This document shows positions 1-64,000 of a DNA stretch of 64,000 bases, one piece after another; position 1 is the stretch's first letter, and each line of letters opens with the position of its first letter. The translations under genes and the position numbers were made by a program. A model generated the notes under the pieces. The model was not told the origin of the DNA. It ran no database searches and was given only the letters and a program-made list of their open reading frames with translations. The DNA comes from Subtercola sp. PAMC28395. GTDB lineage: Bacteria; Actinomycetota; Actinomycetes; Actinomycetales; Microbacteriaceae. The DNA is taken from positions 1,984,001 to 2,048,000 of the forward strand of contig NZ_CP076547.1 of the NCBI RefSeq assembly GCF_018889995.1. The letters run 5' to 3'.

Positions 1-194
1 GCGAAATCGGTTCCGATGTCGCTCCGGTGAGCGCAACACGCGCCATCAGTACTCATGGGTCCAGTTCCGGACTGGTCGCCCCGCCCAAGAGAAGCCGGGT
101 CAACGCACCCGTCATTCTCGCGGTGACGGCCGGTGTGCTTGCAATCGGGGTCATCGGCCTCCTGCTCGCTGCCTTTGTTTTTCACATCTTCTAA
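1..194 (+). CDS. C-terminal fragment of a membrane protein
   Basis: An open frame enters from the left edge (first full codon at position 3) and stops at TAA 192-194. The visible 63 residues are a Ser/Thr/Pro-rich stretch with basic residues, followed by one long hydrophobic segment near the C-terminus that reads as a single transmembrane helix ending in HIF. The start lies outside the window. It sits 21 bp upstream of rsfS in the same direction, so the two are probably cotranscribed. In actinobacteria the gene before rsfS is often a small membrane protein downstream of nadD; that is context knowledge, not something seen here. No function can be assigned. Confidence 0.55.
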   Translation, partial: EIGSDVAPVSATRAISTHGSSSGLVAPPKRSRVNAPVILAVTAGVLAIGVIGLLLAAFVFHIF

Positions 195-236
195 CCGTTT
201 GGTAACCCACACTTCGTGACTGCAACACCTCGTTCC

Positions 237-2600
<2,364 letters not shown>

Positions 2601-2628
2601 AGTCGGCGACTCTCCGTCGGGGTGGGCG

Positions 2629-3060
2629 TTATTTGACGAAGACATGGGTCTCGCCGTCTCGTTCGTGAAACTCGAAGTCGTTGCGGATGTGATCGAGGAA
2701 TGCGCGCCGGTCGAAGACGAGGATGTTGTTCGGGATTGCCCACTCGCGTAGCGCGTGGTCGCGGGCGTCGCCCCAGCCGAGGCTGTCGATGAAGTCATCG
2801 ACGAATTGCTCGACTTTCTCGAAGGATGCCCAGTGCAGGTTGTTGAAGTCGGCTTCCATATCCGTGATCGATTCGATGCCGTTCCAGATGTGTTCGAGGT
2901 AGACGTCGAATGCCGCACCGTGCTCCGTGCGGAGGCATTCGAGGAGTCGTGCTTCCTGCCGTGATTCGGGCTGTGGCGGGGCTCGCAGCTCCGGGGTGGG
3001 CGGCGATGTTGTTCTGTTTTCGTCGTCACTGTCTGGGTAATTAATGTGTTCATTTTCCAT
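2629..3060 (-). CDS. Small acidic protein, possible ArdA-type antirestriction protein
   Basis: This 143-aa, strongly acidic protein has a disordered Pro/Glu-rich N-terminus (about 45 residues), then a folded part with an FDVYLEHIW motif, FEKVEQFVDDFIDSLGW and a terminal RRAFLDHIRNDF...THVF block. The order of an acidic helix, a short loop and a terminal aromatic HVF strand resembles the C-terminal region of ArdA DNA-mimic proteins, which inhibit type I restriction enzymes. The usual ArdA N-terminal domain is not recognisable, so the family call is tentative. ATG at 3060 follows a strong AAAGGAGAAC ribosome site. The gene overlaps the end of the replication-relaxation gene and is followed by the recombinase. 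An antirestriction role would fit a mobile element entering restricting hosts. Confidence 0.6.
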   Translation of the reverse strand: MENEHINYPDSDDENRTTSPPTPELRAPPQPESRQEARLLECLRTEHGAAFDVYLEHIWNGIESITDMEADFNNLHWASFEKVEQFVDDFIDSLGWGDARDHALREWAIPNNILVFDRRAFLDHIRNDFEFHERDGETHVFVK

Positions 3061-3865
3061 GGGGTTGTTCTCCTTTTCTGGTGTAGTTGTTCTGAGGTGT
3101 GAGAGGCGGCCCGTCACGGATGATGTCGGGGAGGTCGGTCAGCGTGAGTACGTGGAACATGCTCGCGGGCAGTTCCGCCGTGCTGATGTGCTGTCGCAGT
3201 TGTTCGCGTCGTTTCTCGGTGGGGACGATCCACAACACCGCCGGGAACACGCCGTGCGCCTTCTGCTCTGCGCCGGTGCGCCTGTACTGCACGTATTGCC
3301 AGCAGGTAGCGATGACACGGGCAGGGTTCTCGGTGGCGCGGTCAACTTCCACGAAGTAGCTGTCGGTGTACGTGCTGGCTCCTACGATCAGGTGCAGGTC
3401 GGGTCGGAGTGTGAGCGTCTGTCCGTGGGGGCCGAGGTAGCCCCTCCAGCAGGCGGGCTCGGTGTGTACCGTGAGGCCCGCCCCGGGGATCGTCCTGACC
3501 GTCTCGACGGCGACGATGCGTGACTCGGCGATCGCGAGGAGGTGTTCGAGGAACGTGGTCGAGATCAGTTGCGGTCGCTGCCTTCCCCCGCCCTGCTCGG
3601 TGATGGCCCGGTGGCCACTGGTTGTCAGCGCCCAGATCGTCGGGGCGGAACCACCCTGCCAGCCTCCAACACGTCGCTCGAGGTGAAGCAGCAGCCCTCG
3701 GTTTTCCAGTGTTGTCAGATGCCTGGTGGTTTGTCGGACCGCGGAACGTCTGCTGCCGTACTCACCTGCTGTCAGGCGTGCCAGCTGGTCTGTCGTTGCG
3801 AATCGAAGCTCAAGGAGCAACTGCAGCAACGTCCGATGGGCGGGATAGTTCAACGCCATGGTCAT
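3050..3865 (-). CDS. Replication-relaxation family protein
   Basis: The 271-aa product begins with a winged-helix-like region (RTLLQLLLELRFATTDQLAR, then LTTLENRGLLLHLERR). A nuclease-like core follows with LRPDLHLIVG and a DSYFVEVDRATENPARV stretch typical of Replic_Relax proteins of actinobacterial plasmids and integrative elements, where they are thought to act in replication or mobilisation. ATG at 3865 overlaps the TGA of the upstream 54-aa gene (ATGA), implying translational coupling. The neighbouring coupling ATPase supports a conjugation-related role. The N-terminal helix-turn-helix suggests that it binds DNA. No relaxase signature other than this domain is visible, so whether this protein nicks the element is unknown. 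Confidence 0.75.
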   Translation of the reverse strand: MTMALNYPAHRTLLQLLLELRFATTDQLARLTAGEYGSRRSAVRQTTRHLTTLENRGLLLHLERRVGGWQGGSAPTIWALTTSGHRAITEQGGGRQRPQLISTTFLEHLLAIAESRIVAVETVRTIPGAGLTVHTEPACWRGYLGPHGQTLTLRPDLHLIVGASTYTDSYFVEVDRATENPARVIATCWQYVQYRRTGAEQKAHGVFPAVLWIVPTEKRREQLRQHISTAELPASMFHVLTLTDLPDIIRDGPPLTPQNNYTRKGEQPHGK

Positions 3866-4026
3866 GGGCGTGCACCTGTCGGAGATAGCTGGCTGGGGTG
3901 ATCCCAAGGGATGGGGTCAGTCACGTCCGGTATCCACTGCTGTTCGGCCACACACCGGGCCACGGCGGTGACGTTCAGTCGAGCGATTCGTCTGTCGATT
4001 CGTCTCTTGTTCTGGCTGCCACTCAT
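3862..4026 (-). CDS. 54-aa basic protein between mobilisation genes
   Basis: A short frame starts at ATG 4026, overlapping the stop of the coupling ATPase by four bases (ATGA), and ends by overlapping the next gene's ATG in the same way. The peptide is basic at the N-terminus (KRRIDRRIARLNV) and ends in a Trp/Pro-rich segment. The double four-base overlap is the main evidence that it is translated. No family is recognised. It may be an accessory to the coupling protein or only a coupling frame that carries ribosomes from one gene to the next. Confidence 0.55.
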   Translation of the reverse strand: MSGSQNKRRIDRRIARLNVTAVARCVAEQQWIPDVTDPIPWDHPSQLSPTGARP

Positions 4027-6161
4027 CGTGGTGTTCTCCCGATGGGGCCGTCGTCCGGGTCGGTGTAGTCGGGTGTGGTTGGGGCGATGAGCGCGCGAAT
4101 CTGCTGCTCTGTCTCTGCTGCGGGCACGCCGTAGCGTTCGTGGCTGGCAGCATAGATCGCGGCTGGGTCGCCGGTTGCGGGTGGTGGTGGCGAGGTGGCG
4201 ATGGACATCCATCCGGTGCTTTGTCCGTGCTGCATGACGTTGGCGTACGCGTGGTACTTCGGCAGCAGCAGGAAGTCCTGAGTGTCGAGGCCGGGCGTGT
4301 GCTTCGCGATTGTGGAGGCGTCTGTGCCACCGAGACCGAAGTAGATTTTGCTGCGCGTGTTCGTTTCTATGGCTGCTTGCATGGCCGGGCTGAACTGCTT
4401 CAGATACTGGTTAGCGAGCGTGAACGCCGCTCCCAGCGAACGGGCTTGCGCGAGTGCATCGGATAAGTCGCCAGGCAGGCCCGCGATGAAGTCGGCGGCC
4501 TCATCGATGTAGATGCTGACGATGTGGCGGTGTGTCAGTCCGTCACGTTGCCGGGCAAGGATTCTCGTCCAGAGCTGCCCGATCAGGAGCGTGCCGAGTA
4601 GCCGGGCGGCGTCAGCGCCGAGGAGGCCTTTGTTGAGGTTCACGATGATGATGCGCCGATTCGTGAACAGATCGGTGAGATCGAAGGTCGGTTCGGATTG
4701 ACCGAGCACCGCACGCAGACCTGGCCTGAGGATGAGCTGGCGAAGCTTATTGAGAACGGGTCCGATCTCTTCCGCTTGTTGCGCCGGGGTTTTCTGGTCG
4801 TACTGCGCCCAGAACCCACCGAGCCCGATCGGGTCGTCAATGCCTGCCAGGATCTTCCGCCGGAACGCGGGGTTCGTCAAAAGCGGCGGTATCCAGAGGA
4901 GATTTGCGCCGTCTACTTGGGCGAGGGTGTTGAACACGGCGGTGTAGATGTCGGCGGAGCGGATTCCCCAGTGCTTGGAGAACACCGACTCGAATGTTGC
5001 CAGCAACGTGTCGGCCGTGACCGAAGCGTGGCTGAGTGTGCCGCGGAGAGGGTTGAATCCCACTGGGGCAGCGTTGGTCGGGTCGATGACGACAATGTCG
5101 TGTTCGCGGTTTTTCGGCACGTGAGCGAGGACACGGTCGGCCAGGTCGCCCTTGGGGTCGAGGACGAGTACTCCCCGCCCGGCGTGTATGTCGGCAGTGA
5201 TGAGGTTCAGCATGACAGTGGACTTCGCCGACCCTGTCGGGCCGAGCAGATGCGTGTGGAATGCGGCGTCGCGGATGGAGATGCCGACCTTTTCATTGTG
5301 CCCGGGCGCGCTGGCTGTTCCGATCACCCGGTCGGTGTGCAGCAGAGCGATCGGTGGTGGCAACTGCCTCGGGTGAATGCCGCCAAGAAGCGGTAGTGGC
5401 GGCTCTCCGATGGGCCAGCCGGTGAAACTCAAGATCTGGCCGCTGGTGAGCACCAGCGGCCACCGCCACGGAAGTGCACCCTGGTTGAGATGAACGGGAC
5501 TGCCAGTGACGGCACGGATGCGGGAACCAGAAGTTTCCAACACTCGAAGGGCTCCGACGATGTCGCCGACCATCTGGCGGGCACGGGCAGTGTCGACGCC
5601 GCTGGCTCCGATGCGCACGCTCATCGAGAACCCGTGCTGCTCATCTCGATGCTTACGTATTGATGCTGGAGTGGGCTTCGACGGAGGGATCGCGAGAACC
5701 TTCAGCCACGCGTGAAGGGGTTCACGCGGCCGCACCGGCGGCGTGTGCCGTCTGCCTAGGAGGAGTTGCAGCACGACCTCCTCGCCATCACGAAGTCGCG
5801 ACAGTGCGCCGTATAGGCCCCGGATGCTTGCGGTGATCCTTGCCGGGTCGAGACTGAGATCCGTCCCGCTGACTCGGAGCTCCGCTGTATGCCCCACCGG
5901 TTTCCGAACACGGCGCGGCATGTGTGCTCGAATGGCGAGGTGCGCAGCCAAGACGGTGATGGTGTTCTCGATACGCGCGGGGCGTGCGGCGATCAGCCAC
6001 CGCAGGCCCGCCTTCGTCGCACGGGTCTCAAGTACGACGGGTCCGAGAGCACCCGAGGCTGCGACCTGCTCGAGCGCGTTTCGGACCTGGTCGGGGGTGA
6101 GCGTGTCAGGCCAGGTCAGCTCGCGCCACTCCCACTCCTCGCGGTTATTCGTGATCATCAT
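4023..6161 (-). CDS. TraG/VirD4-like coupling ATPase (type IV secretory system ATPase)
   Basis: This 712-aa ATPase has a Walker A motif GPTGSAKST (about residues 307-315), VLVLDPKGDLADRV after it and a Walker B IYIDEAADF, followed by an ARSLGAAFTLANQYLKQ helix typical of TraG/TraM-contacting coupling proteins. The first 300 residues contain no clear transmembrane pair, so it is a soluble or peripherally bound variant as in many actinobacterial mobilisable elements. Such proteins deliver the nucleoprotein substrate to the transfer channel. ATG at 6161 (an ATGATG pair) follows an AAAGGTGG ribosome site and overlaps the upstream small gene. No VirB4 or pore genes are present in the island, so transfer would need help from another element. 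Confidence 0.85.
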   Translation of the reverse strand: MMITNNREEWEWRELTWPDTLTPDQVRNALEQVAASGALGPVVLETRATKAGLRWLIAARPARIENTITVLAAHLAIRAHMPRRVRKPVGHTAELRVSGTDLSLDPARITASIRGLYGALSRLRDGEEVVLQLLLGRRHTPPVRPREPLHAWLKVLAIPPSKPTPASIRKHRDEQHGFSMSVRIGASGVDTARARQMVGDIVGALRVLETSGSRIRAVTGSPVHLNQGALPWRWPLVLTSGQILSFTGWPIGEPPLPLLGGIHPRQLPPPIALLHTDRVIGTASAPGHNEKVGISIRDAAFHTHLLGPTGSAKSTVMLNLITADIHAGRGVLVLDPKGDLADRVLAHVPKNREHDIVVIDPTNAAPVGFNPLRGTLSHASVTADTLLATFESVFSKHWGIRSADIYTAVFNTLAQVDGANLLWIPPLLTNPAFRRKILAGIDDPIGLGGFWAQYDQKTPAQQAEEIGPVLNKLRQLILRPGLRAVLGQSEPTFDLTDLFTNRRIIIVNLNKGLLGADAARLLGTLLIGQLWTRILARQRDGLTHRHIVSIYIDEAADFIAGLPGDLSDALAQARSLGAAFTLANQYLKQFSPAMQAAIETNTRSKIYFGLGGTDASTIAKHTPGLDTQDFLLLPKYHAYANVMQHGQSTGWMSIATSPPPPATGDPAAIYAASHERYGVPAAETEQQIRALIAPTTPDYTDPDDGPIGRTPR

Positions 6162-6351
6162 GCCCACCACCTTTCTGCCCGGCAGTGCCCTCGGCCGGGT
6201 TCTGCTGATTCTTATGAGGCATACGGTCCTGTTCGTCAAGATGCATTGCTAGCAACAACAACGTGCGCGCGAAAGCCTCCCGGTCGAGCTCCTTCGCCCA
6301 GACAGGAGTGAGGCGGTGTCGGCCCGAAGCGCGACTTACGTTCCGTTTCAT
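6145..6351 (-). CDS. 68-aa hypothetical protein upstream of the coupling ATPase
   Basis: ATG at 6351 follows AAAGGGGTG at good spacing, and the stop lies inside the start region of the coupling ATPase, as expected for a coupled operon gene. The peptide contains an amphipathic WAKELDREAFARTLLLLAMHL helix and a polar Gly/His-rich tail. No family was recognised. Its position before the coupling ATPase suggests an accessory or regulatory role in mobilisation. Confidence 0.6.
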   Translation of the reverse strand: MKRNVSRASGRHRLTPVWAKELDREAFARTLLLLAMHLDEQDRMPHKNQQNPAEGTAGQKGGGHDDHE

Positions 6352-6373
6352 TGGGCACCCCCTTTCTGCGTCG

Positions 6374-6574
6374 TCAGAGCCAGGTGTTCCGGCGTCGCCA
6401 CCACCACACGGTGACCCAGATCACGGCGATGACAACGGCGGCGATCGCGAGGATCCACCAGACCGCCTTCAGAAGCTCGATGGTGAGAACCAAGAGGATG
6501 ACGCCGCCGAAGATGAGGAGGCAGGTTTTCCAGAATCTCTCCGCGAGCGATCGCGGCCCGCTGTTGTCCGGCAT
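6374..6574 (-). CDS. 66-aa membrane protein
   Basis: ATG at 6574 is preceded by GAGGGGTG. The peptide has a short polar N-terminus with a basic-aromatic patch (AERFWKT), then two hydrophobic spans (about residues 18-35 and 40-58) rich in Ile, Val and Leu, and ends WWWRRRNTWL, an interfacial Trp cluster followed by positive charges. It should be a small inner-membrane protein of the mobilisation operon, perhaps supplying the membrane anchor that the coupling ATPase lacks; this last point is inference. Confidence 0.65.
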   Translation of the reverse strand: MPDNSGPRSLAERFWKTCLLIFGGVILLVLTIELLKAVWWILAIAAVVIAVIWVTVWWWRRRNTWL

Positions 6575-6586
6575 GCTTCACACCCC

Positions 6587-7234
6587 TCACGCCTGTGTCT
6601 CGTGTACCGTCGCCGGTGCGTGTGCGGGGATGTTGTCGGCGGGCACGGGGTAGCCCCATTTCGCGAGCGACACAGTCGCGTCGCATTCATTGCCCCAGAT
6701 ATCCCAGTGCTTGCTTGATGGAGCAGAGCGCCTTGCAAACAATTCCAGGAACGGCCCGTCTCCGCCGACCAGTCTTTCCGCGATCAGATGGGTTTCCTCG
6801 GGCTTACGACTGTGGGCTTGCAGGGCGTGCATGCCCCAGTTCGGTTGGCCTTTGAACGCGACCTTCGTCCCCTTGCCCCGCACCCCGAGCAGCAGCAGTT
6901 CGCCGGAGTTGCGGAAGGTGTTCCCCAGCATCAGGCGGGGTTTCGCCCAGAAGTAGAAGCTGGTGTACCGGAACCCCCAGGCCTCGAGAACCTTGATGCC
7001 CAGCGGCACGGTCGCAGTTGTGACCCAGAGGAAGCAGAACGAGTTCTCGGCCATGATTTCTTTCATGGCGTCGCCCATCCCGAGGATGCGTTCATCGGTC
7101 ATAAGTTCGTAATGGTTGGCAGCGCCGAGGTCGCCTTTCTGCTGCAGCGACCACGGTGGATCACACAGCGCGGCACGGAAGGTGCCGGGCAGCGGCGTTC
7201 TATCTGGGTGATTGTGGTTGGTGTGGATACTCAT
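6587..7234 (-). CDS. MT-A70 family adenine N6-methyltransferase
   Basis: The 215-aa protein has the catalytic DPPW motif at residues 25-28 (ALCDPPWSLQQKG), then FLWVTTATVP, a YTSFYFWAKP stretch, and a HSRKPEETHLIAERL block followed by FLELFARR. These are typical of phage- and plasmid-borne MT-A70 methyltransferases that make N6-methyladenine in DNA using S-adenosylmethionine. Length fits the bacterial subfamily. ATG at 7234 follows an AAAGGAGAACA ribosome site, nearly identical to that of the ArdA-like gene. No cognate nuclease adjoins it; the restriction operon has its own HsdM. Likely roles are protection of transferred DNA or epigenetic regulation, both inferred. Confidence 0.88.
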   Translation of the reverse strand: MSIHTNHNHPDRTPLPGTFRAALCDPPWSLQQKGDLGAANHYELMTDERILGMGDAMKEIMAENSFCFLWVTTATVPLGIKVLEAWGFRYTSFYFWAKPRLMLGNTFRNSGELLLLGVRGKGTKVAFKGQPNWGMHALQAHSRKPEETHLIAERLVGGDGPFLELFARRSAPSSKHWDIWGNECDATVSLAKWGYPVPADNIPAHAPATVHETQA

Positions 7235-7463
7235 ACGGTGTTCTCCTTTCGGGAGGTGAAGAAATTTGTTGGCTGGCCCATCGGCATGGACGGCCCGGGG
7301 CGGTGTCAGCGACTATTACGCACCCCGGCCGCTGTTTCGCGAAGATGCCGCAGGAGCACTCCTCGAGCCGATCGGACACCGCGGTGACCGAGGCAGGGCC
7401 TCACCGGGGCGTGCACCGAGAGGCGTTGTTGTCGAATACGCAACACGCCCCGCTTTGGGAGAG
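7235..7463. other. Gene-poor gap in the mobilisation operon
   Basis: No convincing coding frame is seen in this 229-bp stretch. Plus-strand frames here lack ribosome sites and family features. An 8-bp inverted repeat (GCCCCGCT at 7447-7454 and AGCGGGGC at 7469-7476) straddles the stop codon of the 95-aa membrane protein gene and may form an RNA stem that attenuates or protects the upstream message, since it has no T-tract. Confidence 0.4.
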
Positions 7464-7751
7464 CTACGAGCGGGGCTCGTCGTGGTGACCGGTAGTCAGG
7501 AACATCGCCCTCGTCAGTGCCTTGGATGCTTCGTCGCGGTCGGACGCAAGATCCTCCGCCAGCGACAAGATCGTCCGCCGCAACCGTTCTGACGTCGCAT
7601 CTAGTTCCGCCTCAATTCGTGCGCGGCGGCGCTCCCGCCAGGCCTCGTATTCCGCCCACAGCACCTCGATGACGAACCAGGTCAAAAAAGCTGCAACGAC
7701 CCCCAAGAGAATGATGCTGATTACTCCCGCGACCGCCTGAAGGACGTCCAT
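7464..7751 (-). CDS. Small membrane protein with cytoplasmic coiled coil
   Basis: The roughly 95-aa product has one N-terminal transmembrane helix (VISIILLGVVAAFLTWFVIE), then a charged helical stretch (EAWRERRRARIEAELDA) and a polar tail. The stop of the upstream gene and the ATG of this one share a base (TGATG at 7753-7749); a GTG three bases earlier is an alternative. Such bitopic proteins with a charged helix are common in actinobacterial mobilisable elements but have no assigned function. Confidence 0.65.
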   Translation of the reverse strand: MDVLQAVAGVISIILLGVVAAFLTWFVIEVLWAEYEAWRERRRARIEAELDATSERLRRTILSLAEDLASDRDEASKALTRAMFLTTGHHDEPRS

Positions 7752-8056
7752 CACAGGCCCCGACCGATGCGCTGACCGGCCCCGATCGCGTACCCGGCGA
7801 TGATCGCTTCATAGAACTGCGCACCCGCCGGGGCAACCTTCATCTGCGCTTCGGCCTGCAGCACGAGCGTTGTCACGTTCGTGAGTGCCTGCGATGCCAG
7901 GAACGCGTACGCCTGCTCACGCACCGCCGCGATCTCCGTGTTGGCCGCGAGTGTTTCCACTTCCCGTTTGGTTTGACGGGCGAGGCCGCCGTTGATCTTC
8001 TGACCCTGCTGGGTCGTGTGCCCGCCGAACAGCGGCACCACTTGGTTATTGGACAT
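7751..8056 (-). CDS. 101-aa hypothetical protein, first gene of the mobilisation operon
   Basis: ATG at 8056 follows GGAAGGA. The product is an Ala-rich helical protein (REVETLAANTEIAAVREQA, then AYAFLASQALTNVTTLVLQAEAQ) with a Gly-rich ending. It has no signal peptide or catalytic motif. It leads the long minus-strand operon and faces the divergent 323-aa gene across a palindrome at 8081-8108, so it marks the promoter side. No family is recognised; a structural or partition-like helper is possible but unsupported. Confidence 0.65.
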   Translation of the reverse strand: MSNNQVVPLFGGHTTQQGQKINGGLARQTKREVETLAANTEIAAVREQAYAFLASQALTNVTTLVLQAEAQMKVAPAGAQFYEAIIAGYAIGAGQRIGRGL

Positions 8057-8080
8057 GAGTTGGGTCCTTCCGGTTGAAGA

Positions 8081-8108
8081 GAAGTACCCCGGATTTCCGG
8101 GGTACTTC
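8081..8108. promoter_or_regulatory. Perfect 12-bp inverted repeat in the divergent promoter region
   Basis: Arms GAAGTACCCCGG (8081-8092) and CCGGGGTACTTC (8097-8108) are exact complements around a 4-base ATTT spacer. The site lies 25 bp before the start of the minus-strand operon and 80 bp before the plus-strand 323-aa gene. The position suits an operator read by a dimeric regulator controlling both directions, or a transcript hairpin. It has no T-tract on either side, which argues against a terminator. Confidence 0.6.
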
Positions 8109-8187
8109 GACCATAAGAACCAGGCCGCGGTGTGCTTGAAACTCGGAATAAACTTGGAAACACTATGCAAGGCACAGGGGTCAAGTC

Positions 8188-9159
8188 ATGAGGCTGGACG
8201 AGGACGACGTCGCGACCCTTCACCAGCAGTTGACCTGGTTGACGAAACGGGAGGGCTTCATTCAGCGCCGCCTCAGCCAGGTAGGGATCGTCGACGAAGT
8301 CCTCCGCGGCTCCCTGGAGGATAGTTTTGAACGCCTCCGGCACCGATTCGTCTCCGCCATCCACACTCTGCCGGTTGAGCAAGCCGACCTTCTACTCGAT
8401 GTCTTCGCGCTCACTCCCGAGACCGAGAACATCACCGAGTTGATGACGCGACGAGAGTTTCATGGTGCGAAGCTTGGCCGCGGCGTCGACACGGTGCGGA
8501 CACGAGAAGCCGCGGCACTAAAGGCACTCCATTCCCGGCTCGTAACCGGCCGCTACGCCCAGGCACCATTGGTCCTCGACGTACCCGAGATGCACGGCGG
8601 CCTCATCTACGAAGAAACCAGCACTCTCATCGTCGTTGAAGACCGGCGCTGGCAGGCCACCTACGAGCACTACACGTTCGTCAACATGGCGGGCGAGCTC
8701 GACTACGTCACCATCGGCAGGTCCTACCCCGGAACCGTGACACCCAGCAGCACAGGCGCATTCAAGGTCAACAGCCGCGACGTAGACGGCGCGGGATGGA
8801 ACGACCACTTCTGGCACCTCAACACTGACCGCACCGCAGTAGAGCCGATGCAAGACCAAGAACGGTTCGACTTGCGCTTTCGCATCACCCCGCCAGAGGA
8901 CGGTAGCGAGCCGACGCCAATGACGCTCGGAAGCCGGGCACTTCATCACAGGTCACTCCTGTTCACCCTCCGCATCGGATTCGTCGGCGAACACCCTTGC
9001 AGCATCTGGAAATTCGAGGGAGCCAGTCCCTACGCCCGTCCGCACACCGCCAACGAATACAACCGCGTCCAACTCGACACCAAGAGCACCGCCACGATGA
9101 CTCTTCGGGATGTCCACGGCGGACTGTTCAACGGCTTCGCCTGGAACTGGGACGCCTGA
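8188..9159 (+). CDS. 323-aa protein with possible sigma-region-4-like helix; unknown function
   Basis: ATG at 8188 directly follows the divergent promoter region. Residues about 1-120 are helical, and the segment GRGVDTVRTREAAALKALHS resembles the recognition part of sigma-70 region 4 (pattern S-x-x-x-V-R-x-x-E-x-x-A-L-x-x-L), preceded by a helix ending LLLDVFAL. The remaining 200 residues look beta-rich with many aromatic residues and match no family I recognise. Standing alone and divergent from the mobilisation operon, with a perfect palindrome between them, it is a candidate regulator of the island. This is inference from one motif; it might equally be an unrelated accessory protein. Confidence 0.6.
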   Translation: MRLDEDDVATLHQQLTWLTKREGFIQRRLSQVGIVDEVLRGSLEDSFERLRHRFVSAIHTLPVEQADLLLDVFALTPETENITELMTRREFHGAKLGRGVDTVRTREAAALKALHSRLVTGRYAQAPLVLDVPEMHGGLIYEETSTLIVVEDRRWQATYEHYTFVNMAGELDYVTIGRSYPGTVTPSSTGAFKVNSRDVDGAGWNDHFWHLNTDRTAVEPMQDQERFDLRFRITPPEDGSEPTPMTLGSRALHHRSLLFTLRIGFVGEHPCSIWKFEGASPYARPHTANEYNRVQLDTKSTATMTLRDVHGGLFNGFAWNWDA

Positions 9160-9368
9160 TCGCAGTTTCGAGGTCTTCTCGAAAACACCTGATCATGCGA
9201 TAATTAAGCCAGATTGCAGTCCCTGGTCGAAGCACCTCATGCTCCCGACTGCATCACCATCAAGGGCTCACGCCTGGCGCGGCGCCCTACGCGAGTCTGT
9301 GGGGACCGGTACCGTGAGATCTGAACTGAGCACAACTTAACCGCGCGCCGACGCGCAGGAGACGAGAT

Positions 9369-10937
9369 ATGGCACCGACCACCAAAGAAGGCCAGCGCGC
9401 TGAGCTTCACAAAACTATCTGGCGCATCGCGAATGACCTTCGTGGCTCGGTCGATGGATGGGACTTCAAGTCCTATGTCCTCGGCATGCTTTTCTACCGT
9501 TTTATCTCCGAAAACCTGACCTCATACATCAACGCGGGCGAGCATAAGGCCGGCGACCAGAACTTCAACTACTCGACCTTGCAGGATGCTCAGGCCGAGT
9601 TCGGCCGCAAGGAAACCGTCGAGGAAAAGGGCTTCTACATCCTCCCCTCCGAACTCTTCGACAATGTTCGGACTCACGGAGAACAAGACGCGAACCTCAA
9701 CGAGACACTCGCTCGGGTCTTCAAAAACATTGAAGGCTCCGCCGTCGGTAGCGACAGCGAAGACGACCTCAAGGGGCTGTTTGATGACCTCGACGTCAAC
9801 AGCTCGAAGCTCGGCAGTACCGTGGCCAAGCGCAACGAAAAGCTCGTCAAACTGCTGGACGCGATCGGCGACCTTCCACTCGGCAACTTCGACCAGAACA
9901 CCATCGATTTGTTCGGCGATGCGTATGAGTACCTGATGCAGATGTATGCCTCGAGCGCAGGCAAATCGGGTGGAGAGTACTACACGCCCCAAGAAGTCTC
10001 TGAACTCCTTGCCCGCATTACCGTGGTCGGCAAGACCCAGGTGAATAAGGTCTACGACCCCGCCGTCGGCTCCGGATCGCTACTGCTGAAGTTCGACAAA
10101 GTGCTCGGCAAGGGCAATGTGCGGCAGGGCTTCTACGGCCAGGAAATCAACCTGACCACCTACAACCTTGCCCGCATCAATATGTTCTTGCACGACGTGA
10201 ACTACGAGAAGTTCAACCTCGCCCACGGCGACACCCTCACCGATCCGGCGCACTGGGACGACGAACCGTTCGAGGCGATCGTGTCTAACCCGCCGTACTC
10301 GATCAAGTGGGACGGCGACGCGAACCCTCTGATGATCAACGACCCACGTTTCGCCCCTGCCGGTGTGCTCGCGCCAAAGTCGAAGGCCGACCTCGCCTTC
10401 ACGATGCACATTCTGTCGTGGCTGGCCGTCAACGGCACTGCCGCGATCGTCGAGTTCCCTGGCGTGCTGTACCGCGGGGGAGCGGAGCAGAAGATTCGCA
10501 AGTACCTCATCGACAACAACTACGTGGATGCCGTCATCCAGCTGCCACCCGACCTGTTCTTCGGTACCACAATCGCGACCTGCATCGTCGTGCTCAAGAA
10601 ATCCAAGAACGACAACGCGGTGCTATTCATCGACGCCTCGGCCGAGTTCACCCGTACCGGCAACAAGAACAAGCTTGCCGACGAGAACCAGCAGAAAATC
10701 CTCGACGCCTTCACCGTGCGCGAAGATGCCGAATACTTCGCCAAGCTCGTGTCAAACGAGAGCATTGCGGCCAACGGCTACAACATCGCAGTGTCGTCAT
10801 ACGTGGTGGCGGAAGACACCCGAGTGGCTGTTGACATCACCAGGTTGAATGCGGATATCACTCGCATCGTCGCCCGGCAAACGGAACTCCGCACCTCAAT
10901 CGACGAGATCGTCGCCGATCTGGAGGGCACCAGGTGA
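9369..10937 (+). CDS. hsdM: Type I restriction-modification system methyltransferase subunit
   Basis: The 522-aa HsdM has an N-terminal helical bundle domain (WRIANDLRGSVDGWDFKSYV, the HsdM_N motif). The N6-adenine methyltransferase core follows, with the S-adenosylmethionine motif YDPAVGSGSLLL near residue 231 and the catalytic NPPY near residue 307. It methylates adenine in the bipartite site read by HsdS. ATG at 9369 follows AGGAGACGAGAT. The stop overlaps the GTG of hsdS (GTGA), so translation is coupled. About 210 bp of non-coding DNA precede the gene and should hold the operon promoter, though no strong hexamers stood out. Confidence 0.95.
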   Translation: MAPTTKEGQRAELHKTIWRIANDLRGSVDGWDFKSYVLGMLFYRFISENLTSYINAGEHKAGDQNFNYSTLQDAQAEFGRKETVEEKGFYILPSELFDNVRTHGEQDANLNETLARVFKNIEGSAVGSDSEDDLKGLFDDLDVNSSKLGSTVAKRNEKLVKLLDAIGDLPLGNFDQNTIDLFGDAYEYLMQMYASSAGKSGGEYYTPQEVSELLARITVVGKTQVNKVYDPAVGSGSLLLKFDKVLGKGNVRQGFYGQEINLTTYNLARINMFLHDVNYEKFNLAHGDTLTDPAHWDDEPFEAIVSNPPYSIKWDGDANPLMINDPRFAPAGVLAPKSKADLAFTMHILSWLAVNGTAAIVEFPGVLYRGGAEQKIRKYLIDNNYVDAVIQLPPDLFFGTTIATCIVVLKKSKNDNAVLFIDASAEFTRTGNKNKLADENQQKILDAFTVREDAEYFAKLVSNESIAANGYNIAVSSYVVAEDTRVAVDITRLNADITRIVARQTELRTSIDEIVADLEGTR

Positions 10938-12142
10938 GCCGCCTTGAAGAGTTGATAGCGGAACTTGCGCCCGAGGGTGTGCCGCATTTGCTATTAGGGG
11001 AGGTCGCTGCGATCTTTGGCCGCAACGTCCAACCCTCCGCAATGGGGGACGAGACTGTAACTGTCTTCAGTCTTCCCTCGTTTGATCAGAGTAAGTCGCC
11101 AGAGAAGCTAGTAGGGATCGAAGTTGGCTCCGCTAAGACCCGACTTGGAGGCCCTTGCGTTCTTGTGGCAAAACTAAACCCACATATTCCACGTGTCTGG
11201 CCGCTTGAATTCATTCCACTGAACTCGTATTGCTCGCCGGAGTTCTATCCAATTGAGCCGGACCAGCGCGTCCTGGAACTGCGGTACATGTATCACTTCG
11301 TCCTGACGAAGATGAGCCTCCTCTCAGGAACAGTTACGGGCAGCACTAATAGTCACAAGAGGCTTCATCGAGAAGACTTTCTAAAACTCCGAATACCCGT
11401 GCCGCCTCTCGAGGTTCAGCGGGAAATCGTGAGAATCCTGGATCAGTTCACTCAGCTGGAAGCGGAGCTGGAAGCGGAGCTGGAAGCCCGCCGTCGCCAA
11501 TACGAGCACTACGCCGGTGCACTTCTCTCCAGCGATCAGCATGTCCCCCGAGCGAGGTTCGGCGACGTGGCACGGATCGTTCGAGGTGCGTCCCCTCGCC
11601 CTATTCAGAAATTCATTACCGAGAGTCCTGACGGTGTTCCTTGGATCAAGATTGGAGATGTCCCTGCGCGCGGAAAGTACATTACGCAGACCGGACAACG
11701 TGTCACACCGGAAGGTGCCGCGAAGTCGCGTCGCGTCCAGCCAGGTGATTTTGTGCTCTCCAACTCAATGAGCTTCGGCAGACCGTACATTTCGAAGATT
11801 GATGGCTATATTCATGACGGTTGGCTTGCGATAAGCGAATTCGAAGATTCGTTCATTTCTGACTACTTGTATTACCTGCTGCGCTCAGCACCTATACAAG
11901 AAGAATTCGCGCGTCGCGCAGGCGCGGGCACGGTCAAGAACCTGAACGCTGAGATCGTGCGCTCGGTTGAGGTTCCGGTGCCGACGAAGGATGCGCAAGC
12001 ACGAGCGGTTGAACTGCTCGATAAGTTCGATGCTCTCGTGAACGACATCAGCATTGGTTTGCCAGCTGAGCTCGCTGCTCGCCGTAAGCAGTATGAGTAC
12101 TACCGTGACAAGCTGCTCACTTTCGAGGAGGCTACGGCATGA
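10934..12142 (+). CDS. hsdS: Type I restriction-modification specificity subunit
   Basis: The 402-aa protein has two target-recognition domains, each followed by a conserved helical spacer: RIPVPPLEVQREIVRILDQF after the first and VEVPVPTKDAQARAVELLDKF after the second. Each spacer ends in a RRRQYEHY/RRKQYEYY motif. The two recognition domains read the two halves of the target; their specificity cannot be inferred. Base composition dips in the first domain (about 11000-11400), typical of exchangeable recognition cassettes. The central spacer holds three copies of a four-residue ELEA unit. GTG 10934 overlaps the hsdM stop, and the stop overlaps the ATG of hsdR. Confidence 0.95.
   Translation: MSRLEELIAELAPEGVPHLLLGEVAAIFGRNVQPSAMGDETVTVFSLPSFDQSKSPEKLVGIEVGSAKTRLGGPCVLVAKLNPHIPRVWPLEFIPLNSYCSPEFYPIEPDQRVLELRYMYHFVLTKMSLLSGTVTGSTNSHKRLHREDFLKLRIPVPPLEVQREIVRILDQFTQLEAELEAELEARRRQYEHYAGALLSSDQHVPRARFGDVARIVRGASPRPIQKFITESPDGVPWIKIGDVPARGKYITQTGQRVTPEGAAKSRRVQPGDFVLSNSMSFGRPYISKIDGYIHDGWLAISEFEDSFISDYLYYLLRSAPIQEEFARRAGAGTVKNLNAEIVRSVEVPVPTKDAQARAVELLDKFDALVNDISIGLPAELAARRKQYEYYRDKLLTFEEATA
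11455..11490 (+). repeat. 12-bp tandem repeat in the hsdS spacer
   Basis: Three copies of GCTGGAAGCGGA occur in tandem (11455-11466, 11467-11478 and a third diverging in its last bases to 11490). Each encodes four residues, giving the ELEAELEAELEA run in the central helix. In EcoR124I and EcoDXXI a similar four-residue repeat sets the distance between the half-sites, and copy-number change alters specificity. Confidence 0.85.
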
Positions 12143-15100
12143 GCGACGTGACTTTCCGCAAATATGATCCGATCGCTGTGTCGAACGAGAGCACGGTTGT
12201 CGCTGAGTATGTGCCCGATGCGAAGGCTGAGGCGGCGTATCAGTCGGAGGCTAATCTTGAGCGCGAACTGATTCGTCTGCTTCAGTCGCAGGCGTACGAA
12301 TACCTTCCGATCACTTCGGAAGCGCAGATTGTGGCGAACCTCCGCACTCAGCTCGAGGCGCTGAACGGGCTTACGTTCTCGGATGCTGAGTGGGCGCAGT
12401 TTTTCGCCGAGCGAGTCGCTGGGGCAAACGATGGCATTGTCGAGAAAACCGTGCGCATCCAAGAGGACCACGTTCAGCTACTCAAGCGCGATGACGGTTC
12501 GACGAAGAACATCCTGCTGATCGATAAGCAGAACATTCACAACAACCGTTTGCAGGTCATCAATCAGTACACGATTGACCAGGGCGACGGAAGTGAAGTA
12601 CAGCGTGGTGCTGCCCGCTCGAACCGCTACGACGTGACGGTGCTGGTGAACGGTCTGCCGATGGTGCACATCGAGTTGAAGCGTCGCGGTGTCGACATTC
12701 GCGAGGCGTTCAACCAGATCGACCGCTACCAACGCGACAGCTTCTGGGCGGGTTCTGGCCTGTTCGAGTATGTGCAGCTTTTCGTGATCAGCAACGGCAC
12801 GCTGACGAAGTACTACTCCAACACCACCCGTCGTCAGCATCTCAGTGAGGCGGCTGGGTCGAAGCGTGTGCGCAAGACGTCGAACTCGTTCGAGTTCACG
12901 TCGTGGTGGGCTGACGCGCAGAATAAGCCGATCACGGATCTCGCCGCGTTCGCGAAGACGTTCTTCGCCAAGCATTCGCTGCTCAACATTCTGACGAAGT
13001 ACTGCGTGCTCACGGCCGACAAGATGTTGCTGGTGATGCGTCCGTATCAGATCGTCGGTACCGAGCGGATTCTGTCGAAGATCGACATCTCCACCAATTA
13101 CAGGCAGCTCGGCAGTGTCGCCGCGGGCGGGTACGTGTGGCATACGACCGGGTCGGGTAAGACACTGACGTCGTTCAAGGCCGCCCAGCTGGCGTCGAAG
13201 CTTCCGAGCGTTGACAAGGTGCTGTTCGTTGTCGACCGTAAGGACCTCGACTACCAGACGATGCGGGAGTACGACCGGTTCGAGAAGGGTGCGGCGAACT
13301 CGAACACCTCCACCGCGGTACTGAAGAAGCAACTTGAAGACCCGGGTGCACGGATCATCATCACGACGATCCAGAAGCTGTCGACGTTCATTGGCGCGAA
13401 CAAGGGTCACGCGATTTACGACGGTCATGTTGTGATCATCTTCGACGAGTGTCATCGTTCGCAGTTCGGTGACATGCACACCGCGATCACGAAGGCGTTC
13501 AAGCGGTACAACCTGTTCGGCTTCACCGGCACACCGATCTTCGCGGCCAACTCTGGCAGCGGTGGCAACCCGCAGTTGAAGACCACCGAGCAGGCTTTCG
13601 GGCAGAAGCTGCACACGTACACGATCGTGGATGCGATCAGCGATAAGAACGTGCTGCCCTTCCGTATCGACTATGTCAACACGGTCAAGGTTGGCAACGT
13701 CGTCGACAAGCAGGTCTCGTCGATCGACACCGAGAAGGCGCTGCTCGCGCCGGAGCGGATCAGCCAGATCGTGGCGTACACGTTGGAGCACTTCGATCAG
13801 AAGACCAAGCGTGCCCAGCACTACACTCTCGGTGACAAGCGGGTGCGCGGGTTCAACGCGCTGTTCGCGACCGCGTCCATCGAGGCCGCCCGGGTGTACT
13901 ACAACCACTTCCAGCTCCTGCAGGAACAGCTTCCTTCTGACCGCAAGCTGAAGGTCGGGCTGATCTATTCCTACGGAGCGAATGATGCCGTTGAAGACGG
14001 GGCGCTGGACGAGGAAGGCTTCGATACCGGGGCGCTGAGCATGGATGCTCGTTCGTTTCTGGAAGACGCGATCCAGGACTATAACGGCATGTTCGGCACA
14101 AGCTACGATACGTCGGCCGACAAGTTCCAGAACTATTACAAAGACCTCTCGCTGCGGCTAAAAACCAGGGACATCGACCTGGTCATCGTGGTAAACATGT
14201 TCCTCACCGGCTTCGACGCGACCACGCTTAGTACGCTCTTCGTCGACAAAAACCTGCGCGCACACGGGCTGGTCCAAGCGTATTCACGAACGAACCGCAT
14301 CCTGAACTCGGTCAAGACGTACGGCAACATCGTGAGTTTCCGTGACCTCGAAGACGCCACGAACGATGCCATTGCCTTGTTCGGCAACAAGAACGCTCAG
14401 GGCGTTGTGCTGCTCAAGCCATACGGCGAGTACTACAACGACTACGCCGAGAAGGTCGCGGATCTTCTTGCTGCCTTCCCCCTCGGACAGCCGATTATCG
14501 GAGAGGCCGCGCAGAAGGAGTTCATCCAACTGCTCGGTGCGATCCTGCGCCTGCAGAACATTTTGACCTCGTTCGATGAGTTCACCGGCAACGAGATTCT
14601 GTCTGACCGTCAGGCGCAGGACTATCGGAGTATCTATCTCGACATGTACGCCGAGTTCCGCAAGGGTACGGATAGCGATAAGGAACAGATCAACGACGAC
14701 ATCGTCTTTGAGATTGAGTTGATCAAGCAGGTCGAGATCAACGTCGACTACATCCTCATGCTCGTGCAGAAGTACCGCGACGAACGCGGCGACGGCGACG
14801 ACAAGGAGATTCGTGCCGAGATTTCTCGCGCCGTCGATTCCAGTCCGAGCCTGCGCAACAAGAAAGACCTCATCGAAGACTTCGTCGACAACATCTCGGT
14901 CGACGGCGAGATCGACCAGGAATGGCGAACCTTCATCGCAGCAAAGCGCGAAGCCGAACTCGAGACAATCATCACCGACGAGAACCTCCGCCCCGACGAG
15001 ACCCGCGTCTTCGTCGAGACCGCGTTCCGCGATGGTCAGATCCGCACCAGCGGAACCGCGATCACGAAGGTGCTTCCGCCAGTCTCACGCTTCTCCGCAG

Positions 15101-15198
15101 ACGGCGGCCACGGTGAGAAGAAGCAGCGCGTGATCCAGAAGCTCGGAGCCTTCTTTGAACGGTTCTTAGGACTCAGTTCGACGGGAGGCCGAGAATAA
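12139..15198 (+). CDS. hsdR: Type I restriction enzyme endonuclease/translocase subunit
   Basis: The 1019-aa HsdR has an N-terminal PD-(D/E)xK nuclease region (PMVHIELKRRGVDIREAFNQI, ELK near residue 178). A superfamily 2 translocase follows with motif I TGSGKTLTSF (about 335), motif II IIFDECHRSQ (about 436), motif III GFTGTPIF and the later motifs (MFLTGFDATTL, AYSRTNRI). It cleaves unmodified DNA after translocation by the HsdM2S core. All expected motifs are present, so the gene looks intact. It starts in an ATGA overlap with hsdS and ends at TAA sharing one base with the ATG of the OLD-like gene. Confidence 0.95.
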   Translation: MSDVTFRKYDPIAVSNESTVVAEYVPDAKAEAAYQSEANLERELIRLLQSQAYEYLPITSEAQIVANLRTQLEALNGLTFSDAEWAQFFAERVAGANDGIVEKTVRIQEDHVQLLKRDDGSTKNILLIDKQNIHNNRLQVINQYTIDQGDGSEVQRGAARSNRYDVTVLVNGLPMVHIELKRRGVDIREAFNQIDRYQRDSFWAGSGLFEYVQLFVISNGTLTKYYSNTTRRQHLSEAAGSKRVRKTSNSFEFTSWWADAQNKPITDLAAFAKTFFAKHSLLNILTKYCVLTADKMLLVMRPYQIVGTERILSKIDISTNYRQLGSVAAGGYVWHTTGSGKTLTSFKAAQLASKLPSVDKVLFVVDRKDLDYQTMREYDRFEKGAANSNTSTAVLKKQLEDPGARIIITTIQKLSTFIGANKGHAIYDGHVVIIFDECHRSQFGDMHTAITKAFKRYNLFGFTGTPIFAANSGSGGNPQLKTTEQAFGQKLHTYTIVDAISDKNVLPFRIDYVNTVKVGNVVDKQVSSIDTEKALLAPERISQIVAYTLEHFDQKTKRAQHYTLGDKRVRGFNALFATASIEAARVYYNHFQLLQEQLPSDRKLKVGLIYSYGANDAVEDGALDEEGFDTGALSMDARSFLEDAIQDYNGMFGTSYDTSADKFQNYYKDLSLRLKTRDIDLVIVVNMFLTGFDATTLSTLFVDKNLRAHGLVQAYSRTNRILNSVKTYGNIVSFRDLEDATNDAIALFGNKNAQGVVLLKPYGEYYNDYAEKVADLLAAFPLGQPIIGEAAQKEFIQLLGAILRLQNILTSFDEFTGNEILSDRQAQDYRSIYLDMYAEFRKGTDSDKEQINDDIVFEIELIKQVEINVDYILMLVQKYRDERGDGDDKEIRAEISRAVDSSPSLRNKKDLIEDFVDNISVDGEIDQEWRTFIAAKREAELETIITDENLRPDETRVFVETAFRDGQIRTSGTAITKVLPPVSRFSADGGHGEKKQRVIQKLGAFFERFLGLSSTGGRE

Positions 15199-17165
15199 TG
15201 AGACTCATCTCCGCCCACATCCGTGGTTATGGCCGCATCGTCGATTCCAAAATCAACCTCGATGCCAAGGTCATCGCGATCGTTGGTCCGAACGAAGCCG
15301 GGAAGACGACGCTCCTGAGGGCGCTCGGACATGTCGATAGTAACGAGGCCGTGCCGGTGCCTCAGCGCTCACGCGCTGCGGAGGTGTCTGATCAGACCCG
15401 TGTCACCACTTTCGACTACGTCATCGAGGACGCCGACAAGGACGCACTCGCCGATCTTGACCTACTCAGGCCGCCTACTCGTGCCTCAATCGCACGATCG
15501 GCTGCCGGGGGCAATCTCATCGTCGACCTATCCCCTCGGCCGGTGAAGTCAGTTCGGCCGCTCCAGGAAGCGGCCGAACGATTGAAGGCGTCACTCATAG
15601 ACAAGTCTCTCGACGAGTGGATCGATCTCAACACGACATACGCCGACCCGGAGTCGGACGCACCGCGCGACTATCGGAAAGAACTTCAGGCGCTTCTCGA
15701 AGCGATCGATGCCGCCATCGCTGAACCAGGGAGCGCTCTCACTGAGGAGATGATCGAGACTACGCGGTCGCTACAAACGGCAACGGTCAACGACGAAGCG
15801 GACTCGGAACGGCTCCGCGCTGCATACGGCTCGATCATCGTCTGGGCGGAGCGAGAAGATCCCGCTGCGGAAGCACGCGATCGGCTCTGGCAGCGCACGC
15901 CTGACTTCATTATGTTCGATGAGGCGGACCGCTCGATTCAGTCTGCTTATACGTTCGACGATGCACTCGTTAACGATCCGCCAGATGCGCTCGAGAATCT
16001 GGCCGGTACTGCATCGCTCGATCTCACCCAGCTTCTTCATTTTGTGCGGACGGGAGACATTGCCCGTCGACGATCGGCAATCGTGCAGGCCAACAGTCGC
16101 ATGGACACAATTTTTGACGGGGCATGGAAGCAATCGAATCTGTCTGTTCACTTCGAACTCGACGGTGACCAACTGCGTATCGAGTTGATGGAGGATGGTG
16201 ACAACGTCACGGTCTTCGATGAGCGAAGCGCGGGCCTACGCATGTTCGTCGCATTGATTGCATTTCTGAAGGTGCATGGTTCTGATCGCTTGCCCATCCT
16301 GCTCATCGACGAGGCGGAGAATCACCTTCATATCGACGCGCAGGCCGACTTGGTGAATATGTTCGTCACGCAGGAGCATGCGGTCAAAGTGATCTACACG
16401 ACACACAGTCCGGCCTGTCTGCCACCTGACCTTGGTACTGGAATTCGCGTGGTCGTACCGCGTGAGGATAATTTTCAAGTCAGCGACGTCAGGAACAGTT
16501 TTTGGCAGAGCGGGGCGGGTTTCTCGCCGCTCATGCTTGCGATGGGAGCGGCGGCAGCAGCCTTCACCCCAGCACGTTTCGTCGTGTTGGCTGAGGGCGC
16601 GACCGAAATGATCCTTCTGCCGACATTGATACGAGCTGCGACCGGCGAGAATGATTTGCCTTACCAAGTGGCACCAGGGCTGTCGGAAGTGCCGAATGAC
16701 TTCCTGCCGAAGCTTGATCTCGAAGCTGCTCATGTTGCATACATGGTCGACGGCGACGATGGTGGAGCGAAGTTGAAGGCGGCGCTCACGGACGCTGGTG
16801 TTCCAGAGAGTCTTATCGCGGATCTCGGTGTGCCGGAGATCGAGAACCTCCTTGCCCCGGAAGACTATCGCGCAGCTATCTCCGCACTGCTGCCGGAATG
16901 CAATCCGGGCATCGCCGTGAGCGACCTGCCCGAGGTGCCGCCTATTCCCGTCGTAGATGGCGGCTCAGTTGCGAAGTGGATGTATGGCTGGATTAACGAC
17001 GAGGGCTTGAAGGCTCCGTCCAAGGTTGCGGTTGCCAACTGGCTGGTCGAGAACCAGCGCTCTACGCCCAGTGCTGCAGGTGTCGCGGTGCTCACCTCTC
17101 TACACGCGAAGTTGCTTGGTGCCCTCCGGATATCCAAAATTCAAGAGACAGTCGACAAAAAGTGA
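15198..17165 (+). CDS. OLD-family ATPase with TOPRIM nuclease domain
   Basis: The 655-aa protein has an ABC-type ATPase with Walker A GPNEAGKTTLL (about residues 30-40), a signature-like ERSAGLRMFVALI, and Walker B ILLIDEAENHLHIDAQ (about 369), followed by IYTTHSPACLP. A C-terminal TOPRIM region has VLAEGATEMILLP (acidic residue about 466) and MVDGDDGG (about 518). OLD nucleases act in phage defence alone or with a partner such as GajB, but no UvrD-like helicase partner is present here. The one-base overlap with hsdR and direct adjacency to the next ATPase gene indicate one operon. It may act independently or respond to restriction products; that is inference. Confidence 0.88.
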   Translation: MRLISAHIRGYGRIVDSKINLDAKVIAIVGPNEAGKTTLLRALGHVDSNEAVPVPQRSRAAEVSDQTRVTTFDYVIEDADKDALADLDLLRPPTRASIARSAAGGNLIVDLSPRPVKSVRPLQEAAERLKASLIDKSLDEWIDLNTTYADPESDAPRDYRKELQALLEAIDAAIAEPGSALTEEMIETTRSLQTATVNDEADSERLRAAYGSIIVWAEREDPAAEARDRLWQRTPDFIMFDEADRSIQSAYTFDDALVNDPPDALENLAGTASLDLTQLLHFVRTGDIARRRSAIVQANSRMDTIFDGAWKQSNLSVHFELDGDQLRIELMEDGDNVTVFDERSAGLRMFVALIAFLKVHGSDRLPILLIDEAENHLHIDAQADLVNMFVTQEHAVKVIYTTHSPACLPPDLGTGIRVVVPREDNFQVSDVRNSFWQSGAGFSPLMLAMGAAAAAFTPARFVVLAEGATEMILLPTLIRAATGENDLPYQVAPGLSEVPNDFLPKLDLEAAHVAYMVDGDDGGAKLKAALTDAGVPESLIADLGVPEIENLLAPEDYRAAISALLPECNPGIAVSDLPEVPPIPVVDGGSVAKWMYGWINDEGLKAPSKVAVANWLVENQRSTPSAAGVAVLTSLHAKLLGALRISKIQETVDKK

Positions 17166-19799
17166 GTGACGAAACACGACATGAGCGATGAAGTGACTAT
17201 GACCACCGTCGACCCCGACGGCGAATCCGAATTCGCGGAGCCAGAGGTTGCTGAGCTTCTCGACCCGAGGGCACTGCTCGCTGACTGGGCGAATGCCAAG
17301 GATGAGTGGGTGCGCCTACTCGTAGCTGAGGTTATTGCGACCGCGCGTCCTGTTGGCGAGTCAACGATCGAGAAGGCGTATCAGCTATTTCGCCAGGAAA
17401 AGGCCCTCGACAAGCGAGAACTGCCAGTCGTCCCTCAGCTCAACGTCGAAGCCCGTCAGGACGAGTCAGCGCCGCCGCTGACCCTGACTCGGCTCTCCGA
17501 GGTTCACGGCATCAATGCGCTGGTGTCTGGGTCGGTGATCGAGCCTCACGAGGGCTTGACGATTTTGTACGGCGAGAACGGCACCGGCAAGACCGGTTAC
17601 TCTCGCGTCTTCAAGGCGCTCGCGAACAGCCGCACTGCCGACACGATCCTCGGAGATATCGAAGCGGACGCCGTCGAGGTGCAGAGCGCAAAGCTCGAGT
17701 TCACACTTGGCGACCAAGCGCAGACCCTTGCCTGGGCCGGTGACCGAGGTGTTTCACCATTCACGAGAATGTCGATCTTCGATAGCCCCGCTGTCACGAC
17801 GCACGTCGATGAAGACCTTGACTACGTTTACGTTCCGGCCGCGTTGGCGTTGTTCAAACACGTCACCGCAGCGATCCAGGCGGTCACAGGTCAGGTTGAC
17901 TCAGCTATTACCAATATCGGCTCCGGGAGCCCAAGTCTGCTCTCACGGTTCCAACGCGGATCCACCGTCTATCCGCTCATCGAGACGCTCGGCGCGTCCT
18001 CCGCTCTTGTTGATCTCAAATCGAAGGTCAAGGCGGGTGAAACTGTCAACACGGAACTCGACTCGCTGACCCAAGCGGTAGCGGCTTTACGCGCCAATAC
18101 GATGGGCACACAGATTACGGCGCTCAAGAGCCAGCAGCGTGTCTTGACCCAGGCCGTGGCTGCAGCAGACGCCCTGTCCGCCTTCGACCAGACGGCCTAC
18201 AACGCAGCTCTTGCCAAGCGGACACAACTCGCAACTGATTACGAGACCTTTCGAAGCGAACTCTTCGCCGTTGCTGATCTGCCCGCTGACCCCGACGACA
18301 CATGGAACGACTTCATTGAGGGAGGCGAAGCCTATCGTCAGCACCTTGTCGATCTTGGAGTACACGATGCGGATCGGTGCCTTTACTGTCGCCAGCCCTT
18401 GCTCGACCCCGCGCGAGATCTTCTCACGCGCTACTCGACCTACCTAGAAGACAAGATTTCGGAGGACATCCGCACAACCGACGGTGCGCTGACCGCTTTC
18501 AGGCATCAGATTGCCAGTATCCAAAGCAATGAGATGGCCGCGTTCATCGAGGAGTACAAAGACTCCGACGAAGCCAACCGGCCAACGTACTTCGCACAGG
18601 TCGAGACGATTGAAGCCACACGGAGCGCGGTCGCCGCTGCCCTCACCGATAGTGAGTCAGCCGACATCAAGATCGTAGATCTGGTCAACTCGGCGAAGGG
18701 CGCGGTCGCCAGCGCCCTGAATGCTGCTGGCGCGAGCATCACCGATCTGGAGAACCAGCAACAGAATCGGGTGAAGGTGCTCGATGAGAAGCAGACAGAG
18801 CTGCTGGAGTTCAAGGACGCCGTCGAACTCGGTAAGTCATGGCCGCTGATCGAAACTCAGGTCAAGAGTGCCAAGGAAGCGGACCGTCTGCGAACTCTCA
18901 AGAAACCGATGCCGCAAATGGCCAGAGCGGTCACGGAACTCTCCAAGACCGCCAGCAATCAACTGATCAACCTGAGCTTCGACGCACTGTTCATTGAGGA
19001 GTGCGAGGCGCTCCGGGCACCACCGATGAAGCTGCAGTTCGTCGGCCGCGACGGCAAGGCCCAGCGTCGGAAAGTTATGACTGGTAAGCACAAACCGTCG
19101 AAGGTGCTATCTGAAGGTGAACAGAAAGTACTGGCCCTTGCTGACTTCTTGGCTGAGGCGCGGCTTGCGGGCATTACTGCGCCGGTGATCTTCGATGATC
19201 CGGTATCCAGCCTCGACCACCGTCGCGTCAACGAGGTGGCTCAGCGGATTGCTCGATTGGCCGACGATATCCAGGTCATCGTTTTCACCCACGACATCCT
19301 TTTCGCCACGACGCTCCTCAATCTTTCGGAGAAGTCGAAGCGCTGCTCCCTGTTCCAAATCACGGACGAAAGTGGCAAAGGACAGGTCACCCGAGCAACT
19401 GGTTTGCGCACGGACTCGCTAAGCGCAATCCGAGGGCGAATTAATGCTGCGATTCAAAATGCGAAAGCCCAGGAGGGTGAAGTACGAGATGCGCTTGTGC
19501 GGATGGCATACAGCCATATTCGGGCGTGGTGCGAAGTTTTCACCGAAGAAGAGCTGCTGAAGGGTGTCACCAAGCGCTACCGCGCGAACGTTCAGATGAC
19601 CACCCTCCCGAGCATCGACGGCAGCAAACTCGACGAGATTGGTCCTAAGGTAACCGAGATATTCGAGGTTGCCTGTCGGTACATTGATGGCCATTCCCAA
19701 CCGCTTGTGACGCTGGGCGTCAGCCCTACCCTCACCGGCCTGGAGCAGCACTGGACCGAGCTTCAAAACCTCAAGATGGTCAACGACGGCAAGTCATGA
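17166..19799 (+). CDS. Zinc-hook ABC ATPase, RloC/PrrC-like candidate anticodon nuclease
   Basis: The 877-aa protein has a split ABC ATPase head: Walker A YGENGTGKTGYS near residue 136, a VLSEGEQKVLALADFLAEA signature, and Walker B VIFDDPVSSLDHRR near 674, then QVIVFTHDILF. Between them are long coiled coils with a CLYC zinc-hook motif near 405. The C-terminal domain after the head contains R779-x4-H784 and R786-x3-E790, then a conserved GHSQP His near 843. PrrC and RloC combine the same ATPase style with a C-terminal tRNA anticodon nuclease whose triad is Arg, Glu and His, with Arg and Glu four residues apart as here. The gene follows the OLD-like stop directly (GTG 17166; ATG 17181 possible). 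A guard role for the restriction enzyme, as in EcoprrI, is inferred. Confidence 0.8.
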   Translation: MTKHDMSDEVTMTTVDPDGESEFAEPEVAELLDPRALLADWANAKDEWVRLLVAEVIATARPVGESTIEKAYQLFRQEKALDKRELPVVPQLNVEARQDESAPPLTLTRLSEVHGINALVSGSVIEPHEGLTILYGENGTGKTGYSRVFKALANSRTADTILGDIEADAVEVQSAKLEFTLGDQAQTLAWAGDRGVSPFTRMSIFDSPAVTTHVDEDLDYVYVPAALALFKHVTAAIQAVTGQVDSAITNIGSGSPSLLSRFQRGSTVYPLIETLGASSALVDLKSKVKAGETVNTELDSLTQAVAALRANTMGTQITALKSQQRVLTQAVAAADALSAFDQTAYNAALAKRTQLATDYETFRSELFAVADLPADPDDTWNDFIEGGEAYRQHLVDLGVHDADRCLYCRQPLLDPARDLLTRYSTYLEDKISEDIRTTDGALTAFRHQIASIQSNEMAAFIEEYKDSDEANRPTYFAQVETIEATRSAVAAALTDSESADIKIVDLVNSAKGAVASALNAAGASITDLENQQQNRVKVLDEKQTELLEFKDAVELGKSWPLIETQVKSAKEADRLRTLKKPMPQMARAVTELSKTASNQLINLSFDALFIEECEALRAPPMKLQFVGRDGKAQRRKVMTGKHKPSKVLSEGEQKVLALADFLAEARLAGITAPVIFDDPVSSLDHRRVNEVAQRIARLADDIQVIVFTHDILFATTLLNLSEKSKRCSLFQITDESGKGQVTRATGLRTDSLSAIRGRINAAIQNAKAQEGEVRDALVRMAYSHIRAWCEVFTEEELLKGVTKRYRANVQMTTLPSIDGSKLDEIGPKVTEIFEVACRYIDGHSQPLVTLGVSPTLTGLEQHWTELQNLKMVNDGKS

Positions 19800-20246
19800 C
19801 ACGGAGCAATCCCGCGCTTGAGCGTCCACCTTGTTGCCATGAGGGTCGCGCATGACTATGCCTCGCTCTCTCAGTCGACTGAGAACCGTGGTCGCGTTGA
19901 CTCCGAGGCGATCGCCCACTCTGGCAAGTGAATACCCGTCCTCGTATAGGCGAACCATCTCGTCGATCTGTTCAGGCGTCGGCGAAGTGCGTCTGAGGGC
20001 AACGCCTTGCCGCTTCAGAACAGCACTGATCGTCACCCTATGACAGTTGTACTCGGCCGCAAGTTCATAGACTGTCTTGCCCAATTTGTATGCCGCGATA
20101 ACCTGGCCGACCTTTTCGTCCGAGAATCGTGGTTGTGCCTTGCGTTGACGACCGCCGGTCGCCTGCGTTCGTGTAACGGCGGGCTTGGTGAGAAGGTGTC
20201 GGCGGACCTTCCGCAGTTCGTTTGCATGGGAGGAGAACAGTCCCAC
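19794..20246 (-). CDS. Helix-turn-helix DNA-binding protein (recombinase-like HTH repeats)
   Basis: The C-terminal two thirds carry two consecutive Hin-type helix-turn-helix units: [20 protein letters not shown] with [17 protein letters not shown], then [19 protein letters not shown] with [16 protein letters not shown]. No catalytic serine-recombinase domain is present. The frame is open up to an ATG at 20327, but that would place the terminator hairpin (20255-20285) inside the gene and has no ribosome site. GTG at 20246 (or TTG 20249) is preferred because AGGTGAG lies about 9 bp upstream. It converges with the defence operon with a 6-bp overlap. It may regulate the island, or be the remnant of a second recombinase. 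Confidence 0.65.
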
Positions 20247-20254
20247 CAATCGAA

Positions 20255-20285
20255 GTGGCTCACCTGGCGGTGAGTCACTTTTTTT
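20255..20285 (+). terminator. Intrinsic terminator at the right end of the island
   Basis: Arms GTGGCTCACC (20255-20264) and GGTGAGTCAC (20269-20278, one G-T wobble) enclose a TGGC loop and are followed by seven T residues and GTTT. It reads on the plus strand, so it would stop transcripts leaving the defence operon before the chromosomal gene at 20552. Confidence 0.85.
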
Positions 20286-20551
20286 GTTTCTCTGCCTCAG
20301 CCGCGGGCACGCGTATATACGTGACATCCCGATTGCACGGCATCAGTCTGTGGCCGCACTCCTCGGGAGGCGCAACTGTTGCGAAACTTGCAACAACTGC
20401 CGAAAAGGGGAAATCTTCTCAGGTCGACCACTACAACCCTGATGTAGTTACCAGTTCATCGTGCTTGCAGTCGTCTGACCGCCGGACAGGGTTGCGCCGG
20501 CTCCGACGCTCGGGAGGTGCGTGCGGTCGCGCGCCTGCGATACTGACGGGT

Positions 20552-21634
20552 ATGACAGGAGATCGCCAATGGATCACCCGTGCTGTGAAAGAGCTCGCCG
20601 CAGACAGTACCCGCAGCGCCGACACGCACTTGCTGCGCTTCCCCCTGCCGCGTGACTGGGGTGTTGACCTGTACTTCAAAGACGAGTCGACGCATCCGAC
20701 CGGGTCGCTGAAGCACCGCTTGGCCAAGTCGCTGTTCATTTATGGGCTCGTCGGCGGCCGCATTCACGAAGGTACAACCGTTGTCGAGGCGTCGAGCGGC
20801 TCGACCGCAGTGTCGGAGGCCTATTTCGCTCGCCTGCTCGGGCTGCCATTTGTTGCCGTCATGGCCGCCTCAACGAGCCGGCGCAAGGTCGAACTCATCG
20901 AGGGGTACGGAGGAACGTGCGTCATGGTGGCCACGGCGGGAGAGGTTTACGCCACGGCCGAGCGCATCGCAACCGAGGCCGGCGGGTACTATCTCGACCA
21001 GTTCGCGAATGCCGCGGTGGCGACCGACTGGCGCGGAAACAACAACATCGCGCGCTCGATCTTCGAACAGATGGAGGGTGAGCGCTACCTCGAACCGGCC
21101 TGGATTGTCGCTGGCGCAGGCACCGGGGGAACTTCGGCCACCATCGCCCGCTACGCCCGATATGCGGGCACCGCGACGCGAGTCGCCGTGGGGGACCCCG
21201 AGGGTTCGGCCTTCGAATCCTTGTGGCGTACGGGTCGCCGGGATATCGTGGCCGCCGGTTCGCGCATCGAGGGTATCGGGCGCCCGCGGGTCGAGTTGTC
21301 GTTCCTGCCCCACGTGATCGACCTGGTGAAAACCATCCCCGACGCCGCGTCGATCGCCGGTATGCACGTGGTTACAGAGAATCTCGGCAGGGCACCGGGG
21401 CCGTCGACGGGTACCAATCTGGTGCTTGCTCTCGAGCTCGCCCGCGGAATGGTCGCCGCTGGCGAGCGGGGCAGCATTGTCACACTGCTCTGCGACGGGG
21501 CCGACCGCTACTCCGACACGTACTACGACGCCGCTTGGGTGGCGCGGCAGGGTTTCAATGTTGAACCCCACCTCAGCTCGCTGCGCCAGCGCCTCGCTTC
21601 GCGGCCCCTGACGCGGCCTCCGACGGCCTTGTAG
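20552..21634 (+). CDS. PLP-dependent cysteine synthase-fold enzyme, Cds1-like L-cysteine desulfhydrase
   Basis: The 360-aa fold-type II PLP enzyme has the cofactor lysine in [15 protein letters not shown], a substrate loop [20 protein letters not shown] and a phosphate-binding glycine loop [17 protein letters not shown]. The sequence resembles mycobacterial Rv3684 (Cds1), which releases sulfide from cysteine, more than CysK or CysM, but the reaction cannot be proven by eye. The reading frame is open further upstream, but ATG 20552 is preferred: it lies 7 bp after a GATACT -10-like hexamer (20539-20544), suggesting leaderless translation. It is the first core gene right of the island and is monocistronic. 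Confidence 0.85.
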
Positions 21635-21767
21635 GCCGTCTTTCCATTCTGACCGCCCATGTACAGGGTCGCCTCGGCCTGACCGACTGTAAGGGAACGG
21701 TGCGTCAGGTCACCAGACACACCGTCGGCCCCTCAACCGCAGCCCGCGAACGTAGGCTGGGGGAGCG

Positions 21768-22541
21768 ATGAGACAGACGAAGAACCGCATTCATCCGCCG
21801 TACTTATGGAGTGGTGGGCGCCGACGGTTGGCCGAATCGGTGGCCGCCGCGGTGCCGGAGTATTTCGGGGACTTCGTCGATCCGGCGCTGACGAGCGGCG
21901 CGGCGGCCGTCGCGGTGATGCAGGCCCGGCCCGAGGCCGCCTTCAGGCTGTCGAGCGATGACGCCGAACGCGTGAATGTCTGGCGAGTCACAGAAACCGA
22001 CGTCAGCGGGCTGGTCGAACGAGTAGCCCAGCATGTGGGCCGAAGCAGTGCGCATTACTTCGCCGAACTTCGCCAGAGCCAGTCGGGTGGTGACGTCGAG
22101 TCGGCTGCCAGGTTCGTGTATCTCTGTGGCGCAGCTCAGGGAGGGGGTGAGGCCGCGTCGCCGGACGGGTTTCGCTCTGCACTGTTCAGCCCGCGCACCA
22201 TTGCGTTCGATGAGGCGAATCTGCGGAGACTGTCGGCTCTTCTTCGTGAGCGGCAGGTCAGTTTCACGGTTCAGGGTGCCTTCGATGCGCTGCGGGGCAT
22301 CACCGCAGACGATTTCGTGTTCTTCGATGCCCTGTCGGATGCCCGGCCTGATGCCCGGCGCGAGGTGGCGAGCCTCGTGAAGTCGATCAATGCAAAGGGG
22401 GCGCAGTTGCTGTTACCCGCCCCAGCGCTGGTGGATGATCGGGAGTGGTTGGGGCGCCTCGAAGGGGTGTCGCGCCTCGAGGAGGTGCCCGCGCTCGACG
22501 CGGTGTGGGTGAACCGGGTGCTTCGGCGGGCGCTCGCCTGA
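21768..22541 (+). CDS. Dam-like DNA adenine methyltransferase homologue with lost catalytic motifs
   Basis: The 257-aa protein opens with YLWSGGRRRLAESVAAAVP and FVDPALTSGAAAVAV, which align in order with the Dam/D12 start (WAGGKxxL, then FVEPFxGGGAVFF). The SAM-binding glycine cluster is altered. Where Dam enzymes have the catalytic DPPY, this protein has VFFDALSDARPDA. It keeps the overall size and order of the family but should not methylate. The gene is intact, with ATG 21768 behind a GGGGGAG-type site, so it may be a maintained DNA-binding pseudoenzyme. Downstream the next gene is 90 bp away on the same strand. Confidence 0.65.
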   Translation: MRQTKNRIHPPYLWSGGRRRLAESVAAAVPEYFGDFVDPALTSGAAAVAVMQARPEAAFRLSSDDAERVNVWRVTETDVSGLVERVAQHVGRSSAHYFAELRQSQSGGDVESAARFVYLCGAAQGGGEAASPDGFRSALFSPRTIAFDEANLRRLSALLRERQVSFTVQGAFDALRGITADDFVFFDALSDARPDARREVASLVKSINAKGAQLLLPAPALVDDREWLGRLEGVSRLEEVPALDAVWVNRVLRRALA

Positions 22542-22630
22542 GGCGCCGTTAGTCTGGTGCCTGTGAATCGAACGTGCTGCATCTCCTGCTCCCGTGACCG
22601 CTACCACCACCTGTGAAGAACGGACCTGCA

Positions 22631-24208
22631 ATGACGACCGACGCTCTGGTCATCCACACAACCCACGGCCCCGTGCGCGGAGTCGCCGAGGGCTCGGTGC
22701 ACGTGTGGAAGGGAATTCCGTTCGCCGCAGCGCCCATCGGTGAGCTCCGCTGGCGGGCACCCGTTGCGCCTGACACATGGAGAGATGTGCGCGATGCCAC
22801 CGTCTTCGGCAACGTCTGCCCTCAGGCCACCAACGCGGTCATTTCACTCGACCCGACAGCCCAGCACGATGAGGATTGCCTGAACCTCAACGTCTGGCGA
22901 TCGTCAGGGTCGACGACCGGTACAGACGCTGCGGAACCGGCCACAGGTGAACGGCCGGTTCCCGTCATGGTCTGGGTTCACGGCGGCGCCTATGTATTCG
23001 GGGCGTCGAGCCAGAAACTGTTCGATGGCGCGTCGCTGGTGGCCGGCGGCGAGGTGATCCTCGTGACGATCAACTATCGACTCGGCGGCTTCGGGTTTCT
23101 CGAACTCACGTCGCTGAATTCAGAGACCGAGCACTTCGACACCAACCTGGCCCTTCGTGACGTGGTTCTGGCACTCGAGTGGGTGCGCGACAACATTGCT
23201 GCCTTCGGCGGCGATCCCGAAGCTGTGACCCTCTTCGGAGAGTCGGCTGGGGGTGGCATCGTCACCACACTGATGACAGTGCCGGCCGCGAAGGGGCTCT
23301 TCGCCCGGGCCGTGGCGCAGAGCTCACCGGCGACCTCCGTGTACGACGAGCACCGGGCATCCACTGTTGCCAGCGCGTTTCTCGAGCAGCTCGGAGTTGC
23401 GCCGGCGCAGGCTGCGACGCTGCGGGGCATCAGCGCAGACCGCATTGTCGAGGCGAGCATGGCCGTCTTTCAGAACGTGCCGACCACCGCGCCCGGCACC
23501 CTCGCCTTTGCCCCCGTTGTAGACGGCGATCTTGTGCCAGAGCAACCGCTGACGGTCTTCCGCGAGGGCAGGGCACACGCCGTGCCTCTGATCATCGGTA
23601 CGAACAAAGACGAAGCAGCCATGTTCAAGATGATGAAGTCGCCGCTGATGCCCATCCAGCCCGACACCATCAGGGAGATGTTCAACGGCATCGCGGCAGA
23701 GCACCCCGAGATCACGCTGCCGAGCGAGGCCCAGATCGGCTCAGCGTACTCCGGGCTGTCGGTGAAGGCCGAGGGTATGGGTGTCGCGCGCGATGTGGGC
23801 TTCCGTATGCCAGCGGTCTGGATCGCCGAAGGGCAGAGCGCCGTCGCCCCGGTCTACCTCTACCGCTTCGACTGGGCGACGCCCATGCTCCGGATGCTCG
23901 GAATCGGTGCCACGCACGCCACCGAGTTGCCCTACCTCTGGGGCAATCTCGTCTCGGGGCCGAAGGACATCACGTTCAAACTCGGCGGACTGCGGGTCGG
24001 AAAGACGGTCTCGGCCCGCATGCAGGAGCGCTGGCTGGCGTTCGCCGTCACCGGCACGCCAATCGGCCTCGACGGGGAGCCGGAGTGGAAGGGATATTCG
24101 AGCGAAGAACGCTCGACGCTGGTCATCGACAGGCACGATCGCGTGGTCGACGACCTCGATGGTGCCCTTCGAAAGGCGTGGGGTGACGAGGTTCTGAGCT
24201 TCGTCTAG
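22631..24208 (+). CDS. Type-B carboxylesterase/lipase family protein
   Basis: The 525-aa alpha/beta hydrolase has the family's N-terminal GPVRGVAEGSVHVWKGIPFA, the DEDCLNLNVW motif, the oxyanion region VWVHGGAYVFG and the nucleophile elbow FGESAGGG. The catalytic acid and the His in GATHATELPYLWG complete the layout. It hydrolyses carboxylic esters; the substrate is unknown (p-nitrobenzyl esterase-like in size). No signal peptide is seen, so it should be cytoplasmic. The start is ATG 22631, with a GTG at 22613 as the alternative. It stands alone between the Dam-like gene and the surface-protein gene. Confidence 0.9.
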   Translation: MTTDALVIHTTHGPVRGVAEGSVHVWKGIPFAAAPIGELRWRAPVAPDTWRDVRDATVFGNVCPQATNAVISLDPTAQHDEDCLNLNVWRSSGSTTGTDAAEPATGERPVPVMVWVHGGAYVFGASSQKLFDGASLVAGGEVILVTINYRLGGFGFLELTSLNSETEHFDTNLALRDVVLALEWVRDNIAAFGGDPEAVTLFGESAGGGIVTTLMTVPAAKGLFARAVAQSSPATSVYDEHRASTVASAFLEQLGVAPAQAATLRGISADRIVEASMAVFQNVPTTAPGTLAFAPVVDGDLVPEQPLTVFREGRAHAVPLIIGTNKDEAAMFKMMKSPLMPIQPDTIREMFNGIAAEHPEITLPSEAQIGSAYSGLSVKAEGMGVARDVGFRMPAVWIAEGQSAVAPVYLYRFDWATPMLRMLGIGATHATELPYLWGNLVSGPKDITFKLGGLRVGKTVSARMQERWLAFAVTGTPIGLDGEPEWKGYSSEERSTLVIDRHDRVVDDLDGALRKAWGDEVLSFV

Positions 24209-24387
24209 GCAGAACTCGGCTCTCATTCACGTCTGACGCAGCCAGTGCGTGATTTCTGGCGACCGAAAGCGACTACGGTTCGCTGCCTCACGAATGCTTG
24301 ACCTATCCTCAATCTGACTGTTACTCTGCTCCCGAGCGATGGTGTCCAACAAGGTGGTGCCGTCAAGGGCTGGTGGGGGTTGTGCAC

Positions 24388-26178
24388 GTGGCGGGACACA
24401 AGCGGAAACGGTTCGGAATCCTGGCTCTCACAGCGGCGGTGGCAGCCGCAGCAGCCCTCAGTTTCGGCGTCATGTCGAGTGCGCAGGCCGATACGAGCAC
24501 GGAATCGTCATACTCGGCGACAACCGTGGTGCCGCTTCCGCCCGCATCGACATTCTCCGGCAGTGCGGGAGGTGATGGTTGGGCATTGGCCGTCGAGCCC
24601 GACGCGGTGTACAACGTGTTCCACCATGCGTCGACACTGCAAGTCGCCTGTCACCTTCAGACTGACGCATCCGAGTGTTACAGCCCACGAACGATCACAG
24701 ACACATCGGATTCAAGCAACTTCGCGGTATCCGGCCAACCGGGGCTCTGGGCTGACACGGCGAACTCCAAACTCTACGTCTACGCGACGAAGGTCTCCGA
24801 CACGTCAGCCGGTGTCGTCTGCGTCGACACGGCCGCGGCGGCCTCGGACCCGAACCCCTTCTGCGGCTACACCGTTCTCGCGCCTGCTGGTGATGCGCCC
24901 CTGGCCGGGAGTATCAGCGCTCTCAGCAACCCGGTTCTCGTCGGTACGAAGTGGTACGCCTTCAACACAGTGACCGACGCGTCGACTGGCGCCAAGAATC
25001 ACCTCTTGTGCTTCGACACGACCGCGAAGGCCGCCTGCGGCTCGCAACCGTTCGACATTGTCGGGGCTGCATCGCTGTCGACCAACGGGGGATTCCCCGT
25101 GCCGTCGATCGCCGCAATCGGAAGCCAGATCGTGATTCCCGTCGTCGTCACTGCCCCCGATGCGGCACAGCAACTCGAGTGTTTCAACACCACAACGAAT
25201 GCGCTCTGCGGCGGATCGTGGCCGGTCGACACGAGCTTCGGGTACATCGGCAGCAATGGCGCGGCCTTCCCACTGCTCAATGCCTCGGGAATCCCTGTCG
25301 GAGTATGCCTTCCGACCTCTGCCAACCAGTGCTTCAACCAGAACGGCGAATCGGTCGCAACGCCGGCGGGGTTGCCTGCAGCCATCGGGGCCAACCTCGT
25401 CTGGAACGGACCGGCTCTCACGGTCGGTCCGCGTGTCTTCGTGGCGAATGGGTTGAATGATTCCGTCGGCTGTTATGACTATGCCGCGGCCGCAGGGTGT
25501 GCGAACTTTCCGAAGGCCCTCAACGGACTCAGCCTCCTCTACACCGTGAACGGGGATCCACAGCGCCCCTCGTGCATCTGGGTCAATGCCGACAGTGGTG
25601 AAGCCCAGATCCAGAACTTCGACGCGTACAGCGCTGGCAACTGTGGTGCGGGTTCGATCCGCGTCTTCGCTGCCTCCTTCGTCGCCCCCCAGGAGCAATG
25701 TGTGCCGACGTCGTGGCAGTCACTCCAGATCCTCGAGCCGGCTCCCGGTTCCTACACCGGCGCAACTGTCTCGTTCGTCGACAGTGACGCCACCCCGATC
25801 CCGAATGCGCCCGACAGGCCGGTCGGCGCTGACGGCAAAGTCGACCTGACCGGTCTCGACCTCAATGCGGGCATCGGCCTGCCGCAATTCCTCATTCAGT
25901 TCGCGGACCAGGGCCAGCAGATCGGTTCGGTGAAGATCCAGTTCACCTGGACCGGGGCCACCGACGTGGTCTGTGGTGCGTCCGTGCCGACAACCCCGAC
26001 ACCGACTCCGACGGCGACGCCGTCAACCACTCCCACGGCGCATCCGGCTCTCGCCGCGACAGGCGCGACCGTGCTCCCGGCAGTGGGTATCGCTGCTGGA
26101 CTGGTGGGTGCTGGCGCGTTGGTGCTCGCCCTGGTGATGATGGTTCGGCACCGCAGGGTCGCCCCGCCGAAGAAATAG
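24388..26178 (+). CDS. Secreted Cys-rich repeat protein with LAATG sorting-like tail
   Basis: After GTG 24388 come a basic N-terminus (HKRKRFG) and a hydrophobic signal sequence ending near SSAQADT. The mature part contains about seven modules that each carry a pair of cysteines, usually 7-8 residues apart (for example LLCFDTTAKAACGSQPF and LECFNTTTNALCGGSWP), suggesting a beta-propeller with a disulfide in each blade. A Thr/Pro linker (TPTPTPTATPSTTPT) leads to HPALAATGAT, a membrane span and a basic tail, similar to a sortase or LPxTG-like anchor. It is probably displayed on the cell surface. Enzyme motifs are not seen. The exact start is uncertain because GTG codons occur at several nearby positions. 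Confidence 0.75.
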   Translation: MAGHKRKRFGILALTAAVAAAAALSFGVMSSAQADTSTESSYSATTVVPLPPASTFSGSAGGDGWALAVEPDAVYNVFHHASTLQVACHLQTDASECYSPRTITDTSDSSNFAVSGQPGLWADTANSKLYVYATKVSDTSAGVVCVDTAAAASDPNPFCGYTVLAPAGDAPLAGSISALSNPVLVGTKWYAFNTVTDASTGAKNHLLCFDTTAKAACGSQPFDIVGAASLSTNGGFPVPSIAAIGSQIVIPVVVTAPDAAQQLECFNTTTNALCGGSWPVDTSFGYIGSNGAAFPLLNASGIPVGVCLPTSANQCFNQNGESVATPAGLPAAIGANLVWNGPALTVGPRVFVANGLNDSVGCYDYAAAAGCANFPKALNGLSLLYTVNGDPQRPSCIWVNADSGEAQIQNFDAYSAGNCGAGSIRVFAASFVAPQEQCVPTSWQSLQILEPAPGSYTGATVSFVDSDATPIPNAPDRPVGADGKVDLTGLDLNAGIGLPQFLIQFADQGQQIGSVKIQFTWTGATDVVCGASVPTTPTPTPTATPSTTPTAHPALAATGATVLPAVGIAAGLVGAGALVLALVMMVRHRRVAPPKK

Positions 26179-26186
26179 CAGTTCAG

Positions 26187-26214
26187 GGTGACGGGGCGCG
26201 AGCGCCCCGTCACC
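26187..26214 (+). terminator. Strong GC hairpin after the surface-protein gene
   Basis: Arms GGTGACGGGGCG (26187-26198) and CGCCCCGTCACC (26203-26214) form a 12-bp perfect stem with a CGAG loop, 8 bp past the stop codon. There is no T-tract, which is common for actinobacterial terminators. Confidence 0.75.
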
Positions 26215-26308
26215 ACCCGCGGTGAACGTTGTGCCGCTACCATATGGTCATTCCAGTGAATTGGTGGCGACGAAGGCACCTTTCTCCCTCTGACCGCGGA
26301 GCCGTGAA

Positions 26309-28156
26309 ATGTCAGGATTGTCTCGCCGCCAGTTCGTGGCGCAGGTCGTTGCCCTCTCTGCGGCCTGGGGGCTCAGCGCCGAACTCCTGGGCCAGACCCT
26401 CTCTGCGCAGGGTGCCAGCGCAGGTGTGGGTCCGAGAACCGGGGCCGCGATCGCCGATGCGGCAGCAGCGGCGGCATCCGGGTCAACAGGGTCGACACTG
26501 GTTCAGACCGTTCTACAGGGCTCCGCCGGAGCGACGAAGTATCGCACGCTGGTTGCCGGCCCGGGAGAACCGTACGTGCCCCGGCTCGATGTGCTCGGGC
26601 GTGCGCCGAATGCCGCCCGCGTCGCCGCCCGTCGTTCCCTGCTCTACCTCGGCCATCTGTCTGACCTGCACGTGATCGATGCGCAGTCGCCGGGCCGCAT
26701 CGAGCCGATGATCGAGCAGAACCACTCGGCCTGGGGTTCGGCCTTCCACCCGCAGGACCCGCTCACGGTGCACGTCACCGCTGCCATGGTGAAGGGCTTC
26801 TCCGATCTGAGGGTGAGCGCCGTGACCGGGGCGCCGATGGGCGCCGCCATCGTCACCGGCGACAGCGCTGACATGCACTCGCACCACGAGCTCCGCTGGT
26901 ACATCGACATTCTCGATGGCAAATCCGTACTGCCCTCGAGCGGGTCGTCCGGCACTTTCGAGGGTGTGCAGGCGTGGCCGGAGGCGACCTGGGCGTACCG
27001 GCCGAACGATCCGGCCGGCGGCGACTTCGGCGACTATGGGTTCCCTCGCCTGCCCGAGCTGCTGTTGCAGGCCATCGCCAGACCCGTCGAGTCCGTCGGG
27101 CTGCCTGTGCCGTGGTACGCCGTCTACGGCAACCACGACACTCTGCTTCTCGGTACCTTCGGCCTCAGTTCGCAGTTGCGTGCCCTCGCCCTCGGCGGCC
27201 AGAAGGCCTACTCGGTCGACGCGACGGCGAGTTCGATTCTCGAAGGCTACGCCGCAACGGCAAGTCCCCTGCAACGGATGATCGACGCCATCGGCCTGCA
27301 ACTCAGCCTTCGCCCGGGGTTCCGGTCGGTATCGCCCGACGATTCGCGGTACCTGTTCGAACAGCGCGACTTCATGGCAGAGCATTTCGTGACCGAGGCG
27401 ACCCCCGGGCCTGTCGGGCACGGGTTCACGCAGCACAACCTCGACTCCGGGCAGACGTGGTGGAAGACCGAGCTGACCCCGGGCATCCGTGCCTTCGGCC
27501 TCGACACCTGCAATCAGGTCGCTGGCCCCGACGGCGCTGTCTCCGACACCCAGTTCCAGTGGTTGAAGGGCGAGCTGCAGGCGGCACAGGCCGAGAAGAA
27601 GCTCGTGTTGATCTTCAGCCACCACAACAGCCTCACTCTCGAGAACCGGGCCCAGCGGCCGGGCGACACCGAGGTCCTGCATGGGGCAGAGGAGTTCGTC
27701 GACCTGATGCTGCAGTACCCCGTGGTCATCGGGTGGCTCAACGGCCACACCCATCTGAACCAGATCCTGGCGCACACGGGCGCAGCGGGCCGCGGGTTCT
27801 GGGAGATCACGACCGCGTCGTGCATCGATTTTCCGCAGCAACAGCAGACTGTCGAGGTGGTCGACAACCGTGACGGCACTCTCTCGCTCTTCACCACGGT
27901 CGTCGACCATGCCTCTCCGGTCACACCGGGCGGGTCGGGAAGCTACCTCGACCTCGCGTCGCAGAGCCGTGAACTCGCCGCGAACGACTGGGCAGAGACA
28001 CCGCTCATGCGACGGGGCTCGCGGCTCGACCGCAACACCGAACTGCTGCTGACGGCTCCATTCGACCTCACAAGTGTCAGCGATGCGGCCCTCGAGCTGC
28101 AGCACACGGCCGAGAGGGCCCGCCTGCTTGCCTACGAACAGAAGGCGTTGTCGTGA
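26309..28156 (+). CDS. TAT-exported metallophosphoesterase (TIGR03767-like)
   Basis: The 615-aa protein starts with a twin-arginine signal (SGLSRRQFVAQVVALSAAWG). It contains calcineurin-type phosphoesterase metal motifs: LSDLHVIDAQSP, VTGDSADMHSHHE, VYGNHDTLLLG, FSHHNSLTLE and GWLNGHTHLNQI. The long insertions and the PGRIEPM motif fit the actinobacterial TIGR03767 group, whose substrate is unknown. It should fold with metal in the cytoplasm before export. The stop overlaps the GTG of the lipoprotein gene, so the three genes from here to 29114 form an operon. Confidence 0.88.
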   Translation: MSGLSRRQFVAQVVALSAAWGLSAELLGQTLSAQGASAGVGPRTGAAIADAAAAAASGSTGSTLVQTVLQGSAGATKYRTLVAGPGEPYVPRLDVLGRAPNAARVAARRSLLYLGHLSDLHVIDAQSPGRIEPMIEQNHSAWGSAFHPQDPLTVHVTAAMVKGFSDLRVSAVTGAPMGAAIVTGDSADMHSHHELRWYIDILDGKSVLPSSGSSGTFEGVQAWPEATWAYRPNDPAGGDFGDYGFPRLPELLLQAIARPVESVGLPVPWYAVYGNHDTLLLGTFGLSSQLRALALGGQKAYSVDATASSILEGYAATASPLQRMIDAIGLQLSLRPGFRSVSPDDSRYLFEQRDFMAEHFVTEATPGPVGHGFTQHNLDSGQTWWKTELTPGIRAFGLDTCNQVAGPDGAVSDTQFQWLKGELQAAQAEKKLVLIFSHHNSLTLENRAQRPGDTEVLHGAEEFVDLMLQYPVVIGWLNGHTHLNQILAHTGAAGRGFWEITTASCIDFPQQQQTVEVVDNRDGTLSLFTTVVDHASPVTPGGSGSYLDLASQSRELAANDWAETPLMRRGSRLDRNTELLLTAPFDLTSVSDAALELQHTAERARLLAYEQKALS

Positions 28157-28521
28157 AGCATCCATTCCGGCCCGCGGTCACCGTCTGGGCCATCGTCGCT
28201 GTCGTCGCTGTGGCGGCAGGCGTCTCCGGATGCTCGCAGGTCGCCGCCCTGGCGCCCGTCGGCGGCAATACCATCACCGAGATCCGTTACGCCGCGAACG
28301 ATGTTCTGGTGAGCGCGGGAATCGACATACTGACGGCTCCGGTCTGCGCGAGTACAGCGGGCGGGGTGACATGCTCAGGCCAGACCGCATCGGGCGAGCC
28401 GATCGCGGTGACGACGACGGATGCTGCGCTCACCACGATCGACGTCACCGTCGGTTCGAAGACGGTCTACTCAGGCTCGGTCAGTGACGTGCTGGATGCG
28501 GCAGCGAGGGCCACGAAGTGA
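28153..28521 (+). CDS. Small lipoprotein
   Basis: This 122-aa protein has an N-terminal signal peptide with lipobox VSGC (cleavage before Cys at about residue 27) and a mature domain with two further Cys (VCAS and VTCSG) that could form a disulfide. GTG 28153 overlaps the phosphoesterase stop, and its own stop overlaps the GTG of the next gene. It is expected to be anchored outside the membrane and to work with the exported phosphoesterase; no family was recognised. Confidence 0.8.
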   Translation: MKHPFRPAVTVWAIVAVVAVAAGVSGCSQVAALAPVGGNTITEIRYAANDVLVSAGIDILTAPVCASTAGGVTCSGQTASGEPIAVTTTDAALTTIDVTVGSKTVYSGSVSDVLDAAARATK

Positions 28522-29114
28522 GTCACATGACCGACACGACAATTGCCGATCGAAGCAGGCTGGGGCGATGGATGCTCGTGGTTCTCCTCATCGTGGCGAA
28601 CGCGGCCGTACAGGCACTTCTTGTCGACGGAGACCCGATCCCCGGAGTGAGCTGGTGGTTCGTCGTGCTCGTGCTGGCCTCCTTCGCCGCAGTGACGGTC
28701 ACCGTCTGGCTCGGCTGCGCCCTTCTCGAACCACTTCCCGGCGTCAGAACTGATCGCCGCCCAGCTCGACTTCGCCTGCTGGCCTGGTCGACAGGCGCCG
28801 TCGTGGTGGCGGCGATTGGCGGGGTGATCGTGCCGGCACTCGCACTGCTGCCGGCCCTGCTCGCCGCCTTCGTGCTCCCACCTGTGGCCGCGGGAGAGAA
28901 GGCTCCAGTCCGCCAGGCAGCCTCGGTCTTCCGCCGTCACCCCGTTCGAGCGGTCATCACCGTGATCGGAGGTGTCGTGCTGCTGGTGCTGAGCTGGCTG
29001 GCAGCGCTGCTCCTCGGCTTCTTCATCACCGGCTGGCTGGCCGCGGCGGTCACCTGGGTGTGTTTCGGTTTCGCCGGGGCGCTGCTGGTGTCGGCCGTCA
29101 GAGCCCTGCGCTGA
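28518..29114 (+). CDS. Polytopic membrane protein
   Basis: The 198-aa protein has about five hydrophobic spans (starting MLVVLLIVANAAVQALL) and an Arg-rich cytoplasmic loop between spans two and three. GTG 28518 overlaps the lipoprotein stop; ATG 28527 is an alternative. It is the last gene of the phosphoesterase operon and its end overlaps the convergent gene by 17 bp. No family is recognised. Confidence 0.7.
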   Translation: MSHMTDTTIADRSRLGRWMLVVLLIVANAAVQALLVDGDPIPGVSWWFVVLVLASFAAVTVTVWLGCALLEPLPGVRTDRRPARLRLLAWSTGAVVVAAIGGVIVPALALLPALLAAFVLPPVAAGEKAPVRQAASVFRRHPVRAVITVIGGVVLLVLSWLAALLLGFFITGWLAAAVTWVCFGFAGALLVSAVRALR

Positions 29115-29700
29115 GGGCCATCACCGCGATCGAGAGACCCATGCCGAGAGTCTCGAGCTGGGTGCGTCTGTGGCCAGGGCCCGTTCGCTTTCTGCGCAGC
29201 ACCAGCAGCGCGCCGGTGAGGGCAGCGAAGACCAGGGCGGCCAGCACCACGAGCGACGGCAGCGAGAGCGAAGCGGCGATCAGGTCTGCGACCCCAGATG
29301 GCCCCGGAGCCGCCGTCATGCCGGCCATTTCGTGCCCGGCCGAGCCGGTCGAGGTGTTTTCGACGGCACGGATGCCCGATCCCATCCCGACCGAACCGAC
29401 AAGGGTGAGCGCGGCCATCACAACCAGCCCGATGCTCCGGTGCAGTGCCATGACACGGTAGCCCGTCGGGCCGCCGTGGAGCCGGACGAGAATGGCGGGG
29501 ATGACGGCCGCGAGCAGCAGGAGCGCAGCCCAGACGACGGCCGGGAGCATCCGGCAGCCTGTGGCCATGTCGAGCATCGACAGCACCATCAGGGCAGCGG
29601 GAATGCTGTTCGCCACCCTTCGGTGCGGGGTACCCGCTACGCAGCACGCGGCTACGGTCGCGGGTACCACCGCACTGAAGTGTGCCAGTTCGAGGCTCAT
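29098..29700 (-). CDS. DUF5134-like membrane protein
   Basis: The 200-aa protein has several transmembrane spans with His and Met residues (MLDMATGCRMLPAVVW, VMALHRSIGLVVMAAL). The layout resembles the actinobacterial DUF5134 group often found near copper or amine oxidase genes. A central loop contains HEMAGMTAAPGP. It starts 9 bp after the stop of the amine oxidase gene and could be cotranscribed with it. The function is unknown; a metal-related role is only suggested by the His/Met pattern. Confidence 0.65.
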   Translation of the reverse strand: MSLELAHFSAVVPATVAACCVAGTPHRRVANSIPAALMVLSMLDMATGCRMLPAVVWAALLLLAAVIPAILVRLHGGPTGYRVMALHRSIGLVVMAALTLVGSVGMGSGIRAVENTSTGSAGHEMAGMTAAPGPSGVADLIAASLSLPSLVVLAALVFAALTGALLVLRRKRTGPGHRRTQLETLGMGLSIAVMALSAGL

Positions 29701-29709
29701 GCTGACGGG

Positions 29710-31683
29710 TCAGGCCCCGTGGTGGTGGTCGCCGTGGCCCCCGTGCGCCCCCGAGTCGTGCGAGCAGGCGTGCTTCAACTCGCTCGGCGGAACATTCAGC
29801 GCCGGGTTGCGGTCGAAGAATCCGTAGGGCTTCAACGTGAACTTGGCGTAGTCGGTCGGCATGACAGGCCAGTCCTCGATTCGCGGAAAGTGCGTCGGGC
29901 CGAAGGTATGCCAGAGCACAATGTCTTCGCCGTCGACGGAACGGTCGGCCGCCATGTACCGCGGCAGGCCGTCTCCGCCCGGGTTCTGGTGCACGAAGTC
30001 GCCCGCCGGGTAGCGTTCAGCGGTGTCGTACTGCGTCACCCAGAGCTGTTTGGTGGTGAAGGCAGCGCGCGAGGCGATCGACGAGGAGGGGTCTGCCAGC
30101 AGCGTCGGTGCCTGCTCCGGCATGAGCACGTAGCCGGTCGGCCTGCCGAGGCGGTTGGTCTTCTCGGTGTTGACGATGTGCCAGGCGCGTCCGACGGAGG
30201 CGTCAGCAACACGACCGGCGTCTGATTCACTCGACAGACGCGTGACGCTGTTTGTGAAGGCGCCACCGTAGGGGTTCTCTGCGCTGACGGGCAGGCGCAC
30301 AGCATCCACTTCGTCGACGGCGTTCGAGACGCCATCGACCATCATGTCGAGACGGGCGCTGAAGAGGTGCTGGTGGTACGGGGCGCCGAGCCCGGGGGCG
30401 ACCTCGCTGGCATAGAGGCTGCCGTCGACGTACGACGAGGTGAACAGGATGCCCGTGAGCTTGGCCTCGCACTCGATGGTTCCGTCGAGGTAGAGGTACC
30501 AGTAGAACCCGTAGTCGTAGTTGCCGACGGTGGTGAAGAAGCTGATCACGAGGCGCCTCTGGCGGCGGACCTCGCTCGAGCCGGTGAACATGTCGGAGTG
30601 CTTCCAGAGCGTGCCGAAGTCTTCTTCGTGCATGCAGATGCCGTTCTTGATGGTCTGCGGGTTGCCGAGCTCGTCGGCCAGCACGGCGTCGAAGTAGTGG
30701 ATCTCGCCGACGCAGTCGCAGCCGAGCTCGAGCGAGTTCGTGAAGCGGCCGAAGAGGTACTCTCCGGTGTCGAAGTAGTTCTGCCAGAACCGCACCGGCG
30801 ACGGGTCACCGTAGGGCACGACCATCTCGGCGATCGAGCCGCGGTACATGATCGGGCGCTGTTCGACGCCGTCGAAGAACGAGAGCTGGCGCATGATGAG
30901 GCCCTCGCGCGGGTCGAAGCCGACGTCGAAGCTCCAGTTTCCCCAGGTGACGGACTCGCCGTCGACCACGAAGCTCGGGCCCTCCGGCTGGGTGATCGAG
31001 ATCGGCTTGAGCACGGTGAGCGGTGCACCCTGCAGGGCCGGATCGTCGAAGTTGCCGCCCTCGACGGGGACGGGCAGCGGGGCCGAGTCGATGAGGCGCG
31101 TGACGGTGCGGGCGGCGACGTCGACGTAGGCGCAGAGGCCATCGACGGGGTGCGCCCAGGGGTGGTCTTCGGGGTAGTTCTGCTGGAAGGCGAGCACGCG
31201 CAGGATGCGGCGGCCCTCTTCTTCGGGCAGGTCGTAGAAACCCGCAGAGAGAGGAACGCAGACGACCGAGTCGACGGCGATGCCGCGGGCCGTGAGGGCG
31301 TCGACCCAGCGCTGGTCGGAGGCGACGATCGGGCCGACCTCGTCGAACTCCTGGATCAGCACCGGCAGCTGGCCGTTGCTGCCGTCGAGAACGACGGTGC
31401 TGATGATCTCGGCGCCGTCGATCGAGACGATGCTGTCGGTCGAGTGACCGGTGGCCATGTCGAGCAGCATCACGCGGGCCTGGCGATCGGGGCGCGGGCC
31501 ACTGCCTTCGAGGTAGGCGAGGACCTCACGCTTGTGCGGCTCCTCGAGTCCGATGTAGGCGAAACGCGAGGTGCTGGTGAAGAGCTCACTCGCGGTCACC
31601 ACGTCTCTGACCTGCTCGATGTCGGCGGGGGTGAGGCTCGCGAGCGGCGAGGTGATGGTGCGATTCGATTCTGTGAGTGTCAT
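29710..31683 (-). CDS. Primary amine oxidase (copper, topaquinone)
   Basis: The 657-aa enzyme has the topaquinone precursor in TVGNYDYGFYW (Asn-Tyr-Asp/Glu motif), the copper His-x-His in GAPYHQHLFS and the third His in FGPTHFPRIEDWPVMPTDY. It oxidises primary amines to aldehydes with release of ammonia and peroxide. ATG 31683 is chosen; a longer frame upstream has no support. There is no signal peptide, so it is cytoplasmic as in Arthrobacter enzymes. The C-terminus ends in a His-rich tail (HGGHGDHHHGA) that may collect copper. It lies 70 bp after an APC permease gene on the same strand, suggesting uptake followed by oxidation of one amine. Confidence 0.95.
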   Translation of the reverse strand: MTLTESNRTITSPLASLTPADIEQVRDVVTASELFTSTSRFAYIGLEEPHKREVLAYLEGSGPRPDRQARVMLLDMATGHSTDSIVSIDGAEIISTVVLDGSNGQLPVLIQEFDEVGPIVASDQRWVDALTARGIAVDSVVCVPLSAGFYDLPEEEGRRILRVLAFQQNYPEDHPWAHPVDGLCAYVDVAARTVTRLIDSAPLPVPVEGGNFDDPALQGAPLTVLKPISITQPEGPSFVVDGESVTWGNWSFDVGFDPREGLIMRQLSFFDGVEQRPIMYRGSIAEMVVPYGDPSPVRFWQNYFDTGEYLFGRFTNSLELGCDCVGEIHYFDAVLADELGNPQTIKNGICMHEEDFGTLWKHSDMFTGSSEVRRQRRLVISFFTTVGNYDYGFYWYLYLDGTIECEAKLTGILFTSSYVDGSLYASEVAPGLGAPYHQHLFSARLDMMVDGVSNAVDEVDAVRLPVSAENPYGGAFTNSVTRLSSESDAGRVADASVGRAWHIVNTEKTNRLGRPTGYVLMPEQAPTLLADPSSSIASRAAFTTKQLWVTQYDTAERYPAGDFVHQNPGGDGLPRYMAADRSVDGEDIVLWHTFGPTHFPRIEDWPVMPTDYAKFTLKPYGFFDRNPALNVPPSELKHACSHDSGAHGGHGDHHHGA

Positions 31684-31753
31684 GGTCTGGGTTCTCTTTC
31701 GGTGGTGTGTTGGCTGGTCGAGTAGCACGAAGCGGGTATGTAACCCCGTTCGC

Positions 31754-33241
31754 TCAGCTCGCGATGGTCTCGGTGATGGCCTCGTAGGCTTCGCGATTCT
31801 TTCGTTTGATGATGGCCGCCTGGATGATGCCGACAACGGGGAACACCACGATGAGGCCGAGGAGCACTGCGCTCACGGCGCCGAACACAGGCACACCGGC
31901 CGCGTCGACGTCACCGACGAGGAATGGGAAGTTCACCCCGATGATCACGGCGGCCCCGATGAGCCCGATGAACCCGAGCACCGGTGCGATCAGCGTGTTC
32001 CAGAGCCGGGCGTCGGACTTCGTGCGCCGGAAGTACACCACGACGGCCACCGAGGTCAGCGCCATCAGCAAGGCGATCGCGAGCGTCGCGACCCCTGAGA
32101 ACCAGGTGAAGACGTTCAGCACCGGGTCGAGCTGCAGAACCGCGAACAGCACGATCAGCACGAAGGCGGTGGCTGTCTGGATGATCGAGGAGACGTGCGG
32201 CGAGAGGTGCTTGTGGTGCACCGAACCGACCTTGCCTGGCAGCAGGCCGGCGTTCGACATCGAGTGCTGGTACCGGGTGATGACGTTGTGGAACGAGAGC
32301 ACGCAGGCGAACATGCTCGTGATGAGCAGGATGTTGATGATGAGTTCCCCGACCGGGCCGAGGTAGTTCAGCGTGGTCTGGATCACCATGGTGCCGGGGT
32401 CGATGGCGGCCTGGGCGACGACGTTCGACGGCCCCCAGGCCATCACGAGCGCCCACGACGCCAGCGTGTAGAAGGCGCCGATACCGATGACGGCGATGTA
32501 CGTGGCCCGCGGGATGGTGCGGTCGGGGGTCTTGGCTTCATCGCGGAAGATCGCGGTCGACTCGAAGCCGATGAACGCGGCGAAGGCGAACATCAGGCCG
32601 ACACCAGGCGAGCCCGAGAAGATCTGGGTGGGCATGAACGGTTCTGCCGAGAGGCCCTCAGCGCCGCCGGTGACCACGACGGCAGCAACGAGGGCCAGCA
32701 CGATACCGACCTCGCAGACCAGGAGCACGCCGAGCACCTTCGAGCTCAGGTCGATGTGCCGGTAACCGAGCACTCCCACGATCAGCACGATCGCCAGCGA
32801 GTAGACCCACCAGGCGATGTCGGGGCCACCGAGAGAAGTGATCGAGACGCTGATCAGGTAGCCCACGTAGCCGTGCACGGCGATCTGGATGGTCGTGTAG
32901 GTGAGCAGCGCCAGGTAGGCGGCCGACAGGCCGGCTGGTTTGCCGAGGCCGTGTCCGATGTAGGTGAAGAAGCCGCCCGGCTTCGGGATCTTGCGGGTCA
33001 TTGCCACCAGGCCCACGGCGAACAGCAGCAGAATGACCGCGCAGACCACGAACAGGGCCGGGAAGCCGACGCCGTTTCCGAGGAGGAAGCCGAGCGGAGC
33101 AGAGCCACCGATCACGGTGAGGGGCGCGGCCGCGGCCACGACCATGAAGACGATGGAGCCGACACCGAGCGAGCCGGAGAGGCCTGCCTTCGGGGTCGCA
33201 CCGGAAACATCTGTTCCGGCGGGTTCGCGAGTGGTTGTCAT
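31754..33241 (-). CDS. APC family amino acid/amine permease
   Basis: The 495-aa protein has about 12 hydrophobic spans and begins with the APC motif GSLGVGSIVFMVVAAAAPL, followed by KPGGFFTYIGHGLGKP and FIGFESTAIFRDEAKTPDRTIPRA, typical of AAE/amine-polyamine transporters. It is first in the operon with the copper amine oxidase, so its substrate is probably an amine. ATG 33241 faces the second permease gene across a 243-bp divergent region. Confidence 0.92.
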   Translation of the reverse strand: MTTTREPAGTDVSGATPKAGLSGSLGVGSIVFMVVAAAAPLTVIGGSAPLGFLLGNGVGFPALFVVCAVILLLFAVGLVAMTRKIPKPGGFFTYIGHGLGKPAGLSAAYLALLTYTTIQIAVHGYVGYLISVSITSLGGPDIAWWVYSLAIVLIVGVLGYRHIDLSSKVLGVLLVCEVGIVLALVAAVVVTGGAEGLSAEPFMPTQIFSGSPGVGLMFAFAAFIGFESTAIFRDEAKTPDRTIPRATYIAVIGIGAFYTLASWALVMAWGPSNVVAQAAIDPGTMVIQTTLNYLGPVGELIINILLITSMFACVLSFHNVITRYQHSMSNAGLLPGKVGSVHHKHLSPHVSSIIQTATAFVLIVLFAVLQLDPVLNVFTWFSGVATLAIALLMALTSVAVVVYFRRTKSDARLWNTLIAPVLGFIGLIGAAVIIGVNFPFLVGDVDAAGVPVFGAVSAVLLGLIVVFPVVGIIQAAIIKRKNREAYEAITETIAS

Positions 33242-33484
33242 GATTCTCCGTCAATAGAGGGGTGGGAGGTGAGGTGGTGGGAGCACGGGGAAGGCGTTCT
33301 GCCCATGTTCACCCGCCCGTGTTGCGCGGCGATTTTCACGGTGTGACGTTGTGTCGAGTGCAACTGGGACGAGGGCGCCGTGGTGTCTCATTTGGAAAAC
33401 ACACACCCGAAACATCGGCGACCCAGCCTCGCAACACCCTGCCTCTATGCTCAGGGCTACTGATCTGCAGAAGGGCCACAGACC
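33242..33484. promoter_or_regulatory. Divergent promoter region between two permease operons
   Basis: This 243-bp gap separates oppositely transcribed permease genes and should contain both promoters and the target of the IclR-type regulator encoded at 34996. One TGGAAA half-site (33393-33398) resembles half of the E. coli IclR box, but no second half is seen at proper spacing. No clear -10/-35 pair is called. Confidence 0.45.
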
Positions 33485-34999
33485 ATGACCGCACTCGAGC
33501 GGGCAATCGCTGACCCGCCCAGGGTCGCCGGCGTACTGCGTCATTCCCCTGTAGAGGGTCTTGATCGCCGCAGTCTCGGCTTTCTCGACGTCGTCGCGCA
33601 GTCGGTCTCGGCCGTTGCGCCTTCGGCCGCCGCGACGACCATTCCGGTGATCGTCGCTGCAGTGGCCGGCAACGCGACCGTGTGGGCCGTTGCTGCCGCT
33701 CTGCTGCTCTCCCTGCTTGTGGCCAGTTCGATCAACCAGTTCACCCGGCGCATGTCGGCGGCCGGGTCGCTGTACACCTTCGTCTCGAAGGGGCTGGGCG
33801 CCGGCGCCTCGTTCATGACGGGTGTCTCGATGATCGTCGGTTACGGCTTCATCGCGATGTTCTCCCTCAGCGGCGCCGGATTGTTCCTGGCGACTCTGCT
33901 CGGGCATTTCGTGCCGGGAGCCGAGAAGTCGAGCCTCCTGGTCAGCATCATCGTTGTGGCGATAGCGGCGATCTGCTTCGTCGTGCTGGCCCGCGGCATC
34001 CGGCTCTCCACCCGGGTGACCCTTCTGGTCGAGTCGGTATCGGTGGCGCTCCTCGTCGTCTTCATCGTTGCACTGCTCTTCTCCCAGGGTGGAGGCATCG
34101 ACTGGTCGGTGGTGTCGCTCGCGGGCACGAACTTCAGCGATTTCGCCACAGGTGCCGTGCTGGCGTTGATGGCCTTCGTTGGCTTCGAGAGCGCGGCGAG
34201 CCTGGGTGTCGAGGCGCGCAAACCCTTCGCGAGCATCCCGAGGGCGCTCGTGGGCACCCTGGTGGCCTCTGGTCTTCTCTACCTGCTCTCGTCGTACAGC
34301 CAGCTCGTGGGGTTCGTGGGTCTCGACCGCTCGATGACCTCGGTGCCGAGCCCTGTCAATTCGCTGGCGAACGCGTACGGCATGGAGTGGATGGGGCTCG
34401 TGCTCGACGCCAGCATCGCGATGTCATTCGTCGCCTGCGCGATCGCATCGACCACCGCCCTGGTGCGCGTGTTGTTCTCGATGGCCAGGGACGGCGTGAT
34501 CCCCCGGATGTTCGGGCGCACGCATCCTCGCTTTCGCACTCCGTTCATCGGGGTCGTCACTGTTCTGCCCGTCATGACAGTGGCCACGCTGGTCTACATC
34601 GCCTCGGGGGCCGGTGTGTGGGAGGCCATGGGCGCGATTCTCGTCTGCGCTGCCGCCGGGTTCATCACCTCGTACGTGCTTGTGTGCATGGCGTCGTTCG
34701 CCTTTTTGAAGAAGATCGGTGAGCTCACCTTCTGGGCTGGCTTCCGGGCCATTGCGGCAAGTCTTCTGCTCGCGGTCGGCCTCGTGGTCTACCTCGCCGT
34801 GCAGGGCTCGGGGCCCGGTGCCGTCGGCGTGTGGCTCTTTCTGGGAACAATGGCCGCGGGTTTCGTCGTCTTCCGCTTCGTGCGCCATCGCAGACCCTGG
34901 CTGAATGAGACGATCGGGGTGTTCGACGAGACCATCGCCGGCGACGTCCTCGGTGGCGAACCCGCTGCATCGACAGGGCGAGTGACAGGCCGCGGATGA
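33485..34999 (+). CDS. APC family permease
   Basis: The 504-aa protein has about 12 spans, with GFLDVVAQSVSAVAPSAAATT at the N-terminus and FVGFESAASLGVEARKPFAS in the middle, the same subfamily as the amine oxidase-linked permease but clearly a distinct gene. The start ATG 33485 follows AGAAGGGCC. The stop overlaps the ATG of the IclR gene (ATGA). The second permease may import a related amine or amino acid. Confidence 0.92.
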   Translation: MTALERAIADPPRVAGVLRHSPVEGLDRRSLGFLDVVAQSVSAVAPSAAATTIPVIVAAVAGNATVWAVAAALLLSLLVASSINQFTRRMSAAGSLYTFVSKGLGAGASFMTGVSMIVGYGFIAMFSLSGAGLFLATLLGHFVPGAEKSSLLVSIIVVAIAAICFVVLARGIRLSTRVTLLVESVSVALLVVFIVALLFSQGGGIDWSVVSLAGTNFSDFATGAVLALMAFVGFESAASLGVEARKPFASIPRALVGTLVASGLLYLLSSYSQLVGFVGLDRSMTSVPSPVNSLANAYGMEWMGLVLDASIAMSFVACAIASTTALVRVLFSMARDGVIPRMFGRTHPRFRTPFIGVVTVLPVMTVATLVYIASGAGVWEAMGAILVCAAAGFITSYVLVCMASFAFLKKIGELTFWAGFRAIAASLLLAVGLVVYLAVQGSGPGAVGVWLFLGTMAAGFVVFRFVRHRRPWLNETIGVFDETIAGDVLGGEPAASTGRVTGRG

Positions 35000-35748
35000 C
35001 CGCTCAGCCGAGCCACATCAGCGAGGTCAGGGCGAGGCAGCCGCGCGCCATCCACAGCGCGCTCGTGGTGCTCGAGGAGGTCGCCCGATGTGGCCCGGGG
35101 GTCACAGCCCGCGAGGTCAGCCACAACCTCTCGTTGCCGCGTGCCACCACCTATCGGCTCCTGAACCTGCTCGTGCAGGAGGAGTACCTCGTGCGCCTGC
35201 CAGACCTCAGCGGCTTCGCGCTCGGCAGCAAAGTCGCCCAACTGGCAGGGCTCTCCCCGGTGGTCTCCCGCCTTCCACGCGCTGCTCGCGATGTGGTGAC
35301 CGAGCTGCGGCAGGGCATCCGCGGGGGAGTGCACCTGGTTCGCTACGAGCAGCAGCGTCTTCAGGTCACCGATATCGACCCCGATTTTCCGCTCAGCAAC
35401 CCGGCACGCATTGCCCGGTTCGTCGATGCCTCTGCGATGGGCAGGCTGCTGCTTGCCGAGCTGGACGCCGGGCAGCGGTTGGGCGTGCAGGCCGGACCCC
35501 TCTCGGTCGAGCGCTCGCCTGAAGCGATCGATGCTCTGGTCGCCGAGACCAGGGCGCGTGGCTATGCGCTGCAGATCGGCGAGCTCACCCCCGGTTACGG
35601 CTGCCTCGCGGTTCCGATCAGAGACGGCGAAGGGGCACTGGTGGCGGGTCTCTGCCTCTCGGCCCCGGCCACCCGCGTCGAGCACCCAGGTGCTACCCTC
35701 ACAACGTTGGTCGAAGGGAGCCGCATGCTGGCTCCGCTTCTCGCCTGA
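34996..35748 (+). CDS. IclR family transcriptional regulator
   Basis: The 250-aa protein has a winged helix (SALVVLEEVARCGPGVTAREVSHNLSLPRATTYRLLNLLVQE) and the C-terminal ligand-binding domain with HLVRYEQQRLQV and a conserved GYGCLAVPI stretch. It is translated from an ATGA overlap with the permease gene, so it most likely responds to the permease substrate and regulates one or both divergent operons. Confidence 0.9.
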   Translation: MTAQPSHISEVRARQPRAIHSALVVLEEVARCGPGVTAREVSHNLSLPRATTYRLLNLLVQEEYLVRLPDLSGFALGSKVAQLAGLSPVVSRLPRAARDVVTELRQGIRGGVHLVRYEQQRLQVTDIDPDFPLSNPARIARFVDASAMGRLLLAELDAGQRLGVQAGPLSVERSPEAIDALVAETRARGYALQIGELTPGYGCLAVPIRDGEGALVAGLCLSAPATRVEHPGATLTTLVEGSRMLAPLLA

Positions 35749-35783
35749 ATTCGCACTCACGAGAAAGACCGTCTCAGCCCCGC

Positions 35784-36461
35784 ATGTTCTCCACCCTGGT
35801 CGTCGCCCTGCCCCTGGCCGTCGGCGCACTCCTGGCGTCCCTTCCCGTTGTCGCGATGGCGGCGGTGCTGGCCACCGTCAACACGAGGCCGGTTCTTCGG
35901 AGCTTCACTCTGGGTTGGCTCGCGGGGATCACCGCCACGGCGCTCGTCGGGCTGCTTGTCGTCGACCTCATCGCCTACGGCTCGGGTTCGTCGTCGTGGC
36001 TGTCGTGGCTTCGCATCGCACTCGGCGTGATGTTGCTCGCTCTCGCCGTTCGAAAGTTCGTGAAGAGGCCGCGCGTGGGCGATGAACCCACGAACCCGGC
36101 CTGGATGACCGCGATGCAGAAGACAACAGCGAGAAGGGCCTTCCGAATCGCCTTCCTTCTCGGTTCGGTGAACCCGAAGAACGCCGTGATCGTGCTGTCC
36201 GTCGTTTCGGCTGTCGTCGCTGCCAGCCCGGTTGTGGCCTGGCAGCTCCTCTCGCTTCTCGTCTTCATCGTGGTGGCGAGCCTGGGTGTCGTTGCACCGG
36301 CCGTGGCTCTTCGTGCCTTCGGAGACCGGGCAGCGGCGCCACTGAACGGATTCGTGGCCTGGTTCGCCCGCTACAGCGACATCGTGCTGGCGATCGTCAT
36401 TCTGGCGCTCGGTGTGCTGGTGCTGAGCAACGGCGTCGGCGGGGTTCTCGCCAGCAGCTGA
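35784..36461 (+). CDS. GAP family membrane protein (Sap-like)
   Basis: The 225-aa protein has six hydrophobic spans arranged in two halves, with NTRPVLRSFTLGWLAG and LGSVNPKNAVIVLSVV, the signature of GAP/Sap proteins related to the LysE superfamily. Mycobacterial members take part in glycolipid export. It starts 36 bp after the IclR gene and may share its transcript, though the function looks unrelated. The gap of 100 bp to the convergent glycosyltransferase contains two partial copies of a CCGACACCTA-type sequence and nothing else. Confidence 0.8.
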   Translation: MFSTLVVALPLAVGALLASLPVVAMAAVLATVNTRPVLRSFTLGWLAGITATALVGLLVVDLIAYGSGSSSWLSWLRIALGVMLLALAVRKFVKRPRVGDEPTNPAWMTAMQKTTARRAFRIAFLLGSVNPKNAVIVLSVVSAVVAASPVVAWQLLSLLVFIVVASLGVVAPAVALRAFGDRAAAPLNGFVAWFARYSDIVLAIVILALGVLVLSNGVGGVLASS

Positions 36462-36561
36462 ATGCTCCCACAGCTCAGATGTCCGACACCTAACAGCTCC
36501 GACACCTACCAGCTGCGGCGGCCGATCATCAGGCTCGCTGTCAGGGGCAGTCAGAACTGGG

Positions 36562-37848
36562 TCAGATCTCGTAGGCCTTGACCCGCGGGATGCTGGCGAA
36601 CATCTTGTCGAAGACGCGTCTGCGGTCGAATTGCAGCGCGTACTCGCGTGCGCGATCCGCCCACTCCCGTCGCTCTTCGCGTGTGGTGTGCAGAATGGCC
36701 TTGTCGAGTGCCGCGGCGATTCCTTCGGGGTCTTCGACCTCCACGATGAGGGCATGATCTCCGATCGCCTCACCGATACCGCCGGTGAGCGTGGTGATCA
36801 CAGGACCGCCGCCGGCGAGCATCTTCTCGGCGAGGGCGATACCGAAGGTTTCGACGAATTCGGGGCGGGGTTTGCTCGGCAGAACGAAGGCCGCGCATCC
36901 GGCCATCAGATAGGGCTTCTCTGCGTCACCGACGTCGTCGAGAAAACGGATGCGATCGATCAGCGGTGAATGCGAGGCGAATTCGCGAAGGACGGCCGCC
37001 TGCGGGCCACGCCCGGCGATCACGAGCGTCTTGTCGTGGTGCGATTCGCTCAGTTCGAACCCCGTGATGAGTTCTTCCACGCCCTTCGCAGCGGTGAGGC
37101 GCGAAAGGAAGAGCACGTAGCTCTCACGCTCGAGCCCTCGGGCTGCGAGCACCTCGTCGATGACCTGCTCGTCGAGGTGCGTGTAGGCGTCGGCGTCGAT
37201 CGCGGGGTACGAGACGGTGATGCGCTCGCGACACTGGGGCGCGAAACGGGTGCCATGGTGCTGGTCAACGAGTTCGGCTTCGGTGATGATGAGATCGCGG
37301 GTGTACTCCGAGACCGCGACACAGTGATCCTGGCTCAGGTAGCTCGAGAGAATGTGTGCGGCGGCGCCGAGCCTGCCCTCGGTGACGGCCGTGCGAACCA
37401 CGTTGGTCACGTCGGAGCCGACGGCTTCGGCGATGGTCGTGACGTTGACGGGCAGACCTGTTCCCCAGGCCGCACGCAGGGCGTCGGCCACAGCGATGGT
37501 GTGGGGGCTCAGGTACAGCGACAGGCACACGGTGGGCACACCATCGGTGAAGAGTTCGACGAGCCGGCCGATGATTCCGGCCAGGTACCGGCCGTCTGGC
37601 ACCTTGTAGTCGCCGACGGGAGCCGGGCGATCGACGAAGATGCCCGGGCTGTAGGGAAGAACGGAATCGAGTGGTTTGAGCGGCAGACCCGCTCTCTCGA
37701 GGGTCTCGATCGGCCAGGTGACAATGCGCACTTCGTCGAATCCGCGTTCCAGTGCCGTCTCGGCGAGATTTCGTGCTTCGACCGAGTGCCCGCAGATGAC
37801 AGGATCGGCGCGCACCACGATCACGAGACGATTTTCGATGGTGGTCAT
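36562..37848 (-). CDS. GT4 family glycosyltransferase
   Basis: The 428-aa enzyme has the GT-B fold of family 4: N-terminal CGHSVEARNLAE, a central RITVSYPAIDADAYTH and YVLFLSRLTAAKGVEELITGF, and the nucleotide-binding VLPSKPRPEFVETFGIALAEKM block with its E-x7-E pattern. It transfers a sugar from a nucleotide donor; donor and acceptor are unknown. ATG 37848 overlaps the stop of the GH92 gene (ATGA), indicating coupled translation with a mannosidase and thus a possible mannose-containing glycan. Confidence 0.88.
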   Translation of the reverse strand: MTTIENRLVIVVRADPVICGHSVEARNLAETALERGFDEVRIVTWPIETLERAGLPLKPLDSVLPYSPGIFVDRPAPVGDYKVPDGRYLAGIIGRLVELFTDGVPTVCLSLYLSPHTIAVADALRAAWGTGLPVNVTTIAEAVGSDVTNVVRTAVTEGRLGAAAHILSSYLSQDHCVAVSEYTRDLIITEAELVDQHHGTRFAPQCRERITVSYPAIDADAYTHLDEQVIDEVLAARGLERESYVLFLSRLTAAKGVEELITGFELSESHHDKTLVIAGRGPQAAVLREFASHSPLIDRIRFLDDVGDAEKPYLMAGCAAFVLPSKPRPEFVETFGIALAEKMLAGGGPVITTLTGGIGEAIGDHALIVEVEDPEGIAAALDKAILHTTREERREWADRAREYALQFDRRRVFDKMFASIPRVKAYEI

Positions 37849-40187
37849 GGCTTGTCTCCTCGGGCAGGGGGTGCAGTGGTGGTGTGAGCGAAGGGGGTGT
37901 GCGAGGGGGGTACGTGTTCGGTGGCCCAGGTGCTGGGTTCGGCGGCAAGGGTCACGACGAGCTCTCCTCCGCGGTGCAGTTCATGGCCCGTGATCCACGA
38001 GCGTTCGAGCGGCGCACCGTTGAGTTCCACTGAGTGTACGTACTGAACCTTTCCTCCGGGTTCAGGCTCGACGAAACCGCGCGTTCGAATGGTGAACGGG
38101 CCACCATCGGTCGCGATCGAGCTCTCGGAGAACGACGGCGCATTCACCAGGAAGATGTTCTGGCCGGCCACCGGAAAGAGCCCGAGCGACGCCCAGACGA
38201 ACCACGAGCTGAGTCCGCCGGAGTCGTCGTTGCCTGGCAGCCCGCCGCGCCCTGTGCTGAACTGCTGGTGGATGATGTTGTGAACGATCTCGGCCGTTCT
38301 GTCGGGCCGGCCGGCGTAGTGGTAGGCCCACGGCGCATCCATGTCGGGTTCGTTGTTGAGGCCCTCGAAGCGCCCGAGTGCGTACCCGGCGACGATCTCG
38401 GGGGCACTGGGCTGGTTGCCCAGTTGTGTCACGGGATCGGCGCCGTAGCCGAAGAATTCGTCGAGCTGCGCCACGAAGAGGTCGACACCGCCGCTCAGTG
38501 CGATGCGCCCCGACATGTCGTGCAGCAGGCGGAACGAGTAGTTGTAGCGACTGCCTTCGTAGTACGTCGAGTCCTTGAGCAGGCCGGTCGACGTGTCGAA
38601 CGCATTGGACCACCGCTCAGAGAGCGCAGAGAACTGGTCCACCAGTGTCTTGTCACCGAGATGCTGGGCGACGCGCGCGGTGCACCAGTACCCGAACGCG
38701 AGGTCGAGGGTGTGGGTGATGGGGTGGGCCTCGCCACGCAGCAGGAATTCCTCGCCGTAGGTGCGCCGCAGGTCATCCGACATGTGAACCAGTGCCCAGT
38801 CCCAGTCGATGCCGCCCAGGCCGAGCTGGCAGAGATCGGCGAGAAAGGTGTGCGCCAGTGCGCTGCCCTGACGCGAGAAGCGATCGCTGCCCCTGGCCAT
38901 GCGGTAGCCGATCGGAAAGTTGCCTTCTTCTTCGCAGATGGTGAGCAGCGCGTTGGCCAGCTCGACCGAGCGTTCGGGCATGAGCAGCGTGAGCAGCGGC
39001 AACTGGGTGCGGTAGATGTCCCACATCGTGCTGATGTCATAGGCGAAGGGCCCGTCGGCCGGCCAGAACGGGCTCTCAGACGGGGCCAGGCAGGGCTTGA
39101 TGAGGGAGTGGTACAGAGCCGTCGAGAACACGGTCTGCCGGTCATCCGACGGGGTCTGCACCGTGATCGTCTTGAGGGCTTTGCGCCAGGTCTTCTGCGT
39201 GCGCTCCTTGCGCCGGGAGAACCGGGACGGGCCCTCGCCGCAGTCGTCGTAGAGGTTCTGCTTGGCCTGTTCGACCCCGCGCAACGAGAAACCGATGCGC
39301 AGTTCGATGCTGAGATCATCCGGTCGCTCGCCGTAGGGGCCCGGTGCAAGGTCGGCCTCTCGCGAGAGTACCGACGCCAGGCCCGGTGATTGCCCGGGCT
39401 TGCTCGGCCCCGCCCACATGAGCCCGAAAGGCCGGAGGGTGGTCGGCCTGATGTGGTCGAAGTCGAGGCGGGTTCCGCCGGGCATCAGCCTGCGGTCATA
39501 CCAGAGCATCTGCCGCCACTGCGGGGTGTCGCACTCGATGTACACCGACAGGGGAGTGCCCTCGACGACGATCTGGCCGCTGGCGACCCCCGGCGAGACC
39601 GACTCGAGGTGCGCTCGCAGCGGAATGGTCTTGCCGTACGGGATCGAGAGGCCGCCGAGCGAGAAGTCGATCACGATGCGGGCGTTCGGGTGCTGCGGGA
39701 ACGTGTAGCGGTGCACCGCACTCTTCGGCCCGACGGTGATCTCGGCCGTCACACCCGAGTCGAGGGTCGCTGAGTACCAGCCGGGTTCGGCGTGCTCCTC
39801 TGTGATGTCCCAGGTACGGCCGAGCGCGTCGAGCGGCTCGATCATCGGGCTCACCCTGAAGTAGTTGTAGTACTTGCGAATGGCTCCGGTGCCGGATTGC
39901 TGGAAGTGCGTGAAGCCTGAGGCGAGCTGCCGGTCATGGATGCTCGACGGCACCCCCTCGAGAGACAGGTCGTACCGCCCGTACCCCGTCGGGTACGCGC
40001 CGGAGTACGCGCAGGCGGAGACCATTCCGAGCGGAAAGGTCGCACCGGGATGGGTGTTGCCGACCTGGGGCTTAGGCCACCACCAGGTGGCAGCCAGACC
40101 GGACTGCGGCGGCAGCGAGGTGATTTCGGTACCTATGAATGGATCAACTGCGTCGATCATCTCGGTTGTGGCCCCTGTTCGCATCAT
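37845..40187 (-). CDS. GH92 family alpha-mannosidase
   Basis: The roughly 780-aa enzyme has the GH92 opening VDPFIGTE and VGNTHPGATFPLGMV, the LASGFTHFQQSGTGA block, and late motifs GRGGLPGNDDSGGLSSWFVW and GLFPVAGQNIFLV with the catalytic acids of the family. GH92 enzymes remove alpha-linked mannose in a calcium-dependent way. There is no signal peptide, so it would act on imported or recycled glycans. The start could be ATG 40187 or ATG 40160; neither has a strong ribosome site. It is first in an operon with the GT4 gene. Confidence 0.93.
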   Translation of the reverse strand: MMRTGATTEMIDAVDPFIGTEITSLPPQSGLAATWWWPKPQVGNTHPGATFPLGMVSACAYSGAYPTGYGRYDLSLEGVPSSIHDRQLASGFTHFQQSGTGAIRKYYNYFRVSPMIEPLDALGRTWDITEEHAEPGWYSATLDSGVTAEITVGPKSAVHRYTFPQHPNARIVIDFSLGGLSIPYGKTIPLRAHLESVSPGVASGQIVVEGTPLSVYIECDTPQWRQMLWYDRRLMPGGTRLDFDHIRPTTLRPFGLMWAGPSKPGQSPGLASVLSREADLAPGPYGERPDDLSIELRIGFSLRGVEQAKQNLYDDCGEGPSRFSRRKERTQKTWRKALKTITVQTPSDDRQTVFSTALYHSLIKPCLAPSESPFWPADGPFAYDISTMWDIYRTQLPLLTLLMPERSVELANALLTICEEEGNFPIGYRMARGSDRFSRQGSALAHTFLADLCQLGLGGIDWDWALVHMSDDLRRTYGEEFLLRGEAHPITHTLDLAFGYWCTARVAQHLGDKTLVDQFSALSERWSNAFDTSTGLLKDSTYYEGSRYNYSFRLLHDMSGRIALSGGVDLFVAQLDEFFGYGADPVTQLGNQPSAPEIVAGYALGRFEGLNNEPDMDAPWAYHYAGRPDRTAEIVHNIIHQQFSTGRGGLPGNDDSGGLSSWFVWASLGLFPVAGQNIFLVNAPSFSESSIATDGGPFTIRTRGFVEPEPGGKVQYVHSVELNGAPLERSWITGHELHRGGELVVTLAAEPSTWATEHVPPSHTPFAHTTTAPPARGDKP

Positions 40188-40318
40188 CGAAACGTAAGCG
40201 TGTCAAGCAAAGCTCCGGTGAACTACCGGTGACAATGACACGAACTATACGCGAGCGTCATTCCGCGCTCGTGACGTTGTATTGCGTGCAGGTTTCGGGG
40301 GCAGCCGACTGGGCTCTG

Positions 40319-41116
40319 TCAGCGCTTGAGCCCGCGGTAGCGGTAGAGCAGGGCCGCGGCGCCGAGCGCCAGGAACGCCACGATGGCGACGAGGGCGCCG
40401 CCCACGGCGAGCCCCGTCGAGCTGAGATTGGTGGTGCCGCCCGACGACGCTGTGGGCGAGCCGGTGCCGGATGCGCCCGGGTCACAGGAGGGTTCGGTGG
40501 TGGCTGCGGCCGTGAGACGGTCGGGTGTCGAGCCCGGCGTGGTGAGGTCGATCGCCGCGGCGATGCGCAGCACGCCGGAGTGGGGCGCGTAGGCGGCGGG
40601 CTGGATCGTGGTGGTCGTGTCGGTTGTCGAGGTCGTGCCGGTCGTTTCGGTGGTCGGCGTCGTCTCGGTGGTGGACGTTGTGTCTGTTGTGGCCGTGGTG
40701 TCCGTAGTGGACGTCGTGTCTGTGGTGGACGTCGTGTCTGTCGTCGACGTGGTTTCAGTGGTCGATGTTGTGTCTGTGGTGGACGTCGTGTCTGTCGTGG
40801 AGGTTGTATCTGTGGTCGACGTGGTGTCGGTGGTGGACGTGGTGCCGGTTGTGGAGGTCGTATCTGTCGTCGACGTGGTGTCAGTCGTCGAGGTCGTACC
40901 CGTCGTCGAGGTCGTATCCGTTGTGCCGGTCGTCGACGTTGTACCGGTGGTGCCGCTCGAGGTGGTGCCCGAGCTCGTCGTTCCGCTCGATGCCGGCGCA
41001 GTGGTGCACGAATTCGTCGTCGCAGCGAAGGCGGCTGGCGAGCTCCCGACGAAAAAGAGCGCAAGCGCAAGCGGCACGGGCGCGAGCCCGAGAGCCAACC
41101 TCCGAGGTACCCTCAT
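40319..41116 (-). CDS. Secreted Thr-rich repeat protein with sorting-like C-terminus
   Basis: The 265-aa protein has a signal peptide (RRLALGLAPVPLALALFFVG, cleaved near AAFAAT), then roughly 38 tandem Thr-Thr-X triplets (X is Ser, Asp, Gly, Glu, Ala or Pro), a short globular segment and a C-terminal LSSTG motif followed by a transmembrane span and RYRGLKR. The tail matches a sortase or LPxTG-like anchor. Thr-rich stretches of this type are classic acceptors for protein O-mannosylation, and a PMT gene is divergent next door. ATG 41116 has no strong ribosome site. Confidence 0.75.
   Translation of the reverse strand: MRVPRRLALGLAPVPLALALFFVGSSPAAFAATTNSCTTAPASSGTTSSGTTSSGTTGTTSTTGTTDTTSTTGTTSTTDTTSTTDTTSTTGTTSTTDTTSTTDTTSTTDTTSTTDTTSTTETTSTTDTTSTTDTTSTTDTTATTDTTSTTETTPTTETTGTTSTTDTTTTIQPAAYAPHSGVLRIAAAIDLTTPGSTPDRLTAAATTEPSCDPGASGTGSPTASSGGTTNLSSTGLAVGGALVAIVAFLALGAAALLYRYRGLKR
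40607..40990 (-). repeat. Degenerate 9/18-bp tandem repeats coding Thr-Thr-X
   Basis: The stretch consists of repeated GTSGTCGAC-like nonamers that pair into 18-bp units on the plus strand (GTGGACGTCGTGTCTGTC and variants). It codes for Thr-Thr-X triplets on the minus strand. The third codon positions are mixed, so protein-level selection maintains the pattern, but slippage and length variation between strains are expected. Confidence 0.85.
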
Positions 41117-41143
41117 GGCAGGATCATAGCCAAGGGACCCGCC

Positions 41144-42763
41144 GTGAACAAGAGTCTGCCCCCACACGCAGCAGATCCGGCTGCCCCTGCGGCACGGCAC
41201 GGCGGCGGCGACCCCGCCACCACGCGACTCGACCGCTGGTGGGGCCGTGTGCTCTCGACCCCCACGCGCCACCGCCGCTGGGCGTGGATCGCCCCCATCA
41301 TGGTCACCTCGTTCGCCGCGTTCCTTCGGCTCTGGAACCTCGGCTGGCCCGACTCCCTGGTCTTCGACGAGACGTACTACGTCAAAGACGCCCTCTCGAT
41401 GAGCCGTCTCGGTTACGAAGGAACGTGGCCAGACGGAGCGAACGCCCAGGTCAACGCCGGGCAGACAGACGGGTTCTCGGCCGATGCAGAGTTCGCCGTG
41501 CATCCACCGCTCGGAAAATGGATCATCCAGACCGGGTTCGCCCTCTTCGGCCGCGACAGTACGGTCGGCTGGCGCATCGCGGTTGCCGTCTGCGGAATCC
41601 TCGTCGTGCTGCTGACGTACCTGATCGCCCGGCACCTGTTCGGCTCTATCGTGCTGGCGAGCATCGCGGGGCTGCTGATCGGCATCGACGGCCAGGCGAT
41701 CGTACTGAGCCGCACCGCCATTCTCGACGGCCCGCTCACCCTGCTCTGCCTTGCCGGCGTCGGTGCGACGCTCCTCGATCTCCGCTCCCAGAACGCACGA
41801 CGGATGCTCGGCCGCCGCCTGCGCTGGCGCCGGCCATGGCTCATCGTGGCGGGCGTACTCTTCGGTCTCGCGTGCGGCACGAAGTGGTCGGCGATCTGGT
41901 TCCTGCTCGTCTTCGCCGTCTTCGTTGCGATCACCGACTGGCTGGCCCTCCGCCGGTCTAGTAACGGGCCGGAGCCGCGTGTGCCGAGACCCTCACGCCT
42001 GGTTTCGACAGGGTCTGCGGCCTACTCAACCGGGGTACTCGGGGTCTCTGCCGCGATCGCCTACCTCGCCACGTGGACGGGCTGGTTCGTCACCGACGGC
42101 GGCAGCGACCGCCACTGGGTCGAACAGCACAACGCCGCCTGGGGTGGGGTGCTCGCGTGGGTGCCGCCGATCATCCAGAACTTCGTGCACCACCACCTCG
42201 CCATGCTCGCCTTCAACGTGAACCTGAGCATCCCGCACGGGTACCAGGCGAACCCGCTCACCTGGCTGCTCTACACGCAGCCACTCAGCATGTACACCCG
42301 CACCACTTCTGGCGGCATCGGGCCCTGCGGCGAGACTGTCTGCCGCGAAACGGCATGGCTCATGGTCAATCCGATCATCTGGTGGGCGTCGGTGGCAGCC
42401 GTCGTGGTCGTGCTGGTGCGCTTCGTGCTTCGCCGCGAATGGATGCTCGGCTGCATCCTGCTCGGAGTGGCCGCCGGCTATCTGCCCTGGCTGCTCTTCA
42501 TGAACCGCACGATCTTCCAGTTCTACTCGATCATCTTCGAGCCGTACCTGATCCTGGCGCTGACCGCCGTGCTCGGTTACCTGCTGGGCAGCCGCACCGA
42601 CCCGCCGCGGGTGCGACGATTCGGCATCGCCGTGGTCGGCGGGTTTCTTCTGCTCTGCCTCGCGGTCAGCGCCTTCTTCTACCCGCTGTGGGTCGCGTCG
42701 CCGCCCGTCACGAACCGCTTCGTCGACCTGCACTTCTGGCTCGTGTCGTGGCGGTTCGAGTAG
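41144..42763 (+). CDS. Protein O-mannosyltransferase (PMT family, GT39)
   Basis: The 539-aa integral membrane enzyme has the acidic loop-1 motif VFDETYYVKDALSM with the catalytic Asp-Glu, the HPPLGKWIIQ motif and about eleven transmembrane spans, ending with the conserved C-terminal PMT domain (YLPWLLFMNRTIFQFYSIIF). It corresponds to M. tuberculosis Rv1002c, which moves mannose from polyprenyl-phosphomannose to Ser/Thr of Sec-exported proteins. GTG 41144 follows AAGGGA. Upstream and divergent is a Thr-rich exported protein that could be its substrate. The 3' end overlaps the convergent mannosyltransferase by 85 bp. Confidence 0.95.
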   Translation: MNKSLPPHAADPAAPAARHGGGDPATTRLDRWWGRVLSTPTRHRRWAWIAPIMVTSFAAFLRLWNLGWPDSLVFDETYYVKDALSMSRLGYEGTWPDGANAQVNAGQTDGFSADAEFAVHPPLGKWIIQTGFALFGRDSTVGWRIAVAVCGILVVLLTYLIARHLFGSIVLASIAGLLIGIDGQAIVLSRTAILDGPLTLLCLAGVGATLLDLRSQNARRMLGRRLRWRRPWLIVAGVLFGLACGTKWSAIWFLLVFAVFVAITDWLALRRSSNGPEPRVPRPSRLVSTGSAAYSTGVLGVSAAIAYLATWTGWFVTDGGSDRHWVEQHNAAWGGVLAWVPPIIQNFVHHHLAMLAFNVNLSIPHGYQANPLTWLLYTQPLSMYTRTTSGGIGPCGETVCRETAWLMVNPIIWWASVAAVVVVLVRFVLRREWMLGCILLGVAAGYLPWLLFMNRTIFQFYSIIFEPYLILALTAVLGYLLGSRTDPPRVRRFGIAVVGGFLLLCLAVSAFFYPLWVASPPVTNRFVDLHFWLVSWRFE

Positions 42764-44055
42764 CCGACGACCAGCACTACTACCACCAGGGCGGCCGTGA
42801 CGGTCGTGCGGACAATGACGGTGACGACCAGCCCGACGTCGACTCCAGCACCCGCGTTCGCGAAGTGGTTCATGTCGACGAACCACAGCGCCGCCTCGAC
42901 GGCCGAGAAGACGACGAGGCTGCCGACGAGCACCGCGCCACCGGCCCGCGCGAGGGCAAGCACCAGGAACGGCAGCAGCCACAGCGAGTACTGCGGGCTC
43001 CAGACCTTGTTGACGAGCAGGAACAGGGCGAGCACGACGAACACCAGCTGCGCCAGCGTGGGTGCGGCCGGAGCGCGCCTGACGATGAACCCGAGCACGA
43101 CGACCCCCGCGACGAAGAGGGTTGCGGAGATCCACCCTGCGACCGTGCTGTCGGGTGCCGGCCATCCGGTCGCGCTGGCGAGTGCCTGGTAGATCGAGTC
43201 GACGTTGACGCCCCGCAGGGTGTTGATGCGCAGAAACTCGAACCACGCCGCGGGCCAGACCACCGCGACAGGCACATTGACGACCAGCCAGGCTCCGAGT
43301 GCGCCCGCGGTCGCGAGCAGAAAGGTCGTCAACGACCGGTTCCGGATGCCCAGCAGCAGCACAGCGACCAGAATCAGTGCCGGGAACAGCTTGGCCGCCG
43401 CACCGAGACCGCATAGGCCTCCGCCCGCGACGACCCAGATCCACCACGACTGACTCCTGGGACCTGCGCGCTCGGCCGCGGCGAAGGCGATCATCGCCCC
43501 CATCGCCAGGGCGACTGCGAGGGCATCCCAGTTGGTGAAGGCCTGAAGGGCGACAATCGGCGATGCGGCCACGAAGACGGCCGCGAACGGTTGCTCGGGT
43601 GCCAGCCGGGTGACCGCCCAGACCACGAACAGCCAGCACGCAGACAGCAGGAGCGCGGTCACGGTGAAGAACTGCACCACGCCGACGCCCGCCGGTAGCA
43701 GGCCTGTGCCTGCTATCGCGCTGTACCCGGCCGAGATCCCGGCTGCCAGCCAGCCGAGCAGGCCGGTCAGAACCGGGTACTCGAGAAAGCGCGGTTGTGA
43801 GGCAGGGGCGCCGGCAGGCACGCCCACGGCACCGTGCGCGTAGGGGAAGACGGTCGTATCGAACCCGCGGGAGCCGTAGAACGGAATGACGTCGGTGTAG
43901 CACGCCGCCCGGAACGGCAGGCCGCCGCTCCAGTCGACGCCCGTTCCGGCGGCATTGAGCGCAAGGCAGGGCTGTTTCGACAGCCAGGCGAGCACGAGAA
44001 AGAGGGCTCCGACACCGAGTGTGAGCCAGACGACGGCAGTGCGCCTCGACCGCAT
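42679..44055 (-). CDS. GT87-like polyprenyl-phosphomannose-dependent mannosyltransferase
   Basis: The 458-aa protein has about ten hydrophobic spans, an exported-side acidic motif in YTDVIPFYGSRGFD and EYPVLTGLLGWLA, and the RINTLRGVNVDSIYQ stretch typical of the DUF2029/GT87 group of actinobacterial glycosyltransferases. It likely adds mannose or arabinose to a cell-envelope glycan. ATG 44055 follows AGGATGGATCC. Its last 28 codons lie opposite the end of the PMT gene, giving it a hydrophilic tail (SNRHDTSQKC onwards) made from the antisense of that gene. Confidence 0.8.
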   Translation of the reverse strand: MRSRRTAVVWLTLGVGALFLVLAWLSKQPCLALNAAGTGVDWSGGLPFRAACYTDVIPFYGSRGFDTTVFPYAHGAVGVPAGAPASQPRFLEYPVLTGLLGWLAAGISAGYSAIAGTGLLPAGVGVVQFFTVTALLLSACWLFVVWAVTRLAPEQPFAAVFVAASPIVALQAFTNWDALAVALAMGAMIAFAAAERAGPRSQSWWIWVVAGGGLCGLGAAAKLFPALILVAVLLLGIRNRSLTTFLLATAGALGAWLVVNVPVAVVWPAAWFEFLRINTLRGVNVDSIYQALASATGWPAPDSTVAGWISATLFVAGVVVLGFIVRRAPAAPTLAQLVFVVLALFLLVNKVWSPQYSLWLLPFLVLALARAGGAVLVGSLVVFSAVEAALWFVDMNHFANAGAGVDVGLVVTVIVRTTVTAALVVVVLVVGYSNRHDTSQKCRSTKRFVTGGDATHSG

Positions 44056-44095
44056 GGATCCATCCTGTCGTGAATCGCCAGCGACAAGCGGCGGT

Positions 44096-46042
44096 TCACC
44101 CCTCGATGCGGGAAAGGTGCTGCCGCAGGAAGTGCACCATCGTCTCGGCAAGCAACAGTTTCGACTCGGCGCGTCGGTACTCGTGCCCCTCACCCGCGAG
44201 TTCGAGGTATTCGACCGGCCTCCCGAGTTCGCGCAGCGCGGCCACGACCTGGTGTGCTTCGTTGACGGGCACGTTCGTGTCGAGCTCACCGTGCGCCACC
44301 AGCAGAGGCACGTCGATGTTCGACACCTTCGTGAGCGGCGAAATGCGCCGCAACAGCTTCTGGTCGTGATCGGGATGCCCATACTTCGTCACGGCGGCCG
44401 CGGCGATCCACGGCTCGGTGTCCCGGTAGAACGTCATCATGTGCGACATCCCGCAGATGTCGATCCCCGCCGCGAAGACGCCGGGGGAGAAAGCCAGCGA
44501 TGCCAGGGTGAGGTAGCCGCCGTAGGAGCGGCCTGTCACAGCGATCCGCCCCGCGTCGGCCAGGCCGGCATCGACGAGGTACTGGGCCGCGGCGAGCACG
44601 TCGTCGAACGCGCCCTGCCGACCGTGGACGTCGTCGAGATGGCTGAACTCGCGGCCGAAACCGGATGACCCGCGCACGTTCGGCGCGAAGACGGTGATGC
44701 CCGCGGCGACCATCGCCTGGTGCTGCGGGTTGAACGTCGGTCTCTCCTGCGCCTCCGGCCCGCCGTGAAGGCTCAGCATGGCGGGGCCGGCAGTCCGAGC
44801 CCGTTCTCCTTCGTCTGCGTCGTCGATCGGCTTCGCGTGCGCACCACTAGTGCGCGTTCCGGCAGGAGCCCGGTACAACCACCCGCTCAACCCGAGCCCG
44901 TCCCGACCCGTGAAGTGCTCGAGCGTCGGCTCTGCGAGCGCCACCTCAGGCAGGGCCGGCACCTGCGTGACGCGCGTCCAGCTGTGTGCCGCTGTGTCGA
45001 GCCGCCAGAGCTCGCGGGGGCGAAGCGGCCCCTCGACGCTCAGGATGACCGTTCTCCCGTCGCGGCTCAGCACCGGGCTTGTCGCAACCAGCCCTGGCAG
45101 GCCGGCAACGGGGGTGCATTCGTCTGTGGCGGTGTCATAGAGTTCGATCTCGCTTCGCCCAGCGCGGTTCCAGACCAGCAGCAACAACCGCCCGGCGTCG
45201 TCGGCATCGAGTGCTTCGAGTTCGGCGTCGGTGCGTTCGGCAAGAACGCGAGGCACGCCGCGCCACCCATCGGGGGCGAGTGGGAGTGCAACCAGGCGCT
45301 GGCGCGGCGCATCGACCTCCGTCGCGAGGTACGCGACCACGGGGCTGCCGGGTTCGGCACCCGCCGGCGCCGGCCGGATGAGTGCCACGGTCGTCGCCCC
45401 TGTCGCCGCGTGCCCGTGCTCATTGTGGGGCATCAGCGGGTGGTCTTCGTCGCTCAGCCGGTCGACGACCACACAGAATTCATGTCCCCGACGACCGTCG
45501 CGAACAACGACGAGTGCCTCGCCGACAGAAAGGTCGAGCACATGGATGAGCTCACCCACGGCGAGCGGCTCGAAGAGCCCTGTCACGGGCTCGACGAGAA
45601 AGGTACGCGTCGGCTCCCCGACCTCAGTCGACGGCACAGTGACGACCACCCGGTGACCGCTGCGGGTCCACGGCCCGAGCTCGGCGTGGTGTTCGCGGTC
45701 GCCGCCGATTCGCCGGGCATCCGTGCCGTCTGGCCTGACGACCCACACCTGGCTGCGAACGCCGCCATCGGTTGCGACGGCGACGGCCAGCCAGGCGCTG
45801 TCGGCCGACCAGCTCACTGCGATGACGGGGTCGTCGCAGAACTGGATCAGCGTCGGCTCTGGCAGTTCATCGCCGGTCGCGACGTTCTGAACCCACAGCT
45901 GGGGCAGGCCGGAGCGGTCGCTGATGAACGCGACACGGTCGGCGTCGGGCGTCATCGTCGGCCCCCAGCTGCCCCACGCGGCGACGAGGCGCGCAGTCAG
46001 CTCACTCGTGTCGATTACCGGATTCCTTGCTTCTGCAGCCAC
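44096..46042 (-). CDS. S9 family peptidase (prolyl oligopeptidase-like)
   Basis: The 648-aa enzyme has an N-terminal beta-propeller (SWGPTMTPDADRVAFISDR and similar repeats) and a C-terminal alpha/beta hydrolase with nucleophile GRSYGGYLTL, the acid region AHGELDTNVPV and the catalytic His in GEGHEYRR. It hydrolyses short peptides or aminoacyl conjugates in the cytoplasm. GTG 46042 lies inside the asparagine-synthase-type gene (28-bp overlap), so it is translationally linked to a synthesis gene and could recycle or control the product. Confidence 0.9.
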   Translation of the reverse strand: MAAEARNPVIDTSELTARLVAAWGSWGPTMTPDADRVAFISDRSGLPQLWVQNVATGDELPEPTLIQFCDDPVIAVSWSADSAWLAVAVATDGGVRSQVWVVRPDGTDARRIGGDREHHAELGPWTRSGHRVVVTVPSTEVGEPTRTFLVEPVTGLFEPLAVGELIHVLDLSVGEALVVVRDGRRGHEFCVVVDRLSDEDHPLMPHNEHGHAATGATTVALIRPAPAGAEPGSPVVAYLATEVDAPRQRLVALPLAPDGWRGVPRVLAERTDAELEALDADDAGRLLLLVWNRAGRSEIELYDTATDECTPVAGLPGLVATSPVLSRDGRTVILSVEGPLRPRELWRLDTAAHSWTRVTQVPALPEVALAEPTLEHFTGRDGLGLSGWLYRAPAGTRTSGAHAKPIDDADEGERARTAGPAMLSLHGGPEAQERPTFNPQHQAMVAAGITVFAPNVRGSSGFGREFSHLDDVHGRQGAFDDVLAAAQYLVDAGLADAGRIAVTGRSYGGYLTLASLAFSPGVFAAGIDICGMSHMMTFYRDTEPWIAAAAVTKYGHPDHDQKLLRRISPLTKVSNIDVPLLVAHGELDTNVPVNEAHQVVAALRELGRPVEYLELAGEGHEYRRAESKLLLAETMVHFLRQHLSRIEG

Positions 46043-47799
46043 AGCTCCAGTAAACCAAGCTGCCAGAGTGCATTCGAGCCGAGGGTCGTTCGCGTTTCGT
46101 TCGGGGAGGCCAGCAATCGTTCGACCTCGGCCCCGTCGAAGAGCCCCCGTGCGCGGGCGGCCGGGTCCGTGAGGGCATCGCGAACCTTTTCCAGGTACGG
46201 GCCCTCGAGCTGCCGGATCGCCGGCACCGGGAAGTACCCCTTCGTGCGGTCGATGATCTCGTCTGGCACGATTCCGCGGCTGGCTGCCTTGAGGACACCC
46301 TTGCCGCCATCGGCCAGCTTCAGGTGTGGAGGGATTCTCCCCACCAGTTCGACGAACTCGTGGTCGAGAAAGGGAACGCGGGCCTCGAGGCCCCAGGCCA
46401 TGGTCATGTTGTCGACACGCTTCACCGGGTCGTCGACCAGCATCACCGTGGTGTCGTTGCGCAGGGCCGCGTCGACCGAGGTCTCGGCGCCGGGCTCTGC
46501 GAAACGGCGGGCGATGAATTCGCTCGGGGCGTCATGCCCGAGCATCCAGTCGCGGGAGAGAACCGAACTCATGGCGGCCCAGCGGCGGTCGAAGAACACG
46601 CGCGCATACGCTTCAGCCGCATCGCCGCGCGGCACATCGGCGAGCGGCGGATACCAGTCGTAGCCGCCCAACACCTCGTCGGCGCCCTGGCCAGACTGAA
46701 CCACCTTGACCGACTGTGAGACGTCTTCGCTGAGCAGGTAGAACGCCACGCAGTCATGGCTCACCATCGGTTCGCTCATGGCCGCGATCGCGCCATCGAT
46801 GCCCGGCAACAGCCGCGCGCTGTCGATGGTGATGCGGTGGTGGTCTGTCGCAAAGCGATCGGCGACGAGGGTCGAATACTCGAACTCGTCACCGGATTCG
46901 CCGCCGGCGGATTCGAAGCCGATGCTGAACGTTCTGAGGTCGGTCTGGCCCGCTTCGGCGAGCAGCGCGACCACGAGGCTCGAGTCGATGCCTCCCGAGA
47001 GCAGCACCCCCACGGGCACGTCGGCGACCATGCGCCGTTCGACTGCGGTTCGCAGGCTCTGGATGACCGCGTCCTGCCAGTCCCGTTCGTCGAACCCTGC
47101 GTACTCGTCGTCGCGGCTGAAGTCGGGCGACCAGTACACCCGTTCCGTGCTGCGCCCGTCGGGCTCGATGACGCGGATCGTGGCCGGAGGCAGCTTGCGC
47201 ACCCCCGTCAGGATGGTGAGCGGAGCAGGTACGACCGAATGGAAGGTCATGTAGTACGCCAGCGCCTCCCTGTCGATGCTCGTGTCGGTGCCGCCACCGG
47301 CCAGCAGTGCCGGCAGGGTCGACGCGAAGCGGATGCGATCACCGGTCTCATCCAGGTACAGCGGTTTGATGCCGAGTCGGTCACGCGCCAGAACCAGCCG
47401 CCCGCTCTCGCGCTCGAGGATCGCGAAGGCGAACATGCCCAGAAAGTGGTCGACGCAATCCATGCCCCATTCGGCATATGCCTTGCCGATCACCTCCGTG
47501 TCTGAGGAGGAGAAGAAGGTGTAGCCCTTGCCAGCCAGCTCAGCGCGAAGGTCTCTGAAGTTGTAGATGCAGCCGTTGAAGGCGACAGTCAGGCCGAGCG
47601 CGGCATCCACCATCGGCTGGGAACCCGCAGTGCTCAGGTCGATGATCGAGAGCCGCCGGTGGCCGAGCGCGACCGGGCCGTGCGCCCAGAGCCCATCGCC
47701 GTCGGGGCCGCGGTGAACGAGGCACGACGTCATCCGGGCGAGGGCCGCGATGTCGGCACTCTGCCCGTCGAAGCGGAACTCTCCGGCCAGGCCGCACAT
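46015..47799 (-). CDS. Asparagine synthase-type amidotransferase (AsnB/AsnO family)
   Basis: The 594-aa protein begins MCGLAGEF, giving the catalytic Cys2 of a class II glutamine amidotransferase, followed by RGPDGDG and GHRRLSIID. The synthetase half has the ATP pyrophosphatase loop LLSGGIDSSLV and SGQGADEVLGGY. The length and loop pattern match the N-acetylglutaminylglutamine amidotransferase group as well as AsnB. ATG 47799 follows AGAGGAG. Its neighbour upstream is an amidoligase fusion, so it may amidate the product of that enzyme instead of aspartate. Confidence 0.9.
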   Translation of the reverse strand: MCGLAGEFRFDGQSADIAALARMTSCLVHRGPDGDGLWAHGPVALGHRRLSIIDLSTAGSQPMVDAALGLTVAFNGCIYNFRDLRAELAGKGYTFFSSSDTEVIGKAYAEWGMDCVDHFLGMFAFAILERESGRLVLARDRLGIKPLYLDETGDRIRFASTLPALLAGGGTDTSIDREALAYYMTFHSVVPAPLTILTGVRKLPPATIRVIEPDGRSTERVYWSPDFSRDDEYAGFDERDWQDAVIQSLRTAVERRMVADVPVGVLLSGGIDSSLVVALLAEAGQTDLRTFSIGFESAGGESGDEFEYSTLVADRFATDHHRITIDSARLLPGIDGAIAAMSEPMVSHDCVAFYLLSEDVSQSVKVVQSGQGADEVLGGYDWYPPLADVPRGDAAEAYARVFFDRRWAAMSSVLSRDWMLGHDAPSEFIARRFAEPGAETSVDAALRNDTTVMLVDDPVKRVDNMTMAWGLEARVPFLDHEFVELVGRIPPHLKLADGGKGVLKAASRGIVPDEIIDRTKGYFPVPAIRQLEGPYLEKVRDALTDPAARARGLFDGAEVERLLASPNETRTTLGSNALWQLGLLELWLQKQGIR

Positions 47800-47867
47800 C
47801 TCAGACTCCTCTGCTTCTGGCTGCGTCGCCCATTTCGTCGCACGCTGCGCGGCCGAGTGACCTGCCA

Positions 47868-50540
47868 CTACCTGCTCGTGCGAACATGGGCGTTCCTTTC
47901 GTCTGGCGAGCCGTCTGAACCCAGGATCCAGGTGTCTTTAGCCCCTCCGCCCTGCGAGGAATTGACCACCATGCTCCCCGCGGGTGCCACCCTCGTGAGC
48001 GCCAGGTCGGCCACTGTCACGTCTTCTGGCCCGGTGCCCCGAACATAGACGAAGGCACGCAGGTCGACGTGCCGGGGTTCCAGGTGAGACCCGGCGAAGG
48101 TCGGAAGCGATGAGAGGGCGACAAGCTCCTGGGCGACCCAGGCAGACGGGTCTGCTGCAATCTCGCTGCGGCGCTCGGCGACGCGGGATGCCGTGGCCTT
48201 CGGCCCGATGAGTACTCCCCGCCCGCCTTCACCGTCGACCGGTTTGGTCACGAGCTCCCCGACTCGCTCGAGCACGCTGCGGCGCTCAGAGGCATCGCTG
48301 GTTCGGTAGGTCGGAACGGATTCGAGCAACGGGCGCTCATCGAGGTAGTAGCCGATCACGTCGTGGATGTTGCAGTACATCGCCTTGTCGTCGGCGACCC
48401 CGTTGCCGGGTGCGTTGGCGAGAAAGACGTTGCCTGATTCCGCCACTTCGAGGATCTCGCGGCCGATGGTGCGCCCAGAACTCGTGACGAGGTCGATCAG
48501 CTCGGGATCGATGCGTACATACAGCGACTGGATGATCGTGCTGTCGCCGGCCGAATCACCTGGTGCCCGCGAGCCGGTCGCATCGACGGCACCCGAGGCA
48601 TCGCGTGACGCGGTCGCCACGACGCGGCCGCCCACAACGTCGAGGTCGTCGGGTGTCACCAGCAGGAGGCCAGCATCGGCGGCGAGGTGGTTGTGCTCGA
48701 ACCAGGCGGAGCTGGCGGTGCCGCTGCTGAGAACAGCGGCGACGGCGTCGAGTTCCGGGTCGCCTCCGGCTGTTGCACGTGGCCCGGCGAGGAGGGCCCG
48801 CCTCAGCTCGGCGAGGGCGGAACGCGGGTCGCGCAGGCCCTGTGGTCTGGGTAGGTCGGGGACTACAGCATCCATCAGCGCCCTGGCTGCCATGGCGTAG
48901 GCCGCCCCACTCGGTGCGCGCACGTTGTCTTCAAGTACGCGCCAACCGCCGAACTCATTGCGTACCAGGTCGAAGCCCATGACAGCAGCTCGAACGGTTC
49001 CTGGAGGGATTCTCCTGCCCTCCTGCCGCCAGCCCGGCGACGAGGTGAGGGAGTCGGCGAGCTCGCGCGGCAGAACCCCGTCGGCGATGATCCGCTGCTG
49101 GCCGTAGATGTCCTGCAGGAACGACTCGATGGCCCGCGCCCGCTGGCGAAGCCCGGCGCCGAGTTCCGACCATTCGTAGGCGCTGATGATCCGCGGAAAG
49201 AGGTCGACTTCGAATGGTTGGAAGGCCCCCTTCACCCCGAAATCCAGCGAGGTTCGTTGCGTGTACTCATCGCGTTCGTGGTTGAGGTCGGTTAGGCCGG
49301 TGGGCTTCAGGTCGCGGTAGAAGTCGATGACGTCGCGGTAGGCGGGCCGGGGAATGGAACTGGGGCCGACGGCCTCGTCACCGGCTCGAGTGCGGTAACT
49401 GCGAAGGGCGAGAGCTTCGGTCGCCGCCCGGGGAGCGTACCCTTCCGCGGGGCCGTGGGTCTCCTGCACGACCTGTTCCACCACGTCGCGCAGCTCGCCT
49501 CGTTCAGCGAAGGCAGCGCGCTGCCGGTCGGCGGAGTTGCCTCGGGCGAGGGTGGCTTCGCTGAGGTGCCTGATCTCGTCGTAGTCGCCGAGCTCCTCGA
49601 GCTGCGGGCGAAGCCGGGAGACCAGGTCGCGGATGGCATGCGCCGCAGGCACCGGTCGAGGGTGAGTTGTTCCGTCGAGCAGCATGCCCGAGAGCCCGCC
49701 GCGCGCCGCCTGCCACATCGCAGCACGGTGGATCGGAGCCCGCATCTGCGGTCGCGGTCGGCCCGCCTCGATGTCGTGTTCTGCAGACAGCACCGAAGCA
49801 CGGAACAGACCGGCGATCAGCACGGCATCGTCGACGATCGGGCAGGCATCGCAGACGCGCAGTTCGAGGGTCGGCTCGTGCGACGATGGCCGCACGTCGA
49901 AGTACGCCATCTTGGCATCGGCGATCACACCGCTGGAGATCAGGTCGCACAACAGTTCGTCGTATTCGGCCGCAGACGAGACCTCGCCTGTCGCCCCGGC
50001 GCTCGGCCAGCGCTGCCAGATGGTGGTGCGGATGCTCGAATACCCGGTGTCGTGCCCATTCAGAAAGGGCGAACTGGCCGAGAGCGCCAGCAGAAGCGGC
50101 AGATCGTGCGACACACGCTGCGCGATCTGCACGGCCAGATCGCGGTCGGAGACCCCCACGTGGATCTGGAGGCCGCAGATCAGTTGTTCGTCGACCAGGA
50201 GCCGGTACTGCTCCTGCATGCGCCTGTACCGACCGGTCGCGGTGAGCTCGAAGTCGGTGAACTCGGAGTGCGGAGCAGTGCCCACTGCGGCAACGCCGAG
50301 CCCGAATTCGCCGGCGGCCTCTGCGAGGCCCTTTCGCAGCCGCAGTAATTCGGCCCGGAGCTCGCTCAGGGTGGAGGTGACCGCGGTGTTCGTCTCGACG
50401 GTGGTGCGCTGGAGCTCGGCCGAATAGCTCTCTGCAGGCAACCGTGACAGGAGTTGCGGGGCCCGGGCCGAGAGCTTGCCGCTCTCAAGGTCGATCAGGT
50501 GCAACTCTTCTTCTGCACCGAGGGTGAGCTCCGCAGTCAT
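47868..50540 (-). CDS. Fusion of a GCS2-type carboxylate-amine ligase and a circularly permuted ATP-grasp ligase
   Basis: The 890-aa protein has two amidoligase modules. Residues about 1-370 resemble YbdK/EgtA-type glutamate-cysteine ligases (LGAEEELHLIDLESGKL, then HIHVGVSD-like LQIHVGVSDRDLAVQ). Residues about 400-880 are a circularly permuted type 2 ATP-grasp (FEVDLFPRIISAYEW, RVLEDNVRAPSGAAYA, ELVTKPVDGEGGRGVLIG). Such fusions were predicted by comparative genomics to make unknown peptide-like metabolites. Here the gene leads a three-gene set with an amidotransferase and a peptidase. The product, if any, would be a small gamma-glutamyl or similar peptide; the substrates are unknown. Confidence 0.9.
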   Translation of the reverse strand: MTAELTLGAEEELHLIDLESGKLSARAPQLLSRLPAESYSAELQRTTVETNTAVTSTLSELRAELLRLRKGLAEAAGEFGLGVAAVGTAPHSEFTDFELTATGRYRRMQEQYRLLVDEQLICGLQIHVGVSDRDLAVQIAQRVSHDLPLLLALSASSPFLNGHDTGYSSIRTTIWQRWPSAGATGEVSSAAEYDELLCDLISSGVIADAKMAYFDVRPSSHEPTLELRVCDACPIVDDAVLIAGLFRASVLSAEHDIEAGRPRPQMRAPIHRAAMWQAARGGLSGMLLDGTTHPRPVPAAHAIRDLVSRLRPQLEELGDYDEIRHLSEATLARGNSADRQRAAFAERGELRDVVEQVVQETHGPAEGYAPRAATEALALRSYRTRAGDEAVGPSSIPRPAYRDVIDFYRDLKPTGLTDLNHERDEYTQRTSLDFGVKGAFQPFEVDLFPRIISAYEWSELGAGLRQRARAIESFLQDIYGQQRIIADGVLPRELADSLTSSPGWRQEGRRIPPGTVRAAVMGFDLVRNEFGGWRVLEDNVRAPSGAAYAMAARALMDAVVPDLPRPQGLRDPRSALAELRRALLAGPRATAGGDPELDAVAAVLSSGTASSAWFEHNHLAADAGLLLVTPDDLDVVGGRVVATASRDASGAVDATGSRAPGDSAGDSTIIQSLYVRIDPELIDLVTSSGRTIGREILEVAESGNVFLANAPGNGVADDKAMYCNIHDVIGYYLDERPLLESVPTYRTSDASERRSVLERVGELVTKPVDGEGGRGVLIGPKATASRVAERRSEIAADPSAWVAQELVALSSLPTFAGSHLEPRHVDLRAFVYVRGTGPEDVTVADLALTRVAPAGSMVVNSSQGGGAKDTWILGSDGSPDERNAHVRTSR

Positions 50541-50665
50541 GTCGGTAACTTACAACGCCATGCCCCCGAACGGCACGGATGACCGAAAACTCACAATTGT
50601 GATAGGGCGCGCTAGTGAAAGCGGTCGTTCACCTGCGGGCGGGTGCGAACCGATGGGCGAAACGC

Positions 50666-51130
50666 TCAGTAGGTGGCGAAGTGCCCGGTCGAGTACTGGC
50701 CGTTTGTCGCGGCCACGGCGATAAGCACGATGAAGAAGGCGACGTAGGCGATCACCATGATCAGTGCCAGGCCCGTGAGTGCATACCCGATGATCGTGCC
50801 GGCCAGGGCGAAGCCATGGCCCTGCTCTCCCGTTCTCTTGATCTGGCCGAGGGCGATGTGGCCGGTGACGATGGCCGCGAGTGGCACCACGAACGAGAGC
50901 GCGAAGGCGACGATCGCGAGCACATTGGTGCGAGCCGCGCCGTATGACCCCGGAGGGGCGGGGGCATACTGCCCCCGGTCGCCGTATTGGCCCTGGCCGG
51001 CGTACGGAGCCGCCACGGGCTGCTGGCCGTCGACCGGGGTGATCGGCGTCGTGCCGTAGTTGGCTGTGCCATAGTTCACAGGCTGGGGCTGGTGGTGATC
51101 GCCCGATGGGTTCTGGCTGGGGTCGGTCAT
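50666..51130 (-). CDS. DUF4190-type membrane protein
   Basis: The 154-aa protein has a low-complexity, Gln/Pro/Tyr/Gly-rich N-terminus (about 70 residues) and two transmembrane segments, with NVLAIVAFALSFVVPLAAIV and GHIALGQIKRTGEQGHGFAL, the hallmark of DUF4190. ATG 51130 follows CAGGATGCC. It lies between the amidoligase gene and the ABC exporter on the same strand. Function unknown. Confidence 0.8.
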   Translation of the reverse strand: MTDPSQNPSGDHHQPQPVNYGTANYGTTPITPVDGQQPVAAPYAGQGQYGDRGQYAPAPPGSYGAARTNVLAIVAFALSFVVPLAAIVTGHIALGQIKRTGEQGHGFALAGTIIGYALTGLALIMVIAYVAFFIVLIAVAATNGQYSTGHFATY

Positions 51131-51211
51131 GGCATCCTGCCTGTCTGTGTTGCGGTCTGTCGGCCTGTGTGAGGGCATCACCGGTGGCGCGCGTGGCGAC
51201 TAAGCGAAATC

Positions 51212-54200
51212 CTAGCGCTGCTCCACGGTCTGGTAGGCCTTCCACATGGTCGCGTACCGGCCCTCCTGTTCGAGAAGCTCGTCGTGGGTGCCCACTTCGG
51301 CGATTCCGCCGTCGTGCAGCACCGCGATGCGATCGGCCGCGCGCGCCGTCTGCAGTCGGTGGGCGATGACGATGGTGGTCCGCCCACGGGAGACGCGGTC
51401 CATTGCGGCCGTGACCCGTGCCTCTGTCGCCAGATCGAGATTCGAGGTGGCCTCGTCGAGCAGCAGGATGGCCGGGTCGACGAGCTGGGCCCTGGCGAGG
51501 GCGATCAGCTGGCGCTGGCCGGCAGAGAGCGATCGGCCCCGCTCGGAGAGCGCATGGTCGTAGCCGCCAGAGAGCTCGCCGATGAAATCGTCGGCTCCGA
51601 CAGCCTCGGCCGCAGCTCGCACCTCGTCGTCGGTCGCACCCGGGCGACCGAACGCGATGTTGTCTCGAACCGTGCCCGTGAAGAGGAACGCCTCCTGGGG
51701 CACGTAGCCCAGTTGTTTGCGAAAGGCCACGAGGTCGAGGGCGCGCACATCGATACCGTCGACCAGCACAGCGCCGCTGTCGACGTCGTAGAAGCGCGCC
51801 AGGAGTTTCATGACGGTGGACTTGCCCGCGCCCGTCTCTCCGACGAGGGCGACGGTCTCTCGGGCAGCGATGTCGAGGGTGATGCCGCGGAGCGCCTCGC
51901 GGGGGGCGACGAACGACGCGTCGTCGCTCAGGGCGAGCCGGGCATCCGATGGGCCCCTGGTGGCCTTCGACACCGAAGGCAGCGGCTCGGTCGACGGGTA
52001 GGAGAATCGCACATTCGTGAGGGTGAGGGCTCCCGAGAGTCGCCCGGGCACGAGGGCATCGGGTGCTGTGGGGGTCAGGGTCTCGAGCTGCATGAGCTGC
52101 GAGATCCTGCCCACGGAGACCCGGGTCTGCTGCCACGAGTCGAAGACCTGCGAGAGCTGCTGGATGGGGGAGAAGAACATGTCGATGTACAGGATGAACG
52201 CGATGAGTGCACCCGAGGTGAGGTCACCGGAGGCAATGAGGCCGGCGCCGACGCCCAGTACGATCGCGTCGGCGACTCCCGACAGGAACTGCACGAACGG
52301 AAAGTAGAGCGCGACGAGGCGCTGGGCCTTGACACGCGATTCGAGGTAGTGGGCGCCGAGACCGTGGAATCGCGTGACCGCCGCTGCTTCGTGAACGAAG
52401 GCCTGCGATTCGCGCACGCCAGAGAGGCTCTCCTGGAAGTCGGCGTTGACCACGGCGATGCGATCACGCGACACGTCGTAGAGGGTCGACGACCGCTTGC
52501 GGAACAGCATCGTCGCGATCGCCAGCGGAATCACGACCGTGAGCGTGCAGAGACCCAGCTCGAGGTTCACGGTGAGCAGCGCGACACCCACACCCACGAA
52601 GGTCACCACGGAGACCAAGGCCGAGAGCAGTCCATTCTGGATCAGCGACTCGAACTGGTCGACGTCGGTGGTCATTCGCGTCATGACCCGGCCGGCCATT
52701 TCACGTTCGTAGTAATCCAGTGACAGCCGCTGAAGTTGCGACCAGATGCGAATACGCAGCGACAACATGACGCGCTGGGCGATTCTGCCGGTGACGAAGG
52801 TCGAAGCGATCACGTCGAAGAGGTCGGCCAGAGTGACGATGAGATACAGGGCGGATGCCCCGAAGAGCACTGCGGCAGAACCCGCCTGCACGCCACTGTC
52901 GATGCCCGTCTTGACGAGTATCGGCCCGAGCAGCCCGGCGACGGCGTCGAGCACGACGAGCACCAACCCCACGGCCAGAGGTTTGCGAAACTCCTTCAGC
53001 AGACGCACGAGGGTGAAGTTCGGGTCGGCGACCGTCTCTCGCCCGAGATCGATGTCGGGCACATCGCGAACCGGGCCGAGCTTCGCCACGGCGCCGAGGA
53101 GGTCGGGCATCGGGGTGAGGAAGGTCGCGCCCGCGTCGGCGGCGGCACTCCCCGCGGCGGAGGATGCCGCGGGGGATCGGGACCCAGGTCGTTGCGGCGC
53201 GGAGCCCCTGCTCGCTGCCTCATCAGCGTCGTCCTGGCGGCCAGCCACCAGATCGCCCTCTGCGGTGAGGTCTGCAAGCACTTCGATCCGGCCGCTCTGG
53301 GCCGCAGCCTGCGTCTGCTCATCGAGATTCGACAGCAGCCCGCGGTAGGTGGCGCTGCGCTCGCGGAGTTCGTCGTGCGTGCCTTGGTCGCTGATGTGGC
53401 CGTTCTCGAGCACCACGATCCGATCGGCGAGATGGAGGGTCGATTCGCGGTGCGCGATCAGCAGGACCGTGCGGGAGCCGAGGGCATCTTTCAGTCCTTC
53501 GTGGATCGCCTCCTCGGTTCGGGAGTCGATGGCGCTGGTCGCGTCATCGAGAACGAGGATCCGGGGGTCGTACAAGATGGCCCTGGCCAGGGCGACGCGC
53601 TGGCGTTGCCCACCCGAGAGACTGAGACCGCGCTCGCCCACGACGGTGTCGAGTCCCCTCGGCAACCGGTCGATGAACGCGCTCGCCTGGGCGACCTCGG
53701 CAGCGGCACGTACCTCGTCGTCTGTCGCTGCGGGGCGGCCGAAGGCGATGTTCGAACGCACGGAGTCGGAGAACAGGAAACTCTCTTCGAAGACCACCCC
53801 GACGCTGCCCCGGAGTGACTTCAGGCGCAGCTCCCTCACGTCGATGCCGTCGACGCTCACGGTTCCTGCGGTGGGGTCGTAGAATCGCGAGACAAGGGCG
53901 GCGAGCGTCGATTTACCACTGCCGCTCGGGCCGACCAGCGCCACGCGCTCGCCTGGAGCGATGTGCAGGGTCACGTCGTCGAGTACGAGCGAATCCGGGG
54001 TGTAGCCGAAGCTCACCCGCTCGAAGTCGATTCGCCCAGCCCCTGGTGAGGTGCTGGTGGAGGGTGTCGGCAGATCGACGGCGGTCGGGGCATCCATGAT
54101 CGAGGGCGCGAGGTCGAGCAGCTGGAAGATGCGCTCCACGCCCACGCGCGCCTGCTGGCCGATGGTCAGAATGCCCGCCAGCATGCGCGCCGGCCCCATC

Positions 54201-55078
54201 AGCTGCGTCAGGTAGGCCGAGAAGGCGAGAAAGGTGCCGATCGTGAGCTGGTTGTTGAGGGCAAGCCAGCCGCCGAATGCGAGCACCGCGACCTGCGCCA
54301 GGACAGGCACGGTCTGCAGCAGCGGTTGGTACCGCGACTGGATGCGCACGGCTCGCATCTGCGAACCGTAGAGAGCGGTCGACACCCCGACCATGCGGTC
54401 GATCTCGTGCGTCTCGCGACCGAACGCCTTGACGACGCGCACGCCGGTGACGTCTTCGTCGACGATCTGGGCGACCTCGCCTTCTCGCTGCTGGGCATCC
54501 CACGTCGCCGGAAAGATGCGGGCGCGAAGGCGATACGAGATCACCACGAGCAGGGGAGTCACGATGAGCGCCACCAGGGCCAGGGGCCACGACAGCACGA
54601 ACATGACGACCAGCGAGAGCACCATCAGAATGACATTGCCGCTCATCAGGGGCATCATGTTCAGCAGCCCGAGCACGAGCGTGGTGTCGGAATTCGCCCG
54701 CGACACGAGCTGGCCGGTGGGAAGGGCGCCGAGGCTTGCGAAGTCGAGCGTCTGCAGGTGGTCGTGCATGTCGTTCCGCAGGTCGGTCTGCACCTCGAGG
54801 GCGACCTTGCCGCCCCGGTAGCGGCGAACGTAGGCGAAGCCGAACACCCCGGCCGAGAGCGTGAGCAGCAGGGCGAGCCAGGGCAGCAGGGGAGCGTCGG
54901 GTACGAGAATGACATTGTCGACGATCTGCCGGGCGACCAGCGGTATGACGACCTGGCAGGCACTGCCGAGCAGGGCTGCGCCGAGCGAGAGGTAGAGGCT
55001 CCGCCGGTGTCGCAGCAGGTACTGCCACAGGCGGCGGATCCAGCCGCTTTCGGCGGGGGCAGGCGAGCGGTCAGTCAC
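51212..55078 (-). CDS. Fused two-half ABC exporter
   Basis: The 1288-aa protein contains two complete ABC exporter halves in one chain, each with six transmembrane spans and an ATPase domain. The first ATPase has GPSGSGKSTLAALVSRFYD, LSLSGGQRQRVALARA and ILVLDDATSAID. The second has GETGAGKSTVMKLLARFYD, the signature RSLSAGQRQLIALARA and ILLLDEATSNLD. All catalytic motifs look intact in both. The halves are joined by a charged linker (about residues 575-650). Substrate unknown; homologues export drugs, lipids or peptides. GTG 55078 has no ribosome site, but TAGAAT lies seven bases upstream, suggesting leaderless translation. Confidence 0.93.
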   Translation of the reverse strand: MTDRSPAPAESGWIRRLWQYLLRHRRSLYLSLGAALLGSACQVVIPLVARQIVDNVILVPDAPLLPWLALLLTLSAGVFGFAYVRRYRGGKVALEVQTDLRNDMHDHLQTLDFASLGALPTGQLVSRANSDTTLVLGLLNMMPLMSGNVILMVLSLVVMFVLSWPLALVALIVTPLLVVISYRLRARIFPATWDAQQREGEVAQIVDEDVTGVRVVKAFGRETHEIDRMVGVSTALYGSQMRAVRIQSRYQPLLQTVPVLAQVAVLAFGGWLALNNQLTIGTFLAFSAYLTQLMGPARMLAGILTIGQQARVGVERIFQLLDLAPSIMDAPTAVDLPTPSTSTSPGAGRIDFERVSFGYTPDSLVLDDVTLHIAPGERVALVGPSGSGKSTLAALVSRFYDPTAGTVSVDGIDVRELRLKSLRGSVGVVFEESFLFSDSVRSNIAFGRPAATDDEVRAAAEVAQASAFIDRLPRGLDTVVGERGLSLSGGQRQRVALARAILYDPRILVLDDATSAIDSRTEEAIHEGLKDALGSRTVLLIAHRESTLHLADRIVVLENGHISDQGTHDELRERSATYRGLLSNLDEQTQAAAQSGRIEVLADLTAEGDLVAGRQDDADEAASRGSAPQRPGSRSPAASSAAGSAAADAGATFLTPMPDLLGAVAKLGPVRDVPDIDLGRETVADPNFTLVRLLKEFRKPLAVGLVLVVLDAVAGLLGPILVKTGIDSGVQAGSAAVLFGASALYLIVTLADLFDVIASTFVTGRIAQRVMLSLRIRIWSQLQRLSLDYYEREMAGRVMTRMTTDVDQFESLIQNGLLSALVSVVTFVGVGVALLTVNLELGLCTLTVVIPLAIATMLFRKRSSTLYDVSRDRIAVVNADFQESLSGVRESQAFVHEAAAVTRFHGLGAHYLESRVKAQRLVALYFPFVQFLSGVADAIVLGVGAGLIASGDLTSGALIAFILYIDMFFSPIQQLSQVFDSWQQTRVSVGRISQLMQLETLTPTAPDALVPGRLSGALTLTNVRFSYPSTEPLPSVSKATRGPSDARLALSDDASFVAPREALRGITLDIAARETVALVGETGAGKSTVMKLLARFYDVDSGAVLVDGIDVRALDLVAFRKQLGYVPQEAFLFTGTVRDNIAFGRPGATDDEVRAAAEAVGADDFIGELSGGYDHALSERGRSLSAGQRQLIALARAQLVDPAILLLDEATSNLDLATEARVTAAMDRVSRGRTTIVIAHRLQTARAADRIAVLHDGGIAEVGTHDELLEQEGRYATMWKAYQTVEQR

Positions 55079-55085
55079 TTGCCCA

Positions 55086-55091
55086 ATTCTA
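55086..55091 (-). promoter_or_regulatory. -10 element (TAGAAT) for leaderless ABC exporter transcript
   Basis: On the minus strand TAGAAT ends seven bases before the GTG at 55078, which places the probable transcription start at or next to the start codon. This matches the actinobacterial TANNNT pattern and the absence of a Shine-Dalgarno sequence. Confidence 0.55.
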
Positions 55092-55187
55092 CGAGCGGTT
55101 GACGCACCGACGGCCCCTGGGTGGGCGCGCACAGGGGTTCGCGTTCTGGCAGACTGCTCAGATGGATGCCCGCCGCGCAGTCGCCGT

Positions 55188-55709
55188 ATGACACCGGGAG
55201 TCGTGTTCGTCGTCGCAGGCGCGCTGGGTCTCGCGCTCATCGCGATCGGGCTGATCTTCGGCGGCCTTCTCGACCTGTTCGATGTGACCGGCGGGCTGTT
55301 GTCACTGGCGCCGATCGGAGCGGCGCTGGCGATCTTCGGTGCCGTGGGCGTCATCATGCTGGGAGGCGGAGCCGAAGCCCAGCCGGCCTACCTCGTCAGT
55401 GGTGCGGCAGGCGTGTTGAGCCTGGGCATCGGTGCCGTCTTCACCAGATACTTCCAGCGCATCAGTCGCGGTTCGACCGTCGACTACAACCTCGTCGGCC
55501 AGACAGCGATCGTCACCTCCGACGTCGATGAAACCGGCGGTGAGGTGCACGTCGAAGACAGCCGTGAGTCGGGGCGGAGACTCGCCACGAGCGCTGCTCT
55601 CCTCACGGAGGGAACACGTGTTCGGGTGATCGCCCACACCGGCAGTTCCCTGCGAGTGGCTCCCTATATCGCTGTACCTGAAAATTCGTCACCTAAAGAA
55701 GGCAGCTAA
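55188..55709 (+). CDS. NfeD-like membrane protein
   Basis: The 173-aa protein has an N-terminal membrane region of three or four spans and a C-terminal OB-fold-like NfeD domain (LVGQTAIVTSDVDETGGEVHVEDSR and VRVIAHTGSSLRVAP). NfeD proteins partner with flotillin-like SPFH proteins in membrane microdomains, and the next gene, 3 bp after the stop, is exactly that. ATG 55188 is taken as start; no strong ribosome site is visible. Confidence 0.85.
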   Translation: MTPGVVFVVAGALGLALIAIGLIFGGLLDLFDVTGGLLSLAPIGAALAIFGAVGVIMLGGGAEAQPAYLVSGAAGVLSLGIGAVFTRYFQRISRGSTVDYNLVGQTAIVTSDVDETGGEVHVEDSRESGRRLATSAALLTEGTRVRVIAHTGSSLRVAPYIAVPENSSPKEGS

Positions 55710-55712
55710 AGC

Positions 55713-57386
55713 GTGGACGCGAGTCTCTTCACCGGCATCCCCCTCATTCCGATCATCGTGATCGTCGTCGCCGTGCTGGTGATCCTGGCGTTCTCGGCAT
55801 CGCGCATCAAGAAGGTCGGCATCAATGAGGCGCTCATCATCATCGGGCAGAAGGGTGGGGCAGACCAGAAATCGAAACCCATCCGCACGCCGCGCTTCGA
55901 TGACAGTGGCAAACCCGTGCTCGACGCGAACGGTTCACAGGTGTTCGACGAGGTCGCGCTCGACACGAAGAACCAGAAGGTCGTCATCGGGCAGAGGGCG
56001 TTCATCTGGCCCATCGTCAACGAGACCCAGCGAATCTCGCTCGAGCAGTACCAGCACGGCTTCAGCGTTCAGGGCCCCGACGTTAACTACATCAACACCA
56101 ACGTCGATGTCGCCATTCAGTTCCGCGTCGGCGGTGACCCCGATTCGGTGCGTCGCGCTGCGCAGCTGTTCCAGAGCACGCAGAAGAACCTCGCCAACAT
56201 CATCGCGGCCGCCATCGAGGGCCACGTGCGGTCGATCATCGGCGAGCTCACCTTTCGGGAGATCACCAGCGACCGTGCCCGGTTCAAGGGCCTGGTGGTC
56301 AAATCGATCAGCGCCGACTTCGCCGAACAGGGCATCATCATCGACACCCTGAACATCAAAGATGTGACCACACCGGGATCGAACTACCTCGCGAACCTCG
56401 GGGCCGCCGAAACGGCCAAGGCGCAGCAGGAGGCCGCCGTGGCGCAGTCCGAAGCCTTCCGTGCCAGCGAGTTCGCCCGGATCGAGTCGGAGGAGCGTGT
56501 CGCAGAGCGCGACAAGGCGCTCGCGCTGAAGAAAGCGTCGATCAAATCGGAGACCGACCGCGCCCAGGCAGAAGCCGACGCCTCCGGCCAGCTCGCCAAA
56601 GCCAATCAAGACAGACTCATCGCCGAGCAGGAGCGCCAGGCGCTCGCCGAGCAGGCCCTCGTGGAGCAGGAACGACTCGAGATCTCCATCCGCAAGCCGG
56701 CGGAAGCCGCCGCGTACGCCAAGGTGCAAGACGCCAACGCCCAGCGCGACAGCGCGAACGCCGCTGCCGAATCCGAGGCGTTCCGTCGAAAGACCGTCGC
56801 AGAGGCGAACAAGAGTGCTGCCGTGCTCGACGCCGAGGCCTCGGCCGCCACGGTCACCCTTGCGGCAGAAGCCCAGCGCTCGAGTGCCAATGCGGTCACC
56901 GAAGCCGAGGCCTACCGCCGGGAGACGATCGCTGAAGCCAACAAGAAGGCCGCCCTGCTCGACGCAGAAGCGACCGCCTCCTCTGTGACGCTCACCGCCG
57001 ATGCAGACGCGGCCGCTACCAATGCACGAGGGCTCGCGGAGGCCGCCATCACCCGGGCCGCCGGTCTGGCAGAAGCCGAATCGATCAAGGCCCAGGCCCA
57101 GGCAATGGAGAGCTACGGCAATGCGGCCACCTCGATCGAGGTCATCAAGCGCCTGCCAGAGATCGCCCAGAGCATCGCGGGCGCATTCGCCGGCATCGAC
57201 AACTTCACCGTGATCTCGAAAGACGGCGCCTCGGCCGTCGGCCAGCAGATCACCGACATCGCCAGTGACGTGCCGGCGCTTGTCAAGAACCTCACCGGTT
57301 TCGACCTCACCTCGGTGCTCGCCGGCATGGCGGGTGGCGCAGCCGCTTCGACCGTGCTGAAGGATGACCGGCCCTCCGCTTCGTGA
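55713..57386 (+). CDS. Flotillin-like SPFH protein
   Basis: The 557-aa protein has a single N-terminal membrane anchor (IPLIPIIVIVVAVLVILAF), an SPFH domain (residues about 30-230, with NEALIIIGQKGG and the AIQFRVGGDP stretch) and a long Ala/Glu-rich coiled coil (about 240-460). The coiled coil contains two 44-residue tandem repeats. GTG 55713 follows AGAAGG. It forms the NfeD-flotillin pair that organises membrane microdomains. The C-terminus ends in a hydrophobic, Gly/Ala-rich stretch. Confidence 0.9.
   Translation: MDASLFTGIPLIPIIVIVVAVLVILAFSASRIKKVGINEALIIIGQKGGADQKSKPIRTPRFDDSGKPVLDANGSQVFDEVALDTKNQKVVIGQRAFIWPIVNETQRISLEQYQHGFSVQGPDVNYINTNVDVAIQFRVGGDPDSVRRAAQLFQSTQKNLANIIAAAIEGHVRSIIGELTFREITSDRARFKGLVVKSISADFAEQGIIIDTLNIKDVTTPGSNYLANLGAAETAKAQQEAAVAQSEAFRASEFARIESEERVAERDKALALKKASIKSETDRAQAEADASGQLAKANQDRLIAEQERQALAEQALVEQERLEISIRKPAEAAAYAKVQDANAQRDSANAAAESEAFRRKTVAEANKSAAVLDAEASAATVTLAAEAQRSSANAVTEAEAYRRETIAEANKKAALLDAEATASSVTLTADADAAATNARGLAEAAITRAAGLAEAESIKAQAQAMESYGNAATSIEVIKRLPEIAQSIAGAFAGIDNFTVISKDGASAVGQQITDIASDVPALVKNLTGFDLTSVLAGMAGGAAASTVLKDDRPSAS
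56751..57014 (+). repeat. 132-bp imperfect tandem duplication in the flotillin stalk
   Basis: Two adjacent 132-bp units (56751-56882 and 56883-57014) code for matching 44-residue segments beginning SANA and sharing the order E-A-(F/Y)-R-R-(K/E)-T, AEANK, LDAEA and VTL. The second copy has diverged at many positions, so it is an old duplication that lengthened the coiled-coil stalk. Confidence 0.8.
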
Positions 57387-57466
57387 CCTGAAGTCTTGAC
57401 GCGGCACTTGTTTTTTGCAAGCGTTAAGTCACTTCGCACGCGACAGACCACCGAGAGGGATTCACC

Positions 57467-57901
57467 ATGCCGACAATGTTCGTCAACCTGCCCGTCACAG
57501 ACCTCGAACGCGCCAAGACGTTCTACACGGCGCTCGGATTCACCATCAACCCGCTCTTCTCCGACCACAACGCGGCCTGCGTCGTCGTCGAAGAAGATCA
57601 CAACTACTTCATGATCCTGACCCGGGAGTACTTCCAGACCTTCACCGACCTTCCGATCGGCGACCCGGCGGTGAACCCGTCGGTCTCGACCGCGATCTTC
57701 CTCGAGACTCGGGAGGCAGTCGACACGGCCGTGGCCAACGGGGTGGCTGCCGGCGGAGTCGAACCCAAACCGGCTTCAGACTACGGATTCATGTACCAGC
57801 GCCAACTGAACGACCCCGACGGGAACTTCCTCGAATTCGGCTGGATGGACCCGGTCGCCGCTGCACAGGGTCCCGAAGCGGCGATGGCCCAGCAGGACTG
57901 A
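57467..57901 (+). CDS. VOC family protein (glyoxalase/bleomycin-resistance fold)
   Basis: The 144-aa protein has the VOC opening MFVNLPVTDLERAKTFYTAL, a VVEEDHNYFMIL strand and the closing YQRQLNDPDGNFLEFGWMDP, with a metal-ligand Glu in the last motif. These small enzymes or binding proteins handle varied substrates; none can be deduced. ATG 57467 follows GAGAGGG. The HxlR-type regulator 6 bp downstream probably controls it. Confidence 0.9.
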   Translation: MPTMFVNLPVTDLERAKTFYTALGFTINPLFSDHNAACVVVEEDHNYFMILTREYFQTFTDLPIGDPAVNPSVSTAIFLETREAVDTAVANGVAAGGVEPKPASDYGFMYQRQLNDPDGNFLEFGWMDPVAAAQGPEAAMAQQD

Positions 57902-57907
57902 GGTCTG

Positions 57908-58549
57908 ATGGCTGCACGGGATTACGGGCAGTATGGCGGCGTCTCCAGCGCGCTCGAACTCGTGGGAGAGCGCTGGGCGCTTCTGATCATCCGCGACCTT
58001 CTCGTTGGGCCACGTCGGTACGGAGAGCTTGCCGGCGGGCTCGCCCGGATCCCCAGTAACATTCTGGCGGCCCGGCTGAAGGAGCTGCAGGAAGGCGGCG
58101 TCATTCGCCGTGTGCCGCACTCACGAGTCATCGTCTACGAGCTGACGCCCTACGGCCGCGAACTCGAGCCGGTCATCCTCGCGCTTGGTGCCTGGGGCTT
58201 CAAAGCGATGGGTGACCCGCGTGAGGCGCAGATCATCACCCCTGATTCGATGACGATGGACCTCCGCACGGCCTTCCAACCGCTGGTGGCCGCGAACCTG
58301 CCGCCGACGGCCTATGCGGCCCAGCTCGGCTCCGCTGAGTTGCTCATCCGTGTCAATGGTTCGGCGCTGGATGTCACGCGTGGTGGCGGCCAGGCTGACC
58401 TCGCCTTCACCGCCGGTGCCGACATCCGCCGGCTCATTTCCGGCGAGCTCACCCCCGACCGCGCGATCACAACCGGCGTTGTACTGGTACTGGGCGGCCA
58501 CAACGAGCTCCTCGAACGTTTCGCGACCACCTTCCACCTCGCTGCCTGA
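57908..58549 (+). CDS. HxlR family transcriptional regulator with C-terminal extension
   Basis: The 213-aa protein starts with a winged helix of the HxlR type (LELVGERWALLIIRDLLVGPRRYGEL, then IPSNILAARLKELQEGGVI) over about 100 residues. The C-terminal 100 residues form a second domain resembling an SCP2-like lipid-binding fold (LLIRVNGSALDVTRGGGQAD, SGELTPDRAITTG). It is cotranscribed with the VOC gene. It could sense the VOC substrate or an electrophile. Confidence 0.88.
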   Translation: MAARDYGQYGGVSSALELVGERWALLIIRDLLVGPRRYGELAGGLARIPSNILAARLKELQEGGVIRRVPHSRVIVYELTPYGRELEPVILALGAWGFKAMGDPREAQIITPDSMTMDLRTAFQPLVAANLPPTAYAAQLGSAELLIRVNGSALDVTRGGGQADLAFTAGADIRRLISGELTPDRAITTGVVLVLGGHNELLERFATTFHLAA

Positions 58550-58593
58550 TCTCAGAGGTGGAGGAGACGAGACTGCGTTCCGTGTGAATGGAA

Positions 58594-59058
58594 TCAGGCG
58601 CGGACGGGAGCCGGGGTACGCGAGCGCCGGATGCGACGTGCCTTGCCCGCCGTGAGGGCGAGACCCACGAGAACGCCCAGCGTCGCGCCGATCGAGTTCG
58701 AGATGATGTCGCGAACATCAGAGACCCGGCCCGGGAGGAAGAGCTGGGTGAACTCGATGCCGCAGGTGAGCGCAGCGCCGACGATGATGGCGAGCCACCA
58801 CTGGCGCCGGCCGAACAGCAGCAGAAAGAACAGCCCGATCGGAAAGAACATCGCGATGTTGGCGGTGAACTCGACGCGGTCGTAGGTGATCCACTCGGTG
58901 CTGGCGTGCCGGCCGAAGAAGCGGATGGCCTGGTACAGCAGGCCCTCAGCCTTCGCATCCAGCGGCTGCGGGCCCAATGTGATCCATGCCACGACTCCGA
59001 GATAGGCGAGCGTGAACACGCTGAGCGCGGGGTGGCGTCTGAACATGCCTCCCAGCAT
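58594..59058 (-). CDS. VanZ-like family membrane protein
   Basis: The 154-aa protein has four transmembrane spans with the VanZ signature in RVEFTANIAMFFPIGLFFLL and CGIEFTQLFLPGRVSDVRDI followed by NSIGATLGVLVG. VanZ proteins can raise glycopeptide resistance in some hosts, but most homologues have no known role. ATG 59058 is given; ATG 59046 (MFRRHP) is an equally good start. Confidence 0.88.
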   Translation of the reverse strand: MLGGMFRRHPALSVFTLAYLGVVAWITLGPQPLDAKAEGLLYQAIRFFGRHASTEWITYDRVEFTANIAMFFPIGLFFLLLFGRRQWWLAIIVGAALTCGIEFTQLFLPGRVSDVRDIISNSIGATLGVLVGLALTAGKARRIRRSRTPAPVRA

Positions 59059-59109
59059 GCCCGATCACTCTTGGTGTTCGTTGAATGCGGGCCGTGTGGC
59101 GCCTATCGG

Positions 59110-60027
59110 TCACGGGGTAGGGGTCCGCGTCGGGGTTGCGGTGCTGGCCGGGGTGTTCTTCGTGAAGGTGTCAGTGACAAAGGTCTGGAAGGCCGTCTGG
59201 TCGCCCACCGCGCCCGTGTACGCTGCTCCATCCACCAGAACGAGTGGTGTGCTGGTCAGTGTCGTTGTGCTCGAATTCGGCACTGACGACTTCGCGCGTG
59301 CGGTCGAATCGCCGACCCAGTTTGCAAACCCGTCCGACGTGATGCACGTCGACACGGCAGCGTCTGTCACCCCGGCCGTTGTCACCAGGTTCACCAGATC
59401 GGCGTCGCTGAGCCCGGCGCTCGCGATGGTCGCGTGGTCGGCGATAAGAGCGTTGTGAACGGCGAGCACGCTGTCGGGTGAGGTGTTGGCCACGCAGGCG
59501 ATGGCGTTCGCGGCTCGTGCTCCCGGGTCGTTGCCGTCAGTGCTCGCGAGAGCGACAGGGTGGATCTCGAGTGTGGCGTACCCCTGTTTCACCCAGCCCT
59601 GGATGGCCGCGCCGTTCGTGGTCTCGAAGGTCGCCGCGTCGGCGTTCGAGTAGTCGATGTATTCGACAACGGTGAGAATCCCGTTCGTCGTGTCGAGCAC
59701 GCTGGGGGTCGGCTCCTGGCCGACGGCCAGGGCACCGCTCTTCGTCGCCGTGACGTTCGTGCCGTCGCCCACCATGACGATGCCGTCGCTGGCCATGTTC
59801 GCTGGGCCGGCGAGCCCAGCCCGCACCGTGTTCACCGTCACGAGTGTGCCGACAGCGAGCAGAGCCACCCCGACAGTGATCAGGCTGGTGCGCAGGATGA
59901 TCGTGGTGCGCTTCTTGCGTCGCTGCTGGTCTTCCCGCTGAATCCGCGCGAACTCCCGTGAGAGGGCCTTGCGCTCCTTCTTGGGCAGACCGCGCAATTG
60001 CTCTTCGTAGATGTTGACGCGCGCCAC
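59110..60027 (-). CDS. DsbA/thioredoxin-fold membrane-anchored protein without active-site cysteines
   Basis: The 305-aa protein has a charged cytoplasmic N-terminus, one membrane span (TSLITVGVALLAVGTLVTV) and an extracytoplasmic DsbA-like domain (LTVVEYIDYSNADAATFETT). In DsbA proteins the matching position is EYxDYxCPYCxxF; here the CxxC is replaced by N-A-D-A. Two other Cys occur later (AIACVA and STCITS). It probably binds a partner rather than catalysing disulfide exchange. GTG 60027 follows GAGGAG. The tail ends in a Thr/Pro repeat. Confidence 0.75.
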   Translation of the reverse strand: MARVNIYEEQLRGLPKKERKALSREFARIQREDQQRRKKRTTIILRTSLITVGVALLAVGTLVTVNTVRAGLAGPANMASDGIVMVGDGTNVTATKSGALAVGQEPTPSVLDTTNGILTVVEYIDYSNADAATFETTNGAAIQGWVKQGYATLEIHPVALASTDGNDPGARAANAIACVANTSPDSVLAVHNALIADHATIASAGLSDADLVNLVTTAGVTDAAVSTCITSDGFANWVGDSTARAKSSVPNSSTTTLTSTPLVLVDGAAYTGAVGDQTAFQTFVTDTFTKNTPASTATPTRTPTP

Positions 60028-60164
60028 CCAGGCTCCTCGATTCCCCGGCGGGGCAGGATCGCCGCGCCCTCAGACAGGCCGAACATACTGAATCGCTCTA
60101 TGAGGGAGCTATGGGCCATCTGGGAGGTCACTCAGCGAGCGAAGGGCCGATGTGTCCGCGGCAC

Positions 60165-61136
60165 CTACTCCTCGGGTGCGAGAGCTTCGAGGGTCTGGAT
60201 GCTCGGCACGAAGTAACTCGACCCGGTGACGGCCTTCGAGAAATCGAGGATGCGGTCGTACTCGCCCACCGGGTCTCCGATGAACATGCGCCTCAGCATG
60301 TGGTCGATGACCCAGACCTTGCGGGCGTAGCCGATGAAGTAGGTGCCGAACTCGCCGTGGCCTGGCCGGCCGAAGGGCATGTTGTCGCGGAGGATCGCCT
60401 GTTCGACGCCGTTCTCGTCGACGATGGTGTTGAGGCTCCGGTGTGATTTCCGGGGCGCGGCCGCCGGCACGTCGTCTTCACGTTCGACGTTGTCGATCTT
60501 GGAACGACCGATGATCGACTCCTGCTGCTCGGTCGTCAGGCCGCCCCAGGCGGAGAGGTCGTGCAGGTACTTCTGCACCACGACGTAGCTGCCGCCAGCG
60601 AATTCGGGGTCTTCGTCACCGATCAACGACGCCTCGGCCATCGACTCGCCGGTCGGGTTCTCTGTGCCGTCGACGAACCCGAGCAGGTCGCGCGCGTCGA
60701 AGTACCGGAAGCCCTGCACTTCATCGACGACCGTCACCGCGTCGCCCAGTTTGTCGAGAATGAGGCGCTCCAGCTCGAAGCACAGGTCGGCCCGCTCAGC
60801 CCGGATGTGGAAGAGCAGGTCGCCGGGCGTCGAGACGGCGGTGTGAACCGGGCCCGGAATCACGTGGAACCGGTCGAGCTGCTGGGGTTTCGAGGCCTGG
60901 TCGAACCGCGACCAGGCCTCGGCGCCGATGCCGACGTTGCACGAGAGCCTGCCGCCGAGGTCGCGGAACCCGACCGTGCGAACGAGTCCGCCGATGTCGG
61001 AGATGACCTCGCGCACGACGAGCGCTGCCGCGGCGGCACGTTCGATGGTGACGACGAGAAAGACCGCTGCAGACGACAGCGGAGCGTTCACGCTCTGCGG
61101 CTCGATCGGTGCGCGGGCCCAGGTCTGATCATCCAT
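60165..61136 (-). CDS. Dyp-type heme peroxidase
   Basis: The 323-aa enzyme has the Dyp motif LLGFVDGTENPTG with the catalytic Asp, the proximal heme His region (PRKSHRSLNTI) and the C-terminal MPFGRPGHGEFGTYFIGYAR and MLRRMFIGDPVGEYDRILDF blocks. It lacks a signal peptide, so it belongs to the cytoplasmic class B and may be packaged by encapsulin if one exists elsewhere. ATG 61136 is the start. Confidence 0.93.
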   Translation of the reverse strand: MDDQTWARAPIEPQSVNAPLSSAAVFLVVTIERAAAAALVVREVISDIGGLVRTVGFRDLGGRLSCNVGIGAEAWSRFDQASKPQQLDRFHVIPGPVHTAVSTPGDLLFHIRAERADLCFELERLILDKLGDAVTVVDEVQGFRYFDARDLLGFVDGTENPTGESMAEASLIGDEDPEFAGGSYVVVQKYLHDLSAWGGLTTEQQESIIGRSKIDNVEREDDVPAAAPRKSHRSLNTIVDENGVEQAILRDNMPFGRPGHGEFGTYFIGYARKVWVIDHMLRRMFIGDPVGEYDRILDFSKAVTGSSYFVPSIQTLEALAPEE

Positions 61137-61189
61137 GGAGTGAGTGTATTGCCAGCCGGTGCCGAGGGGGAGAAGACGAGTCCGAGCGC

Positions 61190-61615
61190 TCAGATGGCGC
61201 GCACCGAGTTGTTTCGGGCGTCGTGGGTCAGCTCAGCCAGGCCGAGGGCTTCGAGAAGGGGCGGAAGGTACATGCCGAAGCGCCCGCGGTACCCCTTGCG
61301 CTGGCCGTACCAGCCACCGACGGGATTGTCTTCTGAGCGACCCCAGGCTTCCACCGATCCCTCGGCAGCCGATTTCAGTTCGTCGGCCGCACCGAGCGGA
61401 ACCCAGTCACCCTGCGCTTTCAGCCAGCTGTGCAGGTCGTCGACAGCCCGTGCATCGTAGGTGAGTTTGGTCGAGCCGACCTGGCAGACCAGCAAGGGAG
61501 GGTCTGTCGTGTCGTCGCGGTACATCGTGTACGACGAACTGCCAGGCGCAGTGACGAGCTGCCACGGGTCTTCTTTTGTTCCTGCGCCGACTGCGGCTGT
61601 GGGTTCTGCTGCCAT
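61190..61615 (-). CDS. 141-aa hypothetical protein
   Basis: ATG 61615 follows GAAGGAG (minus strand) at suitable spacing. The soluble protein has a GTKEDPWQLVTAPGSSSYTM start and a YRGRFGMYLPPLLEALGLAE helix near the end. Similar small proteins occur in other actinobacteria as DUF6855-type, but the function is unknown. It lies 53 bp from the Dyp peroxidase gene on the same strand and is divergent from the phosphopantetheinyl transferase gene. Confidence 0.7.
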   Translation of the reverse strand: MAAEPTAAVGAGTKEDPWQLVTAPGSSSYTMYRDDTTDPPLLVCQVGSTKLTYDARAVDDLHSWLKAQGDWVPLGAADELKSAAEGSVEAWGRSEDNPVGGWYGQRKGYRGRFGMYLPPLLEALGLAELTHDARNNSVRAI

Positions 61616-61670
61616 GATGGATCTCCTTCGAACAGGGCCAGTATGGCAGGGTGGAGGCCATGGGTGAAGG

Positions 61671-62438
61671 GTGATCTCTGCGCCGGCCGAGGTGGTCGTG
61701 TTCCTGGCCGTTGTGACGGCGCCGCAACCCTCGCTTCTTCGCCTTCTCGAACCTGCCGAACACGAGCGCGCGTCGGCCTTCGTGCGGCCCGGCGACCGCG
61801 ATCGATTCATCACCTCTCACGCGCTGCTGAGGCTCGCCGCGGGCGAGGTTTTCGGTGTCTCGGCGGTCACAGTGAATCTCGATTTCACGTGCCGGGTCTG
61901 TGGTGGCCCGCACGGAAGGCCGTCGATCGCCCAGCCAGCTGTGCTTCCAGGTTCACCGAGCCGATATGCGCTTTCGCTCTCGACGTCAGCTGACCGGGTG
62001 GCGGTCGCTGTCGCCAGAGTGGGTGATGTCGGGGTCGACATCGACCGCGTGGATGCTGCACAGTTCTCCGGCTTCGACACCGTCGCCCTGACCGCCCGCG
62101 AGGTTCGTGCCGTCGGGCGGCTCGGTTCCGGTGATGCGGATCTCGCGCGGTCGCAACTGTGGGTCCGCAAGGAGGCGGTGCTCAAAGCAAGCGGTCACGG
62201 GTTACGGAGGGAACCGCGAACCATCGATGTCTGGGCGAAGGGCAGCACACACACCGGATCTGTTGACCTCGACATCGCCGCGACCTCGAACACTTCGCGA
62301 GTCCGATGGATCGACCTCGACACTGGTGTGCCCGGTCTTGCTGCCGCGGTGGCCAGGGTCGGAGCCGAGCCGGTCCACGTCGTCGTCAGAGACGCGGAAT
62401 TCCTGCTGTCGGCCGGAACTACCTCAGGGTCTCGCTGA
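61671..62438 (+). CDS. 4'-phosphopantetheinyl transferase (Sfp-type)
   Basis: The 255-aa enzyme has the magnesium-binding GVDIDRVDA motif and the W-x-R-K-E-A-V-L-K-A-S-G-x-G-L block characteristic of Sfp-type transferases, plus an N-terminal RDRFITSHALLRLAAGEV. It attaches phosphopantetheine from coenzyme A to carrier proteins of fatty-acid or natural-product synthases. No carrier or synthase is encoded in this window. GTG 61671 follows GGTGGAGG. Confidence 0.9.
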   Translation: MISAPAEVVVFLAVVTAPQPSLLRLLEPAEHERASAFVRPGDRDRFITSHALLRLAAGEVFGVSAVTVNLDFTCRVCGGPHGRPSIAQPAVLPGSPSRYALSLSTSADRVAVAVARVGDVGVDIDRVDAAQFSGFDTVALTAREVRAVGRLGSGDADLARSQLWVRKEAVLKASGHGLRREPRTIDVWAKGSTHTGSVDLDIAATSNTSRVRWIDLDTGVPGLAAAVARVGAEPVHVVVRDAEFLLSAGTTSGSR

Positions 62439-62673
62439 AGCAGTCGACTGCACGGCTGAACTCGGTGAAGCGCAGCATGTTCCTCGGTGCCGACAGCTTG
62501 AGAACGTCGAAGTACCCGTTCGTCTGCTCGATATAGCCGAGCACGCTTTCGGCGTTCGTTGTGGGGATTCGCCTGTCGCAGACCTGCCATTCGTGGTCAG
62601 AGATGACCGAGATGCGAATGTCGCCTGAGAGCGGAATGTTGACCTGGCTGAGGTGCGTCAACTGAGTGGTCAC
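62419..62673 (-). CDS. 84-aa hypothetical protein
   Basis: GTG 62673 is preceded by a near-perfect AAGGAGGTTGAT ribosome site, strong evidence of translation. The peptide contains [19 protein letters not shown] and [17 protein letters not shown], a compact alpha/beta pattern. It overlaps the convergent phosphopantetheinyl transferase gene by 20 bp. No family is recognised. Confidence 0.75.
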
Positions 62674-62829
62674 ATCAACCTCCTTCGGTTAAGTGCTTGT
62701 GTTGAGGCAATCATGCGCACCACCCCCCGACAAGGGGTTGACAGGGCTCTCAAAGCCGAGACACAGGATCCTGGGCGGGCTCGTGCACAGGGATTGGAGC
62801 GAACGCCGAGGGTGGGCGATACTACCAAC

Positions 62830-64000
62830 GTGGACACCGTAGATGTGGTCGTGGTCGGAGCCGGGCCGAATGGCCTCGCGGCCGCCGTCACGCTCGCGCG
62901 CGCGGGACTCTCTGTGCGCGTGTACGAGCGGGCCGACACGATCGGCGGTGGGGCGCGCACCAGCGAACTCACGCTGCCGGGGTATCTGCACGATGTGTGT
63001 TCTGCCGTGCATCCGATGGCCCTCGCTTCGGAGTTCTTTCGGCGGTTCGGGCTGGCCTCGCGCATCGAGCTTCGTCTGCCCGACGTCGCGTACGGGCATC
63101 CACTCGACGGGGGCAGGGCAGGCATCGCCTACCAGAGCATCGACGAGACGGCCAGGGGGCTCGGTGTCGACGGCCCGGCCTGGAAGAGGCTCTTCGAGCC
63201 GCTCGTGGCCCGGTGGCAGGAGCTCGCCGAGTTCACGGGCGGCTCGCTGCTCCGAGTGCCGCGCAACCCACTCGTGGCGGCGCAGTTCGGCGCCCGGGTG
63301 CTGGAACAGGGGAGTCCACTCTGGGGCCTGCGGTTCGAGAGCGACGTCGCCCCGGCCATGCTGAGCGGGGTGGAGGCACACGCGATCCTGCCGCTGCCCG
63401 GCCTGGCGCCGGCCGCGGCAGGGCTCATGCTGGGCACACATGCCCATGGGGTCGGTTGGCCCGTTCCGGTCGGGGGCAGCCAGGCGATCGTCGACGCCAT
63501 GGCGGCCGACCTGCTCGCGCACGGAGGCGAGATCGTCACCGGCACCGAGATCACCTCGCTCGGCGAGCTGCCGCCCTCGAAAGCGGTTCTGCTGGACGTC
63601 TCACCGCGGGCTCTGCTTCGGCTCGGTGGCGACCGTGTACCGGTGCGGTACGCCCGACGCCTCGAGCGATTCCGGTACGGCAATGCTGTCGCCAAGCTCG
63701 ACCTGGCACTGTCAGACCCCGTTCCGTGGGCCAACCCCGAACTCCACAGGGCCGGCACGGTTCATGTGGGCGGCACGCACGCCCAGATCGCCCGCGCTGA
63801 GGCAACCATCGCGGCGGGCAAGCACGCCTCCCGACCCTATGTGCTGGTCTCGCAGCCCAGTACGATCGACTCGTCGCGCGCGCCAGAGGGCAGGCACGTG
63901 CTCTGGGCCTACACGCACGTGCCGAGCGGGTCGAACATCGACCAGACCGAGACGATCATTGCCCAGATCGAACGGTTCGCGCCCGGCTTCCGCGACACGA
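62830..64000 (+). CDS. Phytoene desaturase-like FAD-dependent oxidoreductase (truncated by window end)
   Basis: The frame runs off the right edge (390 residues seen). It begins with the dinucleotide-binding [21 protein letters not shown], the [15 protein letters not shown] motif and a family-typical [19 protein letters not shown] region, matching crtI-like proteins and the retinol-saturase group. GTG 62830 is preferred because a GATACT hexamer ends 6 bases upstream (leaderless type). In-frame alternatives are GTG 62812 and ATG 62713. The substrate is unknown; carotenoid genes are not visible nearby. Confidence 0.88.

Follow-up and report, generated by a model that had tools for sequence, protein, structure and literature searches.

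A five-gene run on the forward strand of the window (the whole 64,000-nucleotide stretch of Subtercola sp. PAMC28395 DNA analysed here) probably represents a type IC-like restriction-modification (RM) operon with two additions at its 3′ end, an RloC-like gene and a slot module, here an OLD-type gene, which together would provide layered immunity with the RloC-like protein as the last resort. Since relatives carry another defence system in the middle slot, RM operons of this type seem to be assembled from exchangeable defence layers.

Operon layout and surroundings

The sequence-only reading had described five tightly packed genes of one direction, and all of them are indeed present at that place and on that strand. 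The run (9369..19799) comprises hsdM, hsdS, hsdR, the OLD-type gene and a zinc-hook ATPase gene, with successive junctions of 4-bp overlap, 4-bp overlap, 1-bp overlap and 0 bp; the genes are presumably transcribed together. The proposed location on a mobile island is plausible because a serine recombinase, a Replic_Relax protein and a TraD/TraG-like ATPase are encoded upstream. The features are as follows.

240-3053, minus strand: large serine recombinase, upstream of the operon
3053-3907, minus strand: Replic_Relax protein, upstream of the operon
4026-6239, minus strand: ATPase with weak TraD/TraG-type matches, upstream of the operon
8188..9159, plus strand: open reading frame of unknown family, 323 aa, ending 209 bp upstream of hsdM
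9369..10937, plus strand: hsdM, type I DNA adenine methyltransferase, 522 aa (TIGR00497, PF02384, PF12161)
10934..12142, plus strand: hsdS, specificity subunit, 402 aa (PF01420; PADLOC Specificity_I, E=1e-92)
12139..15198, plus strand: hsdR, restriction/translocase subunit of the EcoR124 (type IC-like) family, 1019 aa (TIGR00348, PF12008, PF04313, PF18766)
15188..17180, plus strand: exchange slot, holding OLD here and dolA-dolB in L005 and L012
15198..17165, plus strand: OLD-type gene, 655 aa (ABC ATPase PF13175/PF13304 and TOPRIM-like motifs)
17166..19799, plus strand: rloC-like gene, 877 aa, GTG start (PF13166, AAA_13; PADLOC PDC-S06, E=2e-120)
18378..18389, plus strand: zinc-hook codons for CLYC with C405 and C408 (both Cys in 79 of 79 relatives)
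19383..19796, plus strand: C-terminal domain, residues 740-877, predicted helical bundle with R786, E790 and H843 (model pLDDT 88.7, pTM 0.84)
19521..19523, plus strand: codon of R786, putative catalytic triad (R in 75 of 79 relatives)
19533..19535, plus strand: codon of E790, putative catalytic triad (E in 79 of 79)
19692..19694, plus strand: codon of H843, putative catalytic triad (H in 78 of 79, one gap)

By family profiles and gene order, hsdMSR is a type I RM system of the IC-like kind, predicted to methylate and restrict a bipartite site. HsdM reaches 724 bits against TIGR00497 (cut-off 243; E=1e-217) and carries NPPY at residue 307, while HsdR reaches 544 bits against TIGR00348 (cut-off 285) and 252 against EcoR124_C, PF12008 (cut-off 23), with GSGKT at 338 and DECH at 436. 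The 323-aa open reading frame has no family in Pfam, NCBIfam or PADLOC. It is kept upstream of hsdM in both relatives with an hsdMSR-Dodola-rloC arrangement (82% identity in L005 and, over 314 aa, 84% in L012); a partial match (59%, 150 aa) lies at the end of L039.

An exchange slot between hsdR and rloC

We compared the window with 80 loci from genome contigs, 23 of which have less than 6 kb of upstream sequence. In L005 and L012, hsdM and hsdR (88.5-90.6% identity) and rloC (88-89%) are close to those of the window and the order hsdR-slot-rloC is the same, with Dodola replacing OLD; HsdS is just 35-37% identical, its target-recognition parts being different. Blastn homology to these two loci breaks off at 15188 and is found again from 17180. 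L006, which shares only OLD (89%) and rloC (88%), is homologous from 15187 to 19915. At the 5′ edge of the slot the same 1-bp coupling is found for OLD and dolA (TAATG and TGATG). At the other edge, the natural start of rloC may be the ATG at 17181 (MSDEV) instead of the GTG at 17166, because homology to Dodola-type loci resumes there; the gap after OLD would therefore be 15 nt. The dolAB pair occupies the slot in five loci (L005, L010, L011, L012 and L013), two with type I and three with type III RM, and each of the five shows a 4-bp overlap between dolB and rloC. Dodola (DolA, DUF6414; DolB, ClpB-like AAA) is presented in PMC11514479 as a stand-alone two-gene system, whereas here a restriction gene and rloC flank it; its mechanism is listed as unknown in PMC12322248.

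The exact five-gene set, which the earlier reading had treated as a potentially conserved unit, is not widespread. OLD lies directly before rloC in one of the 80 loci, L006, where hsdMSR is not adjacent, although protein lists suggest that hsdR-OLD(-rloC) recurs a few times in metagenomes. The OLD-rloC pair also occurs in three genomes of another genus (L093, L094, L124); in L093, RloC is just 26% and OLD 46% identical to the window proteins. Upstream sequence of 6 kb or more is available for 57 RloC loci, of which 17 have same-strand RM genes within 9 kb upstream. These include L006, in which opposite-strand genes separate rloC from an hsdR at a distance of 7 kb, and L068, whose hsdMS is more than 6 kb away. 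Our probes detected no RM partner in the other 40, so joint action with RM would not be obligatory. The rloC clade of the window has no fixed partner either, since it adjoins RM of type I or of type III, or none that was detected. Likewise, no adjacent RM gene was detected in 12 of 15 OLD-clade genomes, although the contig of one of these 12 is too short for a decision, or at L134-L136 (L135 and L029 being a single locus). The rarity of the arrangement, found in 3 of 299 family genomes with that of the window included, counts against the layered-operon explanation.

The OLD-type gene

The OLD-type protein combines an N-terminal ABC ATPase (GPNEAGKT at 30, DE at 371-372, TTHS at 401) with C-terminal TOPRIM acidic residues, the TOPRIM part being assigned by motif only (EGATE at 466, DGDDGG at 518). 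E466, D518 and D520 are found in 34 of 34 aligned OLD sequences and E470 in 32 (window included). PADLOC gives weak matches to AriA, GajA and Old, and the nearest solved sequences are OLD 6p74, PtuA, AriA and GajA. Among PARIS models, AriA matches nothing beyond the ATPase part, with a best E of 9e-20, and AriAB is absent among the best 25 of the 94 PADLOC matches. The architecture is thus shared with the OLD family, Gabija GajA and retron PtuA, but the partners are hsdR and the RloC-like gene, not a UvrD-type GajB or a reverse transcriptase; Gabija was rejected for this lack of a neighbouring GajB. Isolated OLD genes are termed poorly understood in PMC13261556.

The RloC-like protein

The last gene belongs, by sequence, to the long RloC-like family (PADLOC PDC-S06), for which anticodon nuclease activity, wobble excision and zinc inhibition would be predicted. 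RloC, named from restriction-linked genes, was defined by a length of 658-897 aa, a CxxC motif and Arg-X3-Glu-X36-52-His (Davidov and Kaufmann, 2008; PMC2610378). The window protein shares this size range (877 aa), a split Rad50-like ABC ATPase with a CxxC hook, and the triad pattern, here R786-x3-E790-x52-H843; it differs in belonging to a long subfamily (~860 aa) with ~100 residues before Walker A. The ATPase motifs (Walker A GENGTGKT at 136, SEGEQ at 649, DDPVSSLD at 677, FTHD at 707) are followed by the putative anticodon-nuclease domain, and a coiled coil carries the CLYC hook at 405, flanked by helices on both sides in the AlphaFold2 model. Hook, ATPase motifs and triad are present as first proposed from the sequence and fit the RloC definition, and hook and triad are deeply conserved. 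Indeed, Arg-x3-Glu-x48-52-His is found in 75 of 80 sequences including that of the window (72 of 75 once sequences sharing 98% identity are collapsed), and no column other than E790 and H843 is invariant in a C-terminal alignment of 64 sequences; the aligned Arg is missing in four (L034, L084, L093, L094). R838-x4-H843 has HEPN-like spacing; among sequences at ≥35% identity (window included) 39 of 47 have R838, against 5 of 33 below 35%. The documented RloC of HTCC2150 (L080) is a relative. Type III mod/res lie upstream of it and ArdC 1.2 kb downstream, in agreement with the published neighbourhood. RM linkage was rare (8 of 73) in the survey of PMC2610378.

The full-length model (mean pLDDT 82.7) matches Rad50/SMC heads best in Foldseek, and Rad50 heads are also the best PDB sequence matches. 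The C-terminal domain, whose likeness in fold to PrrC and RloC nuclease domains had been proposed for comparison, is predicted as a HEPN-like helical bundle and HEPN structures are among its best matches, all of them non-significant, with a vinculin tail tying with a HEPN protein. Alone, it gave no significant hhalign match to PrrC (probability 0.3%) or to two short RloC-type proteins (PDLC04886; L129 and L130; 0.1%), both like controls; L129 and L130 are shorter members of the RloC-type family and not the assayed RloC enzyme, and the test is weak, because PrrC against them scores just 4.7%. When full-length profiles are compared, the alignment with PrrC extends through the ATPase as far as R786-x3-E790, opposite the Arg-x3-Glu of PrrC. 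The gene is not prrC itself, whose product (341-416 aa, hookless) is encoded between hsdS and hsdR, whereas the window protein has 877 aa and CLYC and is encoded after OLD.

Proposed mechanism and alternative explanations

In the layered reading, HsdMSR would cut unmodified incoming DNA, and the OLD ATPase/TOPRIM protein would act as an independent second layer, probably an infection-triggered nuclease. The RloC-like protein would then use its Rad50-like ATPase and zinc hook to sense DNA ends, whereupon its C-terminal domain would cleave the tRNA anticodon loop, so that translation stops. As the trigger, we moderately favour DNA breaks (made by the phage, HsdR or OLD) over PrrC-type silencing; DNA breaks switch the RloC of A. 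baylyi, and they do so in mutants of R-M as well (PMC3874168). Tentatively, and with less confidence than in the layering itself, actinobacterial RM operons may have a 3′ docking site (hsdR or type III res-slot-rloC) that takes OLD or Dodola cassettes, and a second slot between hsdS and hsdR that takes PrrC, the RloC-like protein being the constant executioner fired by DNA ends from the restriction enzyme or slot nuclease. With DNA ends as the common signal, one end-sensing tRNase could therefore serve any upstream cutter or sensor.

It is also conceivable, although we lean against it, that the OLD and RloC-like genes are stand-alone systems that accumulated on the mobile island in one transcription unit with no functional coupling. 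The relatives lacking a detected RM gene (12 of 15 OLD-clade genomes, 40 of 57 RloC-like loci, L134-L136), the OLD-rloC pairs away from hsdMSR in L006 and L093, and the recombinase and transfer-type genes nearby all agree with this. Such accumulation accounts poorly, however, for precise junctions that survive the swaps, as with the dolB-rloC overlap, for OLD being paired again with a very different rloC, and for the identical order in the window, L005 and L012. A doubtful alternative makes the last gene a Rad50-like DNA-repair or DNA-sensing ATPase whose C-terminal bundle serves another role, e.g., protein binding. The Rad50 matches, the non-significant C-terminal comparisons with PrrC and the short RloC-type family, and the four sequences without the Arg would suit such a protein, but the invariant Glu and His, the triad in 75 of 80 sequences and the kinship with RloC of HTCC2150 would not.

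Silencing of the last protein by the restriction enzyme, as suggested by the sequence-only reading, appears unlikely. HsdMSR would hold the RloC-like protein (perhaps also OLD) inactive until a phage anti-restriction protein releases it, as in EcoprrI, and OLD could be a PARIS-like sensor of such proteins. The type IC-like linkage, also seen for prrC, the full-length alignment reaching R786-x3-E790, the weak AriA matches of OLD and the description of PrrC and PARIS as RM guardians (PMC12707154) are consistent with this. Yet the clade partners vary (type I, type III or none detected), A. baylyi RloC responds to breaks even when R-M is mutated, the zinc hook is described for RloC and not PrrC (PMC2610378), and L012 has a PrrC in its canonical place besides the RloC-like gene, the only such prrC among the RloC-like loci probed. 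The window shares with EcoprrI the EcoR124/IC-type hsd genes and a linked ABC-ATPase/putative anticodon nuclease. In the reference layout (E. coli plasmid NZ_CP116245.1, L125) the order is hsdM-hsdS-anticodon nuclease-hsdR, whereas the window protein is longer, with a zinc hook and extra N-terminal helices, and its gene follows hsdR and OLD.

Relation to known systems and significance

The association of PrrC with type I loci is a long-standing research subject, and layered defence was drawn from gene order in 2013. The gene run proposed for RM, OLD and RloC-like layers stands, while the layering idea is not new: three-level defense was proposed for RM with RloC-like and Doc and for RM with PrrC-like and RhuM (Anantharaman et al., 2013; PMC3710099), which also mentions an OLD family ATPase among the genes of HEPN-containing Pgl operons. 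Those loci likewise join an RM operon, an ABC-HEPN protein and a third toxin, but the third module here is OLD, or Dodola in relatives, swapped at a precise hsdR-rloC slot, of which we found no description.

This is a natural module swap, with near-identical hsdM/hsdR and rloC and either OLD or Dodola between them. It makes testable whether a last-resort tRNase cooperates with the slot module and whether DNA breaks or anti-restriction proteins are its trigger, and bears on why OLD and Dodola travel with rloC. Furthermore, L012 combines one restriction enzyme with both PrrC and an RloC-like protein in its operon, which would allow both kinds of trigger to be compared in one system.

Operon organization and genetic setting

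The genes and sites considered here are the following:

709-784, +, tRNA-Ala(ggc) called by ARAGORN
237-3053, -, serine-recombinase ORF
6590-7234, -, MT-A70 adenine methyltransferase gene
8188-9159, gene of a 323-aa protein of no known family
9369-19799, +, hsdM-hsdS-hsdR-OLD-rloC
15188-17180, stretch between hsdR and rloC (the slot)
17166-19799, +, rloC, encoding the RloC-like protein
19794-20327, -, gene of a 177-aa protein with a resolvase/transposase-type HTH
20252-20281, +, terminator-like site

The sequence-only reading had described a packed run of five genes on a mobile island. The run is borne out by ORF calling, with five same-strand genes separated by junctions of 4, 4, 1 and 0 bp, and by profile searches, which match them to HsdM, HsdS, HsdR (EcoR124_C type), an ATPase (AAA_15/AAA_21) showing OLD-like features and, for the last gene, an AAA_13 protein that also matches PDC-S06, a candidate family of PADLOC. 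The region upstream of the operon encodes a large serine recombinase, a Replic_Relax protein, the MT-A70 methyltransferase and an ATPase with weak TraD/TraG-type matches, a gene content in keeping with the proposed mobile island. The host genome is a single contig of 3.21 Mb (window at 1984001-2048000), and the GC content at 8-20 kb of the window (57-59%) is lower than before (61-63%) and after (63-69%). The genome contains only one other N6_Mtase match, split into two parts within a single 890-aa frame at 396 kb. A promoter scan returned 3 weak sites against 3.6 expected, and 15 terminator-like sites were found against 10.5 expected, the strongest located after rloC and weaker ones within genes.

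Several neighbouring features deserve mention. The MT-A70 gene lies on the same island, separate from the hsd genes. The tRNA-Ala(ggc) falls inside the recombinase ORF, which reflects either an over-long ORF, a false call or the mark of an integration site. The 323-aa protein, possibly a regulator, is also encoded upstream of hsdM in two related loci, L005 (Microbacterium) and L012 (Leucobacter chromiireducens), at 82-84% identity and with a similar gap. Finally, the DNA homology to these two loci extends into the HTH gene, which is convergent with rloC; the L005/L012 genes at this position form a cluster (c6) that recurs after rloC, again on the minus strand, in L015, L018, L041 and L051.

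The slot between hsdR and rloC

A scan of genome contigs with an alignment of RloC-like proteins yielded at least 80 loci, the best 80 of which are listed. The hsdMSR genes of the window kind occur in L005 and L012, where HsdM (88.5-89%), HsdR (89-90.6%) and RloC (88-89%) are highly similar to those of the window and HsdS is only 35-37% identical. Nucleotide homology with both loci ends at 15188, 10 bp before the end of hsdR, and restarts at 17180, adjoining the ATG at 17181; the gap between these ends is filled by dolA and dolB (Dodola) in L005 and L012, identified by PADLOC in the latter as DolA (E=5e-74) and DolB (E=3e-132). In L006 (Cryobacterium melibiosiphilum), homology spans 15187-19915 and covers OLD, rloC and a short stretch beyond. 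In all three hsdMSR loci (window, L005 and L012) the start of the slot gene overlaps hsdR by 1 bp. A Dodola pair preceded by a type III res gene and followed by rloC is found in L010, L011 and L013, and the 4-bp dolB-rloC overlap is present in 5/5 Dodola loci.

A further gene may stand between hsdS and hsdR. In L012 this is a 355-aa PrrC gene (PADLOC E=8e-92), in the same place as the annotated anticodon nuclease on an E. coli plasmid, so that the locus (1151-12613) reads hsdM-hsdS-prrC-hsdR-dolA-dolB-rloC, with PrrC, the RloC-like protein and Dodola around one type I enzyme. In L079, a Cycloclasticus MAG, it is a RhuM-Fic protein (PADLOC PDC-S23; hsdM-hsdS-RhuM/Fic-hsdR-rloC, 2281-12592), a layout close to those reported in 2013 for restriction-modification (RM) systems with RloC/PrrC-like and Doc/RhuM genes.

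Conservation of the RloC-like protein

RloC was defined as a protein of 658-897 aa in which a CxxC zinc hook splits a Rad50-like ATPase and which carries Arg-X3-Glu-X36-52-His (Davidov and Kaufmann, PMC2610378, consulted in part). The last gene of the operon encodes 877 aa with Walker A at 136, CLYC at 405, SEGEQ at 649, DDPVSSLD at 677, FTHD at 707 and R786-x3-E790-x52-H843. The zinc hook and the Arg-x3-Glu pair with a later His, already recognized in the sequence-only reading, are present; among 79 relatives down to ~19% identity, the hook cysteines and E790 are kept in 79/79, H843 in 78/79 (one gap) and R786 in 75/79. The spacing Arg-x3-Glu-x48-52-His occurs in 75/80 sequences including the window (72/75 once doubles are collapsed). 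This set of 80 comprises the window and four additional loci from the genome search (L093, L094, L098 and L099), without L001-L004 and without five short or broken RloC genes (L032, L047, L050, L051 and L066). After removal of doubles at 98% identity (L022, L034 and L038 with L021; L094 with L093; L099 with L031, which are one locus), Arg is found in 73, Glu in 75, His in 74 and Cys in 75 of 75 sequences. Alignments A3 and A4 comprised 86 and 64 of the available sequences, respectively; in the latter, restricted to the C-terminal domain, no column other than those of the Glu and the His is invariant.

With this domain alone (residues 740-877), hhalign comparisons with PrrC and with two short RloC-type proteins were not significant, three control segments scoring similarly (0.1-0.3%). 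A fold search of the domain among viral structures returned nothing at E ≤0.001, and the best hit of a PDB profile search with it had E 0.11.

One relative, L080 (strain HTCC2150), lies downstream of type III mod/res genes and 1.2 kb upstream of ArdC. An RloC of this strain was listed as linked to ardC, and one of the two ArdC-linked RloCs as also accompanied by a type III system (PMC2610378, same partial text).

The OLD gene and its partners

The OLD gene carries Walker A, Walker B and TTHS motifs together with TOPRIM-like EGATE and DGDDGG motifs; E466, D518 and D520 are conserved in 34/34 aligned sequences, that of the window included. Its closest solved sequences are OLD 6p74, PtuA, AriA and GajA, all weak. 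Searching overlapping sets of 396 order, 396 phylum, 394 class and 57 genus genomes (E ≤1e-60 or ≤1e-100) placed the OLD clade in 15 genomes, Subtercola sp. PAMC28395 included. An RloC-like gene directly follows OLD in 4/15, namely in the window genome and in three genomes that belong to a single other genus (L093, L094 and L124); L093 is 26% identical to the window in RloC and 46% in OLD. By single-sequence probes, with which OLD partners were sought throughout, RM genes lie directly upstream in 3/15: the window genome, G792 (L122) and G1146 (L117). In L122, hsdM- and hsdR-like genes flank an unidentified 419-aa gene, with a 157-aa gene and then OLD behind them (685-9959), the genome sharing the phylum of the window genome and belonging to a different class; in L117 the upstream gene is a 958-aa frame, weakly type III-like. 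The 3.9-kb contig L120 is too short to show the partner of its OLD gene.

In L119, too, OLD is preceded by a small gene, of 156 aa. In L092 (6718-12292, -), a 1027-aa SMC-like ATPase, matched by PADLOC to Ppl (E=1e-30), comes after the OLD homologue and is possibly a further OLD partner. Among possible plasmid and virus carriers, a plasmid search for OLD at 1e-40 gave no match, three RloC-like matches were each below 60% identity, and viral contigs gave nine OLD-like matches, all distant.

Linkage to restriction-modification

At least 17 of the 57 listed RloC loci with ≥6 kb upstream carry an RM gene on the same strand no more than 9 kb upstream, five of type I (L005, L006, L012, L068 and L079) and 12 of type III; these counts are lower bounds, because single-sequence probes may miss other RM families. 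Of the 80 listed loci, the count excludes the 23 with <6 kb upstream and keeps L047, L051 and L066 in the distant group; L021, L022 and L038 are one neighbourhood counted three times, and L006 and L068 were scored as RM-linked though their hsd genes are non-adjacent. Among the 57, Dodola occurs in five, OLD in one and PrrC in one. Outside the 80 loci, a distant hsdMSR in L098 is followed by a 124-aa gene and RloC, and no RM partner was seen in L134 and L136; L135 and L029 are one locus.

Among the probe-detected RM partners of listed rloC loci, type III outnumbers type I. An SNF2-type helicase, type III mod, type III res and rloC recur in this order in L011, L013, L026, L043, L058, L080 and L084, chiefly in Actinobacteria, with one case (L080) from a Rhodobacteraceae genome; the helicase of L011 is DrmD-like, and dolAB lies between res and rloC in L011 and L013.

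Possible mechanism and modular arrangement

Multi-level defence by RM with RloC-like and Doc genes, or with PrrC-like and RhuM genes, was described in 2013, and an OLD family ATPase was named among the genes of HEPN-holding Pgl operons (PMC3710099, in excerpt). The occupation of the hsdR-rloC slot by OLD or Dodola was found in no description in the literature searched, nor was PrrC with Dodola and RloC in a single operon, subscription journals and most preprints lying outside that search.

On a conservative reading, we propose that RM would form the first layer, OLD the second and the RloC-like protein, a putative tRNase, the last, whose trigger could come from HsdR or OLD cleavage. PrrC is described as occurring invariably with type Ic loci, whose enzyme silences it, while the published switch of RloC is a DNA-break-responsive ATPase, still activated in A. 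baylyi R-M mutants; regulation of RloC by RM in other situations, e.g. phage infection, was left possible (PMC3874168, in excerpt). Judging from the gene neighbourhoods, an internal break-sensing switch would suit the RloC-like protein better than binding to HsdMSR, because the RM partner of this clade is of type I, of type III or not detected.

Co-conservation of hsdMSR, OLD and the zinc-hook ATPase, the check set by the sequence-only reading, is no general rule among the 80 listed RloC-like loci, whose neighbourhoods lead us to reject the exact five-gene set as a general conserved unit. The RloC-like clade is rare, occurring at the thresholds used in 3/299 family and 4/297 order genomes, the window genome in both. 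Entries in the metagenomic protein list that share contig sizes suggest further copies of hsdR-OLD-rloC (8706; HsdR P0260, OLD P0129, RloC P0010), hsdR-OLD (26982, P0251 and P0123; 11374, P0263 and P0127) and OLD-rloC (7458; OLD P0125, RloC P0003). Taken together with the varied neighbourhoods, these observations make the five-gene set look like one combination within a modular scheme.
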